In this document: piece after piece, positions 1-64,000 of the stretch
Position numbering within the stretch: the first letter of the stretch is position 1
Layout: each line of letters opens with the position of its first letter
Source: Stereum hirsutum FP-91666 SS1
Taxonomy: Eukaryota > Basidiomycota > Agaricomycetes > Russulales > Stereaceae
Length of the DNA: 64,000 bases
Assembly (NCBI RefSeq): GCF_000264905.1
Contig: NW_006763138.1
Coordinates: 1,376,584 to 1,440,583, forward strand
Direction: 5' to 3'
The notes under the pieces: generated by a model
What the model was told of the DNA's origin: nothing
Database searches by the model: none
What the model saw: only the letters and a program-made list of their open reading frames with translations
Program-made: the position numbers and the translations under genes

Positions 1-784
1 AACGTGATTCGTCCCAAAGGAGAACAAAAGCGACATGTCCCCAGTGGGTGACTTTGCGTATAGGGTTCCAGGAGTTCTAGAGGGCTAGCTGCGCAGAGGA
101 GGCTCAAGTCGATTTTTTTGATTGGATGAGATCCCCTATGGTTACGTTTCTGTGCATCAGGAAACCTCCTGGATTGCTACGGAAAGTCACCCAGTGCTAG
201 GCTCCGAGACTGTCTAGGGATAGCATACCGTATCATGGTGTTCGTGAGCAGTCTATCGGATTCATCTGATGGAGAAAAATAGCAGCCATCGAGGCCGGTA
301 ATGTTCATGACAGAACGTGGTGAGAAGCTTTTCGCTCAGAGCCTCTGGCCCTCTGCTCAGGAAGAGTGGCAGTGGAGCGATATGACCTGATTGAAGGTTG
401 TGGCTTGTAACAAAGAAGGGACGTACTATGTAGCAAGTGGGTAAACTACACGGCGTAGTCGGGACTCTCTCAAGAGTCAGGAGTTACGGGCAACGAGGCG
501 AACGTAGATGATTCGATGAAAGGGCTTCAAGTTATGACTTTTGTGGCGCCCGTTTCCGGGTGGCGCAGAGAGTAGGACGCCACGTCACCGGAATAACCAA
601 CATTTCCCACAGTGGAGATGACCGGTTGACCATCTATGGATGTCGCTCACACCTCACACGGAGAACAGAAGAGTAAAGTATTGGTTGGGTATAGTAAGCA
701 ACTACTTTAGCAGGGGTGGGCGAAAGCCCGCCGAAGGCGGACCTCCCGAATCCGGGAACTGACCCGGCCCGCAAGCAGGATCCA

Positions 785-867
785 AGCGAGTGTGGATACC
801 CAACAAAGTAGGAGCCATGTGACACGTCCGCGAGCGAGGATACCCAACCAGTAGGAGCAGGGTGACA
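785..867. repeat. Imperfect direct repeat, 44-base period
   Basis: The string GGATACCCAAC followed by a GTAGGAGC core occurs twice, 44 bases apart, with flanking GCGAG and GTGAC also shared. This is an imperfect tandem duplication. Function unknown. Confidence 0.5.
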
Positions 868-1303
868 AAAGTATAAAGAAAGAAAAGAAAACAGATAGAC
901 AAGGAGAGGTACTCATCTTGTAGACCTTGGATACCTTGTCGTGGAGTTATGTTGAAGTCGAGGCAGATATGATGCCAACTATATCCAGGTGGAGAGGGAG
1001 AGGGGAATGGAGAAAGGGAATATATCGTAACATCACACTACCCCACTCAATCATCATCGAGGTGCGTTAAAAAACCCCAGTGGGGAAAAAGCTACCCGAT
1101 TCATGAGTCCCTGACCATCCTTCCACCATGTTTAGCATTGAGTGTGTGTTGGAGCTCGAGCACAGGCCTGGTGGTGTATACTGAATGCGAGAAGGCAATA
1201 ATGAAGCATGTATTCTAAATCTTCTTGATGAGGGAACAGGACTTAGCTGCACGTGGTAAGCCATGACGGAGATGTCATGATTTCGTGATTTTATCACTAG
1301 GGC

Positions 1304-1334
1304 GTTTGCGATTTTGCGATTTTGCGATTTTGCG
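1304..1334. repeat. Short tandem repeat (ATTTTGCG)n
   Basis: Three exact copies of the octamer ATTTTGCG lie at 1311-1334, preceded by a partial copy. Simple repeat in non-coding DNA. Confidence 0.8.
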
Positions 1335-2841
1335 TCATCCGGGCTAAGCGCGGGCATCCGAGACTGCATACGGATACGTGACTGCATACGGGTATGTTTT
1401 GTTGGGTTCATCTGCACTGCTAGGCAGGCATCCATATACTGGCATGGGTATAAGCAGCAGTCACTCCTGTGCATGTTGGTAACAGAGGATGTATTGTAGT
1501 AGACATTTGAAAGAGACAGCAGAAAGAAAACAGTTGCTGATAGAGGAGAATAGAGATGCAAATAAGGTGTGAACGGGAATGGAGCGAGGATGTAAAAAGG
1601 AAGAGATGGTGGTGAAGAAATGGGAGTATGGAATTCTTGCAGTTGTGGTGTGAAGGGGTAAAGAAAAGGTTATTTGATCAGGAGTGTGCGGTGTGTTGAG
1701 ACGTGGCAAGGACTGGCAAAAGGAATGGGTTACACATATAGAGGAAAACACTCAATTTCAGCCCAACATTGCCTATATCACTGTCCTTTGGCCTCACACC
1801 TACTTCGCCGGAGGACTCGGTTTTCAGCTACAGAGAGGCCTACGAATCGTCGCGGACTAGAACACGCCTGGCATGCTGCGCAGACCAGGGTGCATAGCGG
1901 CTAAGCCGCTCTTATCAGGCCACAAGTGGCCCGACGAGGACTTGCAACGACAAGTCTCCTCATGAGCGCGATGCGCCCATGGCCGGCACTCCGACCGGAC
2001 TTGAATGAACAGCGCTCGGACGAGTCGCCGGGAGCTAGGTCATCAGAACCCACCGATTCTTGACGCGTCAAGTCGTACAAAGATGTAGTAGACGAGAAGA
2101 ATGCAAAAAGAGAAAGCGGCGAGGCAAAGCAGAGTGGATTTGCCGAGCGAGCCACCACAAGAGGAGATGAGAGGAGAGAGCAAAAGGCGTCTCTCCTGGC
2201 ATCGGCTCCCGCTCATCCATAGACCACCCTCTGTGACGGGCCTCGTTCCTCAGCCTGTCACAGAGTCACAGCTACGAACAGTCTTTCTATCTTCGTTCAT
2301 GCCCTCTTGAATTCCACGCCCTCCGGGCCAGACCTGTTCCTTCAGATCGAACGGTGTTTGCCAACTGATTATTATAATGCCTCTTTCTACTATATTTCAT
2401 GACCAAAGCCTATCTCCGCGAGAAAAAACAGGCAACCTTGCTGTGGCGAAAACGCCACAAAAGCTCACAACACGCTTACTGACACATCATTCAAAGAAAG
2501 AACGAGCACGACATGCCCGTGGTTCGAGTTAATTGAATGCCTCACACGGGTAGGAGAACGTAAGCTGTAATTAGCCCACAGTTAATTGATCAGACTTGTC
2601 AGGAATATTTGAGCTGTGCATGCTAGACGTTGAGCTGCACGACGCAAGACCCAGAGAGACCGGAACGAGACGGAAGTACCGGGAAACACCGGGACCAGGG
2701 AGTGATGGAGACGAGTGACTGTAACAAAAATCTCCAGCGACCGCTCCCAGGAAAAAGACGCCACCGCCACCGAAGAGGCGTGACGTGACGCTGTGACAAA
2801 GCTCGTCTCAAGACCTGTCCTAACGGAACTGGAAAAGCTCC

Positions 2842-4227
2842 ATGAACTTGGCCGGAGATTATTTCCCTCGGAGCCTCGCGGACTGGAGAAGCCAGGCTGA
2901 AGCCTGGGGCGAGACTCGGAAATACGAGCCGTACGACCTCTGGTGGGCCCTACTCCGTTCTTCAAAAGCCATGGTCTCACCCTCTGGGAAACGCCCGCTA
3001 ACTACCCGGGACATTTGTACTGTATATTCGCGCCCAAAGGGACAGAAAGGGCCCCTGACGGTTTCTCGTACCTTTCGGAGTACTTTCCTGATGGTCATCC
3101 GCCTCTGCACGACTATATTCAACATATTGTGCGTCATTATCATAAGTTCACTTCATTCCACAACGCCGAGTTTCCTCATCCTTTCGTTTCTCGTGCAATC
3201 TCATGCACTGCCTCAGAATCCTATCATCTGCCCGGCGCGCACATTGGATGGTCGCGATGTCATGATACGACTTGTCTGTATGAAAGATGACCCTAGTCCT
3301 TCCGGAATCCGCCACCTTGACATTCTGCGTCGCGTCGCCAAGGGTCATGTTGCTTGTATAGGCAACAACCATATCGTCCCGGTCCTTCAAGAATTGACTA
3401 ACGACGAACACGGGCTCACGTTCATTGTACAACCGAAACTTTTCGATATTGATGAGTTTCCTACATGGTATACGGCGCGTGAGGCAGCTGATTTCGTCGT
3501 GCAGATCTTAGAGGTCAGTGCAGGTCTTGCCTGACAATCCTCCTTACAGCTCTACTTATATTCCAGATTATCCCGCCATAGGGTCTCGACTTCTGCCACA
3601 GGCGTCTCATTGCTCATCTCGTAGGCTATTCACTCAATTTCGACGTGTCGTTCACCATCCCCTGATCCCGCAACCTAGGATATAGGCTATGGCAACATTC
3701 TGAGCAACTTCCGCGGTGGAGCAAAATTTCCAGTCGACTACACTCGAGGAGATCCCTATCCGTTTCGCTCCCATTTTCCTGTCCGGTACTACCTCAATGA
3801 CTTCGAGATCGGGCTCTCGTTCGATGAAAACTCTGATCCATTCTCCAGATTGATCACGGGAATTCCGTGGACTGCCTCAGGTAGGGAAGGGACATACGGA
3901 CGGCCTATAGCTCCAGAGATGACAAAACCCGATGTGCCGTATTGCCCTTTCCGTGCGGATGTGTGGCAGCTTGGAACCCTGATGAAGTCAGAGGATTGTG
4001 AATTCGAGGTACGCCCAACTGCGTTTCGCGACCATGATCGCCGATGGTCGTTGTACCTGTAGTTAACGCGTGGCTGTGTCTTATGCTTGCAGAACGTAGG
4101 CGGGTTGCCCGAGTATCAGAGTCTGCTGGATGAGATGGTCGCTGAGGACCCACTTGCCCGTCCTATAATGAGCGAGGCCCTGCGTAGAGCACGTGAGCTA
4201 AGATTGACTCTTCCTGAAGATCTTTGA
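2842..4227 (+). CDS. Fungal protein-kinase-like protein, apparent frameshift near N-terminus
   Basis: Resembles the large kinase-like families of Agaricomycetes. The beta-3 region reads DVMIRLV, with Arg or Met where the ATP-binding Lys is expected. The catalytic loop is HLDIGYGN, keeping the Asp and Asn of HxDxxxxN. A DFE triplet stands at the DFG position, followed by an IAPEM segment in place of APE. Four introns can be placed: about 3130-3212 (phase 0), one before the GLDFCHRR segment (3513-3580), one inside the catalytic loop (acceptor CCTAG before GATATAGGC near 3680), and one at about 4009-4092. The start at 2842 gives a frame running into DLWWAL near 2950. The plausible continuation PFFKSHGLTLW is in another frame with no room for an intron. 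So either a base has been lost, as in a decaying gene, or the sequence has an error. Kinase activity is doubtful. Confidence 0.6.
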
Positions 4228-4600
4228 CGCTTCGTCTGATTTTTTCGGTGGACTTTTTTGGTCCCGTGTATTGAGACTACTCATCGGACAACACGAACAT
4301 ACTTTTGCTGAAAGATTAGCAAGATACCATTTCTCGAGAGTGTTACAAGTATATAAAGCATAGAGGTAAACAAGACATATAGACCAAAAGATTAAACAGG
4401 AAGGTAAACCAGACGAAAGGAAATTGTGCATACAGCCAATGCGACGAATCGAAAGGCAGAAAAATACAGAGAGAGAGAGAAAACAAAGGATGAAGGGTGA
4501 TCATGAAGATGAAATACATTGACAAGCACTCGCATGGAGGCACAAAATACCCTTCATCCTCACAAGCCTAAAAAGAAACAGTCATCGTCGTCGCCCGTGA
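4228..4600. other. Gap between convergent genes
   Basis: AT-rich sequence between the convergent kinase-like gene and the HLH gene on the minus strand. It probably holds both 3' untranslated regions. Nothing else is seen apart from a short GA run near 4470. Confidence 0.5.
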
Positions 4601-6887
4601 TCAGTCGCTCGTTTCCGACCTGTCAAGCCTCCTGAGTCGCTCCTTTTCCTCGTACTCCTCAAGCCTCCTAGCGAGCCGCTCGTTCTGGTCGCGCAATTCC
4701 TCATTCTCGTCGCTCAACCGATCACGATCCCGTCGAACCTCCGTGTTCTCGGCCACAAGTGCTTCGTTCTGTGCTTGAACAGCCTCCATCTGCGACTCGT
4801 GCTGCGCAAGAAGAACATCGTGCTCCTCCCTGAGCCTCGTCATCTCGTTCACCATCTCTTCGAGCTCCATCATCGAATCCTCACTCCTGGTCCTCATCAG
4901 GAGTTCTTCACCTGCAAGAACCTCGTTCTCCTCCCGGAGATGCAAGATATATCTGACGCCTACAAACCGAAAGTAAAAACACGAGATTAGCACTCCAAAG
5001 CACTCACGTGGTGGAAAATAATAGAGGCAAAGGTGATTGTGAGAGCACGTACCTGCAGTGTACCACTCAACTTGCGGCGCCTTCTTACCCTTCTGGGGTG
5101 GAGGGTGAAACTCTTTCGGGAGAGTCTCTTGCAATTGAGTGAGCGCAGCCGAGTATGTGTCTCGCCAATCTTGCGCTCTATGTCGAGCCTTGTCCTTACG
5201 CTCCGTGTCAGTTTGTCGAGAATTGGCGCCACTACGATCGGGGGCCGGGGTGGCGTTGGTTTCGACACCGAGAGCTGCGCGACTTCTTGTGGCGCGAGTA
5301 GATCTAGCGGTTGGGGGTGCCGGGGCACCGTTTGTGTTGCGAGTAGGTCTGGTGGTTGCCGGTGCAGGAGTAATGTTTGTGTTGCGGGAGGTGGTACTCC
5401 TAGTATTCGTCCTGGTTCGAGGCTTCGGTGGAGTTTGAGTGAAAGTTCCTGTACGACGACGCTTGGTCCTGCGTTCTGTCTCTTCCAACTGATCGATAGT
5501 GACGTTTGAACCTGACGCGACAGGTGTTTCGGTGGTTTCCATCTCGCGCGCACGTTTTCTTGTGAAACGTCGAGGTGCTTCGCGGGATAGTGAGGGTGCT
5601 GGTGCAGGAGGAGGGGGCACGGGTGGACTGGTTCTCGTTTCGATGAAAGCTCGGCTGCCAGTACCAGAAAGAGAAGGGACCTCGAGTGTAGAATGAGCCC
5701 CAGCAGTTATCGTTGAGTGTGCGTCAGTCGAAGCGTGTCTATCAGAGCTGCGAGCTTCTAAGTTGAAAGACGGAAGAGCATGAGAACCAGAACCACGTGA
5801 TGCCAATTCTACTTCAAAGCGCATAGCCGCCTGGGAAACAGCATCGATGTGAGCAGGAGTGATAGTCAATCCCTCCTCGGAGGGACGGTCAGCCTCAGAT
5901 CGAGAGTGCAGACGGTTCGCAGGTGAAATCAAGACAGACGAATCGAGACGGCGCGCTTCGTAGTCCCAAGCATGATTGAGGCCGTTGTCTCTGTCATACA
6001 TAGAGGAATATGTGTTCCCAGGGAGTTGTGGAGGTGGTGTCCATGGTCGTCGGGATTCATCTTGAGGATTTTTCTTCCCGTATATATCGGCATAGGGATC
6101 GTCTGTACGGTGGAGATATAATGCAGTGTGGTGTGGTGTTGACGAGCTAGCGTGTCTAGGTGCATGAGAGGGACCAGCACGAGGGGAAGTTCGGTGTTCT
6201 CGAGAGCCGTGACGTGCTACAGATCTCGGGGGGTAGGGTGAAGCCCGAGCGTCATCAATTATTCGAGGGGACCTATTCACGAGTTCAGATGAAACAGTGG
6301 TTGTAGGACGGTCAACGGTGGGAGAGAAGTCCGGAGAGCGCATGGTTGAGCGTAGAGCAGAAGTCCGATTGAGGTTGGCTGAGTGCATTGGCATGGTTTG
6401 GATACCGGTGAAACTGTGAGAATAAGATGAAGTTGAGCCATTGGGAGACAAGGTTTGACGGAGATTGGAGGCACAGAGCCGTGGTTGAGAGCCAGTCTGG
6501 CGTGGGAACATCTGTGAGAGAGGCACACCTATGTGATTGTCCTTCCGACCCTATTAGTTCCCTTTCTTCATACCCAGATGGTCGCTGCATTGCAGCTTGT
6601 TGGGTTGTGTCCGGCGAGCCGGGTTGCTCAAGCTGGCTGCCCGCGTGGGGTCGCTCGTGGCGGAGTCTTGCATTCGGATCTGGCAAATAATGCCCATCGT
6701 CGTCACTGTCGGATCTGAAGAAATCAAACGGGACAGAAGACAAGGTATCAGACCAGGTATAGACGAGAAGAGACAGGTGAGATACATACTCAGAACGATA
6801 ATCAATATTTGGTGGTGTAGTGTCAGTTGGCGGGAATATTGCAGGCCTTAGCCTGAAAGATCGTTGGCTGGGGACGCGTTGTTCCAT
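4601..6887 (-). CDS. bHLH/coiled-coil protein (667 aa), probable transcription factor
   Basis: Four exons (6887-6790, 6714-6529, 6413-5053, 4959-4601) join to exactly 668 codons. The N-terminus has a SFRLRP motif similar to two neighbours, then an acidic SESDSDDDG stretch. The middle is Ser/Thr/Pro-rich and disordered, with a basic KRRRTG patch. Near residues 505-575 is a helix-loop-helix: a basic stretch ending in DKARHR, a helix ending TQLQETLP, a KGKK-containing loop, then EWYTAGVRYILHL. A long heptad coiled coil (LEEMVNEMTRLREEH and onward) runs to the C-terminus. A 93-base phase-1 intron splits the Gly codon of helix 2. Probable DNA-binding dimer in the nucleus; the domain call is by eye. 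The start is the first ATG of the exon with the LRP motif. The 6529/6413 join is the least certain, though the frame fits. Divergent from the next HLH gene. Confidence 0.7.
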
Positions 6888-7196
6888 TTGTGAAACCTCG
6901 GAATGTGGTGAAGGCTGATAGTGCTGTATAATAATACAAAATTGGATCCACATGAGTTCTTCCTGCGCCAGACACAAAATGGAGAGATTACGTGCGGTGA
7001 ATGAGAGCTGGGCGAGGCCGGTGTCGTAGTGGTTTCGGAAGAAGTCCTTTCAGTGCAGTGGCGCAGACGAAAACGATCAATATGATCAACCAACGAGCTT
7101 GTTCTGTACGGAGTAGAAGTAGAGGACGCGGCGGCGAGGACGAGTTGAGTTGAGATGAGACAGGAAGAGGGTGTTCGTCGACGGAGGAGTGAGTCC

Positions 7197-7203
7197 TTTT
7201 ATA
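7197..7203 (-). promoter_or_regulatory. TATA box of the minus-strand HLH gene
   Basis: Reads TATAAAA on the minus strand, about 310 bases before the chosen start codon at 6887. The distance allows a moderately long 5' untranslated region or an unseen upstream exon. Confidence 0.45.
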
Positions 7204-8218
7204 CGCCCGCATTATGCGGCAAAGCGAGCAACAAGCGAGAAGCGCCACCGTTGCCGTACAGATAAAATCAGGGCATCATTTTCTTTGTACCAAAAGGACA
7301 ACCATTCACAATGGGAACAGCACGGACAGTCCACTCCGGGACAGGTAACGACGTCGTATGAGCGTTTCGAAGCCGGCACGCACTGGCAGTTACGTATCAT
7401 GATGTATATGGACTCGGGTGCCAGCCTCAAGCCCGCCTGGTGCGCATCGCCTCTTTAGCTTTGTCAAACCTACTGAACTTTGAACGTATTGAGCCATATG
7501 AATGGCACAAAGATTCTGATGGGAAACACTCCAGGCTGGCACGGCGTGTGTCGAGACTATGAAGTTGAACTGCTAAGTCCACGAGGCGGTTGTCAGCAAG
7601 TTGCCAGCAGTCGAGCCAGCGCGGAGCGCTAGCTTGAGTGAGGGTGCCCCGGCAGCCGGCCCTCGGACCGAAATAGAACGACCTGCCCGGGATCGCGGCC
7701 TCAAGTCTTTTTCAACCTCACCCACATCCTTCTAGTCACCATGGGCAGCCAAGCTCTGTCTCAAATGTCGCGTCGTATGCACCAGGGTAGCCATGAACGT
7801 AGAACGATACATCTGGGTCGCACTGGAAGCATGAGTGTTTATGATTGTACTACAGCTAACAGATGATTCAGAAGTTGTAGTGCTGCCTCAAGCTCGAGCA
7901 GTGTCCATGTTGTGCTAAGCCAATCCTTTCCTTACAGAAGTTTTCCGAAATAAAACTCTACATAGACTTGGGGGCATCTCTCTTTGCCACTCAGTTCTCC
8001 CCCTGAATCAGAAGCTAAGCTAATATTGTTTGTGCCCGCTTTGGCACTCGGTTGCACTGCCTCAGTTTGGACCGCCACGCTCTTCCTTGTTCTCTTTCGG
8101 TTGTTTGTTCGGCCATACGAACCCTCAGCGGACCAGGACAACCGTGTGGAAATTGACTCGGTAGAGGGCCGGCCGTGCTAGACGACGGGAGGTCAAGACG
8201 CAGACGCTGATGGAGGCG
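7204..8218. other. Divergent intergenic region between two HLH genes
   Basis: About 1 kb between the two TATA boxes of the divergently transcribed HLH genes. No coding potential was recognised. It presumably contains both upstream control regions. Confidence 0.5.
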
Positions 8219-8226
8219 TATATAAA
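8219..8226 (+). promoter_or_regulatory. TATA box of the plus-strand HLH gene
   Basis: TATATAAA, 158 bases before the ATG at 8384, followed by a pyrimidine-rich leader. Typical fungal core promoter. Confidence 0.6.
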
Positions 8227-8383
8227 GTGAGATATACGCTTGACCTCTCAGTTTCTGCTTTGCCCCAGAACTGATCCGTACTATCTAGTCGGCATCACAG
8301 CGTCTTCATCGTCCCCCCATTTTCCTCATATCTACCGTCCATTTCCTCGAACCGCTTATCTCTTGACCTTTCCTTGGACCGCC

Positions 8384-9485
8384 ATGGATTCTCGGCGCCC
8401 GACTGGCCTTTCCACATCAAAGTGCACAGAAAGAGCCAAACTATATTTCCAAAGGCCTCCTTCCAGCGGACTCAGTTATCCATGTTCTGTGGCAGACTCT
8501 CGTATGGCTGACGCTCAGCCTTATGAACGCGGCGATGAGGACGGCCTTTTAGATCGTAAAGCAAGATCTCCGGCGACCAAGACTCATACTCCCTCAATGT
8601 TTTCAGATTTTGTTGACGTCTCCGATGGAGAGGACGATACGGATCAATTAGAGGAGGGCGAATATGCATATGAGCCAATGGAGGTAGTCGACGTACGTGC
8701 AGGTTCTCAACACCGTCTTGATTCGCACTGATCGCTATCTCATTCATGTAACAGGTCGACAGCGGCGCGAACCGAACTGCGAGAACGCCCTTTTCGCCAA
8801 AAATCCAGGTTCCAATTATCGACCTTACGAATGACGAGCCCTCATCTACCGCCGAGATCACCCGCAAAGTGAAGTCTGCAGGTGAGAGTGATGTTCTTGA
8901 CTTGTTGTCCGATCCAATCCTATGTTCGACTCATAATCTCGGTTTGCAGTGTCCTTACCAGGTCATCGTGGCGCCGCACGGACATCTCACGTCACTGAAA
9001 CTCGGCTCGCTGGTAAAACTCAGCTGGATAGTTCGCTAACCTCTGGCACCTACAAAGCTCGGCATGAGTACAACTTGGAGTCAGTGCTCCCAAAAGCGGG
9101 GGGAAAGAAACGCAAACGTTCCAAGACGAAAGACGATGAAGCATCCTTGCTGCACCGTAAGCGACTTTTTGATAAGAACTATCGATCAGGTGTCAGAGAG
9201 AGGACGAAAGTCGTCCAGGAGGAACTCAAGTCCGTCATTCCGACGGCCTATCTCGACGCCGTCGAGGATGTCAGCGATATCAAGGTTTTTAAGGGTGGTA
9301 AGTCTTTTCCTGTATAATATCCAAACAAGCCTACGACTTCTACTTATTTTATCTGACGACTCCGTTTAGCGAGCGCCTACATATCGGACCTGCAGAGTAA
9401 GAACGCAAACCTTGCGCGGACGATAGAGATCTTGAAAAGGCAGGCTCAACAGGACGAGGACTCCACCAGCAGCAGCGATATCTGA
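8384..9485 (+). CDS. Small bHLH-like protein (299 aa), probable transcription factor
   Basis: Exons 8384-8692, 8755-8881, 8950-9297 and 9370-9485 sum to exactly 300 codons. The N-terminal half is acidic (DVSDGEDDTDQLEEGEY) and looks like an activation region. A KKRKRSKTK stretch is a likely nuclear localisation signal. Residues about 215-285 form a bHLH-like unit: a basic helix containing RSGVRERTKVVQ, a helix ending LKSVIP, a loop, then KVFKGASAYISDLQSKN and a short leucine-spaced helix. A 72-base phase-1 intron splits the Ala codon of helix 2, exactly where three neighbouring HLH segments are also interrupted. Probable nuclear DNA-binding dimer. The partner could be the divergent HLH gene, but that is only inference. 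The start ATG sits in GCCATGG after a TATA-led pyrimidine-rich leader. Confidence 0.72.
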
Positions 9486-10396
9486 GTATTTCGGAGCATG
9501 GCGAGAATATCCAGAGAATCATCTCGAGAAGTGTCCTTGAACATGCCAGTGGTCATCACTCTGAGAGCTGGGCGACCGATCTCGGTGATCTGGACTTTAG
9601 AGCTCGGGCCAAATATTGGTGTAAAATCAACTTTCGTTAATTCCTTGGGACCTTGACGACTTCGGTGATTGGTATGGGACTAGCCTTTGTTTATTTTATC
9701 ATTTCTCCGAACCGTTCTTGAGATCCTGGCATGCGCTTCGCTGTCCTCCTCTTAGACTTGTACTTACACCGTGTCTTCGGACTGGGCTATGTATGCCCAA
9801 CAGAATCTCTGAAAATGCTACTACTTGCGCGTGGTCGAGGACAACAGTTCGTGGCGCGGTTGTCAGGTTCCTATGGTGCCGGAAATTTTCATGGCGCAAA
9901 AATAAAAATTCTTCGAGCTTCGCCGATCTTCCATGGCCTTCCCCTTCTCTTCCCGATCACGATGAACACGAGGACAGACCGGCGCTGTTGTGCCATCTAT
10001 CTTGCTGTTTCTCCCTTTGTTTCCTTTCAACACTGCCGCGAGCTATCCATGGTTGCCAACGGCCCAGGGCCTCGTGTGGTTCGTCTCGAAGGCAGGCGAT
10101 ATCTCAGGACCCATGGGCGCCCATAGGTGACAACCGGCACTCAAATTACGTGTTTTCAGTTGACACTCGCCTCCTGCAAGTTCTCTGGACAAGGGGAAGT
10201 ACTTCATCAGAAGAGACCTTGTGAACGAATATAGTAAAACGTAGCATTGACGGCTGACTATAGCCTGATCTACTTACGTGTTCAGGCCCACGGATCGACA
10301 TTCGATAGGATTCGTGCCGAATCATCACCGGATTTGGGAGACCCTTTGGGGGTTCAACACTACCGCCCACACAGCTTGAGTGCCAACCTCGACAAG
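9486..10396. other. Intergenic, no gene seen
   Basis: Open frames here have no recognisable motif and no splice partners. The stretch contains the 3' end of the HLH gene and the upstream region of the zinc-finger gene. Confidence 0.45.
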
Positions 10397-10404
10397 TATA
10401 TAAG
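10397..10404 (+). promoter_or_regulatory. TATA box of zinc-finger gene A
   Basis: TATATAAG, 180 bases before the ATG at 10577, followed by a C/T-rich leader. Confidence 0.6.
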
Positions 10405-10576
10405 ACTCGCCGTCCGTCCGTTCATTTTTCCACATCCTCTCCCTCCCCTCCTCTCTATTACCCCCTGGTGGCGCTTGAACCTCTTCTTTGCTCTTCATCC
10501 CTTGTTGTCTTATACGCTTACCCAACAGCCTTGTTCATTGCTCAACACGACACTCAACCGCGCCACTCCCCTTCCA

Positions 10577-12141
10577 ATGTCTTCCTCCATTCAGTAAGTG
10601 ACACTTAGTCCAACGCTTGCCTATCCAACTTGTCCTAACTTCTTTCTCGCGCGTTGCCTTGATAGACCCGACATGTTCACAGACCCGGTCGCTCTCTCGA
10701 CCCGGGGAAAGACCCGCAAACTCCCTTCCCAGACTGCCGATCCTTCGTCTTCCACCACGTCCACGCCATCCACGTCCACGTCATCCACACCCATCCCATT
10801 CGTGAAGCCGCGCCCGAAGGCTTCATCATCAAATATGACCCGTTATTCTCCACGATCCCGCGCCGGTAAATCCACTGGCCGCAAAAACAAGAAGAATACC
10901 AGCAGGCGGACCTGTCGATTGTGTGGACACGGCCCGTTCTCGAGAACCTCCGACTGTTGGCGACATATACGAAAATCGTGCCCACGAAACCCGGATGCCA
11001 AATCGAACCCGCTGAAGTGCGCGAAGTGCGGGAAACTTCTCTCGCGGCTGGACGCATTGCAGAGGCATCGCAAGTACTGCAGGGGTAGATCGGGGCAGAC
11101 TGGGAGACTGAGGAGGGCAGTCGCGACGCAGGCGCCTGTGGTGGTCGACGAGGGTGACAGTGACGAAGATAGCAGTCGGGAGGACGAGGACGAGGTGTCT
11201 GACGATGCGGCGAGTGGCGACCAGGTGGATTCAGAGTACGTGGATGATGGGGAGTCCATGGGCGACTACGGGAACTACGACGACGACCACGCTGAGGAAG
11301 AGGTACCCGAGAACAATGTGGCTGGCCACGCTGAAGGTCCCGAGGATGTCGAGGTCGACGATGCTGACACTAACCACGACGACGAATCCGACGCTGAAGA
11401 CGATGTCGATATCGTCCCTCAGGCTATTGCTGCCTCTGCCTTGCTCAATCTCCATAACGGTGTTCGCTCTTCTTCATCAGCTACATCCTACTCGTCTACC
11501 CCGACTATTCTCGCTACTTCTTCTTCCGCCGAGGATGGGTTCCCTCTCATCGCTGCTACTGGAGCTCTTGACCCTGTCACTGAACATTCTACTACTGGTG
11601 TAGCTGGTAAAGTATCGTCGCCTGTACTTTCTGCTAGCCTGCCGCAGTCTGCGTCAGTGGCAGCTTGTCCCTTTCCCTCTTACTCCGGTCAACGCGACGC
11701 TTCGTCTGTAAATGTCCCCGTCGTATTCGATGCTATGAGCCAGGGGAAATCTCACTCCTTGGGCAAGGGGGCGGATACGACTACTGCTGCAGGGCCCATC
11801 GACGTCGGTGGAGAGGTCGTTGTCGGTGAGTACAGTTTTGCGATATCTCTTTCTCCCCGTCGTTGTCACCGGCCCAGTATCTTACTGACTGATTATAATC
11901 CACTCATTCTTTCATTCTAGGTCAGCCAATTGAGGATCGCAACACAAGCTCAGGCAAACAGACTCCGACGGCGATGTCGACACCCCAGCCCGAGTCGGAT
12001 GTGGCTCAGCGCGAGCTGGACTTGGCTAAGGCTCAGGCTCAATTGCAAGCTCAGGCTGAGAAGCGTTTCACGGACTGGGACTGGTCCCCCGCTTTCCCCA
12101 CTCCCACTGATGACTCGGATTCGGACGCAGAAGACTATTAG
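10577..12141 (+). CDS. Paired C2HC zinc-finger protein A (465 aa)
   Basis: Exons 10577-10593, 10666-11825 and 11921-12141 give exactly 466 codons. The first exon is only 17 bases. A Ser/Thr-rich start and a basic stretch (RAGKSTGRKNKKN) precede the zinc module at residues 89-144 (10913-11080). Finger 1 is C-x2-C-x13-H-x4-C and contains CGHGPFSR. Finger 2 is C-x2-C-x12-H-x3-C and contains LSRLDALQRH. A long Asp/Glu-rich tract follows, then a Ser/Thr region, and the C-terminus has a short helix (LDLAKAQAQLQAQAEKR) and DWDW. The same module recurs at 20.6, 27, 36.6 and 37.6 kb. It probably binds DNA in the nucleus, but Cys as the fourth ligand makes it atypical and RNA or protein binding is possible. 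No HMG box or HLH is present. Confidence 0.72.
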
Positions 12142-14195
12142 ATGTCTGATATCGAGTGAGCGTCTGCGTTGTTTGATTCCGATGTGACTCTGTTGTGTGT
12201 ATCTTTTAGATGTCGGCGCTGCGATACTATGTTGTTTGTACGAGTATAACTGCCTGTTTGGCGGTGGAGGTTTTGTGTTTGTGTTGCTTGATGTGTTCTT
12301 TTGATTTCCTTAGTATCTCTCTAATATGCCTACGCTATGCTCTGTACATATATGCCATATCATACCCTATGCAGTCTCTTTTTTATCTCATCTACCCCGC
12401 CATGCCGTGGGAGCTGCTGAGCATAGTTTTTTGTGAATTAAGGTGCTGAGAAGTTGATGCGATGGTACAGAAGAAAAAATATTGCAACGTTTCGCCGTCA
12501 CAGTGCCGTTGTGCGCGAGGAAACGAAGCTGGTTAGGGCCCTCAGCTGTGTCTGGTGTTTTGCTTTCTCGCTAGTGGGACTAGGACCGTGGTTTTCTTTC
12601 ACTGGGTATAGGGAAGATATACGATGCTTTCGAGAAGTTCTCTTGAGCGAATGCTCAGTGCCAGTCAGTCGACAAACTTTCTCTGCTGGTTCCAATATCT
12701 CGTTCTACAGCGCAGCGATCATTTTCACTAAGCCCTTCGACGGCAATGACTGCACGTATGGTCAATGCTTAGCGAAGAACGTCTGCCGCTAGGCTAATCC
12801 CGAAATACAGACTCAAAGATCGAGGAAGACAAACGTTCTTCCTCACTGCTGCTGGGCCTCAAAAACGACGAGTGCAGCTTGCGTCCCTCGGAAACTTTTA
12901 CAGTGTTTCTCCTCTCGCGCTCACATTGCCGTAGACATCATCTCGCATGGTTCTGATGTAAAACTTACCTTGTCAACGGGTCCGGACATGTCTGCATGGC
13001 CGTAGTGTGGTCACAATAAACGATCATTGGAGTTTCAGAAGATCGTGCGCACATAGGGCTGCGCCATGAGCTTGTGTACCAAGACGTCTTCGTCGTGTTG
13101 GGCTCGATCAGAAAGCACGTAAGACTGAGGGAGTATATAGGGGTGGATACCAAAAGGATAATAAAGGGCAGTGATGTGTTGATGGCACCTCATTCGACAG
13201 CCTAAGTCTTCAATACACCAGCAGGGGGGCATGCGTGGCGTCGATGCAGGGGGAATTTAGCGGGAGAACACGCCTGAATTTATGGAATACAAATCGTAGT
13301 ATACATAGTATCATCATGGGCCACATAGGTTATGCGAACCTTGGCTGCTGTTTTAGCGAGGATTGCCTACAGATGAGTCGATGGGGATACTACACAAAGG
13401 GCCGCACATACAATCAGCATGAACGATCCTGCTCCAACCACTGTCAACGAACCAAGTCAAATTCGAAAAGCTTCAGCAAAAGATTAATGATCGTCTCAGC
13501 ACGATGCTGTTCTATAGGCTATATTCAGCACATGTCCAAGGATCGGCACGCCGATTGGTGCCATGGACGAGCGAGGGTTGCCCCGCCGCAGAGTTGCCTT
13601 GGATAATTCAGAGTATAGTCAGGTTTTCGAGTAAAATTCCGTCAAGCCAGCAAATTAGTCGGGTACAAAGCAAAGACCAGACAATATCTTCCAAGATCCA
13701 AACTCGAGGGTGAAGGGACAAAGAAAAGGCTTCGCGCGTCGGTGGCGACCACTTGCTGCAATTTCCTTTTTCGGACACGAGCGGGAGTGAGCGAGCAGCT
13801 TGCCACCCGCGCGCGCCTGCTCCAACTTTTCCCCCATCCACCATCACCCTGCATTGCCACCTCAGCAATCTTCATTGGCATCGTATAGCGTACGCAATAC
13901 CAGCACATAATTTATGGGTATATGCTGACTTTTGTGCCCAAAAACGAATAGATATTGCCACAGACCCTGTTGAAAACCGAGAATGAATCGAGCAGGTTAG
14001 TCTTCATTTATTCGAATATTTCGACAGGCGTCCTTTTGTTTTGCCACTGTATGGGAATGGCATATAGTGCGCTATAATAAGTTTGTGCGGCGTAATGAGC
14101 GCTGGTGCTGGCAGAGCGTGTCCAAGAAGCATCTTGTGTCGTGCCAACCCCAGCGCGAGCACTCGGACGAGCCCTGCCTGCTCTTCTTCCCAACC
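12142..14195. other. Intergenic, no intact gene
   Basis: No frame is supported as a gene. A minus-strand frame near 12965-13150 has a weak resemblance (TPMIVYCD) to the RNase H region of copia retrotransposons, too weak to call. A short gene could be hidden but none is evident. The 3' part holds the leader of NOT2. Confidence 0.4.
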
Positions 14196-16881
14196 ATGTT
14201 CCATCCATCCTTCCCCGCTAACTCCCGTCCCTTCTTTCCAGGACAACCCCCACAAAGACCACCATCACTCGGGCCCGCATCGCTACACTCACATCTCCCT
14301 AATCCAAACTCCCTGAACCCTTCCCAACAATCCCACCCAAACGCCCTGCAAGGTGGCTTCCGCGCCGGACCCTATGCCTCCCACCCCACCAACTATGCCA
14401 TGCCACCACGGAACAACATGAACGTCAACGTCGGTCTCGCTGGCGGAGCGCTTGGCGGCGGCGGACTGGGTAGCGCGGGGTTGGGTGGTATGCCTGGCTA
14501 TCCGGGCTCGATGGGAGCAGGTGCAGGAGGGATGGGAATGAGGCCTCAGCCTTCGCCGGGGTTTCCACAGCAGAGAGGTGCTGGTCAGGCCTTCCCGTTC
14601 AACACCGGGCTCGGACAACAGCAACCACACGGCCTACACCAGCAGCAACAGTCGAATCAGCAGCAGCACGGCGGCAATCCTGGACTACCGCCACATCTCC
14701 AAGGCCCGACGGCACAGAATCCGAACATCAACGCGTCGAATGCTGCCTCGTCGGGTGCGGCGTCGGATGTTGGACTGGACCCAAGTGACTTTCCTGCGCT
14801 AGGATCGACACCCGCCTCCGTACACGCCAGCGCGCTTAACTCGGGACTCGCAACTCCGGGAACGGCAAATGGGAGTTACGCGTCGCAGGCTGGGACAACC
14901 CCGGGTAGTGGTGTGCAGGGCGGACAAGGGCAGACAAATGGACGGGAGAGGGATCAAGGGAGAGATTTTGGGCCGGACGATTTTCCAGCGCTCGGCGGAG
15001 GTCAGTCGACGCAGCAACAACAACAACAGGTTCAGCAGGCTGGTCAACAAGATCATTCACACCCGCATCCACCCGGTTTGAATGGTGTGCACACGGCGGA
15101 GAGGCAGAATTCGTTAGGAATGGGTGGACAGCAGCAGCAGCCGGGATTGTTGAATTTGGGACCGGGAGGTAGAGGCCAGCAGGCGTTGCAGAGCGAGTCG
15201 GAAAAGCAGAGGGTGTGTTTCTCTTCACTCTTTTTTCTTCTTCTCTGTGTCCCCAATCAGCTCTTTATTCCATCCATCCATACACCTTTGGATTTCTTCC
15301 TTCTTCGTTCGTTCGTCTCTTCCCTCCTCCACCATATTTTCCTCTCGCGTGATCTTCGGATCGCTCCTTGTTTTTCTTCAAATTATGATACACAACTTAG
15401 GCCGCGTCTTTGAAATTCCCGCGGTTTTTCTTGCCCCGCACTCTTACTAACCCAACTCCACAGAATTACGCGCTCAAGCTCAACTCAGCATCGCATGCTG
15501 CTTGGAACAACCCATCCAACGGACCCTCAGGCACGAATCCCCTCAACCCCCCACCATCGCAAACACCCGCACCCGTCGTGGGAGGCGCAGGCTTCCCCGG
15601 CACACTATCCTCTCTCCAAAACGGCTCGCATCCTCCCACATCGAACCAAGCACCTCAATCGCAACCAAACGCACAAAACCAAAATAATCACCTAGGCGGC
15701 CCGCCGGGTGTTCCTCCCCCTCCATCCCAACAAGTACCACAGCCGCAACAGCCACAACCGTCACAACAAGTACCACCGCAGCAGGCAACGCAAGGACCAC
15801 CGCAGCCTCCAGCAACATCACACACGCCAGGTCCGGCACAACATTTCGCTCAGGACCAAGCACAACAGCAGGGACAGCAACAGCAAAGGCCTGGGACGAC
15901 GGTGAATAATGTGAATGTGGTGCCGCAGACCCCGGCGCAGCAGGTGCTCGTCTCTGCAGCGGATCGGTGGGGCCTGTTAGGACTGTTGGCGATGATCAAG
16001 AATGCGGATTTGGATAGGGGGCTGCTTAGCGTAGGTACAGATTTGGGGACAATGGGGTTGGATATGCAGGCTCAGGGGTACGTTTCTGTCTATTCTGTTT
16101 TTCTTTTTTCCTCATAATTAGTGATTTCTCTCTTTGCGCGTATTGACGGCGGGTGCTATTTCTTGACCTTAGGAACCTATACTCGACGTTCATCACGCCT
16201 TGGGCAGATTCATCAGCGGCACATACTGTTGAACCGGATTTTCATCTTCCGACGTGCTATAACGTGCAACCTCCGCCACCGGGTCCAAGTAAAGCAGCCG
16301 CATTCAGCGACGAGACGTTGTTCTTTATGTTCTATTCGAGTCCGAGGGACGCACTCCAGGAAGTAGCCGCACAAGAGCTGTAAGTCTTGCTTGCTTTCGT
16401 ATATCGCTTATCGTTTATATCGAAAACTATCCATGCATATGCTCACGACGCTCTGTACAGGTATAACCGCAACTGGCGCTACCACAAAGACCTTCGTCTG
16501 TGGCTCACCAAAGAATCCGGAACTTCTCCCTCGCAGAAAGTCGCTGGCGGCGAGCACGGAACGTACACCTTTTGGGATCCCGATGGCTGGGGGAAAGAGC
16601 GCAAGGATATGACCGTGCTCTATTCTGACCTCGAGGAGAAGAACGCACCGGTATTCGCGCCTGGAGCGGCACTGACGCTGAACGGACCTGCGGGCGCACA
16701 GCAGCAGCAGGGACAGGCTGGTGTCATCGGAGCACAGGCAGGTGCGGGTGGGATGCAACAAGGAGGACAGGGGCAGATGCAGGGTCAGCAGGGAGGGATG
16801 GGTGGGCTTGGTGGCGTTGGGGGTATGATGGCGATGGGACAGCGGGGCGCGTTCCAGGGAGTTGGGATGGCGGCGATGTAA
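14196..16881 (+). CDS. NOT2: CCR4-NOT complex subunit NOT2 (752 aa)
   Basis: Scaffold subunit of the CCR4-NOT deadenylase complex, which shortens mRNA poly(A) tails and tunes transcription; NOT2 pairs with the NOT3/5 subunit through the C-terminal NOT box. Exons 14196-15212, 15464-16077, 16173-16379 and 16461-16881 give exactly 753 codons. The N-terminal region is Gly/Gln-rich and carries two NOT2-type SDFPALG / DDFPALGG motifs. A Pro/Gln linker follows. The NOT box starts at DRWGLLGLLAMIK and includes LDRGLLSVGTDL, NLYSTFITPWAD, the segment FFMFYSSPRDALQEVAAQEL and the YNRNWRYHKDLRLWLTK region. It ends with a Gly/Gln/Met tail. The start at 14196 was chosen because upstream in-frame sequence looks like leader. 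It is one of the few conserved housekeeping genes in a region of fast-evolving regulators. Confidence 0.93.
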
Positions 16882-18100
16882 GAATGGGGCGAGAAGGATC
16901 ATGTTTGTAGGATGTGTTTTTCTTTTCGGCGGTCGTTTGGGTCTTGACGCTTGGTTGGTCGGTCGGTGTTCGGCGGCTTCGAAAGCATGAATAGTCGTTT
17001 GAAGGTCGGGACCGTACGTTGTGTGGTTTGCAGCTCGTATATCTTGCCACTCCCCTCTATTTTTTTTCTTCTCAAGTACTTATTATTCGCTCTCCCTCTC
17101 TCTGACTCTCCAATCCTCGTCTCTCCTTGGTCTCGTCCCGTCGTTTGTCGAATTGTTCCATCCGTCTTCGTCTCCGTCTATTTCCCGTTTTCTCCATTCA
17201 TACATCCGTCATACGTTCAAGTCGTCCGAATCACTGTCCCTTGTCAATATTTCTATCTACCCTCGTCGTCGTCGAACCTTCCCTGATACTCTGTTTTCAC
17301 CTTCAAGCTCCTTTCCCGTTCTTTTTCTCTCTCGCTCCTTGTGTCATCTATCATTGTCCAACGTTCGCAGTACGCAGTCTGAAGTTTCAAATCATCGACA
17401 ATCCCCCAGTGTTATCTTATATCGGCTTTATGGTCTATCAGGTCCAAAGTCTCTGTCTGCAGTGTCTGTCGGTGTGTTGATCATGGTTATATGTGTTCGT
17501 CTGGCTGTTTGTGTGGCTGTAAACGTTACCCGTGCCTTAATTGGCGCATTTGTTCGTAGGGCTTGGTTGTAAGTTTATTCGTGGATCTGAATCATATGGC
17601 TTAGATATCTTTCAAGTTATCGTTGACTGTCTGCGTCCTAAGCTATAAAATGCTCGATTCTGAAAGAAGGAAGGAAGGAAGGAAGGAAGGAAGGAAGGAA
17701 AAGAGTATTGGGTTGCATCGCTCTCTCAAGCCTTGATACACAACAGCACCTCGATTACTCCTGCAGCGACACTTCGCCAGGGTAAACTTTCCTACTCCGT
17801 GCCACCAAATCTGGTTCATTTGTGTCACACAGAAAGACGAGGGAGGAACTTCCTGACAGTAAAACAACCCACGCATTACGGCGTTGTGCGCAAAGAACGT
17901 AGCGTACACTGTATAATATTAGACCGTTTGCCCATTACATGTATAGCATGAGTTCAAGTTTGCGACGAGTCCTTCGCCTCGCCACACGTATCCAAACGTA
18001 CACTGGTACTCTCCCAGGTAAAAAGAAGACGAATAGACGACAGATATAATTTTTACAGTAGAACGAAGTTATTAAATAGTGTAGCACGATACTAAATCGC
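16882..18100. other. Gap between convergent genes
   Basis: Pyrimidine-rich sequence downstream of NOT2 and a tetranucleotide repeat, between convergent genes. No supported gene; open frames here are low-complexity. Confidence 0.5.
17663..17702. repeat. Microsatellite (GAAG)n
   Basis: About nine or ten uninterrupted GAAG units in the gap between convergent genes. Likely length-polymorphic. Confidence 0.9.
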
Positions 18101-21100
18101 TCACTCCCCCTCGGCGTGTGTTTTCGAGTTCGCATCTTCAGTCTGAGATTCTGCGACTGGAGTCGGTACGATCACGACGGTCTTATCGACCTCGGTCTCT
18201 GCGTCGGATGCGTCGTCCGCCATACTACTTGGCGGAGGACTCGCAGAAGGGCTCGCGGGCGGACTATCAGGAAGAACGACAGCGTCGTGGATAGTAGGTG
18301 AAGAACTGGCTGCAACGCTAGGTGCAGGGCTTGCGCTCGGACTGGGACTGTTCCGAGCGGAACGGGGCTTGGCATTGGGGACCGGAGCAGGTGGGGGAGA
18401 TTGGCCTTGAGCTTGAGGACGAGCGGAGGAGGCGGAGATTGACGATAATCGCTGGCGCAGTCTGTCGTGATCCCGTTTGAGTTGCTCGATCTCGAGACTG
18501 ATAGTCTCGCCCAGTTCGAGGTCTTGGTTCCTCTTGCTGTGCAAGTCCTCGAGTTCGGAGCGCAGATGATTGATGACGTTTCGTGCTAAACAAAAATGCG
18601 CATACATTTTCAGTTTTAGTAACCTGAGGGAGAATCAAGAAAGGTGAGGACCAACGTACCACTTTTCAGGATAGGCAAATAGCATGTTGGATGCTCCAAG
18701 TAATGCTCATGGAACTGTCGAAATTCTTCAGGTATCCTCTCCCCCAACAATCGCTGCACGTAGGGTTCGTCCCTGCGACTAGTGGCCCAATGCACGCGTA
18801 TCGCCTGCAAACGCTGTTGGTGCTTCAACGACGCCGAAGCGAGCACGTCCTTCATCACGTCGTCTTGCGTGCGCGGGCGTGAGCGCATGGACTGAGAGAG
18901 CGATGAAGTCGGGGTATGCGAGTTGGAAGTGGTGCGCTGAGACGACTCAGATGCTGGAGAATGCGAAGAAGTACGCGCGGGAGAAGGTTGAAAACGAACG
19001 GGTTCGGGTTGGGGTTCGGGCGGGAGTAAAGCTGCCATTAACGGTTGCGATGGATGCGAAATCGAAGTCGAAGAAGGCGATGCATGCGCATGCGAAGGTT
19101 TGGGCGAAGACGAAGGAACGGGCTGAAGAGGATGTACAGGAGGCGAAGGGGGTCGAGCGGGGGTAGTGTTTTTGTGGGTTGATCCCCATAAAACGGGAGA
19201 GAAAGATGGTGGGCCGAACGTCGAAAGTCTAGGGGGAGGAGGCGATTGCTGACCAGTTCCTGGAGCGAGGGGCGAGGCGGTCGACTGCGAAAGAGGTCGT
19301 GACAATCTCGGTACGGCCCCGGACATGTAAGATTGTCCCCGTGCCCCAGCACTTAGAGCCAGTTGCGCGAAGGAAGGAGGAGCGTGAAGGGGTTGGGAAG
19401 AGCTGGCGACAGAATTGGGACGTGTGTCTGCTTCAGCAACGTCCCCTGAAGCAGGCCTGCTCGAAGAAGGAGTGGCATTCCTCGTGAACACAGAATGGCG
19501 CCTCCGTAAGTCTTCGACTATGCTCCCAGCTTCCGGCTGGGCTTGAGGAACTGGGGGGTTCTGTGCTGGTGGTACAAAAGGCGCAGGCGCAATGACCGGG
19601 ACCGACGGCTTCGACCTGGTCCTACGAGTCTTCGCTGGCGCGGCCCCGTTGTCCATATGGACGGTCGGAAGCGTGATCCCTCCTCCGTTACTGGAACTTG
19701 CGTTAGGCGGAGGAGGCGGTGGTGGTGGTGGTGGTGGAATGGCCGACCTCGAGGGCTCGGACATACGCTGTCGTTTCCGAAGTTCTACAACCGGTTCGCC
19801 GGTAGGAGCACTACGTTTTCCCCCAGACGGCTGCTCAAGCGCATCTTCGGGGAATGAGACACTCCATACTGGATTCTCGTGCACAGTGATTCTACGAGGA
19901 TGAGGATATTTAAGTTCCGGGACGGGTTGAGCTTTGCCTTTAGTTGCCGAAGCAGCTGCACCCTTCTTCGGCTCTGGCCGTCTGGGTCGGTAAACGTAGC
20001 CAGGATACTTCCGAAGGTGGTCCTCCTTGGCTTGCTCGGATTGCAATTTCCATGGCCGTTTCTCGTGCTCAGCCATGGCGGCCCATCGATCAGCTACAAG
20101 ATATTCGGTTTAAATTTTTCCAAACGACGGTATGCGAGAACTGAGATTACGCACCAATCGCTCTCGAAAGATTGGCTTGAGTATCGGTAACACGATCAGT
20201 GTGGATACAGTGAGATCGGAAGAGCATGAATGCGTTAGGTGGTCGAGGGATATGCCCCGGACGCGCTCGGCTCCCTCGTCTTTTCGTGGGAGGTGTTGGT
20301 GAGCGCGGGAGGTTCGGAGGACCGTACGTAGGTGAAGGCGGGAAACGCGGCATATAAAAGATTTCCTCCTCGATCACAGGAGGCTCGACTGGTTCCGTAT
20401 ACATAGATGGAGTGACGACCTGGTCGAAAACGAACGAGGTAGGTGGGGGAGGTGGTGCTGTTGAAATCCAAGGACGAATCAGCAAGTCTGATCTCCTGCG
20501 AGGAACCTTACATAAATGAGAGAATACTCGGACTGACCTCGATGTATTTTCTCAGGTTTGCTAGGTATAGGAAGTTTATTCTTCACCCGTACCGCACAGT
20601 AATTCCAGTGCCCTCGCAGATCACTTAGAGGGCCTTTGATGATGCTTTGGCAGAACTGGCAGATATGCGTACCCTTCCTAGCGACTGGGTTATTGGGGCA
20701 CCGTTCGCGCATATGTCGACGACAGTCACCCGATCGAAGAAAGGGTGGATGATTACAAAACAAGCAGGTGAGCGATTCGCTCGTTTCCCAGTCCTTCGTA
20801 TCCACACCACTTGGCGGTGGCGGATGTCCGTCTGGCACGTCGTCGTCGATCTCGTCCATATCATCAACCTCTGATTCACCACTATCGTGTTGCGGAAAGA
20901 CAGCGATGATGGGGCGATCCAAAGGATTGTCGATTTCCATATCGTTCGCAGTCAAGCGCACGTGTGGCGGTGGCGAAGGTATGTCCGAAATCGGACGATC
21001 GGTGCTCGGGCCGGCTCTATTGTTCGCTCCTGTTTGGAGTCGAACATGCGGATCTTCGACGCTTTGAGTCGGCGCCGACGACGACAAAGGCGCTGAAGCG

Positions 21101-21449
21101 AAGGGATCATGTCGTCGATCTGCGCTCGCCGACGACGAAGGCGCTGCTGGAGACTGAGGGCTCGAAGAGGCGGGGTCCTTCGCAGCAGCAACAGCGAGCG
21201 GCTGCGAGGGCGGCTCCAAGCCCTGCGAAGCGCTAAAAAGAACAATAGAGAACTGACATCAGGAACGGGATGATTTGTCGAAACGCATCATGCCACGCAG
21301 ATGCGAAAACTTCATACGTACGCTCGTTGTTGTGCAGATAAGGCAGGATCAGTATCTACGTCCATACTGTCATCGATTTTCGATTTCTTGCTGAGCTCTT
21401 CGCCAGCGCCAGTAGCGACGCCTTGAGCAGTGTCCGATTCTCGAGACAT
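18101..21449 (-). CDS. Zinc-finger + HMG-box + HLH-like regulator B (1024 aa)
   Basis: Five exons (21449-21322, 21232-20538, 20487-20155, 20093-18660, 18585-18101) join to exactly 1025 codons. Residues 199-255 are a paired zinc module: CNHPPFLRSGDCRRH...C, then C-x2-C with LRGHWNYCAVR. An HMG box spans about residues 353-425 (HIPRPPNAFMLFR ... YPGYVYRPRRPE), of the mating-type/Rox1-like fungal kind, interrupted by a 61-base phase-1 intron. After a Pro/Ser-rich linker, residues about 825-900 look like an HLH: LLGERIPEEF, loop, LPILKSARNVINHL, then a coiled coil. A 74-base phase-1 intron splits the Ala of that second helix. The basic region before the HLH is weak, so the HMG box is the likely DNA binder and the HLH a dimer interface. 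Probable nuclear transcription factor. This domain combination is not one I recognise. Confidence 0.75.
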
Positions 21450-21577
21450 TACAGTAGAGACCTGAGACGGTGCGGGCGGTATGGAGGGGATGGTGGTGCG
21501 GACGAGGGTTCTCGATTGTTTCCGAAGATGGACGCGAGGGCGCGGAAGAAAGGGCTTCCCGGACAGGAAGGGGGGCC

Positions 21578-21585
21578 CTTATATA
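21578..21585 (-). promoter_or_regulatory. TATA box of regulator B
   Basis: TATATAAG on the minus strand, about 130 bases before the start codon at 21449. Confidence 0.6.
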
Positions 21586-22746
21586 TCAGGACAATGCGGG
21601 CACAGATCCAGTATCACATCATCCGCGTAGCAACAAGTGGGTGCTAACTTATTTGGTATGAACAATACGTGTTTCCTGCCGTTCCGCGGATCGCATTGGG
21701 TATCGCGTGTCCCACATGAGCACACAAGGCCACTATTTCAGCTTACTAAATAGAAGACACATACCTTTTCGAGACTCGCTTCCTCGCGCCCTGCAGGGAA
21801 AGGCACGATTTTTCAAACAAGGCGTGTATATGTGCTCGTTCAGACTCCGTTTTATCCTTGCCAATCCGGTGCGACGCGCGCTCTTTCTCCCGGAGAAAAC
21901 GGGCGGGGGATATCGATAATACGGAATCCGAGACCTCCTCGAGTGGCGAGTCGCAGATACACAGAAGATAACTGAGCGATTCGATCTGATGAGAAGCGCA
22001 AAACTTTCGTCCAAAAGCGTAACAAAAGGGTGACCCTGAGTCGTGGTCCGCCAAGGATCTTGCCCCGGCCAGACTTCCTGATGCGCATTCGAGTCTGCGC
22101 CGATGACAGGATCATTAGCCCTTGTCTCAACCCCAACAGAGACACAGCACATATTTGTTGCACTGGAAAGAGTCGCGTATAGTACATGATACAGATGCTA
22201 TGCCGACGTCGTGCAGGACCAGGCGAAGACATTGACGTGGGTATAGATTTGCCCAGCCGGGCTCGAAGGGGATTCGGCAAGCATTGTGGGAAATGATGAC
22301 AAATAAATCTTCCAACGGCTCGGTACTCAACGAGGCCGGATCCTTGCCGGATCCGATGGCCGATACTCCTGAGCTTAATTATAAGCTGTGGCGTTGCGAG
22401 TCAGCGTCGCAAGACATCATTTTGCCAGGTTTCGGTGGAAGAATGCTCTTGTCCGTCTGGCCTCATCCTGAGAGCCTGACAGAGAGACAGCTTCGAGGGT
22501 CATGCGTCCGATATCTTCCTAATCCGTATAACAAGGACCTCGAGAATGAGCACAGAGCACAGCGCGCCACCCAGATTGCTATGGCACGAGAAGAAAAAGA
22601 ATGCATATCATAGTAGTAGTAGTACTATACAATTAGTACTCATATGGTTCACACTCGAGAGGAGGCGGCATGGATAGGTCTACAAGAAGAAGATAAAACA
22701 AGAAAACGTGCATTCTACAAATCAGCGTACAACTCTGTTCAATTCC
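21586..22746. other. Intergenic, no supported gene
   Basis: Upstream region of regulator B and downstream region of regulator C. A plus-strand frame at 22284-22613 (109 aa) has no recognisable motif and no promoter evidence. A short TAG repeat lies near 22612-22626. Confidence 0.45.
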
Positions 22747-25700
22747 CTAGTTCGACGCAGCCTTCTCTCCTTCGGCCTCCACGAGCTGCTTCTCCAGATC
22801 AGCGTGCACGTTTTGCATCCCCTCGAACTTGGACTGGAGCGAATCTGTCCAGTTCTTGTCCTTGTCTCGCTCTGCTTGGAGCCGTTTGACCTGAGACATC
22901 AAGCTCTCGATATAATCCCGAGCTAGCAAAGTAAGGATAATGATCAGCCGGAAACGAAAGAGTAGATGAAGAAAACAGTAACGTACTGCTTGTCAAGAGC
23001 GAGATCTTCGACGTCGTATCAACCCCGACGGGCAACACCTCCCTAAGCTGCTTCTCTGCAGTCTCCACCTCCTGGCTCTTACCAATCACCAACCTCATTT
23101 TGGCATCGGCATCGGCATCAACATTGACATGCGGCATCTCCTTCTCCCTCTCCATCAACTCGTCCACCTCTCCATCCTCGCTCTCCGGCCCCTCATCATC
23201 ACTCTGCAGTTCATCGTTCTCCGGCACATCACCTCCCTCCGTACCACCCATAATCGAATCACGAGCATACTTGGGCACGCTACCCGCAGGCGTCTTCCTC
23301 TTCCCCGCCTTATCCGAACAATCGATGACGCCGAACAAGGGAGGCGTAGGATCCGGCCTGATAGGTGGCAAAGGCTCCATGTTCCCGAAGAGGAGGGGTC
23401 CACCTCGTTCCGGGGCGTTAGCGTGAAGAGGCCTCGGCGCAGCGACGATATTGCCATTAGTATCGTCTTTCGGACCTGCATTGGGACCGGGAGCAGGACT
23501 GGCATGGGCGCTCGTCCCGTTTTGTTGGGCTTGCTGGGTGGCGGGACTGCCGGAGGTAGCGTGCATGTCGGCATCCGGCGCTGCACCAGCCTTGCTGGGC
23601 GTCTTCTCATGGTGAGGGCTCATATAACCGTCGCGCTCGCGCTCACTGGGAGGGGCATTGTCGAGTGTCATTTGCTGGAACGACGTCTCCATAGACGGGG
23701 AATACTCCTTCGACCGTGCCCGTGCTACAACGGCCGCTGCCATCGGCGGTGTGGATGGATGCTGATATTGAGGGGGAGGGGGAGGAGGGGGAGGAATGAC
23801 CATAGGTGCTGGGCTCGGAACGGAGGGAGTCGCTTGCTTCGAGGTCGGCTCACTGTCCACCGCCATATCCCCACCCGCCGCCGCTCTCGCTTCCCTCTCC
23901 CTCTCCTTCTCGGCCTTCAACGCCACCTGCGCCGCCACCCAATCCTTCGCCAGGATCCTCGGCGGAGGTGCAGGCACGACCATATCCATCACAGACTCAT
24001 AATCCGCCGTTCGACCGACAGGTCTCTTGGGTTCCGTCTTTCTGCGTGGCCGAATTGGTTTGGGAACGGGGATGGTGATGTAGGGCTGGATGATCAGCTC
24101 GGGAGGAGGACCTTCGGGTTCGGGGGTAGAAGGCGAGGAGGGAGAGCCTGCGAAATCCTCGGGGTTGAGGTTCTGCGACGAGGAGCGGTCGCGGTAGTAG
24201 TTGCCTGGTTCGCCAGGAGCGGAGTTGACTGCTGTGGCGCCCTTGCTGCCGGCGGGCTTCTTCGTTGGTTGATACCTGTACTCCGGATTGTTGCGCATAT
24301 GTTCTGCTTTCGCCTCTGCTGCTTTGGCGTCCCAGAAAGCCCTCTCGGATGGCGTGAGCGCTCTCCATTTCTCGGCTAGTAGCAATGATAAAGAACAAGA
24401 AATCAGCATCAATACGGAAAACTTACCCTTAGCCAAAGAGCGAAGACCCACGTAAAAAAACAGGAGAACGAACAAAAAAAGAAGACAAGAAACGGGACGA
24501 AAAGCAGTACCAAGAAAGAAATAAAAAGACTCACAGATGACAGTATGAATCTGCATCTCCTGCACCAGTGCCTTCTCCTCCCTGCTCATCCTCGCATACT
24601 CCCCTTGCATAAAGTCCTTCCTAAACAAGATGAACGAATTCGCCGGCCTCTTAATATACCCATCCGGCCTCTCCTTGTCCTGGCCCCTCTTCCGCTTCTT
24701 CGCCGTCGGCTGGTACATCAGGAACTCTTGGCCTATGGGTCCGTCCTCGTTGTTGTACGGCGCATTATGGTACTGCGGCGCGACGAACGCTTCGTTGTGT
24801 GATTGGGCATGGAAGGCAGGAGCGGCGTTGGGGTCTTGAAGTCGATCCATAACATCGTCGTCAATGACCATAGTACCATTTACGGGCTGTGGAACCGAGA
24901 CCATGCCTCCCGTGTTCTGTGGCACCAGCACCGACATCGTCCCTCCAACATCCCCCGGCGAGTGAGCACTGGGAGATCTCCTCTGAGGCTGCACCACATC
25001 AGCACCAGAATCAGCAGAGTTGCTATCCGCGCTCAGACGGCGAGCAGTAGGACGAGGGCGCGGACGGAGGCGAGGACGAGGAGGCTCAGGCTCAGTGTGG
25101 GTTGTGACCGGGGGACTGGGGACGGGAGGAGTCGGGGGAGGTGCACTGGCGGTGGCGGTGGCGGGCGTGGGAGGGGCGGGCGCATCAGCTTTGGCCTTGG
25201 TGGCTTGGGCTTGGGCTTGTGCTGGAGGTTGTGGAGGGGGATAGACGTAAGGTTGGTATTGGGGGTGCTGATTGGGATAGAGCTGGGGATAAGGATACTG
25301 AGCAGAAGCGGGAATGGGAGCGCCATAGGTGTACGGGTAGGCGTAGGGATGTCCTGCGGCGTTGGGTGGCGGTCGAGCCGCGGCGGAATAAGAGTAAGGA
25401 TACTGGAGTTTGTCGGAGAGGAAGACTATGATAGCAAAGATATCGTCAGCACCACGGACGACAACCATTGCAACTTATCATAAAAGAACACGAGAATGTC
25501 AAAGGAAAATAGAGAGATTGCTCACCGAAGGGCGCGTTCTTGTTCCTCGAGGACCTACGCGTGGATGACTTGAATTCCGCAGGACGTTCGATGAGCACGA
25601 CGTCCGAATCTGATCCATCGCTCTCCTGCCCTGCGGCCTCATTAGCTTCCTGTGCAGGCGGAGGAGGCTGCTTGTCCACCTCCACACGAGGAGCCTCAGG

Positions 25701-27794
25701 CTCGTCCGTCTCCATAGGGTTGGAGGCGACATCGTCGACAGTCGCTTCCTCTTCCTGGATCTCGTCCTCCTCTTCCTCCTCCTCGTCTTCACTCTCGAGC
25801 TCATCCTCCGATGCCGTCTCGACCTCCGTCTCTCCCTCGTCCATATCGACGTCTCCATCTGCGTGGTTGCTGCCGGCTTCACTACTCCCATGTTTGCGAT
25901 GAACGGGTACCTTTCTCTTCTTCTTCGTAATTGACAACCTCTTGCTCTTCTTCCCCTTCTTCTTCTCAGCCTTCTCCTTGCCCTTGCCCTTCGCCTTCAC
26001 GCTCTCCTTCTCCTTCCCCTTGCTATCCGGCTTCTTGGTCACGATCTCTTTCTCCTTCTCGGTCTGCTTCGCCTTTTCGGTCGTCTCCGTCTGCCCCTTC
26101 CCTTGTTCCTTGCCATTCCCCTCCAACGACTCCTTACCCTTATTCGAAGACCGAGTAGTCATTCCGTTCGCATTCGCAGTGACGCCACCCATAACCGCAG
26201 GCAAAGTCGCATTGAGGACGGTCGTACCTGATGGTGGTGGCCTAACCCAAATCCCAGTCCCAGTCCCGCTCGCCACCGCATCCTTATTCGTCGTCGTGCT
26301 CACACCACTCTTCGCAACATTCCTCGTCGCCATCGCACTCGGCCCAGTCCCTACACCCATCGCTCCCCTGCCCATCATCCCGACCATCAACTTCCCCCCC
26401 GGCCCAATCTTCAAAATCGGCTCCTTATCCACATACACCTTCGGCACCGGCCTTCCCAAACTGAGACGAATCGCACATTTCTCCCAGTGCCACTGCAGAT
26501 TGTCGAGCGCGTTGTCGTATTGGGCACCACAGAACTCGCAGCGGTAGGTGTAGTCTTTGGTCTTGGTGGACGGCGCGGTAGCTGGTTGGGAGGCGGTGGC
26601 GTTGGCGTTGGGGACTTGGGGTGGCGTGGCGTTCGTGTTGGTATTGGTATTGGTATTGGCTGCGGGGGTGGGTCGAGAGGTAGTAGCGACGACGACGGGT
26701 TGGGCCATGTAGGGGTGGGAGGGTTGAGGAAGGAACTGAACGTTTTGAGCGTTCGTGTTTTGGTGGTGAGAGGTTAACTGGTTCGGTTGTTGTAGTTGGG
26801 AACGGGTGGGATAGTAGTGCTCGCGATAATACGCCCCCGACGCGGTCTGTGGTGCAGGCTGATAGGGCTGGCGGTAATACGAACTGGGTTTGGAAGCGTT
26901 CTGTTGTTCGGGGTTGGCGGGCTCATCAGGGGGAGGGGAGGAAGAATCACGATCGTCATGGGAGACTTTGGTGCGTTTGCGTCTGGGAGGCTTGTTGGCC
27001 GGGTCATCAGGAGGGTTGGGGTCAGCGACGAGACTGGGACAGTAGTAGTTCGCGTGGCGGCGGAGGTCGGGTTTGCGCCTGAAGGGAGCGTGGTCACATT
27101 TGGTGCAAATGAAGGTTTCGGGTACGCCTTGAGCATTGACTTGGGGCTGAGACTGCGCAGAAGGTTGAGACGCGTACGAGGTTGAGGGGGCTGTGGGATG
27201 TGGTTGGCGCTGGACATCGATCGGAATGATAGAGGTCGTTCTGGACTGGGTGGCGGGAGTGGGAGCACCAGCGCGTCCTGGAACGTTGCTATCGTTGGGT
27301 TGAGCGGAAGACGCGCCGCTTATGCTGGCCTTACCGAAATCCATTGGAGGAGCCCATTGCCCATCGTCGTCATCGCTCTCATAGTAGTCGTCGTCAGAGT
27401 AGTAATATCCGTAATCTTCGTCAGAGTAGTAGTCGTAGTCGTCGTAGTCGGAGTCGGACGCGTACTGCGAATCGTACTCTGCTGGGGCGAACGCGCTGGG
27501 CGGGGCTGGAGGAGGTTCGGGGGCAGGTACGAAGTCGCGGACGGGGCTGTGAAAAAAAACACGTAAGCGCCGACCAACAAGAGGGAAGGTAGACAAGGAA
27601 CGTTACCGAAGCGTGAAGGAAGGGCCTGTGGGCGCTGGTGGCTCTGGCTCCGCCTCCGGTGGTGGTGACGACGGTGGCGAAGGGGGTTCAGGCGGGGGCA
27701 CGGGCGACAGCTTGGGGATCGATGGGAGATCAGCTCGAGGGCTGTCAGCCATCTCGACGTCGCCATCGCCGTCGCCGTCTTTGCTGGAGGGCAT
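22747..27794 (-). CDS. Zinc-finger + HMG-box + HLH-like regulator C (1554 aa)
   Basis: Five exons (27794-27607, 27546-25526, 25425-24535, 24375-22987, 22922-22747) join to exactly 1555 codons. The N-terminus has an SFTLRPV motif whose Arg codon is split by a phase-2 intron, followed by a striking Asp/Tyr-rich tract. Finger 1 (residues 210-232) reads CTKCDHAPFRRKPDLRRH. Finger 2 (399-420) ends LQWHWEKCAIR. They are about 170 residues apart instead of adjacent. A Lys-rich stretch and a Glu-rich stretch follow. The HMG box is at about 992-1065 (YIKRPANSFILFRKDF ... YRYQP) with a 159-base phase-1 intron. The C-terminus is HLH-like: AEKQLREVLP, loop, ISLLTSTRDYIESLMSQVKR, with a 64-base phase-1 intron in the Thr codon of helix 2, then a coiled coil. 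No basic region precedes the HLH. Paralogue of regulator B. Open antisense frames here are shadows. Confidence 0.75.
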
Positions 27795-27880
27795 ATTCGC
27801 GGGAAAATGGATGGAGATGGTGGTGGATGCTAGCCAGGGGGAAAGGGGGGTGGGGAGAGGGCCAGAGAGAGAGACAAGGG

Positions 27881-27887
27881 TTATATA
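27881..27887 (-). promoter_or_regulatory. TATA box of regulator C
   Basis: TATATAA on the minus strand, about 87 bases before the ATG at 27794. Confidence 0.55.
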
Positions 27888-28685
27888 GATGGCGGAACAA
27901 AGAGAGAGTGACACGGCATCCCATGGCGTCGCCTTCTCAATCGGGCAGCCTCTTTATGCAACCGAAAGGCGAGGAGATCAGCGCACCACACAAACCGGAC
28001 CAACCCATCTTTGAAACAACCCGATTTGGGCCCGATGACTGCCGAATTCGCAGCCGAGTCATTTCACTGCAAATTTCCCAGGGACGTAAGCGACCGCACA
28101 AAAGAAAATTGCCATATTAGAGCAAACGCTCTGGGCGAAAAGGCGATAACCGGCGATAGCTTGCCGTTGTTTGGTTCCTCCCCAAACATGCGCCACCCAA
28201 TGGCTGACTCGAGTCCCTTGCGGCTCCCTGTAACGAGGGAATGGAAGAGTCCTGATTTTACGAGCAACGTCTCTCGATTCGCGTTTCGCAAACACGATTC
28301 CCGACCATTCCCGATCTTGAGGGACTCCGGTGCACAAGGCAGTCGCTCGAATGGGAGCACGAGTCCAGCTTGCGTGACTTTTACCGAGAGTCGGACTCTC
28401 GATCCGTATACGTACACGCTCAGGGAAAATTTTAAATCATACGTGCATACGGTGTGGCATAATTCTACATGGAACATACGGTACGGTAGAAGAGCATGGA
28501 GACATTCACAGAACCCCATTCGGACCAGCCGAAGATCATAGCCCCGTACGATAAGTCACATCTTGACACCATCGATGAGCGACGCCTCTCGATTTGTGCA
28601 GACCCTTCTCTGCCCCCTTTCCTGCCCTTCGCCCCCCACCTTCTTTCTTTCCGCTCCCTCTCCCCATCTTCTCCCCCCCCTCCCC
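27888..28685. other. Intergenic, no gene seen
   Basis: Upstream region of regulator C and downstream region of the next minus-strand gene. No supported coding frame. Confidence 0.45.
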
Positions 28686-31600
28686 CTACGTCCTCTGATC
28701 CTGACCAAAATTCGTCACCTCCACCAACCCACCATCCGCACCCCTCCTCCTCTTCCTCCCCGAACCCGAACTAGGCCCAACCCCAGCTCCAGCCCCAGTC
28801 TCATTTTCCCCATTTTCCACCATACCCTCCCCATGCTCCGCATTTTCCATCCCCACGTCCTGTCTAGACCTCTTTCTCTTCTTCCTCGGGCTTTCGTTGC
28901 CCACCGTAGACGAAGAGGTCGAAATTTGAGGTTCAACTTCCCTCCCAGTTCTTCCAGTTCTCTCGGCCTCATTTTCTCCTCGTACCGCGCGCTGATCATC
29001 CGTGCGACCATCGACTATCCGCGTCTCTGCCTGTTGAATGGCAGAACTCCGCGTAACCTCTGGTGTACGTATGGATCCATGAATGCTCGAAGTTGAATTT
29101 GATCCTCCAGGAAGCGCCACCTGGTTCTGTCCGACTGTAACAGGCTGACGAGCTTGAGACTCGAGAAGTGAACCTGTAGGGACCGGGTACGATGGCCTCG
29201 GCGCGTACAATGGAACAGAGTTACGGTGCGGGTGTGCTTGAAGTGGAAGTTGACGGTCAGGCTGTGGCTGGGGCTGAGGCTGAGGTTGTAAGTGAGCGTT
29301 GAGATGGGATAAAAGTGGGGAGTGGGACTGTGGTTGAGGACGAGGGCGAGGAACAATTTGAGGAAGAGTCTCGATGGTAGAAGGTCGCGCGACCTCTGGC
29401 GTACGTATGCGTATGGATCCATGAACGTTCGAAGTTGATCTTGGTACTTCAGCCTGAGGAAGTACCACCCGATTCTGCCCGTGCCCGACGTCGACTCTCG
29501 CTCTCGGAGGTTGACGATGTCGAGACTGGGAAAGCGTCGATGGACCCGGAATTAAACCGGCAGGGACGGGGTACGATGGTCTGGGCGCGTACAATGGAAT
29601 AGAGTGCGGCTGGGCTTGTTGAAGTTGACGGACAGGCTGAGGCTGAGGCTGAGGCTGAGGCTGAGGCTGAGGCTGGGGCTGTAAGTGGACGTTAAGATGA
29701 GCTAAAAACGCGGAATGGAATCCAGGTCGAGGTTGATGCGTAATCTGAGGTGGAGGTGGAGGTGGTGGAGGAGGATGTGGATACGTATTCGAAGTGGAGG
29801 CCTGAGTGAACTGCATATGCATCGCTGGAACAGAAGGATGTGGCTGATGTTGAACATGATTCCGATTCTGAGGGTGCTGTCCACCTTGAAGACGACGAAG
29901 TTCATCCACAGAACGAGCATGACTCTGCACGAATTCTCCAGGCCATATTTCGTGCTCTGCCAGCTCGATATCTTGCGCGCCACCCGGTGCGTGCCACCCA
30001 CTCACACTCGATTGTCGCTGCTGTTGCTGTTGCGGTCCTTGTAGTTGTGGGTATCGTGGTTGCGGCTGTTGTCGTTGTGGCGCAGGCGCAGGCGCATATC
30101 CAGCAGGTACCCGAGAGTTCGCCGAGGATGGAATGTTCGTCAACGCATCGGTGGGATGAAGCGCAACAGGTGGACGATATATTGTTTGTGCAAGAGCCGG
30201 AGGAAGAGAATGAGCAGTCATAGCAGATTGTCCAGGTTCAAGTTGCGGTGCAGGGTATGCGTTTAATACTGGCACAGTGCGAGATCGTCGAGCTATAGGT
30301 GGTAGTATCTCGGATCGTGACTGGGGCGCAGATGACTCGGAGCCAGAAACAGGACTGAGTCCATTCTGAGGTAATATCTGAGTTCGCGGGCGTAGTAGCC
30401 ACATCCTTTCACCTGCAAACACAGGGACAGATCTAGGATCAAAGACTCCGGCCGGCTGAGGATGGGGATAACCATGGCCAGACGGAGTTGGTACAGTTGG
30501 TCCGAGTGACACCAGATTCTGGTTCGATCCCGTGTTAAGCTGAGCCTGATGCAGTCTGCCAGGCATAGCAGGCCCTGTAAGAGTCGAACGAGATTGACCG
30601 TGACCATGACTGTGAACAAACTGTGCCAGAACGGGTTGTCTAAGGCCAGATTGCACCGACATCTGAGAACGATTCTGATGCTGAACATTCTGGGTCGGTC
30701 CTCTTGTGAGCTGAGACGGAGGTAAGAGAGGAGGAATGAAAGGAGGTGGATTGGGATTGACGCCGGGAACGGTAGAGACGGGGGCGGAGGCGACAGGACA
30801 AGAAGAACGAGTATGTTCAGGAGCAGGACTGAAGACGAAAGCAGGTGCACGTTCGGAGCGACCAGCAGCAGGACCAGCAGCAATATTGCGAGACGAACCA
30901 TGACCACTTGGAGCAAGATGATTCGTCGTCGTTGGCCCTTGACCGGTCATTATGGGATACGAAACCGGTGGACCAACTTGACTCGCGGGAGGCAAAGATC
31001 CAGATAGTCCGACCGCCCGAAGGAAATCCTCAGTTTTACGCCGAATCAAAGAGTCCCAAACCATCTTATTTCGGTCGCTAAAGCAATGAGAGTGTACGAT
31101 CAGCAACTACACTCAACGTTATAATGCAGAAGGAGTGAAGGTCTGAACGTACCTTTGAGTGGAATTACTGTCGTTTAACAAAGATTCGTCGAAGGGAGGA
31201 GCAGGACCAGTAGGAGCGGCGGCACTCGTCCCACGTCCAGCCTCAGGACCCCCGCGATTGAGACTAGCAACAGAACCAAGACCAGGGACAACGACGTCAC
31301 CAGAATCGGAAGGTCCTTGCTCCTCACCACCTTCCCCATCCTCGTCGTCACTAATAATGATAGGATCCTCCGCAACATCTCCCTTCGCATTTGATGTTGC
31401 CTTCGTCGTTCCTGGTGATGGCGGCTGCTCCGGTATTACAAGCTCTTCCTGCGACTCTTTGTTCGGACTAGACTCTAAAGCTGGGAAGTTTCCTTGCTGA
31501 ATGGTTGGGGTTGCTGCTGGATGGGAAGTCGGAACTGAGACTGGGGTTATTGATACTGCAATGTCTTTCGTGGTCGACGACTCCCCGCGTGCGTACGCAT

Positions 31601-34330
31601 CCGGATCGACGTTGTTCGAAGACCGAGTCATAGATGACCATGTTGCAGAAGCAGACGGTGCAGAAGATGGACGATGAGGTGAAGAACCAGACGATACTTG
31701 CATCGCGGTAGCGTGAGCTGCGTCGATGTTCGGGTTCGTGTGTGGCGGTGGCGGTGGTGCCTGACTATCATCGACCCCTGTCGGACTCTGACTTTGACCC
31801 CTCTCTGACTCTGAATCCCTCTGCACAGTGCCATCATTCCACTCTCCGTCACAATTGGTGGAAAATCCATCATCCAAGTGCGACACGTCCTCGTTCACCT
31901 CTAAAGCCACTTCCTCCTCCCCTTCCACCTCCTGCTTCTCGTCCTCAGGGAGCACGTACTCTGTGCCAAGACTCAGAGGCTCTGGTACAGACCCATCCGG
32001 GTAGACAAGCTGAAGTACGGGTGATTGTGGAGTCGAATGGGAGAAATTGGGTTCCGGGTTCGAGCTGGAATCGAGCTGTGCACTGGGCTGGGTGAGAGGT
32101 TGAGGTGAGGAGTGCGATGGCCCGGGAGAGGTGACCTGAGGCTGTGGATCAGGGACTGAGGTAGAGAGATGGTGATTCGTCGAACTAGATAGGTGAAAGT
32201 TAGTACGTGTAGATGGTGTGTTTGTAGAGTGTTGACATTAAATGATAATTGTCTTTGAGGACTTACGAAGTGATGAAATCGACCTGCGGACCCGCAGCTG
32301 TGTGAACGTTCTGAGTCTGGTGTGCATCATCGTCGCCAGGTTTCCCGGCTTCTGTGGAAGTTTGTTCCTGACGAGAACGAGCCTCTTGATACGCGATGGC
32401 CATCGGCTCCGCCTCCATCTCTCTCTGCGCCACCCCTAACCCCGAACCGTGACCCTCTATCACTTCCCCTTCTTCGAGCTCACCATATTCGAGCTCATCA
32501 TCCTCAACCTCACCATCTTCGACCTCCCCCTCTTCAAGCTCACCATCTTTGCCCACACCATCCATCTGCTCAGGCTCTTCTCCCTTCCGAACAGGCGTCG
32601 TCTCTGGATTTGGCCTTGCTCGTTGCCGAGGATCGACAGTGCGAGTGTCCGTGCCTATTGGCGTTCGTACCCGTGCGGGCACTAGCCTCTCACTCCTCCT
32701 TTCTCTCTCCCTCACATTCTCCCTCGCTACTACCCCAGCTGGAACCACCCCTATAGACGACGACGCAGCCCTAACCTCATTCTCTCCCAGATTCTGACTC
32801 TGACTCTCCCTCCCGCTCCCACCGCTCAACAACTCCTTGGAAAGCTCATCATACCCCTTCTCCTCCTCCCTCTTCCCCAAAACCCTCTCCACCGCCCTCC
32901 ACCACTCTCTCACCACTCCGCTCTGCAAAAGTTCCTGCATCAGAGCCCAGTTGCCACTGTTTCGGTTCGTGGACCACATGAGGTCGGAGAGCTGGCGTGG
33001 GGCATGAGTCTGAGTAGGAGCGTGAAGGGTAGGAGGTTGAGGAGGAGTAAAAGGTGGAGGTGGACCTCGAGGTAGAGGGGGAGGTTGGGTAGTAGGTGGA
33101 GGTGGGGGATGAGAACTCGGTACGCGTACGCGGAGGGCTCCACGTTTGGAGTTGGGTTGGGGGACAATTATACATATGGCCTGCCTGGGTCTGGGTGTGT
33201 GTGCGGGTCTGAGTGCTGGTCCGGGTGTAGGTGCGAGTACGGGTCTGGATGCGCGTAGGGGTGCGGGTAAAGGTACGGGTGCGAGTGCGGGGAGAGATGT
33301 AGATGATGAAGCAGGAGAGGGGTAGGTATCTTCAGAGTCGAGGATGGGGTCTGGAGAGTGGGGTAGGTGGAGGTTGAAGTAGTCGATATGGGAAGGGTTA
33401 TTATTATATGTAGGTTGAGGGAGAGGTTCAGGTTCAGGTTCAGGTTGTGGTTGAGGTTCAAGTTGAGGTTGTGGGAGAGGGAGAGGTTCCGATTGTGGTC
33501 GAAGTTGATATTGTACTTCTGGTTGTGGTTCTGGTTGCGTCTGAAGTCGTTGGCGTCGCCGGCGGGCCGTGTATTCGGGTAGGGTTATTATTGTTCGAGG
33601 CTGTTGTGGAGGTGGAGGAGTACGAGGTGAAAGCGGACGAAGGGATGGATGAGATGTAAGTGAAGCTGAAGGATGTTCGACCGGCGACGGAGCAGGAGCA
33701 GGAGCGGGAACAAGAGACGAAGAAGCCGGAATATCCATCGAAGACAGAGATGATAACGCGGACGATACTGGCAGTGGAGTTAAAGGCGATAGAGTCGCCC
33801 GAATATCCGTAGTCGAAATCTCATCCTCCAAAACCGTAAACCCTATCAGAGTGGTGAACTCAAGAGCTCGAGGATCAGGGAAGGAAGACATGGAGATGGA
33901 GACAGGAGGGAAGGAAGGAAGGACGGGCGGCCATGTATACATGGTATGAGTCGCTAGAGAGGTGAGCGTAAGGTTCATTGCGTCTGAACACCGTGGATAG
34001 GAGATGTTTGATCTACCTTGGGGAACATCATCGTCGTCTAATTCGTGGTCTGTGTCTGAGTAGGGATCTGACTCTTGGTTTGGACAGGCGTCGGGATCAG
34101 GGTCAGGGTCAGGATCGTAGAGAGAAGGAGGTGTTGGTGGACGAGTCGTGGGTGAGAAATCATTGGAGAGCGTAACTGGACTGCAGGAAAATAACGACAA
34201 TCGTTTGGTGGTCAGAGTAACTCGGGGAAGATGAAGAGGTAGAGAGGCGACAGGTAGCTTACCGTAAGATGAAAGCTGGTGCACTTTTGGGACGTTCTGG
34301 ATGCTTATCGGTGTGGGTGTTGACGTCCAT
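28686..34330 (-). CDS. Large Pro/Gln-rich nuclear protein C' (1743 aa), domain-poor relative of regulator C
   Basis: Exons 34330-34263, 34180-34017, 33842-32267, 32184-31153 and 31077-28686 sum to exactly 1744 codons. The N-terminus reads AFILRPV, with a phase-2 intron in the Arg codon exactly as in regulator C, and an acidic DPDPDPD/HELDDDD tract follows. The rest is low-complexity: Pro/Gln repeats, an acidic repeated LEEGEVEDGEVEDDELE-type stretch, and a 128-residue internal tandem duplication. Possible folded islands are SGNWALMQELLQSGVVREWW near the middle and KMVWDSLIRRKTEDFLRAVG at the start of the last exon. Two basic patches near the end (SPRKKRKRSRQD, GRKRRRGAD) look like nuclear localisation signals, and IIISDDEDG resembles a SUMO-interacting motif. 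I see no zinc finger, HMG box or HLH. Likely nuclear; it may be a regulator that lost its DNA-binding parts. Role unknown. Confidence 0.65.
29030..29720 (-). repeat. Internal tandem duplication, 384-base period
   Basis: Within the last exon of the Pro/Gln-rich gene. Two units, 384 bases (128 codons) apart, encode HLNxHLQPQPQ, then PLYAPRPSYPVP, then HGSIR...TPEV. The shared TACGATGG...GCGCGTACAATGGAA block starts at 29187 and at 29571. The units have diverged, with indels in the Pro/Gln part. Confidence 0.8.
29631..29685 (-). repeat. Hexanucleotide repeat coding for (Gln-Pro)n
   Basis: Run of GAGGCT units on the plus strand, giving alternating Gln and Pro on the minus strand. In frame; length probably variable between strains. 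Confidence 0.85.
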
Positions 34331-34397
34331 TAGAACTGCTGTAAGGGAAGAGATAATAATAAGGATGTAGGAGGAGCTGTCGAGCGTTCTCAATGCA

Positions 34398-34404
34398 TTT
34401 TATA
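34398..34404 (-). promoter_or_regulatory. TATA box of gene C'
   Basis: TATAAAA on the minus strand, 68 bases before the ATG at 34330. Confidence 0.55.
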
Positions 34405-35475
34405 CTGCGACGAGTGAAAGGAACGCGCGCATTTGGAAAGTCAGACGTTCAAAAGGTCTTTGAAGACGTTGTGAGGGCGACGTTGGTATGGGTGCAACCA
34501 TATCACTGAAGTCAACACTATTGTGTGGCCTGACTGGATACCTTACAGTCGCTGCCTGAAGCATTGAGCACAAAGGTCGCATCACAGCAGTTGGCATGAC
34601 GGTCTGCCACAAAGGAGTTGCCATTCGAGCCACGTCCAACATGATGGGAGTTAGAGTGAGGCACTGATTCAAGGTTCAGAACAAAGGCCATGCTGGACGG
34701 AGTTTATAGATACTGCAGGCTTCTGGGAGCGCCCAAGACTGCAGGGATCTGCGCAGCTTTGTGAGCAACGGCGTAATTTACTTTACGTCTATAGGTCCAC
34801 ATATCCAGTTCGTACGGAAAGCACATGTTACAAGGTGCTGTCTGGAGCGCACAGACCAGGCTGATGAGGTATGGAGAGGATACGAGAGGAGAGGAAAGAA
34901 GCCTGGCAAGCGAGTGTGGCGCCACACGTTCATGGAATTTCGATCGTCCAAAAGCGGTAAGGTGAATCGAGGCGGCCGGAAGCGGAAGGAGAGGCCGGCG
35001 TGGCAATCCGCCACGCAGATGTGCGAGCCTTCGTGATGGGGATCATGCAGCTGACGGGTGGCACGAGGCCCTCTCTGATTGCAGTAGCGACCAGCGCCCG
35101 CCTCCCGCCAGATGAACCAGTCTGCATCCCGCCGTGCTGTGGCCCAGCGAGTGGCGGGAGCGAGGAGACGAGAGGGCGGGGGACTGGGGCGGCACAGGAG
35201 ACTGGGATGAGGGAAAATTTCCGCAAGGGGAAGACCGGAGGGAGCCGGAGCGGAGAGTGGCGGTGTTTACGGATAAGAAGGATGCCGTAAGCGGCACGCG
35301 CCACAGGTCATTCCTTTTCGAGCGGGAGTTGGCATATATTATCCTGCCGCCGCCGCCACCGTGGCCCTCTCCTCTTTCCCCCCATCTCCCACTCTCTCTG
35401 TGGTGGCGAGCACGTACCAAGGCCCCCGCCCTCGCCGTCGTCCCCGTCGTTGACCACCGTCTCACCTTTGCACAC
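34405..35475. other. Divergent intergenic region
   Basis: About 1.07 kb between the divergent Pro/Gln-rich gene and the two-module zinc-finger gene. A TATA-like CATATATTAT lies near 35333, about 140 bases before the plus-strand start. No gene seen. Confidence 0.45.
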
Positions 35476-38400
35476 ATGGAGCAACCCGACGCCGCCGTCG
35501 TGGCACCCATCGTCCTCCCTCTCCACTCGTCGTCTGTGGCAACCGCGCCGCCGGAGAGCTCAGAGCGCGCGACGTTGCCTCCCCAGGAGCAGCCCGCGGA
35601 CGGGCCACGCCCCTCCCCCTTTGCTGCTGCCGTCCCTCCCGCCCAGCCTCAAGAGTCAAACACGAACGGTACCACCGACAACGCCAACAACGACGCGACC
35701 GGCACCCAACAACCCCTGCCGGAACGTCCCGCGGAGGTATCGACCCTTAAGCCGGTCGGTCTCTCCCCTGCCAACTGGGCCGGTGGCGCCAGCCCCGCCG
35801 CTGTGCCACCCAACGCAGCCAATAGGTATGCCTCTCATACCCAACTTTGTTCTTGATAAGTGCCACACCAACACCTTTGCCCCGCTTTCTCATTGTTGCG
35901 CCCTCCGTCGTTGTCGTCGACGACGACGACAACAGTAGTGGCGCACCGGTATGGAAGCCTACATGGAACAAGATGGGTTACAACCCTCCTCAACCCAATG
36001 GTAGCCAGCCTTCCAAACCAGAGTCTGTTCCAGAGGGCGACGCCACCGCCGTAACTGGAGCGCCGGCTGCTCCTGTGGCACCCTCCACCGGCTCGGCTCA
36101 AAATATGTTCCAAGACTATCTCGGGGAACGCTTGTCCCCGTCAGAACCAAAACCATCGTTAGTGTTTCTGCTTTCTATACGTCCTCTTTCCTTCTCAGCC
36201 TCTTTGTCTCTTCCTTTTATTTGTCTTTTTCTCTATATTTCTATTGCCGCGTGAACCAGACGAGGTACTAAAGCCGGACCGTCCTCTATATCCAGTTCTC
36301 TTGGTTCCCTCTCACCACCACCCACCGATATCGAATCCACCACGAACAACCGCGACGTTCCGAAACGCAAGGCCGCCTCAGTTGCAGCTGCCCTCTGCAA
36401 GCGCGAAGCGACCGACTCCCTACCTCGCAATGGTAAAGCCTCTCTTGCTGCTGGACGCAAGACTCCTGCCGAACGTAAAGCCTCCTCGAAGACCGCAACG
36501 TCCGCTAAGGACAAAGTTACAGGCAAAGTCAAGGGCACCGCGTCTGGCGCGGCGTCGACCAAGAGCAAGCGAACCCTGAAGTATCTCGCGACCGAGGCGT
36601 TGGAGACGAGAGTGTGCAAGTATTGCGACCACGAGCCGTTCTCGAGGGCGAAGGATTGCTTCAGACATATGAACAATTCGTGCCCGAATAACCCTTCGAA
36701 ACACGCGGAGGAGTGCCCGGATTGCCACAAGTCGCTTTCGAGGGGCGACGCGTTGAAGAGGCACTACAAGACGTGCAAGGAGAGGGAGGAGAGGATGGCG
36801 AAAGAGAACGGAACTGAACTACCGGCTCCCGCTGCGGCTGGGAGCGTCGCTGCTGGGAAGGGCAAGCGCTCCGCTGAAGACGACGAGCAGGGTTCCGAGG
36901 GGGATAAGGAGAAGAAGAAGAGGAAGGTCGCGACTCCGAGGAAGAAACCCGCTACGCCTAGGGCTGGACCGAAGAAGAAGGCGTCTGGATCTGCCTCTGT
37001 TGCTCCAGGTGATCCATCCGCCAAGGATCACGCGTCCCTTTTCGCTCAGGCTGAGGAACGTCTCAAGGGCGCGAACGGTGCACCTGAGGGCGAATCCGAG
37101 GTTGGAGAGTCCGAGCTCGAGTCTGAGGCCGATGAGGACGCGGAGGGCGAACCTGATGGTGAGATTCCTGCTGCTGGTGACGTCGTCATGACCGACAGCG
37201 CGAAACCCGTCCCCGCCACGTCGACCGAAACGCTCCAGGTCCAGGATATCGAGATGGGTGACGCTTCGAGGCCGAAGACTACCAGAAGGCAAAGCACCAG
37301 ACCTCCGAAGCCGAGAGCGAAGCGTGCAGGCAAGAACGCTGATGGTCAAGTCAAGGGCAAGGAGCTCGAGTCGGAGGAGGGCGTCTCACCTCCTCCGGGG
37401 TTAAACCTCCTCAAGGGCGACGGAACCCTCGCTAACATCGCAGCAGACGGTAGTTCTTCGACTCTTCCCGGTGGCGCATTCACTTCCGCCATCTTCCCAT
37501 CCACCACTCCCGGCACAACGCTTCCTTCCAGCTCCCTCGTCGCTGCTGCAGACGGATCTATGTCTGCACCACCTTCCGTCCTCGCTCTCGACCCGAACTC
37601 GAAGGAAGGCCTTGCTCAGCGCAAGTGCAAATTCTGTGACCATCCGCCATTCACGCGCGCTCAGGACTGCTTGAGGCATATGGAGCACAGTTGCCAGGCG
37701 AATCCGAACAGGAAGGTCACAGAGGTGTGCGACGAGTGCCATATGCAGCTGAGCAGGAGCGATGCGTTGAAGAGGCATTATAAGACGTGCGGGAAGAGCA
37801 AGAGGAAGGGTGGCAAGGGCGCGTCTTCGATCAATGTTCCGGGGAAGAGTGGCAGCTCGAGTGCGATCGTCACTGGCAGTGGTGGCGAGGGTAGCCCGAG
37901 TGTGGGCCCGAGCGCGGCGCCGAATGGAAAGGGGAAGGAGAAGGAGAAGAGCAAGAGTCAGAGCCCGGATAAAGGTGTCGAGGGCGAGGGTGCGAACGTC
38001 GGTGAGGCGGGTCCGGAGAGCGACCAAGGCAAGACGGACGACGCCTCGAAGAACGACGGCGCCACCGCCGCCACAGGGGCTAATGACGCCTTACCAGTTC
38101 GCAACGCTATGGTCGAAGATCTCCTCCGCGCCGTTGAAGCCGCTCGTGCCGCCGAAATGGCAAGTTCAAACCCTTCTGCTCCCTCCACAGCCGCCAACGG
38201 CGCCACCAGCACCGCCAACTCTGCCAACGCCGCTCTTCCGCCCTCTGTCGCTTTGACCCAAGCAGATGCGTTCAGTCAAGCCATAGCCTTCGCTCAACAA
38301 GCCGCCGCTCCGCTCGGTCAACAACAGCAGGGCGTGCCGACGACGAGCAGTTCGTTGGCTGGCGCTTTGGGACCTGCACCTGCGTTCGTTTTGGACCCGG

Positions 38401-38822
38401 CGTTGGCGAACGCGACCGCGAACACGCCGGTCAGTCTTTCTGCGCCTGGTGCTCCTGGCGTTCCGCCTACGATGTCTGGGGAAGCCAAGCAAGCTCCTGA
38501 GGCGACTAAGGAAGGTGGTACTGCGCCTGCGCCTGTCCCTGCTCCTGGGTACGAGAAGGGACCGGCTGAGGCCGTTGCGTCTACGACTGGCGCTGTTCCC
38601 AATCACTCACAGACACAGGCGCAGGCTGCGGCTGCGGCGGCAATGCTTAGCGCGATGAATCCTGCGGAACAGGCCAAGGCGAATGAGATCGCAAATGCTA
38701 TCGCGGCGCATTTGGCGATTGTGCATAGTCAGCAGCAGCAGCAGCAACAGCAACAGACGGCGGCACAGGTGCAGCAGCAGCAGGGGACGAATGGGCAGGG
38801 AGCGGGTGCGAGTGGGCAGTGA
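35476..38822 (+). CDS. Zinc-finger protein D with two paired C2HC modules (1044 aa)
   Basis: Exons 35476-35825, 35936-36157 and 36260-38822 sum to exactly 1045 codons. The N-terminus is Pro/Ala/Thr-rich with a VWKPTWNKMGYNPPQP segment. A Lys-rich region precedes module I (residues 310-363, 36615-36776). Module II is at 647-701 (37626-37790). In each, finger 1 is C-x2-C-D-H-x-P-F-x-R with C-x2-C-x13-H-x4-C spacing. Finger 2 is C-x2-C-x12-H-x3-C, ending DALKRHYKTC in both, which shows an internal duplication. The modules are separated by a basic/acidic linker (KKKRKVATPRKKPATPRAG is a likely nuclear signal). The C-terminal third is Ala/Pro/Gln-rich, ending in polyglutamine. No HMG box or HLH. 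Probable nuclear regulator, the closest relative here of zinc-finger protein A. Confidence 0.75.
38728..38790 (+). repeat. CAG/CAA repeat coding for polyglutamine
   Basis: In-frame CAG/CAA run near the C-terminus of zinc-finger protein D. It encodes about nine consecutive Gln, then further Gln-rich sequence. Confidence 0.85.
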
Positions 38823-40134
38823 GGTGGTTTGGGCAGTTGAGGTGTGCACTGTGGAGGTGGAGCTGGAGAGGACGATTGGTTTGGCGTTCAAAAAGAGAGG
38901 GATGTAATATATGTGAAATCGTGGTTCGTGGCTCTAAATTTGCTCGTTCGAATTCGTTTTGGGACTCGTCTTCGTTCGTGTTCGTTCGTTAGTCAGTCCG
39001 TCTGTTTGTCTGGTTGGTTTTATTGACCAGTCCGTTTCGACCGTCTTCTGCCGCTTCTGTTTCGGTCTGCATTTTCTGCTACTTGTGTGCATATTTTTTT
39101 TCTTCTTTCGTTCTGTGTCCTTGCGCTTCGTCTCGTCTCGTCCCGTTCCGGTCGCGTTTGTCGTTCCTATCTGCCCGTCTGCCTCCTTGTTTATTCGTGC
39201 GTCTCGCATCGTCATCGTATCCTCTCGTCTCGTAAAGTCTCGTTGCTCCTTGATTATTTGCTCCTCCCTCCTCTCCCCTCTTCACTCCCCAATCAATCGA
39301 ACTCCAGCCTCCGTTCCATCTCCATCACAATTTCCACACCACACCAACGTCCGTCGAGTCGAAACAGTACACAACGACGGACGTCGCCATACCCCACCGC
39401 CTTGCTCTCCCATCCCCTCTATCCTCCATATCGTTTTCTGTTTGTTCTCTTCCTGTTTCTTCATTTTTGCATTTTGCTTAGTCCTCCTTTCTCGCACGAG
39501 CGCGAGTCTTTTGAAATGTACATCATCGGCGCCTCACGGCCCTCCTCAGTTCACTATTCTACGTAGCATAATTCTTCGTTTTTGGCCTTCAGTTTCGTTT
39601 TTGATTCTAATTCCGAATTTCGTTCGTTCGTTGGAGGCCAACCCCCAAGTCCTTTATGGTCAGTTTGGTTGTCTACCGACTTGATTCGCCTTTTTCCCCT
39701 TTTGATTTCCTGTGTCGTTGTTCTCGGATGGTCTGGTTGACAGGAAGGAGGCTCGTGCGGTTGGTGCTGCGGTGGGTAGAGATGGTAGAGAGGATATGAT
39801 ACATAGTTCGTTCTATGCCGTATGCGTATTACTATCAGTACCGAGTCTTGTTTCTTCACCTATGGCCTCCTGATCGACGATTGTTCTTCGATTTTCGATT
39901 TTTCTTTTCAATACATGCGTTTTATGCTCTTCCGTTTCTTGCGTGTGCCGGGACGAGGGAGCTCCATCATCCAAGGGCAAATACACAGTCGGAAAATCAA
40001 GATCCCAAACTGAACAAGATACAATAAGTAGAATAGTCTCTCGAAGTCTACATGGCAGTCATTCTATCATAAATCATAACGAACCCGAGTGAGTCACTAC
40101 TCTAGCGCCCTCTCAAAACCCGCACAAAGCTGCG
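38823..40134. other. Gap between convergent genes, pyrimidine-rich
   Basis: About 1.3 kb between the zinc-finger gene and the urea transporter. A strongly T/C-rich stretch runs from about 39040 to 39720 on the plus strand. It gives long frames with no protein-like composition. Likely 3' flank; no gene supported. Confidence 0.5.
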
Positions 40135-43100
40135 TCAAGGAAGATGCGTCGTCGCCATCACACCGTGCGTACTATCCCCTTTCTCAGTCACTCCCTCCAC
40201 ATCATCTCCATTCCTGATATTGTTCCCGAGCGTCTCTGACTCGTAGACTTCTGGTATGGGCTCCTTCGTGTCTTCTGCTGACAGTTCGGAGGGCGAGTCG
40301 GAGTTGGAGTTATATTTGGTGCCAGTGGTGGTGGCGGAGGTGGAACGGAATGTTAGGAGGCCCCTGAAGATCGCGGCGAGTTGGTCGCGAGATTCCCATA
40401 CGGGGAGGATGGTGATCGTGAGGGCTGCGATCTGGTTTTTTGGGTCAGTTCATTTGAGTGTGGCGCGTGAGCCCGTGGATGAAGGGGCAAGGGTTGCGTG
40501 GGTGAGAGGTTGTTAATTTTGGAATATAGCGAGACAGGGAGAAGCAGGTGGCGAAAGGCGGTAGAGTGGTGTGGGATGGGAATCAAAACGAAGCGATCCG
40601 TGAGATGAGAAGTAAAAAATAGACTTGGACGTACCCAGCCCCAGATAAACTCTACTACGACAAAGGCGACGAAGCCTGATTTAGGGAAAATGTACTTGGT
40701 CCCGTACTACAATACGGCATACATCCAGAAAATATCGTAAGTGCCACAACAACGCCAGCCCAATGAAGACCTCGACTCACCATCGGAAGAGGAATCAAAA
40801 TCAAGAACACAAGCGCCAACACGATCGTCACCCATCTCGCCGTTCTCGAAGCCCGTCGTAGAGCGTCACGATCGAAGTGGCCCAGATCATCGACTTTCTC
40901 GAGGGCGAAGACTTCGTCGCCCACGCGTGGTTGGATTGCATCCATGCGTAAGAGGCGGCTCCAGTCATATTTAGGTACAGAGAGGCCTGGGACGAAACGA
41001 GCCACGAGATGCCACAGCAAGGGGACGAAGATGCCCGTTACTGCACCGGAAAACATAGGCTATGGGACGGTATGCGACAAGGTTTAGACAAGAAACACTG
41101 ATGACCGGTGAAAATTAATGGCTTACCCAGTCGCCTAAAAACAAATCAGTCGGTGAGTCTTACATCCCTGAAGGTCAAGTTCTACGAGACTGAAACTCAC
41201 CGAAAGTGGTATCAACCGAGATGGAGCCATACACATGTTTTGTGACTCCCAACCAGGCAGCCAAAGCAGCCGCAAGACCAAGGAGTGGTGAATAAATCGC
41301 TGTTGTTCTGCTCATCTTGGAGCTCATGAGTGACCCGGCGAGGGGAATTACCGCAGGAGAGATGACAACGCCGAGGAATTCGAGCAACCAGGCCATACTC
41401 AGCTACAATTCGAGAGTTATTGAGAGAGATTATAGTGAGATGAGTGGGCCAAGCATACATCAGCGTAGTAAAGTCCGGTGGCGAAACAGGAGCTGAAGAT
41501 CGCAAAGCCGATGACGCAGGAGTGGCCTATAAAGAGAAGTTCCCTGTCCGTTGCTTGAGGGCGCAGATCTAAAATTTGATATAAGTCAGTCGACAAAGCA
41601 GATCATCAGGACGGGTTCAAACACTCACAAGGTCTATAGACATCGTAAGTGAGTACCGAACTCAATGCAATATATTCAGCCGAAGAGCTGCTTGTGACGG
41701 CCATGAAAACCATGAGCTAGGTAGAAATTGTAAGCTACATCGACTTGTGCATGGTAGAAATAACCATGGTAGAACATACCAGGATGGCGGCAGCACCTCT
41801 GAAGGAAGTATCGTCAGGGAACTTGCTAGTGAGAAAAGTCGAAAAGCAAGAACTCACCCAGTACCCATGAGAGCCTGGGCGGTGAGCGGCAAGATGAGTC
41901 CATTATTGGAGACGTAGGTCGTAATACCACCGGCTGAAAGATCGTGCTTGATCAATAGATAACTCATTTAATGAGACTTTCAAAGCGATAAACTAACGTT
42001 GTGGCCAGTAAGACGTGTCCTGAAGAACGACAGCAGCGAAGGCTATAGTCCCAGAAAGGCCCAATGGTATCGCAAACCATGTGGCGCCTCCGATGAAGTA
42101 TCCCTAAGGTCATTCATCTCGGCATGAGTTTTACACCACTTTGCAAATAATGAAGTGGACAGGGCTTACGGAGACAACGGCAGAAGGCGTGGCAGCCAGA
42201 GCTTTTTGACCATAGGCAGGGTCCACGAATACGGAAGCGAATCCACTGACCAAGACGACCCCCGCAAAACTGGCAATACGCGGCATGATGAGTAGTGGTC
42301 GAACATTCGCATTGAGGGAGTGCTCACATCAGACCTTCCTCAGAGTGCATGGTCAAATACGATCCTTTGTAAGTACCGTAGCAAGGATAGGTGTCTGCGG
42401 CGGCTGTAAGCATGTCGTATAGCTTGGTTGGTGAGCCTATAGCTTCGGAACTTGTCATGACCTAGACGAGACAGAGTTCGATTCAGCAGGTAAACAGATG
42501 TACGGTTGAGATGGGAGTACCTTGAACATGACCACGAGGAGAATGACATAGATCACGACGGTGTGTCTGGGAACAAGACAGGATCAGGGAAGTACGTCTA
42601 GGGTGCAGTGGGCAAGGAAAACGTACATCCAGTCTGCGACGAAGGTTGCCTTCAACCCGCCTGATAGTGTCTCTGCAGCAAGCGTGTCAGAACAGGCTAT
42701 GTTTTAAGCACAAGCAGACGTACATAAGATATAAAACGTGACAGGCCGAAAGAATGAGTATAGCGTCGGAAGTCATCGTGGCATCCTCTTACATAGAGCA
42801 CCACTCCGGTAGGAATCAGGAAGAGTGCGGCGACAGCTGTGAGGACCAAACTTGCGTTATTTCACTTCTAAGTGTGGATTGTGAAAAGACGCACTGTGCA
42901 TCCCGGTTATGCTAGATACAGCAGCCGAAGCACCCAACTGATGCGATACATGGCGTCAACTCTAACAAAGGAACTTCCAGAAAATTTGCGAGGACATACC
43001 AGAAGAGCGGCTGACACAAGAACCTAGGGTAATTCGTATCAGAGGATGCTTCCCATGAAACGTTTATTGGAGCACCTTACCTGGGTCGCAATACCAAAGC

Positions 43101-43759
43101 AAAGAAGAACGATGTGAGCGCTTGTGCCCCAGCGAATTCGAACGACCTAGACACCGTTCAGTCGATTTCACTCTGTAGTACAAGTTGCCAACAGACCTCC
43201 AGCAGAGTATGACAACGCGGAGCGCGTGATTTCAGTTCAATGGCCACGATTGCGAACGCGAAGATCTGAACGCAAGCTCCTGCCGCAAAGACTGCCGGCC
43301 CACGGAATCAGCTATCTGGGTTGTAATATAACATCCGCCAACAGAACAAGACGTACACCAAAGACCAGGCAAACCGTAAACCGTTGTGATCCGAACAGAA
43401 TTCAAAAGTGTTGCTGCCCAACACCACGAAGAAACGACAGCAGACGCGATCAGTCCCCTGCAGAAGGAAATAGAATTGAGTGCATTGGTCTTTTGACTTG
43501 GCAGATATTGATGATGCTTACTTCTTGACTGAACGACGAGCAGTCATGTAAGCCTCTACGGTCTCTCTCTCAGACAGGGCGCGCCGGCCAATCCAACTCG
43601 CCAAGGATAGCAAGCCGGCGAAGACAAGTCCAACTGCAAAGACAGGAAGTGAGCCTATACCTGCATATTGAATGCTAGACACTGTGACTTACATCCAATT
43701 ACAATTCCATAGCCTAGTCCCTGAGAGAGAGGTGCGTGATTTTCTGTGGTGGTCGACAT
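40135..43759 (-). CDS. DUR3: Urea active transporter, DUR3-type sodium/solute symporter family
   Basis: Plasma-membrane symporter that brings urea (in yeast also polyamines) into the cell under nitrogen limitation. The start SQGLGYGIVIGFGLVFAG and the following SLASWIGRRALSERETVEAYMTARRSVKKGLIAS closely follow the fungal DUR3 N-terminus, including the TA.RSVK signature. More membrane helices follow through many small exons. A late exon carries FSGAVTGIFVPLLWHL, a cytoplasmic loop and RWVTIVLALVFLILIPLPM. The hydrophilic C-terminal tail ends HGVMATTHLP with a TGA at 40135-40137. The first exon ends in a GGA T codon split by an intron (donor near 43690). I did not place every internal exon. Divergent from the amidase at 44.5 kb, with four GATA-type sites in the shared upstream region, as expected for nitrogen-regulated genes. 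Confidence 0.85.
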
Positions 43760-44520
43760 CGTATGTCCGTGCTGGAAGACAAGACGAAGCAGAGGAGCGT
43801 TAGGGCAATCAACCCTCGTCGACCGCGAGTGATGTAAATCGTCAGGTTCGTTCCCAGCAGATCTAGACGACTCATTGATGGTATATGTATGATAGTTTCT
43901 CTGTTTCGTGGTCCTGAGCGGCACCGATGCTTGATCGTCGTTGCTTATCCCCACGGCCGCTACTTAGCTGAGCAGTTCCGTCCGGCAGGGTGCTTATCGA
44001 CCAAGTATCGACTCTTCGACAGAATGAGATATCGGACAGAAGAAGAACAGCATGACCAGACGCGCAGAAGTTATCAGTACACAGAGCTTCTGGGTCTCCG
44101 GGAAAGAGTGGTTGTCGACGTTTTATAGCGGCGTATTCTGGTTCGTTACCGGGCCACTGCTCCTGGGCCACTCTTCACCACACCAAGTGCTAGCGGCCGT
44201 TGTTCACCTCCCGATGTAAGGCACCTAATTACCGTTGATCCCATACATATAACCAGAGGTCCAACGAGTGCTCAATATTGGTTCCCAAGCACGTACAGCA
44301 GTCGGTTATGCCGATGTTCGGACATAAGACCAACATAGACTCGTCGATAAGATTCAGGCGTCGGAACGGTCTCAGGCCTCAGGACCTATCTCAGCCCTAT
44401 CTGTACGAGGAGGTGAAATAGAAGTGTCAGCAGACATAATGTATCCGATGAGAGAGTTCAAGACAGACAAAACAGGACTTTGCGCGACAATCCTGCATCC
44501 TTTCCATCTCGCAGTTCAAC
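43760..44520. promoter_or_regulatory. Shared divergent upstream region with GATA-factor-type sites
   Basis: Sites matching HGATAR, the target of fungal AreA/Nit2-like nitrogen regulators, occur at 43945-43950 and 43993-43998 (GATAAG, minus), 44071-44076 (TGATAA, minus) and 44346-44351 (GATAAG, plus). About two would be expected by chance in this length, so enrichment is modest. Their position between urea-transporter and amidase genes makes control by nitrogen plausible. Confidence 0.4.
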
Positions 44521-46926
44521 ATGGCCGTCGACGACGAGAGCTGGAAGAAAGTCGCGCACGCCAAGCAAGAAGAGCGCCTTCGGAAAATTCCGGACAAGTG
44601 GCGCCTGCCTTCTCACACCCTTCCTTCCTCTGAAACTTTTGATGTCCTTTCTTTTCCTGAATTATCGGGATTCTTCTCGGACGCAGAACTTGCTATAACG
44701 TGAGCTTTGATTCATTGTCTATATGTTTCGTTGCTTTGCTGTGGGATAGTCCCAACTGATTGCGATTCGAGAGCAGGAAAGCGACTGCCTCGCACATTGT
44801 CCAGAATGTGGCGTCAAAAACATGGACCGCTGTGCAGGTCACCGAGGCTTTCTGCAAGCGTGCATCAGTGGCCCAACAACTCCTCAATTGGTAGATTTTT
44901 GCTTTACTAGAATCGGTCACCGTGCTGATAGCATCGCAGCCTATCGGAAATAAACTTCACCAATGCTCTCCAACGCGCGACTGAACTCGATGCGTACCTT
45001 GCGCAGACTGGAAAGACTGTTGGTCCTCTTCATGGTCTTCCCATTTCCCTCAAGGATCAATTCCAGGCAGGTTACTTTCTATAACGCGCAGCACTTTGGT
45101 TCAGCTAATTCCGCCACACCTCCAGATCGCAGGGCTCGACACTACAATGGGTTATGTTTCCCAAGCACATCAACCGGCGAAAGAAGACTCCACAGTCGTT
45201 GCGATGTTGAAGAACCTCGGCGCTGTTATCTACTGCAAGACAAATGTGCCTACTACCCTTATGGTTAGTATTTTCTTCTTTGTGAGGATTGATGATGCAT
45301 GTAAGGCTGACCTGCGATCCATATCAGTGTGGCGAGACGATCAACAATATGTCAGCATCCCGTCCTTATGCTGTACGGTTATTGCTCAAGCTTTTCTTTC
45401 AGTTTTGGAAGAACGGTGAACCCTGCTAATCGACAGCTTACACCTGGTACGTCCCCTGCTCAGATTGTTCCGCAATATTGTATGGATTGTGATCATGAAC
45501 TCAAGGTGGATCATCCGGCGGAGAGACTGCTCTAGTATCATTTCATGGAAGTCCTTTGGGCATTGGTACCGAGTAAGCATTCATCCCCTCTGCAAATCAT
45601 CTTAAATTGATATTTCTGTCCCGCGTACTGCAGCATTGGTGGCTCCATACGTAACCCCGCCACCTTTACTGGACTTTGGGCTTTGCGTCCGTCCAATGGC
45701 CGTGTTTCCTATCAAGTAATCTCCCTTGTCACCTCAACAGACTTTCATTCTTGCTGATTCCTGTCCGCCTCATACTAGCGCGCCAACAATTCGTTTCTCG
45801 GCCAGGAGACCATCAATTCTTGCGCTGGCCCATTTACCCATTCCCCTCATGATATCAACCTCTTCATGTCTTCTCTTGCTTCTCAGCAGCCGTGGCTTCT
45901 TGACCCCGTCTGTCTTCCTATACCGTGGCGTCAAGATGTCGTTGACTCCGTTCAAGGCAAGAAGCTTTGCTTTGCATGGGCTTGCGGGGACGGAATCGTG
46001 AGGCCTCATCCCCCGCTTCGAAGAGCTATGGATATCACGAAGAAGAAGTTGGAGGAGGCGGGGCACACCATTATCGAGTGGATCCCTAAGAATCTGAATG
46101 TTGCAGGACAATTGGCGTTGAAGGTGTGGCGATCTGACGGGGGAGCGGACGGTATGGCAATCCTTGTGCTTCTGTCTCTCCAAGCTGGACTAAGTTTATA
46201 CATCCATGGGTCTCAGTCCGCGCTCAGATCGACCCATCCGGAGAACCTTGGATCCCGGAAGTAAAGGAGCTCTTGCAGCCTGTCTACGATGACGCCACAC
46301 CGAAGCTCACTGTGTTCGACCTATGGCAAATCCAGAGGGCTCGTCAACTCTTCGCCACCGAGGTTAGCTACCCTCCGAAACTGGTCCTATCGCTTCTCGG
46401 CTGATATATTGGACTCCCACAGTGGCTTGAGAACTGGAATCGGACGGCTGAATTTACCGGAACAGGTAGACCCATTGACGGATTGATTATGCCTGTCCTC
46501 CCGTTTACGGCCAAACCACACGGAGGACGTTACCCGTAAGTCTGCTTGTCTTTACCGTTGTATTCACGTTCCTCATCTCTTGTACGGCTCGATTCTAGGT
46601 ACGCATATGGGTCCCTCTCCCCTGTTCTTGACCTGAGTACGGGAGTCTTCCCCGTCACCCGAGTTGATCAAGAACTCGACCAGGCTGGTGTCGACTACGT
46701 GCCTTTGAGTGAAGTAGACGAGGAGGTTCACAAATTCTGTGAGTCATCCTGGCATTTGTGCGGCATGGACTTCGTTTTCTAATCGCGTCCGTGCGAAAAC
46801 CTCCTAGACGAAGGCCCGGAGAAGTGGAAGAACGCGACCGTGGGTTTGCAGCTGATTGGTCGGAGGTTGGAAGAAGAGAAGGTCGTCGGCATGCTTATAG
46901 AGATTGAGAAGGCGTTGAATGCGTGA
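44521..46926 (+). CDS. Amidase (amidase signature family, fungal acetamidase-like)
   Basis: Hydrolyses an amide to the acid and ammonia. The Ser-cisSer-Lys catalytic triad of the amidase signature family can be read: Lys in LPISLKDQF, Ser in LTPGGSSGGE and the nucleophile Ser in [12 protein letters not shown]. The exon joins needed for these motifs work, for example NIFGRTVNP across the intron ending near 45404 and GTDIGGS across the intron ending near 45633. The N-terminus [20 protein letters not shown] is typical of fungal AmdS-like enzymes. The C-terminus has [18 protein letters not shown] and [15 protein letters not shown] segments and ends KALNA. About nine or more introns. No signal peptide, so probably cytosolic. 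Its pairing with a urea transporter suggests use of organic nitrogen. The natural substrate is unknown; acetamide, formamide and longer amides are all possible. Confidence 0.88.
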
Positions 46927-48190
46927 ACAATGCGACCCGACTGGACTTCAATAAAACTACGAGGTTGTGTCAATAGATGCGCGGAATGCCACATACCTAT
47001 GTACGATTAGTGGGGCTGTATTACGCTGATCATTGTTCAGCACAAGTGAATCGCCTTGCATTACCTCGGGGCGATACTCGAGACACCCATGATCTTCAAG
47101 TAATGTTTTCACACACACACTATAGTTTCAGTTTTGGCTGAAGCATAAGCCTCAGGTGCTGCTTGTAGATAGATGTCTGGTGGAGTTCGGTTTCGACTTT
47201 TCCATCATTATTGCATTGAGTACATCGGCATTCGAGCGCATGGGTACTTATTCCGACGGCAAGACCTCTGGACTCCTGTATCAGCATGTGTGGTTTTTTA
47301 ATGGCTTGGGCTCGAAATGGAAACGATTTGAACCTGCCCCGTACGGCCAAAAGCGTAAGTACTACTACATCTCTGATCAGACACAGAGCTCGAGGTGAAA
47401 GATCCCGCCGGCACATCGATCTCGGGCCGCAAATGAAAGCCGCCGCCCAACGTGGCGAATCGAAAACATGCGGAAAGATACCAAATCGGGCCTGTTCGGT
47501 ATGTCAAGCAAAGCCACGATCGCACGGAACATCTGTCACAAAATCATGATCTTCTGCTTCCGTTCCGCGGGGAGATACTTATATACTCCGTCCATGCATG
47601 CAAGTCATGCTGCTGTTTTGGGTGCGTTGGCTCTTGAGCTCTATCCTTCAAGACCTCCCTTCACTTCAGGCCCGCGCAACGACGAACGTCGGGTAACCCG
47701 ACGGCAAGAAGAAGACGACGTCCACACGATTTCTTGACGATACAATATTACTTACGAGGGATTCTTTACGAACATACGAACGACGCGGTCACCAAGTCAG
47801 ATACGAGTCGACCGGGCAGGTTACGCGAGCGAGCCGAGGCTAGGGAGCGGCGACGATTTATTATTCTGGAACTAATATCAGTACTTCTAGTGCCTATCAA
47901 TCTAGGCGAAGGGTGGTTCAAATCATCATCCCTATTTGCTGACGGTGCGTACTCGCACTTCGACGCGGGACCGTCATCGCTGCTCTTGACGAGTGTGTGT
48001 GATACGGGGCATGTTCAGTCTCCTGTTCGGTCCTCTGTTTGCTCTGCTGTAGCTGACTGCGCCTCTGGTCCATCTCCTGCACTCTGACAACAATATCTTT
48101 CAGAGAGTCAGCTGACTCTGGCTGCTGGATACCTATACCCCCTTGACCGACAAGTGCCAGACGGACCCGCTTAACCCCCACTTAGCCACG
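46927..48190. other. Intergenic, no gene seen
   Basis: The 3' flank of the amidase and upstream region of the Ser-rich membrane protein. Frames here lack motifs. A short CA run sits near 47110. Confidence 0.5.
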
Positions 48191-51100
48191 ATGCCTTCTA
48201 TCCTCACTCGCTTCCGAACGCGCGCTATAAGCCAAACTACTTCCGACTCTTCACAGACCGCACGCCCTATCACGCCCACGAACGACCAACAGTTTCTTTC
48301 TTCGACTCAATCACATATATATTCATCGTCATCATCGTACGACCGCGACCGCGACAGACTTGGACCACTTTCATACTACTCCCATTCTCATTCCTCAACC
48401 ACGCCACCGCCACTCACGTCACCTACACAATCACAACCACAACCACCAATAGAGCGCAAGATCTTTCCGGACGTTAATACGTTACTAGAAGAATACTCCG
48501 CCGAACCTTCATCGACATCGACGTATGCTCCCGTTTCACCACTACCATCATCATCATCACCTATGCAGCAGCAGAAGAGGAAGCAGCAGGTACCCCGGAG
48601 GTCTTTGGACGAGGTGTTCATTAGGCCGCTCAGACCGAGGAGACCTTCTGCGGCTACTCAGGCTACTCCTTCACCCACGTCACAGCAAACATTTCCCAGT
48701 TCCTCGAAGTCAAAGAGAAAGGAAGACACTGTTATGCCCCCTCTGCCCCCTCCTCCCCCTGCAGCCGTGAGCGTAGAAGCCTTCGGCCACGACCGACCTC
48801 CATCCTCGACGAGTCTTACGAGTCGCAAATCGGTCGGACGGAGCGGGAGAATCTTGTCAAGGATGACAGCGATGGCCACGCCGGGGGATTGGTCAACTTT
48901 TGGCAGAGGCGTTACAGGTGCGGGAAGTGGAAGTCATGCGAAGGAGCAGCCTTCGGCTTGGCATACGAGGTTTCGGAGCAGAGGAGGGGAGAGGAATGCG
49001 AGCAGTAGGACGGGGAGTACGAGGTCGAGGAGTTCGGGTGCTGGGTATCCGAGTCGGCATGGGAGGACGCAGAGTACGTTGAATGTGTCGAGACCTTCGA
49101 CGGGTGCGGCGTCGAGGCCTTCTACGGGCGTGACGGTTTCGCAGTCGGCGTCTTCTCATCAGCATGAGAATAAGGAGAACGATCAGCCTCCTTCTTCGGT
49201 TGGCCATTCGCAGTCCCATTCACACTCGCACTCACATTCGATTTCGAATATCTCCCATCCTCCTGTCTCGAGACCAGATTCGAACCCGAAGACTGAAAAT
49301 ACGGGTAACAAGCCCGGAATCCATGCGCACCACACATCTCTCACTTCTGGTTCCTTGGCCGCTAGCTCTCCGAATGACAGCCTCAGTCCTGCCAATAGAG
49401 ATATCGAGTCGCCACATACCTTTGGAGGATCTTTGTCTGACTCGCAACAGGACCCATCTGGTGCAGCACTTACCTCACTCAACAATCCTTCACTCCTCGC
49501 CGTTTCTCCATCTCAGCCAAATGCCCCCGTCCCTCCACTTAACTCTAGCCCGACATCGTCACCAGAGGAGCCTTACTTTCAATTGTATCAACGTGGCGTA
49601 ACTTATCCTCCTGATGTTCGACAGCGCGCGAGTAGTGCGTTTACGCCGGGTCCTGCTGTAGACGAGACGGAAGTAGAGTCCTCGTCATTTGGGAAGAAAG
49701 TCAGGCGTTATCGCAGTATGCCCAAGGTTCAACAAGTCTTCCAGTATTCGTCCTCTGCAGCAGGTCCCAGTCGAATCCGTTCGCCCAGTCGCTCTCCCAC
49801 CCGTCTTCGCGCACGGTCTCGTGCTCGATCCGGATCCAAACAGAACGAAGACAGACGCGAAAACGCCGACTACTTCGCTCTGCAGTCTCCTGGTACACCT
49901 CAGGCTCGAGGCAATTGGGCCACACAGATCTCGAAGGAGGTGCGCCTTGCTCTCGGCCTCGGTTCCGGTCCGTCGTCGGACCCTCCGTCTCCAGGGCTTC
50001 CTGAACCGGCAACTTTCCTGCCCTCTTCGTCGTCGTCGACGCCGGCGAATCCCGAGGCACGCGTTAACGACGAGGCGCGCTTTTCGTCCGCAGACAGGAT
50101 CAATCGCCCTTCTTCTTCTTCTTCTTCTCTGCGATATCCTCAACCTGTTCATTTCTTGTCCTCCGCCGCTGTACCAGGTCCTTCGTTTGATTCGCCGATA
50201 TACTATCTAGACGATAATTTATTGCGCTCGAGGCGCGATCTCAATCCCGATCTCGAGTCTCCTCCGGACTCGACGAAGACGACTACGGCTTCTGCTCGCA
50301 CGGAGGAGAAGGCGAAAGATCTGGTGCTTGAACGCGAGAGGACGATGATGCAGCCTGTGGATCTTACGCCGACGGAGGAAGTTCAGGGGCGTCCGAAGGG
50401 TAAAGCGAGGTCAGGATCGGGATCGAGGGGTAGTAAAAGTAGAGGGAGTAAGACCTTACGCAGTTCACTCAAAACGTCGCGTTCGAGGAATGCACCCTCC
50501 GTTGCACTCGGCGCACCGTTTGTTCTACCACAATCTCAATCTCAAAATGCGGGAGGCCCTTCGTCGCCGGGTGCTGGACCATCGACGCCTCTCAGTCATA
50601 CCGTCTCGTTCTCGAATGAGTACGAGTCGCCTGATCCGGGTGTGGAGGGGGATGTCAGTGAGGGAGATCCGTTGACGCCGCAGAGTGTGAAGGGGAAGAG
50701 GAAGGCGGATGATTTGGATGTCCAGTTGGCTGATCAGAGGGGACAGAGGGCGACGTTTGCGACTGTGCCGATGCCAGATACAAATGAACGAGGTGCGCTG
50801 AGTCCGTTCGGGGTTTCTTGAGCGCTTATTCTCACAATGTCTTCAACTTGTTCGTGATATCGCAGTCGTTCGCCAGGGCAGCATCGCGCGGGCTCCATCC
50901 GCATTCAAACGTGCACGACTGTCGACACCTTTACAACCACCCTCACCAGGTCATTCGCGACCAGGTTCCTCACAAGCCCAACAAACTTCCCAGGATCAAC
51001 CCACAACAGGCACCTGGGGAAACCGAGCTTCCTCCCGCGGCCCCGGTCCCTCTCGCGCCCCCTCTCGCGCATCCCAACCCCCCTCCACTGTCCGCGCACA

Positions 51101-51798
51101 ATCCCAAAACGCATCCCACCCCGATGCCGCCGCTGCTTTCGCCACCGCCACCGTCAACTCCACCCCTCGCTCCCACTCGCATCACGACCGCGACCGCGAC
51201 CGACGCGGTTCCCTCTCCGGCGTCTCCGTCCCCATCTCAGCGTTCATCGTCCCCCACGCACCCTCCGTCTCTCGCTCCTCGCAGTTTCACATGCGAGATC
51301 CGAGACGGCCGGCGAAGAAGATGGAGACGGGGTGGGCGTTGCGGTTTCGGAATTTGGAAGAGGACGAGGAGGGGAGTCCGGTGCAGGCTTGGATGTTCTT
51401 TGTCGGGTTTTTGGTGTTTCCGGTTTGGTGGGTTGGTGGGTGGGTGTGGAGGGTGCCGAGGACGAGGGAGTTGAGTGTGGATGGGCGTGGACATGGACAT
51501 GGGGCTGAAGGTGAGCAGGGACATGGGGAAGGAGGTTTGCAGGCGAGAGGGGATGTTAGCGTGAGAGTGGAGAAAGGAGTTATGCTGGACGACCCGAAGA
51601 TTGAGTTTGGTGAGTCCTGTTGAACCTGGCGCCTTTTTAAAAAAATTCAGCTGTGGTCTTGTGAGATTGGGTTACTGATTATCGGTGCTTTCAGATGCAA
51701 AGTCATGGCGATTTCGATGTCGCGTTATGTCTATCGTATCGCTCTTCACTTATATCCCGTTCATCGTCCTCGTAGCCGTCTTCGTAGGTCGGCGGTGA
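48191..51798 (+). CDS. Ser-rich protein with C-terminal membrane segments (1149 aa)
   Basis: Exons 48191-50792, 50866-51609 and 51695-51798 sum to exactly 1150 codons. The long N-terminal part is Ser/Pro/Arg-rich and looks disordered, with many possible phosphorylation sites and an island AWHTRFRSRGGERN. Near the end a conserved-looking block FHMRDPRRPAKKMETGWALRF leads into a hydrophobic segment (VQAWMFFVGFLVFPVWWVGG). After a Gly/His-rich loop comes KSWRFRCRVMSIVSL and a second hydrophobic helix (FTYIPFIVLVAVFV), then a short GRR end. So two membrane-spanning segments with both long tails probably on the cytoplasmic side. I do not recognise a named family; similar Ser-rich membrane-anchored proteins occur in basidiomycetes. 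Function unknown. Confidence 0.75.
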
Positions 51799-53195
51799 GA
51801 CCCCTTTCCCATGTCGGCATCCCTATCTTCATGCCTCTTTGCTCGTCGCTACGACTCAGGGCTTGGACCTTCTTAACTTCCACTTCACAGCTCTTGCGCT
51901 GCATCGGCCTGCAGCCTCTACCCCTTCCCTGCTCCCACTACCCTGTCCGTCCATCTGATGCTTTATTTCTTTGCGAGTCTATCTCCGTTGTTGTTTACAC
52001 TAATTGTTCTCACCTCACCGCTAGTCGTTGTCGTTGCCCTTGGTTCTTCCCCCTTGCTCTTCATGTGCTTTCCCCACACATCCCTCTCCAGAGAACCTCG
52101 TTGTTCTGATCCTGCGTGGACTGATATTCACAATAATTTTGTCACATATCTTGGACTAGCTAGACGCACCTCGTCCCCATCTGTTGTCACTCTTTTGATA
52201 CCATTTTGCTCACTTCTTCTTCTTTTATCTTCTTTCCGAGTCACTGTTGCTTGTTGACGTTGATATTACTTACTTACTTACACACACACACCTCGGACTC
52301 TACCGAATCCCACCCGAACTCGAACTCAGTCCAAGTCGCTCTAGCTTGTGAGATATATGTACATATACTAGGCTCGTTGAACTTACCGTTTACCGTCATC
52401 GTTATTGCTTTTATCACCAGTTGCTGTCCTGTTACTACTGCCACTACTACCGCCCCACCCATTACCTGTTACCTACCACTACACCAGTCTGCCCCCATTT
52501 ACTCCCGTACCCATCCCTCTTCATAGACCTCTATCCGACACCACCTACACCAGCACCGCATGGACCCCAAACCATGCTCATCTCGTCTCTACAAGCCGGG
52601 TCTCAATTGCTTAGAAGCCCTGCGACGCGGTCCACTCATCCACCATCGGTCCCTCTTGCCCTCCAGTCCAATTTTCCATGGTTCTTTGTTTCTCTGTTCC
52701 CTTGGTCATTTCCGTAGTTACCAGTTATCGAGCAGTGTTTACCATATCAATATGATACCCTCGTCTACCATTCATTCGACCGAACATGCTGACCTACGTG
52801 CGACCGGGCAATTATCTGTGTATTTGTCGAGCGGAAGTAAGGTATGTCTTTTGCGGCCTTCTCAGTTCGATATGTTGGTGTCCGTAGCCCCTCGCAGAGC
52901 GTACGTACGTCCTCCCAAGTTCTCGTCATTCGGCTCGTGCATGACTCTGACTCGGCACTTATACAGGTCTATCCAAATTCACATTCGTGAAGACATGTGA
53001 CTTTGGAGCAACCTTTGTGATTCGTCGCCTTGGATACCTTTGTTCATTGTACTTTAAGACAAAGGCAAACACTGGCACTCTAGTCGTCATCGCAAGTTTG
53101 CGGCCTCATGGCCTCATGGGATGAGTATCTTTGGCCTCCTTTGTTTCCTTTGTGCCGTCCCTGGGCTCTGCGATGCTGTACGATCCACTTGGAAG
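51799..53195. other. Intergenic, pyrimidine-rich
   Basis: T/C-rich sequence with a short CA repeat near 52283. No supported gene. It contains the 3' flank of the membrane protein and the upstream region of the HMG-box gene. Confidence 0.5.
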
Positions 53196-53203
53196 TATAA
53201 ATA
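53196..53203 (+). promoter_or_regulatory. TATA box of HMG-box gene E
   Basis: TATAAATA, 140 bases before the ATG at 53336. Confidence 0.6.
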
Positions 53204-53335
53204 CCGCATGCATATTGCGTCCTCTCAGTTGTCTCCCCATCTTGGTATACAATACACGCTCTTCGCACGGTTACCTGCCTTTTATCACTTACGCCCCACC
53301 GCCATCGCTATACACGTCAGGCTCGGCTCGCTCAA

Positions 53336-54969
53336 ATGGTTCATCCAAGACTCAAGCTCGTATCCAAGTCCCGGTCCCAGTCCCGTGCTACCTCAATCTC
53401 CCGCTCCGCCTCATCCAGCCCCATCCCCGACGACAAAGATGACACTTCATCTATATTTGTCTCAGAACACGCGCACGAAGTCAAGTCCCAGTCCCAGTCC
53501 CAGTCCCGTGCTACCTCAATCTCCCACTCCGCCTCATCCAACCCCACCCCCGACGACAAAGACGACACTTCATCTACATCTGCCTCGAAGCAAGTGCACG
53601 AAGAAATCCGACTTCCCTCCTTCGCTACTCTCGATAAGTCTCTGGACCATGCATCCCCGCCTCCTCATCCCTTGATTTGGTTGAACCTGCCGGAGGGGAG
53701 TGTGGAATGGGATGAGGGTTCGAGGCTGAGGCGTAGGTATGATCCGGAACGCGATAATGCGGGGGCGATGTATGTTATACCTCCGCTTAGGACGTCCACG
53801 GTGGACCCTACATCGGATCCCCGCATCGGTGGGCAGGAAGAAATGTCGAATGGTGGTGAAGATTCGGGTGTGGCGAACATGTCCGAGGCCAGACGCCAGG
53901 GTAATCTCAATGGTCCGTGTGCCGAGGCGCCAGCGGTAGAGTGTGGTATGTCTATCTTCGTATATTTCCTGTGCGATATAAGTATTGACACTATGAACAA
54001 TCCAAGGTGTTAAAAGGAGCCGAGAACCAGAGGATGGCCCACAAGATTTCACTACGCCGTCCACGTCCACATCGTCGTCTTCGACCGGCGATCCCCTGCA
54101 GCAGGGGCTCCGACTCATCGCAGGTTGTATCGACCTTTATCTATCCGAGCCACCTCCATCACTGTCGAAGTCTCTGCGTCAATTCACTACTGGTAATTCA
54201 CGCATTCCCGATCCCTCTTCGACACCTATTGCTGTACCGGTCCTCCCATCTTCGGCTTTGGGAAGCAAATCTACCACAGAGAAGGCTCGAGCGAGGGCCG
54301 CCAAGCCCAAAAACGGCACCGAGAAAGAGAACGGGGCCGGAGAGAAAGAGAAAGGGAAGGGGAAGGGGATGGGGAAGGAAAAGGGGAAGAAGAAAGAGAA
54401 AGAGAACAATGTCAATGGTAATGGCGAGAAAGAGAACGATCCGGACCACGTCAAAGTCCCCAAACCGCTCAACTCGTACATGCTATTCCGTATAGACCTC
54501 GGTGCAAAGATCGCGAAGAGTCCGCTTTCGAAGGGGTTGAATCTGAACCAAAGGTACATTTTGCCGGGGATAGGTGTGTTTGAATCGTTCACCTTTTGTG
54601 GTCCTTCATGCTATATTCTGACTATATTGCTTCGAACTGTTTCGTCACGCCACAGCCGCCTGTTGGAATCAACTCCCCGGACACGAAAGAGCGCATTGGG
54701 AACAGAAGGCTCAGGCAGTGGCTGCCGCTCATGCGATCAAGTATCCGGGGTATAAGTATAAATCTGAACCGGACAACAGGCAAGGCAGAAAACGCAAAAG
54801 ATCGAAGGGGCTGCTGGACCCGGAGAAGGAGCGGGCAGCCTCACGACTCGTTGGGTTGGTGATGCGGGGCATCGAAGGCGAGGAGGGATTGGAGCGGATC
54901 GATGCTGAGGCTGCTGTGGCTGGCGACGACGGTGATACACTCGACTTGAAGGATTTGTTTGCTGAGTAG
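53336..54969 (+). CDS. HMG-box protein E (496 aa), probable transcription factor
   Basis: Exons 53336-53945, 54007-54573 and 54656-54969 sum to exactly 497 codons. Exon 1 opens with two copies of a 41-residue Ser-rich repeat, each with SQSRATSIS and PDDKDDTSS. Exon 2 has a long charged Lys/Glu-rich stretch (KEKGKGKGMGKEKGKKKEKE) that leads straight into the HMG box at residues about 351-431: VKVPKPLNSYMLFRIDLG, then WNQLPGHERAHWEQKAQ and IKYPGYKYKSE. The box is split by an 82-base phase-1 intron at the position used by the HMG boxes of regulators B and C. After a basic patch (GRKRKRSK) the acidic C-terminus ends DLKDLFAE. Binds DNA in the nucleus, probably in the mating-type/Rox1-like HMG class. 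No zinc finger or HLH. A broken copy of this gene lies at 57.7-58.0 kb. Confidence 0.8.
53368..53605 (+). repeat. In-frame tandem repeat, 123-base period
   Basis: Two copies in exon 1 of HMG-box gene E, offset by exactly 123 bases (41 codons), each holding the CCCGTGCTACCTCAATCTCC block and a GACGACAAAGA block. A third, partial copy is in the broken HMG fragment near 57690. Confidence 0.85.
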
Positions 54970-57629
54970 GGTCATTACTGGGCTTGATCACGTTGATGCT
55001 GTCTTTGGCGAGACCTCGGATGTTAGGGAGAGTCAGATGGGGAATGACATGTTGCCACCGCCACACCACTACGAATTTATTTTTACCGCCCAACTTCCCT
55101 CCACTGTCACGATGTAACTTGCTCGTATCCACGCCACTGACTTCTTCTGATATACAGAATATAGCGAACAATACCATATACATTATCAGTAATCGTAATT
55201 CGACTCTGTAAAGGTCGCGCTTTCCTCTTCAGATTCATCAAGTAGATAGACATCAAGATACTACTACAACGTGTCACATGAAGACGGTAGATAGGCGTAG
55301 CTGGAGTTGTATAAAGTGAGTGCCGTCTTTGACAAGAGAACGGGCCTAGGAAGCGTCGGTAGAGAATCTGAACGGCATTCGTAGGGTCACCATGTTCCCC
55401 TCGACAATATCGAGTTTGTAGCCGCAGAGGAGGCGGTGCTCGGCCCAGTCCCTGGAGAGAGGTTTGCTAAGTAGTCTGCATCGAGACATCGCTCTATACA
55501 CAGAGAAAACCACTCACAAGTTCTGGCAGAGCCTCCCGCAATACTCCTGTGACATACAGGCCTTGCACTTTGCTCTCCTACGTTTCGTACAGCCCCGGCG
55601 CATGCACTGCTTCTCCACCAAACAGTTGAATTCTACAATATGCCATTCGTACCAGGGGTGAATGTGCATCGCCTCCCGCGTTCCGATGGCAGAACGTACG
55701 CCTGAGTGCGAGAATATCTGAGGAATCGGAACTCTGTTCTCGCCAGAGTACACAGAATCAAGAAGAGCTCGTACGGAGAGCGGCCGAGGGAACTGTTTCC
55801 GGATGTCATAGAGAATGGCGGGGCGAGATAATAGTTCGTATCTGATGGACTCCATCAACAGTGGTATGAGATCTGGGAGTAATCACTTAGCCTTTTCCTC
55901 GAAAATGTATGGGGATACACTAATAAACACGTACGGATAGTAGTCTCCTTGTGAGTGCTTGCGAATACAGGCAGAGCCACATCTAAGGCGTCAAACATGC
56001 CTGCTCGGCCGAGAACACTGATAAAACCCCGTGCCTCAGCAGGATGGTGGTTCCCCACATTGCTCACAGAAGCCCCGAGAAGATCTAAAACTCGTTCATA
56101 GACTGTCCCGGCTTCGCCTGTGTCCCAAACTGCACGGTCGGGTGTCGCTCTATTCAGAAGGAGGAACAAACTTCTCCATAGGGTGACTGATTTAGTCACT
56201 GTACGTAGAAAGCTTGGTTCTGCTGCATCGTTGCCATCCGGACGTGGGGTGTAGTACATGGCGTAGTCGAGATAGTTATGTAAAAGGAGAATGGGTTCCT
56301 GAGCATCCCTTCCTTGAAATTGTGCGAACGCGGATTCCAATTTGGCAATGAAATTGCGAAACGACCCTGCCCCCTTTTTGACGGCACGAAAGAGTATACG
56401 AACCCCCTCAGCGTTGGCTTCTTCAGCATTGCGGACGTGCTCGGGATAAATCAAGTCTGTGAGGAGTCTCAATAACTGGACGGCATTGCCCGATGTCGAA
56501 TACATCCAGTACCGCACAGACAGGCAAAGAGTAAGATCCCCGTCGGAACGCATCGTCTATGAATTACATGAAAATCATCAGATAAATGACAGGCGGTCAT
56601 TTGTGAGAAAATACCTCGAAAAACGACGCATCCATGGTTCCCGCTTGGATCGCTATACCCTGAACGACTACGCGATTGGGGTCCAGACACTTTCGTGGAT
56701 CAATGGTGCCTTGGGGATCATTCCATAGCTAATAGACGAGCCAGTCAGTCAGTTGACATAGGCTGGAGAAATGGACGCTCACGCGTCGTGTAATACTGGG
56801 CCAGTGTTTGCGAAGAGTAGCGATGACAACCAGGTCAGTCGGGGTCAACGGCTTTCGAATCCGATTTGTCGCATCAAATAATAATGTGAGCGACCAATGG
56901 TAGAAAGTATGGCGCTGCAGAGGAAACATGAATGTTAGCAATAGACCTGCTCTTGATACTCGAGAGCGAGCTGGGACCTTACTGCGGGCTCCGTACCAGC
57001 GATTCGCTCTTCAGCAGGAGAAGTGTAGTTGAGTGCATCGCGGAGTCCAGCAACACACTCGCATAATCTATCGATGTACCCAGCACGGACAAGGTTCCCC
57101 CAAACCGACGGAGGGCAATCAGAGTCTAACTTCAGTATATCTTCTATCGCACGAGTACATGGTGTGATGTCCTTCAAGGGAGACAATAGGTGAGCAAGAT
57201 GAGCTCGTAGGCGTCTTCCTCTTGTGCTATAGACATTACCATACCATGCATGTATCACCCCATCGGTTCTTGATACCTTCTGCTCGGGGATGCAGGTCAA
57301 AGATGCCCATAACACGTTGAGGACTCGTCTTGATCAGACGAACCCACTTCAGGCGGAGCTCGGGAGTACAGTCCATACGCATAGCCATGTTTCATGCACA
57401 GTAAGTAGACACAAGGACGTTAGGATCGTTGAATTTTGCCTGTGATGGTGCTGAGATGGTGGTCGGAGTCGAACCTACCGAAGGCGGATGACAGGCTCGG
57501 AACAGTCCGCGTAATGTGCTACAAAGTAATCGTAGTAAACTGTAGTCAAGCTACAGAACACTTCGTTAACTCATTCGTAGCATGTCACCGCCGCGCCCGG
57601 GCGCTTGTCCGGACTGCGAACTCTGCCAG
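54757..57629. repeat. Segmental duplication, copy 1
   Basis: About 2.87 kb covering the 3' end of HMG-box gene E, the first MYND gene and its upstream region. It matches 57775-60701 in order and orientation. The right end of both copies stops at the same GAACTCTGCCAG string. Differences are point changes and small indels. Confidence 0.85.
55346..57388 (-). CDS. MYND zinc-finger protein, copy A
   Basis: The C-terminal MYND finger reads CMRRGCTKRRRAKCKACMSQ, then YCGRLCQNL, then after an intron DWAEHRLLCG. This gives the Cys/His spacing of MYND domains, which bind proline-rich partners. The rest is a helical repeat-like region of the kind common in Agaricomycete MYND proteins (for example ALDVALPVFASTHKETTIRTC), with no enzymatic motif seen. 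The chosen start gives MAMRMDCTPELRLKWVRLIK, and several small introns follow. The stop TAG is at 55346-55348, and the C-terminus RMPFRFSTDAS is identical in copy B. This copy has one codon fewer than copy B near DLHPRAEG. Head-to-tail duplicate of the gene at 58.4-60.5 kb. Function unknown; probably a protein-interaction factor. Confidence 0.72.
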
Positions 57630-57689
57630 TCTCCCAAAGGCAGAGTAGACTAGATTTCAACCGGGCAAGCGAGGATCATCTGTCTGACA

Positions 57690-58005
57690 GTCCGAGTCCC
57701 AGTCCCGTGCTACCTCAATTTAAATCTCCCGCCTCATCCAGCCCCTCCCCCGACGACAAAGACGACTTCGAGGTACTTATAAGTATAAACGTGGATCGGC
57801 CAAAAAGGAAGGCGGAAGGGGCTAGAAATCGAAGAAGGAGCGAGGTTCGGGCTCGAGATCGCTGGACCCCGAACAGGAGCGGGCAGTACGAATCATTGGG
57901 CTGGTGATGCGGGGTATCGAAGGCGAGGAGGGGTTGGAACGGATCGATGCTGAGGCTGGCGACGACGGTGATACACCCGACTTGAAGGATTTATTTTCTG
58001 AGTAG
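57690..58005 (+). pseudogene. Broken, internally deleted copy of HMG-box gene E
   Basis: The left part (57690-57770) matches the exon-1 Ser-rich repeat, including CCCGTGCTACCTCAA and a GACGACAAAGACGAC block. The right part (57775-58005) matches the end of the HMG box and the acidic C-terminus (GLVMRGIEGEEGLERIDAEA, then DLKDLFSE). About 1.2 kb between them, holding the charged stretch and most of the HMG box, is missing. The frame is disturbed in the left part. Residue of the tandem duplication; not expected to make a functional factor. Confidence 0.8.
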
Positions 58006-60701
58006 GGTCATTACTGGGCTTGATGACGTTGATGCTGTCTTTCGCTGGCGAGACGGATGTTAGGGAGAGCCAGATGGGGAATGACATGTTGCCACCGCCA
58101 CACCACTACGACGAACTGATCTTTAGTACTCGACTTCCCTCCACTGCCACTATGCATTTTACTCGTATCCACGCCACTGACCTCTTCTGATATACAGAAG
58201 ATAGCGAACTATACCATATACATTATCAGTAATCGTAATTCGGCTCTGTAAAGGCCGCGCATTCCTCTTCAGATTCATCGAGTAGATAGATATCAAAATA
58301 CTACTACAACGTGTCACATGAAGAAGGTAGATAGGCATAGCTGGAGTGACGTCCAAAGTTGCCCTGCCATGAGAATTGAGTTGTATAAAGTGCGTGCCGT
58401 CTTCTAGAAGGACCTAGGAAGCGTCGGTAGAGAATCTGAACGGCATTCGTAGGGTCACCATGTTTCCCTCGATGATATCGAGTTTGTAGCCGCAGAGGAG
58501 GCGGTGCTCGGACCAGTCCCTGCGGAGGTTTGTTAAGTAGTCCGCATGGAGACAATACCCTACACGCAGACATAACCACTTACAAGTTCTGGCAGTTACT
58601 CCCGCAATACTCCTGTGACATACAAGCCTTGCACCTTGCTCTCCTACGTTCCGTACAACCTCGGCGCATGCATTGCTTCTCAACCGAACAGTTGTATTCC
58701 ACAAGAAACCATTCGTACCAGGGGCGAATGTGCATCGTCTCCCCCCTTTCGATATGATTATATATCTCTGGTGGAGAGAATATCCGAGGAATTGGAACTT
58801 TATTCTCGCCAGAGGGCACAGAATCAAGAAGAGCTCGTACGGAACGCGGCCGGGGGAGCTGTTTCCGGATGCCATGAAGAATGGCGGGGCGAGCTGATAG
58901 TTCTTCTCTGATGGAAGCCATCAACAGTGGTATACAATCTAGGAGTAATAATGACTCAGCCTTCTCGTTGAGAATGCATGGGAAAACACCAACAAACACG
59001 TACGGATAGTGATCGCCTTGTGAGTGCTTGCGAATATAGGCAGAGCCACATCCAAGGCGTCAAACAGGCCTGCTCGGGTGAGAGCACTGATAAAGCCCTG
59101 TGCCTCAGCCGAATGGTGGGTCATGACCTTGCTTAGAGAAATCCCGAGAAGCTCTAAGACTCCTTCATAAACTGTCCCAGCTTCGCCTGGGCCCCAAACT
59201 CTACGATCGTGTGCCGCCCTATTGAGAAGGAGGAACAACTTTCTCCATAGGGTGACTGATGTAGTCACTGTATGTAGAAAGCTTGGTTCTGTTGCATCAT
59301 TATCAGCTGGACAAGGGGTGTGGTAGATGGCGTAGATGAGATACACATGCAAAAGTTGAACGGCCTCTCTAGCCTCCCCTCCTTGGAACTGCGCGAACGC
59401 AGATTCCAGTTTAGAAAGGAACTTGCGAAACGACCCTGCCCCTTTTTTGACGGCACGAAAGAGTACACGAAACCCCTCGGCGTTGGCTTCATCAAAATTG
59501 CGGACATCCTGGGGATAAATCGAGGTTGTGAGGTGCCGCAACAACATGAAGTCGAAGCCTTCCATCGAAGACATCCAGTACCGCACAGACACGCAAAGAG
59601 TAAGGTCTTCTTCAGAGCGCATCATCTACAAATTACATAAAATCATCAGAGAAATGATAGGCAGTCGCCTGCGAGAGGATACGGGCAGTAGTACCTCACA
59701 AAATGACGGATCTGTGATCCCCACTTGGACCGCTACGAGCTGAACGATCCCGCGGCTGGTGGCCTCACTCTGTCGTGGATCAAGGGTATATTGGGGATCA
59801 TGCCATATCTAGTAGGTGAATCAGTCAGTCAATTGGCATATGCTGGAAAAATGGACGCTCACGCGTCGCATCATGCTCGGCCAGTATCTGCGAAGAGTCG
59901 CGATGACGGTCAAGTCAGTCGGAGTCAACGGCGATCGAAACCTGGACCGGTTCGTTACTTCCAACAATAATTTGAACGAGCAATAGTACGGTGTATTAAA
60001 CTGTCAATGAAGAGGGAAATGAAGGTCAGCATAGACCCTGCTCTCAATACTGGAGACCGAATTGGCAACCTACCACGTCAATAATTGACTCCCCAACAGG
60101 AAACAAGTAGTTGAGTGTTTCGCGAAGTCCTGCAACACATTCGCACAATCTATCGATGATCCCAGCACGGACCAGTTTATCCCAAACCAATGGAGGGCAA
60201 TCAGAGTCTCTCAGTAAATCTTCCAGTGCACGAGCACATGATGGAATGTCCTTCAAAAAGGAAAAAAAAATGGTTGAGAAAGATAGATTCCTACGGGCAG
60301 TCTTCGTGTTCTATAGACATCACCATACCATGCATGTATCACCCCATCTATTCTGGATACCTTCTGCTCGGGGATGCGGCAGGTCAAAGATGTCTATAAC
60401 ACGCTGAGGGTTAGTCTTCATCAGACGAACCCACTTCAGGCGGATATCATGAGGGCTGCTAAACACAGGCATGTTTCACGCGAGGCAGCAAGCAGATACA
60501 AGAACGAGAGGATCGATGGATTTTGCCTTCGGCAGTGGTGGTGGTGGTCGACCTACTGATAGCGAGCCTCGGAACAGTCCGCGTGATGTACTACCAAGTA
60601 ATCGTAGTCAACTGTAGTCGAACTACAAAACACTTCGTTAGCTCATTTGTAGCATGTCACCGCCGCGCCCGGGCGCTTGTCCGGACTGCGAACTCTGCCA
60701 G
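57775..60701. repeat. Segmental duplication, copy 2
   Basis: Second unit of the ~2.9 kb tandem duplication, ending 56 bases before the epsin start codon. It contains the HMG 3' relic, the second MYND gene and its upstream region. Confidence 0.85.
58414..60472 (-). CDS. MYND zinc-finger protein, copy B
   Basis: Tandem paralogue of the gene at 55.3-57.4 kb. The MYND finger reads CMRRGCTERRRARCKACMSQ, then YCGSNCQNL and, after an intron, DWSEHRLLCG; all zinc ligands are kept. The chosen start gives MPVFSSPHDIRLKWVRLMK, so the N-terminal residues differ from copy A while LKWVRL and the QRV...IFDL region are shared. The body has the same helical segments (ALDVALPIFASTHKAITIRTC) with scattered substitutions. 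Exon-intron layout appears the same as copy A, but one stretch near 60250-60300 is more altered. Upstream it abuts the epsin promoter, so divergent transcription with epsin is likely. Function unknown; both copies look intact, which allows subfunction split or dosage effects. Confidence 0.72.
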
Positions 60702-60757
60702 CAACCGCCACCACACCGTGCATCGTCGCCTCACCCTCTCCCTCATAACTAGCCACC

Positions 60758-63104
60758 ATGGATCGAATCGAATCCCTCACGAATACGATATCGAATCTTA
60801 CGATGTACGATATCAAGAGTATGTACAATCAGGTGCGTTTGGTCTGTTCAGCACCGTCCGCATATCAGAGGCTGAAGCGCGTTTCGGGCGGACAAATTAG
60901 GCAAAGAACGTCGTGTTGAATGTGAGCGAGATGGAGGCGAAGGTCAGAGAGGCGACAAATGATGATCCTTGGTGAGTCTGCGGAATTGTATATTTGTTTT
61001 GTCGGCGGTAGAGCGAATGCTGAAGCGTGACGGCTTACAAGGGGTGCGAGCTCGACGCTTATGACAGAGATCGCACAAGGGTACGTGTTCAGTGACTTGA
61101 ACCTCGCGTTTAGACTGACGATGGAGGCTTTGGCCATGTACAGGACATTTAACTTGTACGTGCTTTTGTATGAAGAAAGGATTATCTGAGTAGCGTCCTG
61201 ATGTCTACTTCCCGCCATCAGCCAAAACTTCAACGAGATCATGCCATGTATATATTCCCAATTCATGGAGAAGGAGGCGCGTCAATGGAGGCAAATCTAC
61301 AAGGTACGTCAACGTTGCCCTTGTTCGCACTTGTGTCCTAGCGGCGTTACACAGGCTGTTACACCCTGCGCTTGATGGATATCTAAATGATCATCTTTAC
61401 CGTGTTCTGGTCCACAAGTGCGCATGGTCCAACCTCACAAGGGCCCCCCATTATTCGTCAGTTTTGTCGCATCTCCATGGATTCTGACTTCACTTTGATC
61501 TTCTTTCAGGCGCTACAACTTCTTGAATACCTCGTAAAGCACGGTAGCGAACGTGTCGTCGACGATGCCCGCTCCCACATATCCACCATCAAAATGCTCC
61601 GTAGCTTCCACTATATCGACGACAAGGGCAAAGATCAGGGCATCAACGGTTCGTCAGCCCTCCTCCCCATCCTTTAGTCCTATCACCGAACATCTATTTT
61701 ATTCTTCAGTGCGCAATCGGTCGAAGGAGCTTGTAGAGTTGCTGTCTGACGTGGAGAAGATTCGCACGGAACGACGGAAGGCTAAGCAAAACAAAAATAA
61801 ATATATCGGGACGGGCAACGACGGTCTCAGCTTCTCTTCGGGTGGGAGTCGATATGGAGGATTTGGCAGCGATAGTCTGGGAGGAGGTTCCAGCTACGGA
61901 GGGTCCTACGGCGGAAGCTCTGGTGGGGTGGACAGAGGTTCGTTCAGCACTACAATCAAATCAACGAAGAATCACTGATATGCTGTCCTTCCTAGATTAC
62001 GGAGGAGGCAGCTACTCCGGTGGTGGAGGTGGTAGCAGTGGTGGATTCAGGGACGAAACACGACGCGGCGGATTCGAAGAGTACGATGCTGGCGACTACG
62101 AAGCACCCCGACGCTCTGGTTCCCTCTCGCATTCTACACGCCCTTCTGCCACCGCAACTAGCACCACCCGCGCTTTCACCCAGGCCCCACCTGCACCGAA
62201 ACCTGCACCCGCTCCAGAAGTCGATCTCCTGGGTGGATTCGATGATGAAACCACCGCTGCTCCGGCTACAGGAACCGACAAGGCTCTGCCGGCACTGGCG
62301 CCTTTGAACGTCCCTAATGCTGATGGTAAGCCTTTTTAGGGAACGAATACTGTACAGGACGTGGCACTGATCACTTTTCACGCTACGATGGAATCGATAG
62401 CCGACGACGATTTCGCAGACTTCCAAGCCGCACCACCCTCCGCGCCACCAGCCTCAAGCGGCAAACCAAACCTCATGGACCTCCTCAACAACGCCAACGC
62501 CAGCACGATCACACCCTCCCGTTCTGCGAGCTCACCGCCCGTTCAGCAGCCCATGAATCAGTCTTTTGGCGCATTCAACAATAGCCCTGCTATGTCTCCC
62601 GCTGTGTCTATGCAAGGCCGTCCGCCGTCGTATGCTGCGTCGCCGCTTTCGGCTTCTAGTACGGGCCAAGGCGCCGCGCCTTCGTATTTCAGCTCTGCGG
62701 CGATGACGCCTACGTCTTCGCATACCGCGAGGGCTGGGAGTATGAGCATGGGCATGGGCATGGGTATGGGTATGGGTATGGGTGGCGGCATAGCTCCGGG
62801 AAGAACCGCTTCGGCCGCAAGTGGGGGCGCAACGAAATCAGCTGGAGGAGGTAACTTTGAGGATCTGTGGAGCATGTCGTTGGGCTCTTCGGCGTCGAAG
62901 CCTGCGACGCCCACTGCACCGGGTGCGGGGAAGAGCATCAAGGATTTGGAGAAGGAGAAGGCGAATGCGAAGATGTGGGGTGGGGCGGCGGGTGGGGGAC
63001 AGGCGAGGCCGGCAAGTATGGGGAGCTTTGGGAGCTTTGGGGGGTCGAGTGGTGGTGGCGCTGCGGCGGGGAGTGGGGGAGGAGGGGACGACTTGTTGCT
63101 CTGA
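60758..63104 (+). CDS. Epsin-like ENTH-domain clathrin adaptor, Ent3/epsinR type
   Basis: Adaptor for clathrin-coated vesicles at the trans-Golgi network and endosomes. The N-terminal ENTH domain binds phosphoinositides: MDRIESLTNTISNLTMYDIK, then across introns AKNVVLNVSEMEAKVREATN, WGASSTLMTEIAQG, MEKEARQWRQIYKALQLLEY, LVKHGSERVVDDARSHI and VRNRSKELVELLSD. The first exons are very small. A Gly/Ser/Tyr-rich linker follows, then the DLLGGFDD clathrin-binding-type motif and DDDFADFQ, matching the gamma-ear (GGA/AP-1) binding motifs of yeast Ent3. NFEDLWSMSLG and a Gly-rich tail ending DDLLL close the protein. There are no ubiquitin-interacting motifs as in endocytic epsins Ent1/2, which favours the Ent3 type. 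A (Met-Gly)n run lies near 62750. The ATG at 60758 in ACCATGG starts the ENTH helix directly. Confidence 0.88.
62738..62785 (+). repeat. Hexanucleotide repeat coding for (Met-Gly)n
   Basis: GGCATGGGCATGGGTATG-type units in the epsin gene, in frame; encodes about eight Met-Gly pairs. Confidence 0.85.
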
Positions 63105-64000
63105 GTATTGGGTGGTGGGTTCGGTCGTCTTATGTGACGTTCGATAGGAGGATTGTAAGGTGGGGGGGAGTCGAATTGTCTGCTTTTTTCCCCTCTTCTT
63201 TGGACTGATGATATGGATGGATGAAGTGGATAAGGTCTGCGGTCGGGCTTAGGACGTCCTAAGGGCTCGATCCGTCTTGTTTTCTGTGGTCTTTTGTCTC
63301 CGAGTTTTCTGTGGATTTCTGCTATGACTGTTTCTCTGAATCCCTTATACCGTGCTGAGAAGATGTCAGGATCTCCGGTATTGAATCATGATAACATACC
63401 GGTTGCACGAAGAGGCCAGCAATTCCTCCATATCCTGCCCGACGGAGATCTATGTTGGATGAGAAGCGAAGAATACATATCAAGGAGTATGTTCAAGGTC
63501 TCCCGGTGGTACAGTTACTAGTATAGTGTATCGGGACTAACTACCAGGCGAAGAAGGACGGAGTCGGACAACACGGATGCGTACCTCACCGCTAGTATGA
63601 TTTTGCTGCAAGTATTTACGCGACAGGTTGCTCATCGTCACACAAGTACTCAGGAGTGGCCCCAAGGTAGACCACCTGTGGAACCAGAAGGGCCAGGAAA
63701 TAGCACTGTTAATTCACTGTCGCGAACGTGTGTCACTCCTTGGCAAATAATTTGGCATAATTGAGCTCTGTTGAAGGCTCTTGTGTACATACTTAGAACG
63801 CGAAGCACAGTACTTAGTAGTCCAATACAAACACAAAAAATCGTCGCTACGACAGTTGGAAACGAGGTCGTAACTTCACCGCATGCAAAAAAAAGACCTT
63901 TAGCATCGGATAACGCTCGACTCATGAACAGGGCGACATTCCGCTGACATTCACACCGATGGGGCCAGGGTGATTTCGTCTCTGAGGATCCACACAGAAG
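63105..64000. other. Intergenic to window end, no gene seen
   Basis: 3' flank of epsin. Remaining frames are short, with no recognised motif. A gene could begin past the window end. Confidence 0.5.

What the first reader, a model, noticed from the sequence alone, without database searches (positions are those of the whole stretch)
18101..27794. Regulators that join paired zinc fingers, an HMG box and an HLH-like coiled coil in one protein
Two adjacent genes each encode, in the same order, C2HC-type zinc fingers, a fungal HMG box and a C-terminal HLH-like segment followed by a coiled coil. Exon joins sum to whole codons through all three parts (1025 and 1555 codons), so they are single genes rather than neighbours run together. 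I know of no described transcription-factor family with this three-part architecture. It may be a new class of combinatorial regulator.
Basis: partly seen in the sequence, partly recalled or inferred. Interest (0 to 1): 0.85.

Follow-up and report, generated by a model that had tools for sequence, protein, structure and literature searches.

The report
Three-module fungal transcription-factor gene pair
Two neighbouring genes of the fungus Stereum hirsutum each appear to fuse a zinc-finger pair, an HMG box and a helix-loop-helix coiled coil into one protein, beside genes that carry the same modules singly, so the spot looks like a place where gene regulators were assembled from spare parts.

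Summary
Genes A (21449-18101, -) and B (27794-22747, -) each read as five exons in one frame with the same intron phases. Each carries two C2HC fingers, an HMG box over Pfam's cut-off and a C-terminal HLH-like segment with a heptad coiled coil. The HLH label is good for B (26.6 bits against the genome's own bHLH profile, 0 of 250 shuffles as high) and fails by profile for A (1.9 bits, 21 of 250 as high). A's support is the shared intron codon and the intron-anchored alignment. The genome is Stereum hirsutum FP-91666 SS1. Three protein searches found no other three-module protein, but their reach is short. Best reading: combinatorial transcription factors, fingers and HMG box binding DNA, HLH-zipper dimerising. 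No transcript was available, and whether A and B stem from one fused ancestor is open: their HMG boxes are sisters in 2% of bootstrap trees, though this is not rejected (p-AU 0.20). New variant of a known kind.

The parts
18101..21449 (-). Gene A, 5 exons, 1024 aa (1014 aa with the alternative intron 2): finger pair, HMG box, HLH-like coiled coil
20596..20766 (-). A: two C2HC fingers in one exon (C-x2-C-x13-H-x4-C and C-x2-C-x13-H-x3-C)
   Evidence: pattern; alignment; model
19996..20251 (-). A: HMG box (residues 354-418), split by intron 20094-20154 at a phase-1 codon
   Evidence: Pfam PF00505 36.2 bits; coordinates worked out from the exon map
18431..18732 (-). A: HLH-like helix 2 and coiled coil (limits approximate), split by intron 18586-18659 at a phase-1 codon
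   Evidence: not supported by the bHLH profile
22747..27794 (-). Gene B, 5 exons, 1554 aa: two fingers far apart, HMG box, HLH-zipper
27039..27107 (-). B: first C2HC finger
26475..26540 (-). B: second C2HC finger, about 166 aa after the first
24275..24655 (-). B: HMG box (residues 994-1067), split by intron 24376-24534 at a phase-1 codon
   Evidence: Pfam PF00505 42.3 bits; coordinates from the exon map
22750..23062 (-). B: HLH-zipper without a basic region (limits approximate), split by intron 22923-22986 at a phase-1 codon
34932..38822 (+). Gene C, annotated STEHIDRAFT_157659 (1196 aa): two C2HC finger pairs (36615-36776 and 37626-37790), no HMG box seen
10598..12141 (+). Gene D: one C2HC finger pair (10913-11080), no HMG box seen (start is that of the open frame)
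54456..54969 (+). Gene E (3' part): HMG box only, intron 54574-54655 at the same phase-1 codon as in A and B
   Evidence: Pfam 31.5 bits; junction; stop
4601..6550 (-). Gene F (3' part): HLH-like segment and long coiled coil, intron 4960-5052 at the same phase-1 codon
8384..9485 (+). Gene G, 4 exons, 299 aa: basic stretch and HLH-zipper-like segment, intron 9298-9369 at the same phase-1 codon

Best explanation
A and B are two single genes for combinatorial transcription factors. SHOWN by sequence: each joins two C2HC fingers, an HMG box and a C-terminal helical segment in one spliced frame; B's segment is an HLH-zipper without a basic region, A's a diverged relative of it. INFERRED: fingers and HMG box bind neighbouring DNA sites (the HMG box bending DNA), long linkers let them reach, and the HLH-zipper dimerises, perhaps A with B or with F or G, instead of contacting DNA. 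INFERRED and less sure: one fused ancestor duplicated in tandem to give A and B, in a neighbourhood where finger-only, HMG-only and HLH-only genes arose by module loss or served as module donors.
For: Continuous frame, same intron phases and module order. Codon usage best in the proposed frame in 10 of 10 exons. A against B by BLASTP: HMG E 4e-11, finger 2 E 7e-7, finger 1 E 6e-6. HMG box over cut-off in A and B and E. Finger ligands all kept. Genome-wide finger-pair search: 5 of the 10 rows at E<0.01, the query itself included, lie in this 64-kb window, 0.14% of the genome. The HLH segments of F and G as queries matched only themselves at E<=10. Own-genome bHLH profile: B 26.6, G 11.6, F 7.7 bits, with 0 of 250 shuffles of each as high. 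The register set by the intron alone is the best of 15 in 8 of 8 comparisons of A, B, F, G with bHLH genes L022 and L026; A-B scored 37 with 0 of 20000 shuffles as high. Same intron codon and phase in L022, L026, L032. Heptad enrichment p 0.0004 in A, 0 of 5000 in B.
Against: No transcript. A's HLH fails the profile (1.9 bits, 21 of its 250 shuffles as high), and one of A's shuffles also reaches F's 7.7 bits. Pfam's HLH cut-off is not met in B, and coiled-coil models score higher there. A against L026 is weak (p 0.022), and B is nearly as close to L026 (score 32) as to A (37). HMG boxes of A and B are sisters in only 2% of 200 bootstrap trees, though a clade is not rejected (p-AU 0.20); the five finger pairs of the window form one group in 0 of 200 bootstrap trees. 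Searches for A and B found no public model of either although gene C's is in the database; a model outside 563-1792 or 855-2720 aa would have been missed. DNA binding and dimerisation are untested.
Confidence: 0.65

Rival explanations
1. A and B were fused independently from local single-module genes (convergent fusion), not duplicated from one fused ancestor.
For: Single-module genes lie on both sides. HMG boxes of A and B are sisters in 2% of bootstrap trees. The HMG and HLH introns also occur in unfused genes (L063; L022, L026, L032), so sharing them proves nothing about fusion. B's HLH is nearly as close to L026 as to A's. B's fingers lie about 166 aa apart, A's adjoin.
Against: Same order, same number of exons, same phases also for introns 1 and 2, adjacent genes on one strand; the A-B HLH score (37) exceeds A-F, A-G, B-F and B-G (8 to 17); a clade of the two HMG boxes is not rejected.
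Confidence: 0.25
2. The C-terminal segment is an ordinary coiled coil and the HLH resemblance is a chance effect of helical periodicity.
For: Pfam's HLH cut-off is missed and coiled-coil models score higher in B; A fails the bHLH profile. Heptad patterns alone raise scores.
Against: B scores 26.6 bits over helix 1 end, loop, helix 2 and zipper, with 0 of 250 shuffles as high. The intron-set register is highest in 8 of 8 comparisons, above registers 3, 4 and 7 residues away. Intron codon and phase are shared with real bHLH genes.
Confidence: 0.15
3. The domains belong to separate neighbouring genes, run together by the reader.
For: No public full-length model of A or B was found; the acceptor of A's intron 2 is unsure.
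Against: The finger and HMG open frames overlap at the junction in both genes (20479-20551 and 25446-25474), leaving little room for two transcription units; the introns inside the HMG box and the HLH segment are shared with other genes.
Confidence: 0.08

Closest known systems
MATA_HMG-type fungal HMG-box regulators (the names Pcc1, Prf1, Ste11 are recalled)
   Same: A's box is closest to such long HMG-box proteins (43% over 30% of the searched stretch to a Favolaschia protein; 10 of the 11 hits are fungal, one is from a tick); HMG-box intron codon shared with the genome's L063
   Different: 0 of the 11 proteins carries a C2HC or C2H2 finger by pattern scan or an HLH match by profile
YABBY and GCNA proteins
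   Same: Zinc finger, disorder and an HMG box in one protein (passages of PMC5098910)
   Different: C2C2 finger, two-helix HMG box, a protease in GCNA. No YABBY or SprT match in A or B at E<=1
bHLH-zipper factors
   Same: Helix 1 end, loop, helix 2 and zipper in B; helix-2 intron codon shared with three of the genome's 12 bHLH loci
   Different: B lacks the basic region; A is not recognised by the profile; both carry two further modules
Finger-pair genes elsewhere in this genome (L039, L041, L042, L043; more distant L044, L046, L047)
   Same: A tandem pair of similar fingers in S/T-rich open frames
   Different: None lies at an HMG place, a survey that missed the boxes of A and E and so is incomplete; some of the distant ones end in His instead of Cys

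Membership tests
HMG box (PF00505) | Score over the curated cut-off along the whole box | tested here: met
   A 36.2 bits, B 42.3 bits, cut-off 25.4
MATA_HMG subfamily | Falls with MATA_HMG boxes in a tree | tested here: inconclusive
   Trees of 19 and 18 boxes with no well-supported branch
C2H2 zinc finger (PF00096) | Two Cys and two His ligands, score over cut-off | tested here: not met
   Ligands are C2HC; B 10.6 bits, A no row, cut-off 25.2; nearest is gene C pair 1 with 24.6 bits
C2H2-like beta-beta-alpha fold | Two strands and a helix holding the ligands | tested here: inconclusive
   Model pLDDT 77.7, H18-28, E38-41, E48-51, H53-68; the first 20 Foldseek ranks are zinc-finger proteins, but E 0.1 to 3.5 and TM about 0.3
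bHLH (PF00010) | Helix-loop-helix score | tested here: inconclusive
   B 13.3 bits against cut-off 20.7, A no row; B 26.6, A 1.9 against the own-genome profile
bHLH (PF00010) | Basic DNA-contacting region before helix 1 | tested here: not met
   B aligns to the own-genome profile only from position 18; the basic part is missing
YABBY / GCNA | YABBY domain or SprT-like protease, with C2C2 finger | tested here: not met
   No such family among rows at E<=1 for A and B; fingers are C2HC

The most novel reading that the evidence does not exclude
The locus is a live nursery of transcription factors: in 64 kb, finger, HMG and HLH modules occur singly (C, D; E; F, G) and fused in all three (A, B), so that products of one cluster could cross-dimerise through related HLH-zippers and form a self-contained combinatorial network made by local duplication and module shuffling.
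Probability: 0.3. Interest if true: 0.7.

Novelty: new variant of a known kind. Interest (0 to 1): 0.5.

Why it matters
Three different DNA-binding-type modules in one transcription factor are unusual (recalled, not surveyed). Here fused and single-module genes sit side by side, so the order of module gain and loss could be read from related Russulales genomes, and whether linked HLH-zippers pair preferentially could be tested in one cluster.

Tried and rejected
A (residues 190-445): 1849 candidates, 11 hits, all HMG-box proteins. B (985-1080): 60 candidates, no hit. Gene C finger pair: 10 candidates, 1 hit, gene C itself. The method needs shared five-residue words and a length window, so absence of relatives is weak evidence.

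HMG trees (19 rows; 18 rows with L063 corrected and L005 left out) and a tree of 12 finger pairs have no well-supported branch. PDB sequence searches with the HLH segments of B and G gave nothing significant: for B the best is a designed protein at E 0.051 and MYC2 comes at 0.69; for G, MYC is best at 0.47. At the 18 other HMG places, no finger pair or HLH match was seen nearby (best E 0.22 and 1.3); flanks were 0.5-1.5 kb (10 kb for one cluster), an HLH split by an intron could be missed, and itself missed the split boxes of A and E. Eight paper searches showed no three-module fungal factor in their listings; some lists were cut (15 of 73, 15 of 80), and only passages of three papers were read. 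HLH and HMG segments were not sent for structure prediction, because they cross introns and the tool takes letters that the DNA gives in one frame. A link to mating was considered (HMG boxes serve sex in fungi, passage of PMC3730723) and left open.

Full report
WHAT WAS CHECKED. The window is contig C8:1376584-1440583 of a 46-Mb genome in 38 contigs. Gene C is identical over the searched stretch to STEHIDRAFT_157659 of Stereum hirsutum FP-91666 SS1, on a contig of the same length, 2072374 bases; the strain belongs to Russulales, Agaricomycetes.

GENE STRUCTURE. Codon usage trained on 4539 codons of other loci prefers the proposed frame in 10 of 10 exons. For A's second intron three in-frame choices exist; the 80-nt one holds a branch-like site and gives 1014 aa. 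At the finger-HMG junction the two open frames overlap in both genes. No transcript evidence was available. The searches for A and B returned no public model of either, although gene C's model is in the database; models outside the length windows of the searches would be missed.

FINGERS. Each gene has two C2HC fingers. In A they adjoin; in B about 166 aa lie between them. Pfam does not recognise them in A or B, but the pairs of A, B (joined by hand), C (two) and D keep 16 invariant columns including all eight ligands. Closest to Pfam's C2H2 model is gene C's first pair with 24.6 bits against 25.2. A model of A's pair from four rows (pLDDT 77.7) has a helix in each finger and a strand pair in the second; the first 20 Foldseek ranks are zinc-finger proteins, none significant. 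A genome-wide search with gene C's first pair gave 17 rows at E<=1; of the 10 at E<0.01, the query included, five lie in this window. Finger pairs elsewhere (L039, L041, L042, L043, and weaker L044, L046, L047) sit in S/T-rich frames that coincide with no HMG place.

HMG BOX. Over the Pfam cut-off in A and B and in a third gene of the window, E. A phase-1 intron splits the box in the same codon, with two residues between that codon and a conserved Trp, in A, B, E and L063 on another contig, so this intron is not a mark of the fusion.

HLH-LIKE SEGMENT. In A, B, F and G a phase-1 intron splits a codon that is followed by two residues and then Tyr/Val-Ile of helix 2. The same codon and phase occur in L026, L022 (GC-AG intron, read by eye) and L032, 3 of the 12 bHLH loci looked at. 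Of the other nine, L024, L029 and L031 appear to have an intron a few residues later and the rest none there (read by eye). A profile from nine of the 12 loci gave B 26.6, G 11.6, F 7.7 and A 1.9 bits. Of the 250 shuffles made of each protein, 0 reached the score for B, G and F, and 21 did for A; one shuffle of A reached F's 7.7. With the register set by the intron alone, register 0 was the best of 15 in 8 of 8 comparisons of A, B, F, G with L022 and L026. The pair scores of A were 37 with B (0 of 20000 shuffles as high), 14 with L022 (p 0.0026) and 6 with L026 (p 0.022); B scored 32 with L026 (p 0.0001). Heptad enrichment: p 0.0004 (A), 0 of 5000 (B), 0.0022 (G), 0.0042 (F). B's match starts after the basic region, so dimerisation is likelier than DNA contact for this part (inference).

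CONTEXT. On both sides lie genes with the modules singly: D (fingers), C (two finger pairs), E (HMG), F and G (HLH-like, F with a long coiled coil). F and G as queries matched only themselves in the genome. At the 18 other HMG places found no finger pair or HLH match was seen within the flanks held; that survey is a lower bound, since it missed the boxes of A and E, which an intron splits. Two readings fit: one fused ancestor that duplicated and partly lost modules, or repeated local fusion. The HMG tree joins A and B in 2% of bootstrap trees but does not reject it (p-AU 0.20); the finger tree groups the window's pairs in 0 of 200 bootstrap trees and has no firm branch.

MECHANISM. Shown: module content and order. 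Inferred from the families: fingers and HMG box bind DNA, the HLH-zipper dimerises, disordered linkers join them. Partners among A, B, F and G are a guess.

KNOWN KINDS. Zinc finger plus HMG box in one protein exists in GCNA and YABBY proteins (passages of PMC5098910; PMC7230965), with a different finger and a two-helix box. In Podospora the extra domains of HMG-box proteins in the table passage seen are DUF1898, SAM, SWIRM with amine oxidase, and SprT-like (PMC3730723, passages). No three-module protein was found in the searches named, whose reach is limited. I call it a new variant of a known kind (a multi-domain transcription factor), not a new class.

Noticed in passing
G000:C14:526000-535999 (locus L067): Three HMG-box matches lie within about 8 kb (L060, L004, L061), a second HMG cluster, without finger-pair or HLH matches in the stretch.
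   Followed up: partly
window 55858-56556 and 58942-59625, - strand: Two similar open frames (a duplicate pair by eye) without a Pfam match at E<=0.1.
   Followed up: no
window 14000-16881, + strand: A NOT2/NOT3/NOT5 C-terminal domain gene (CCR4-NOT subunit) sits between genes D and A; E 8.4e-15.
   Followed up: no
window 28689-34329, - strand: Long proline- and glutamine-rich open frames between B and C without a Pfam match at E<=0.1; possibly one disordered protein.
   Followed up: no
L022, C5:2081450: A bHLH gene with what reads as a GC-AG intron at the conserved helix-2 codon.
   Followed up: partly
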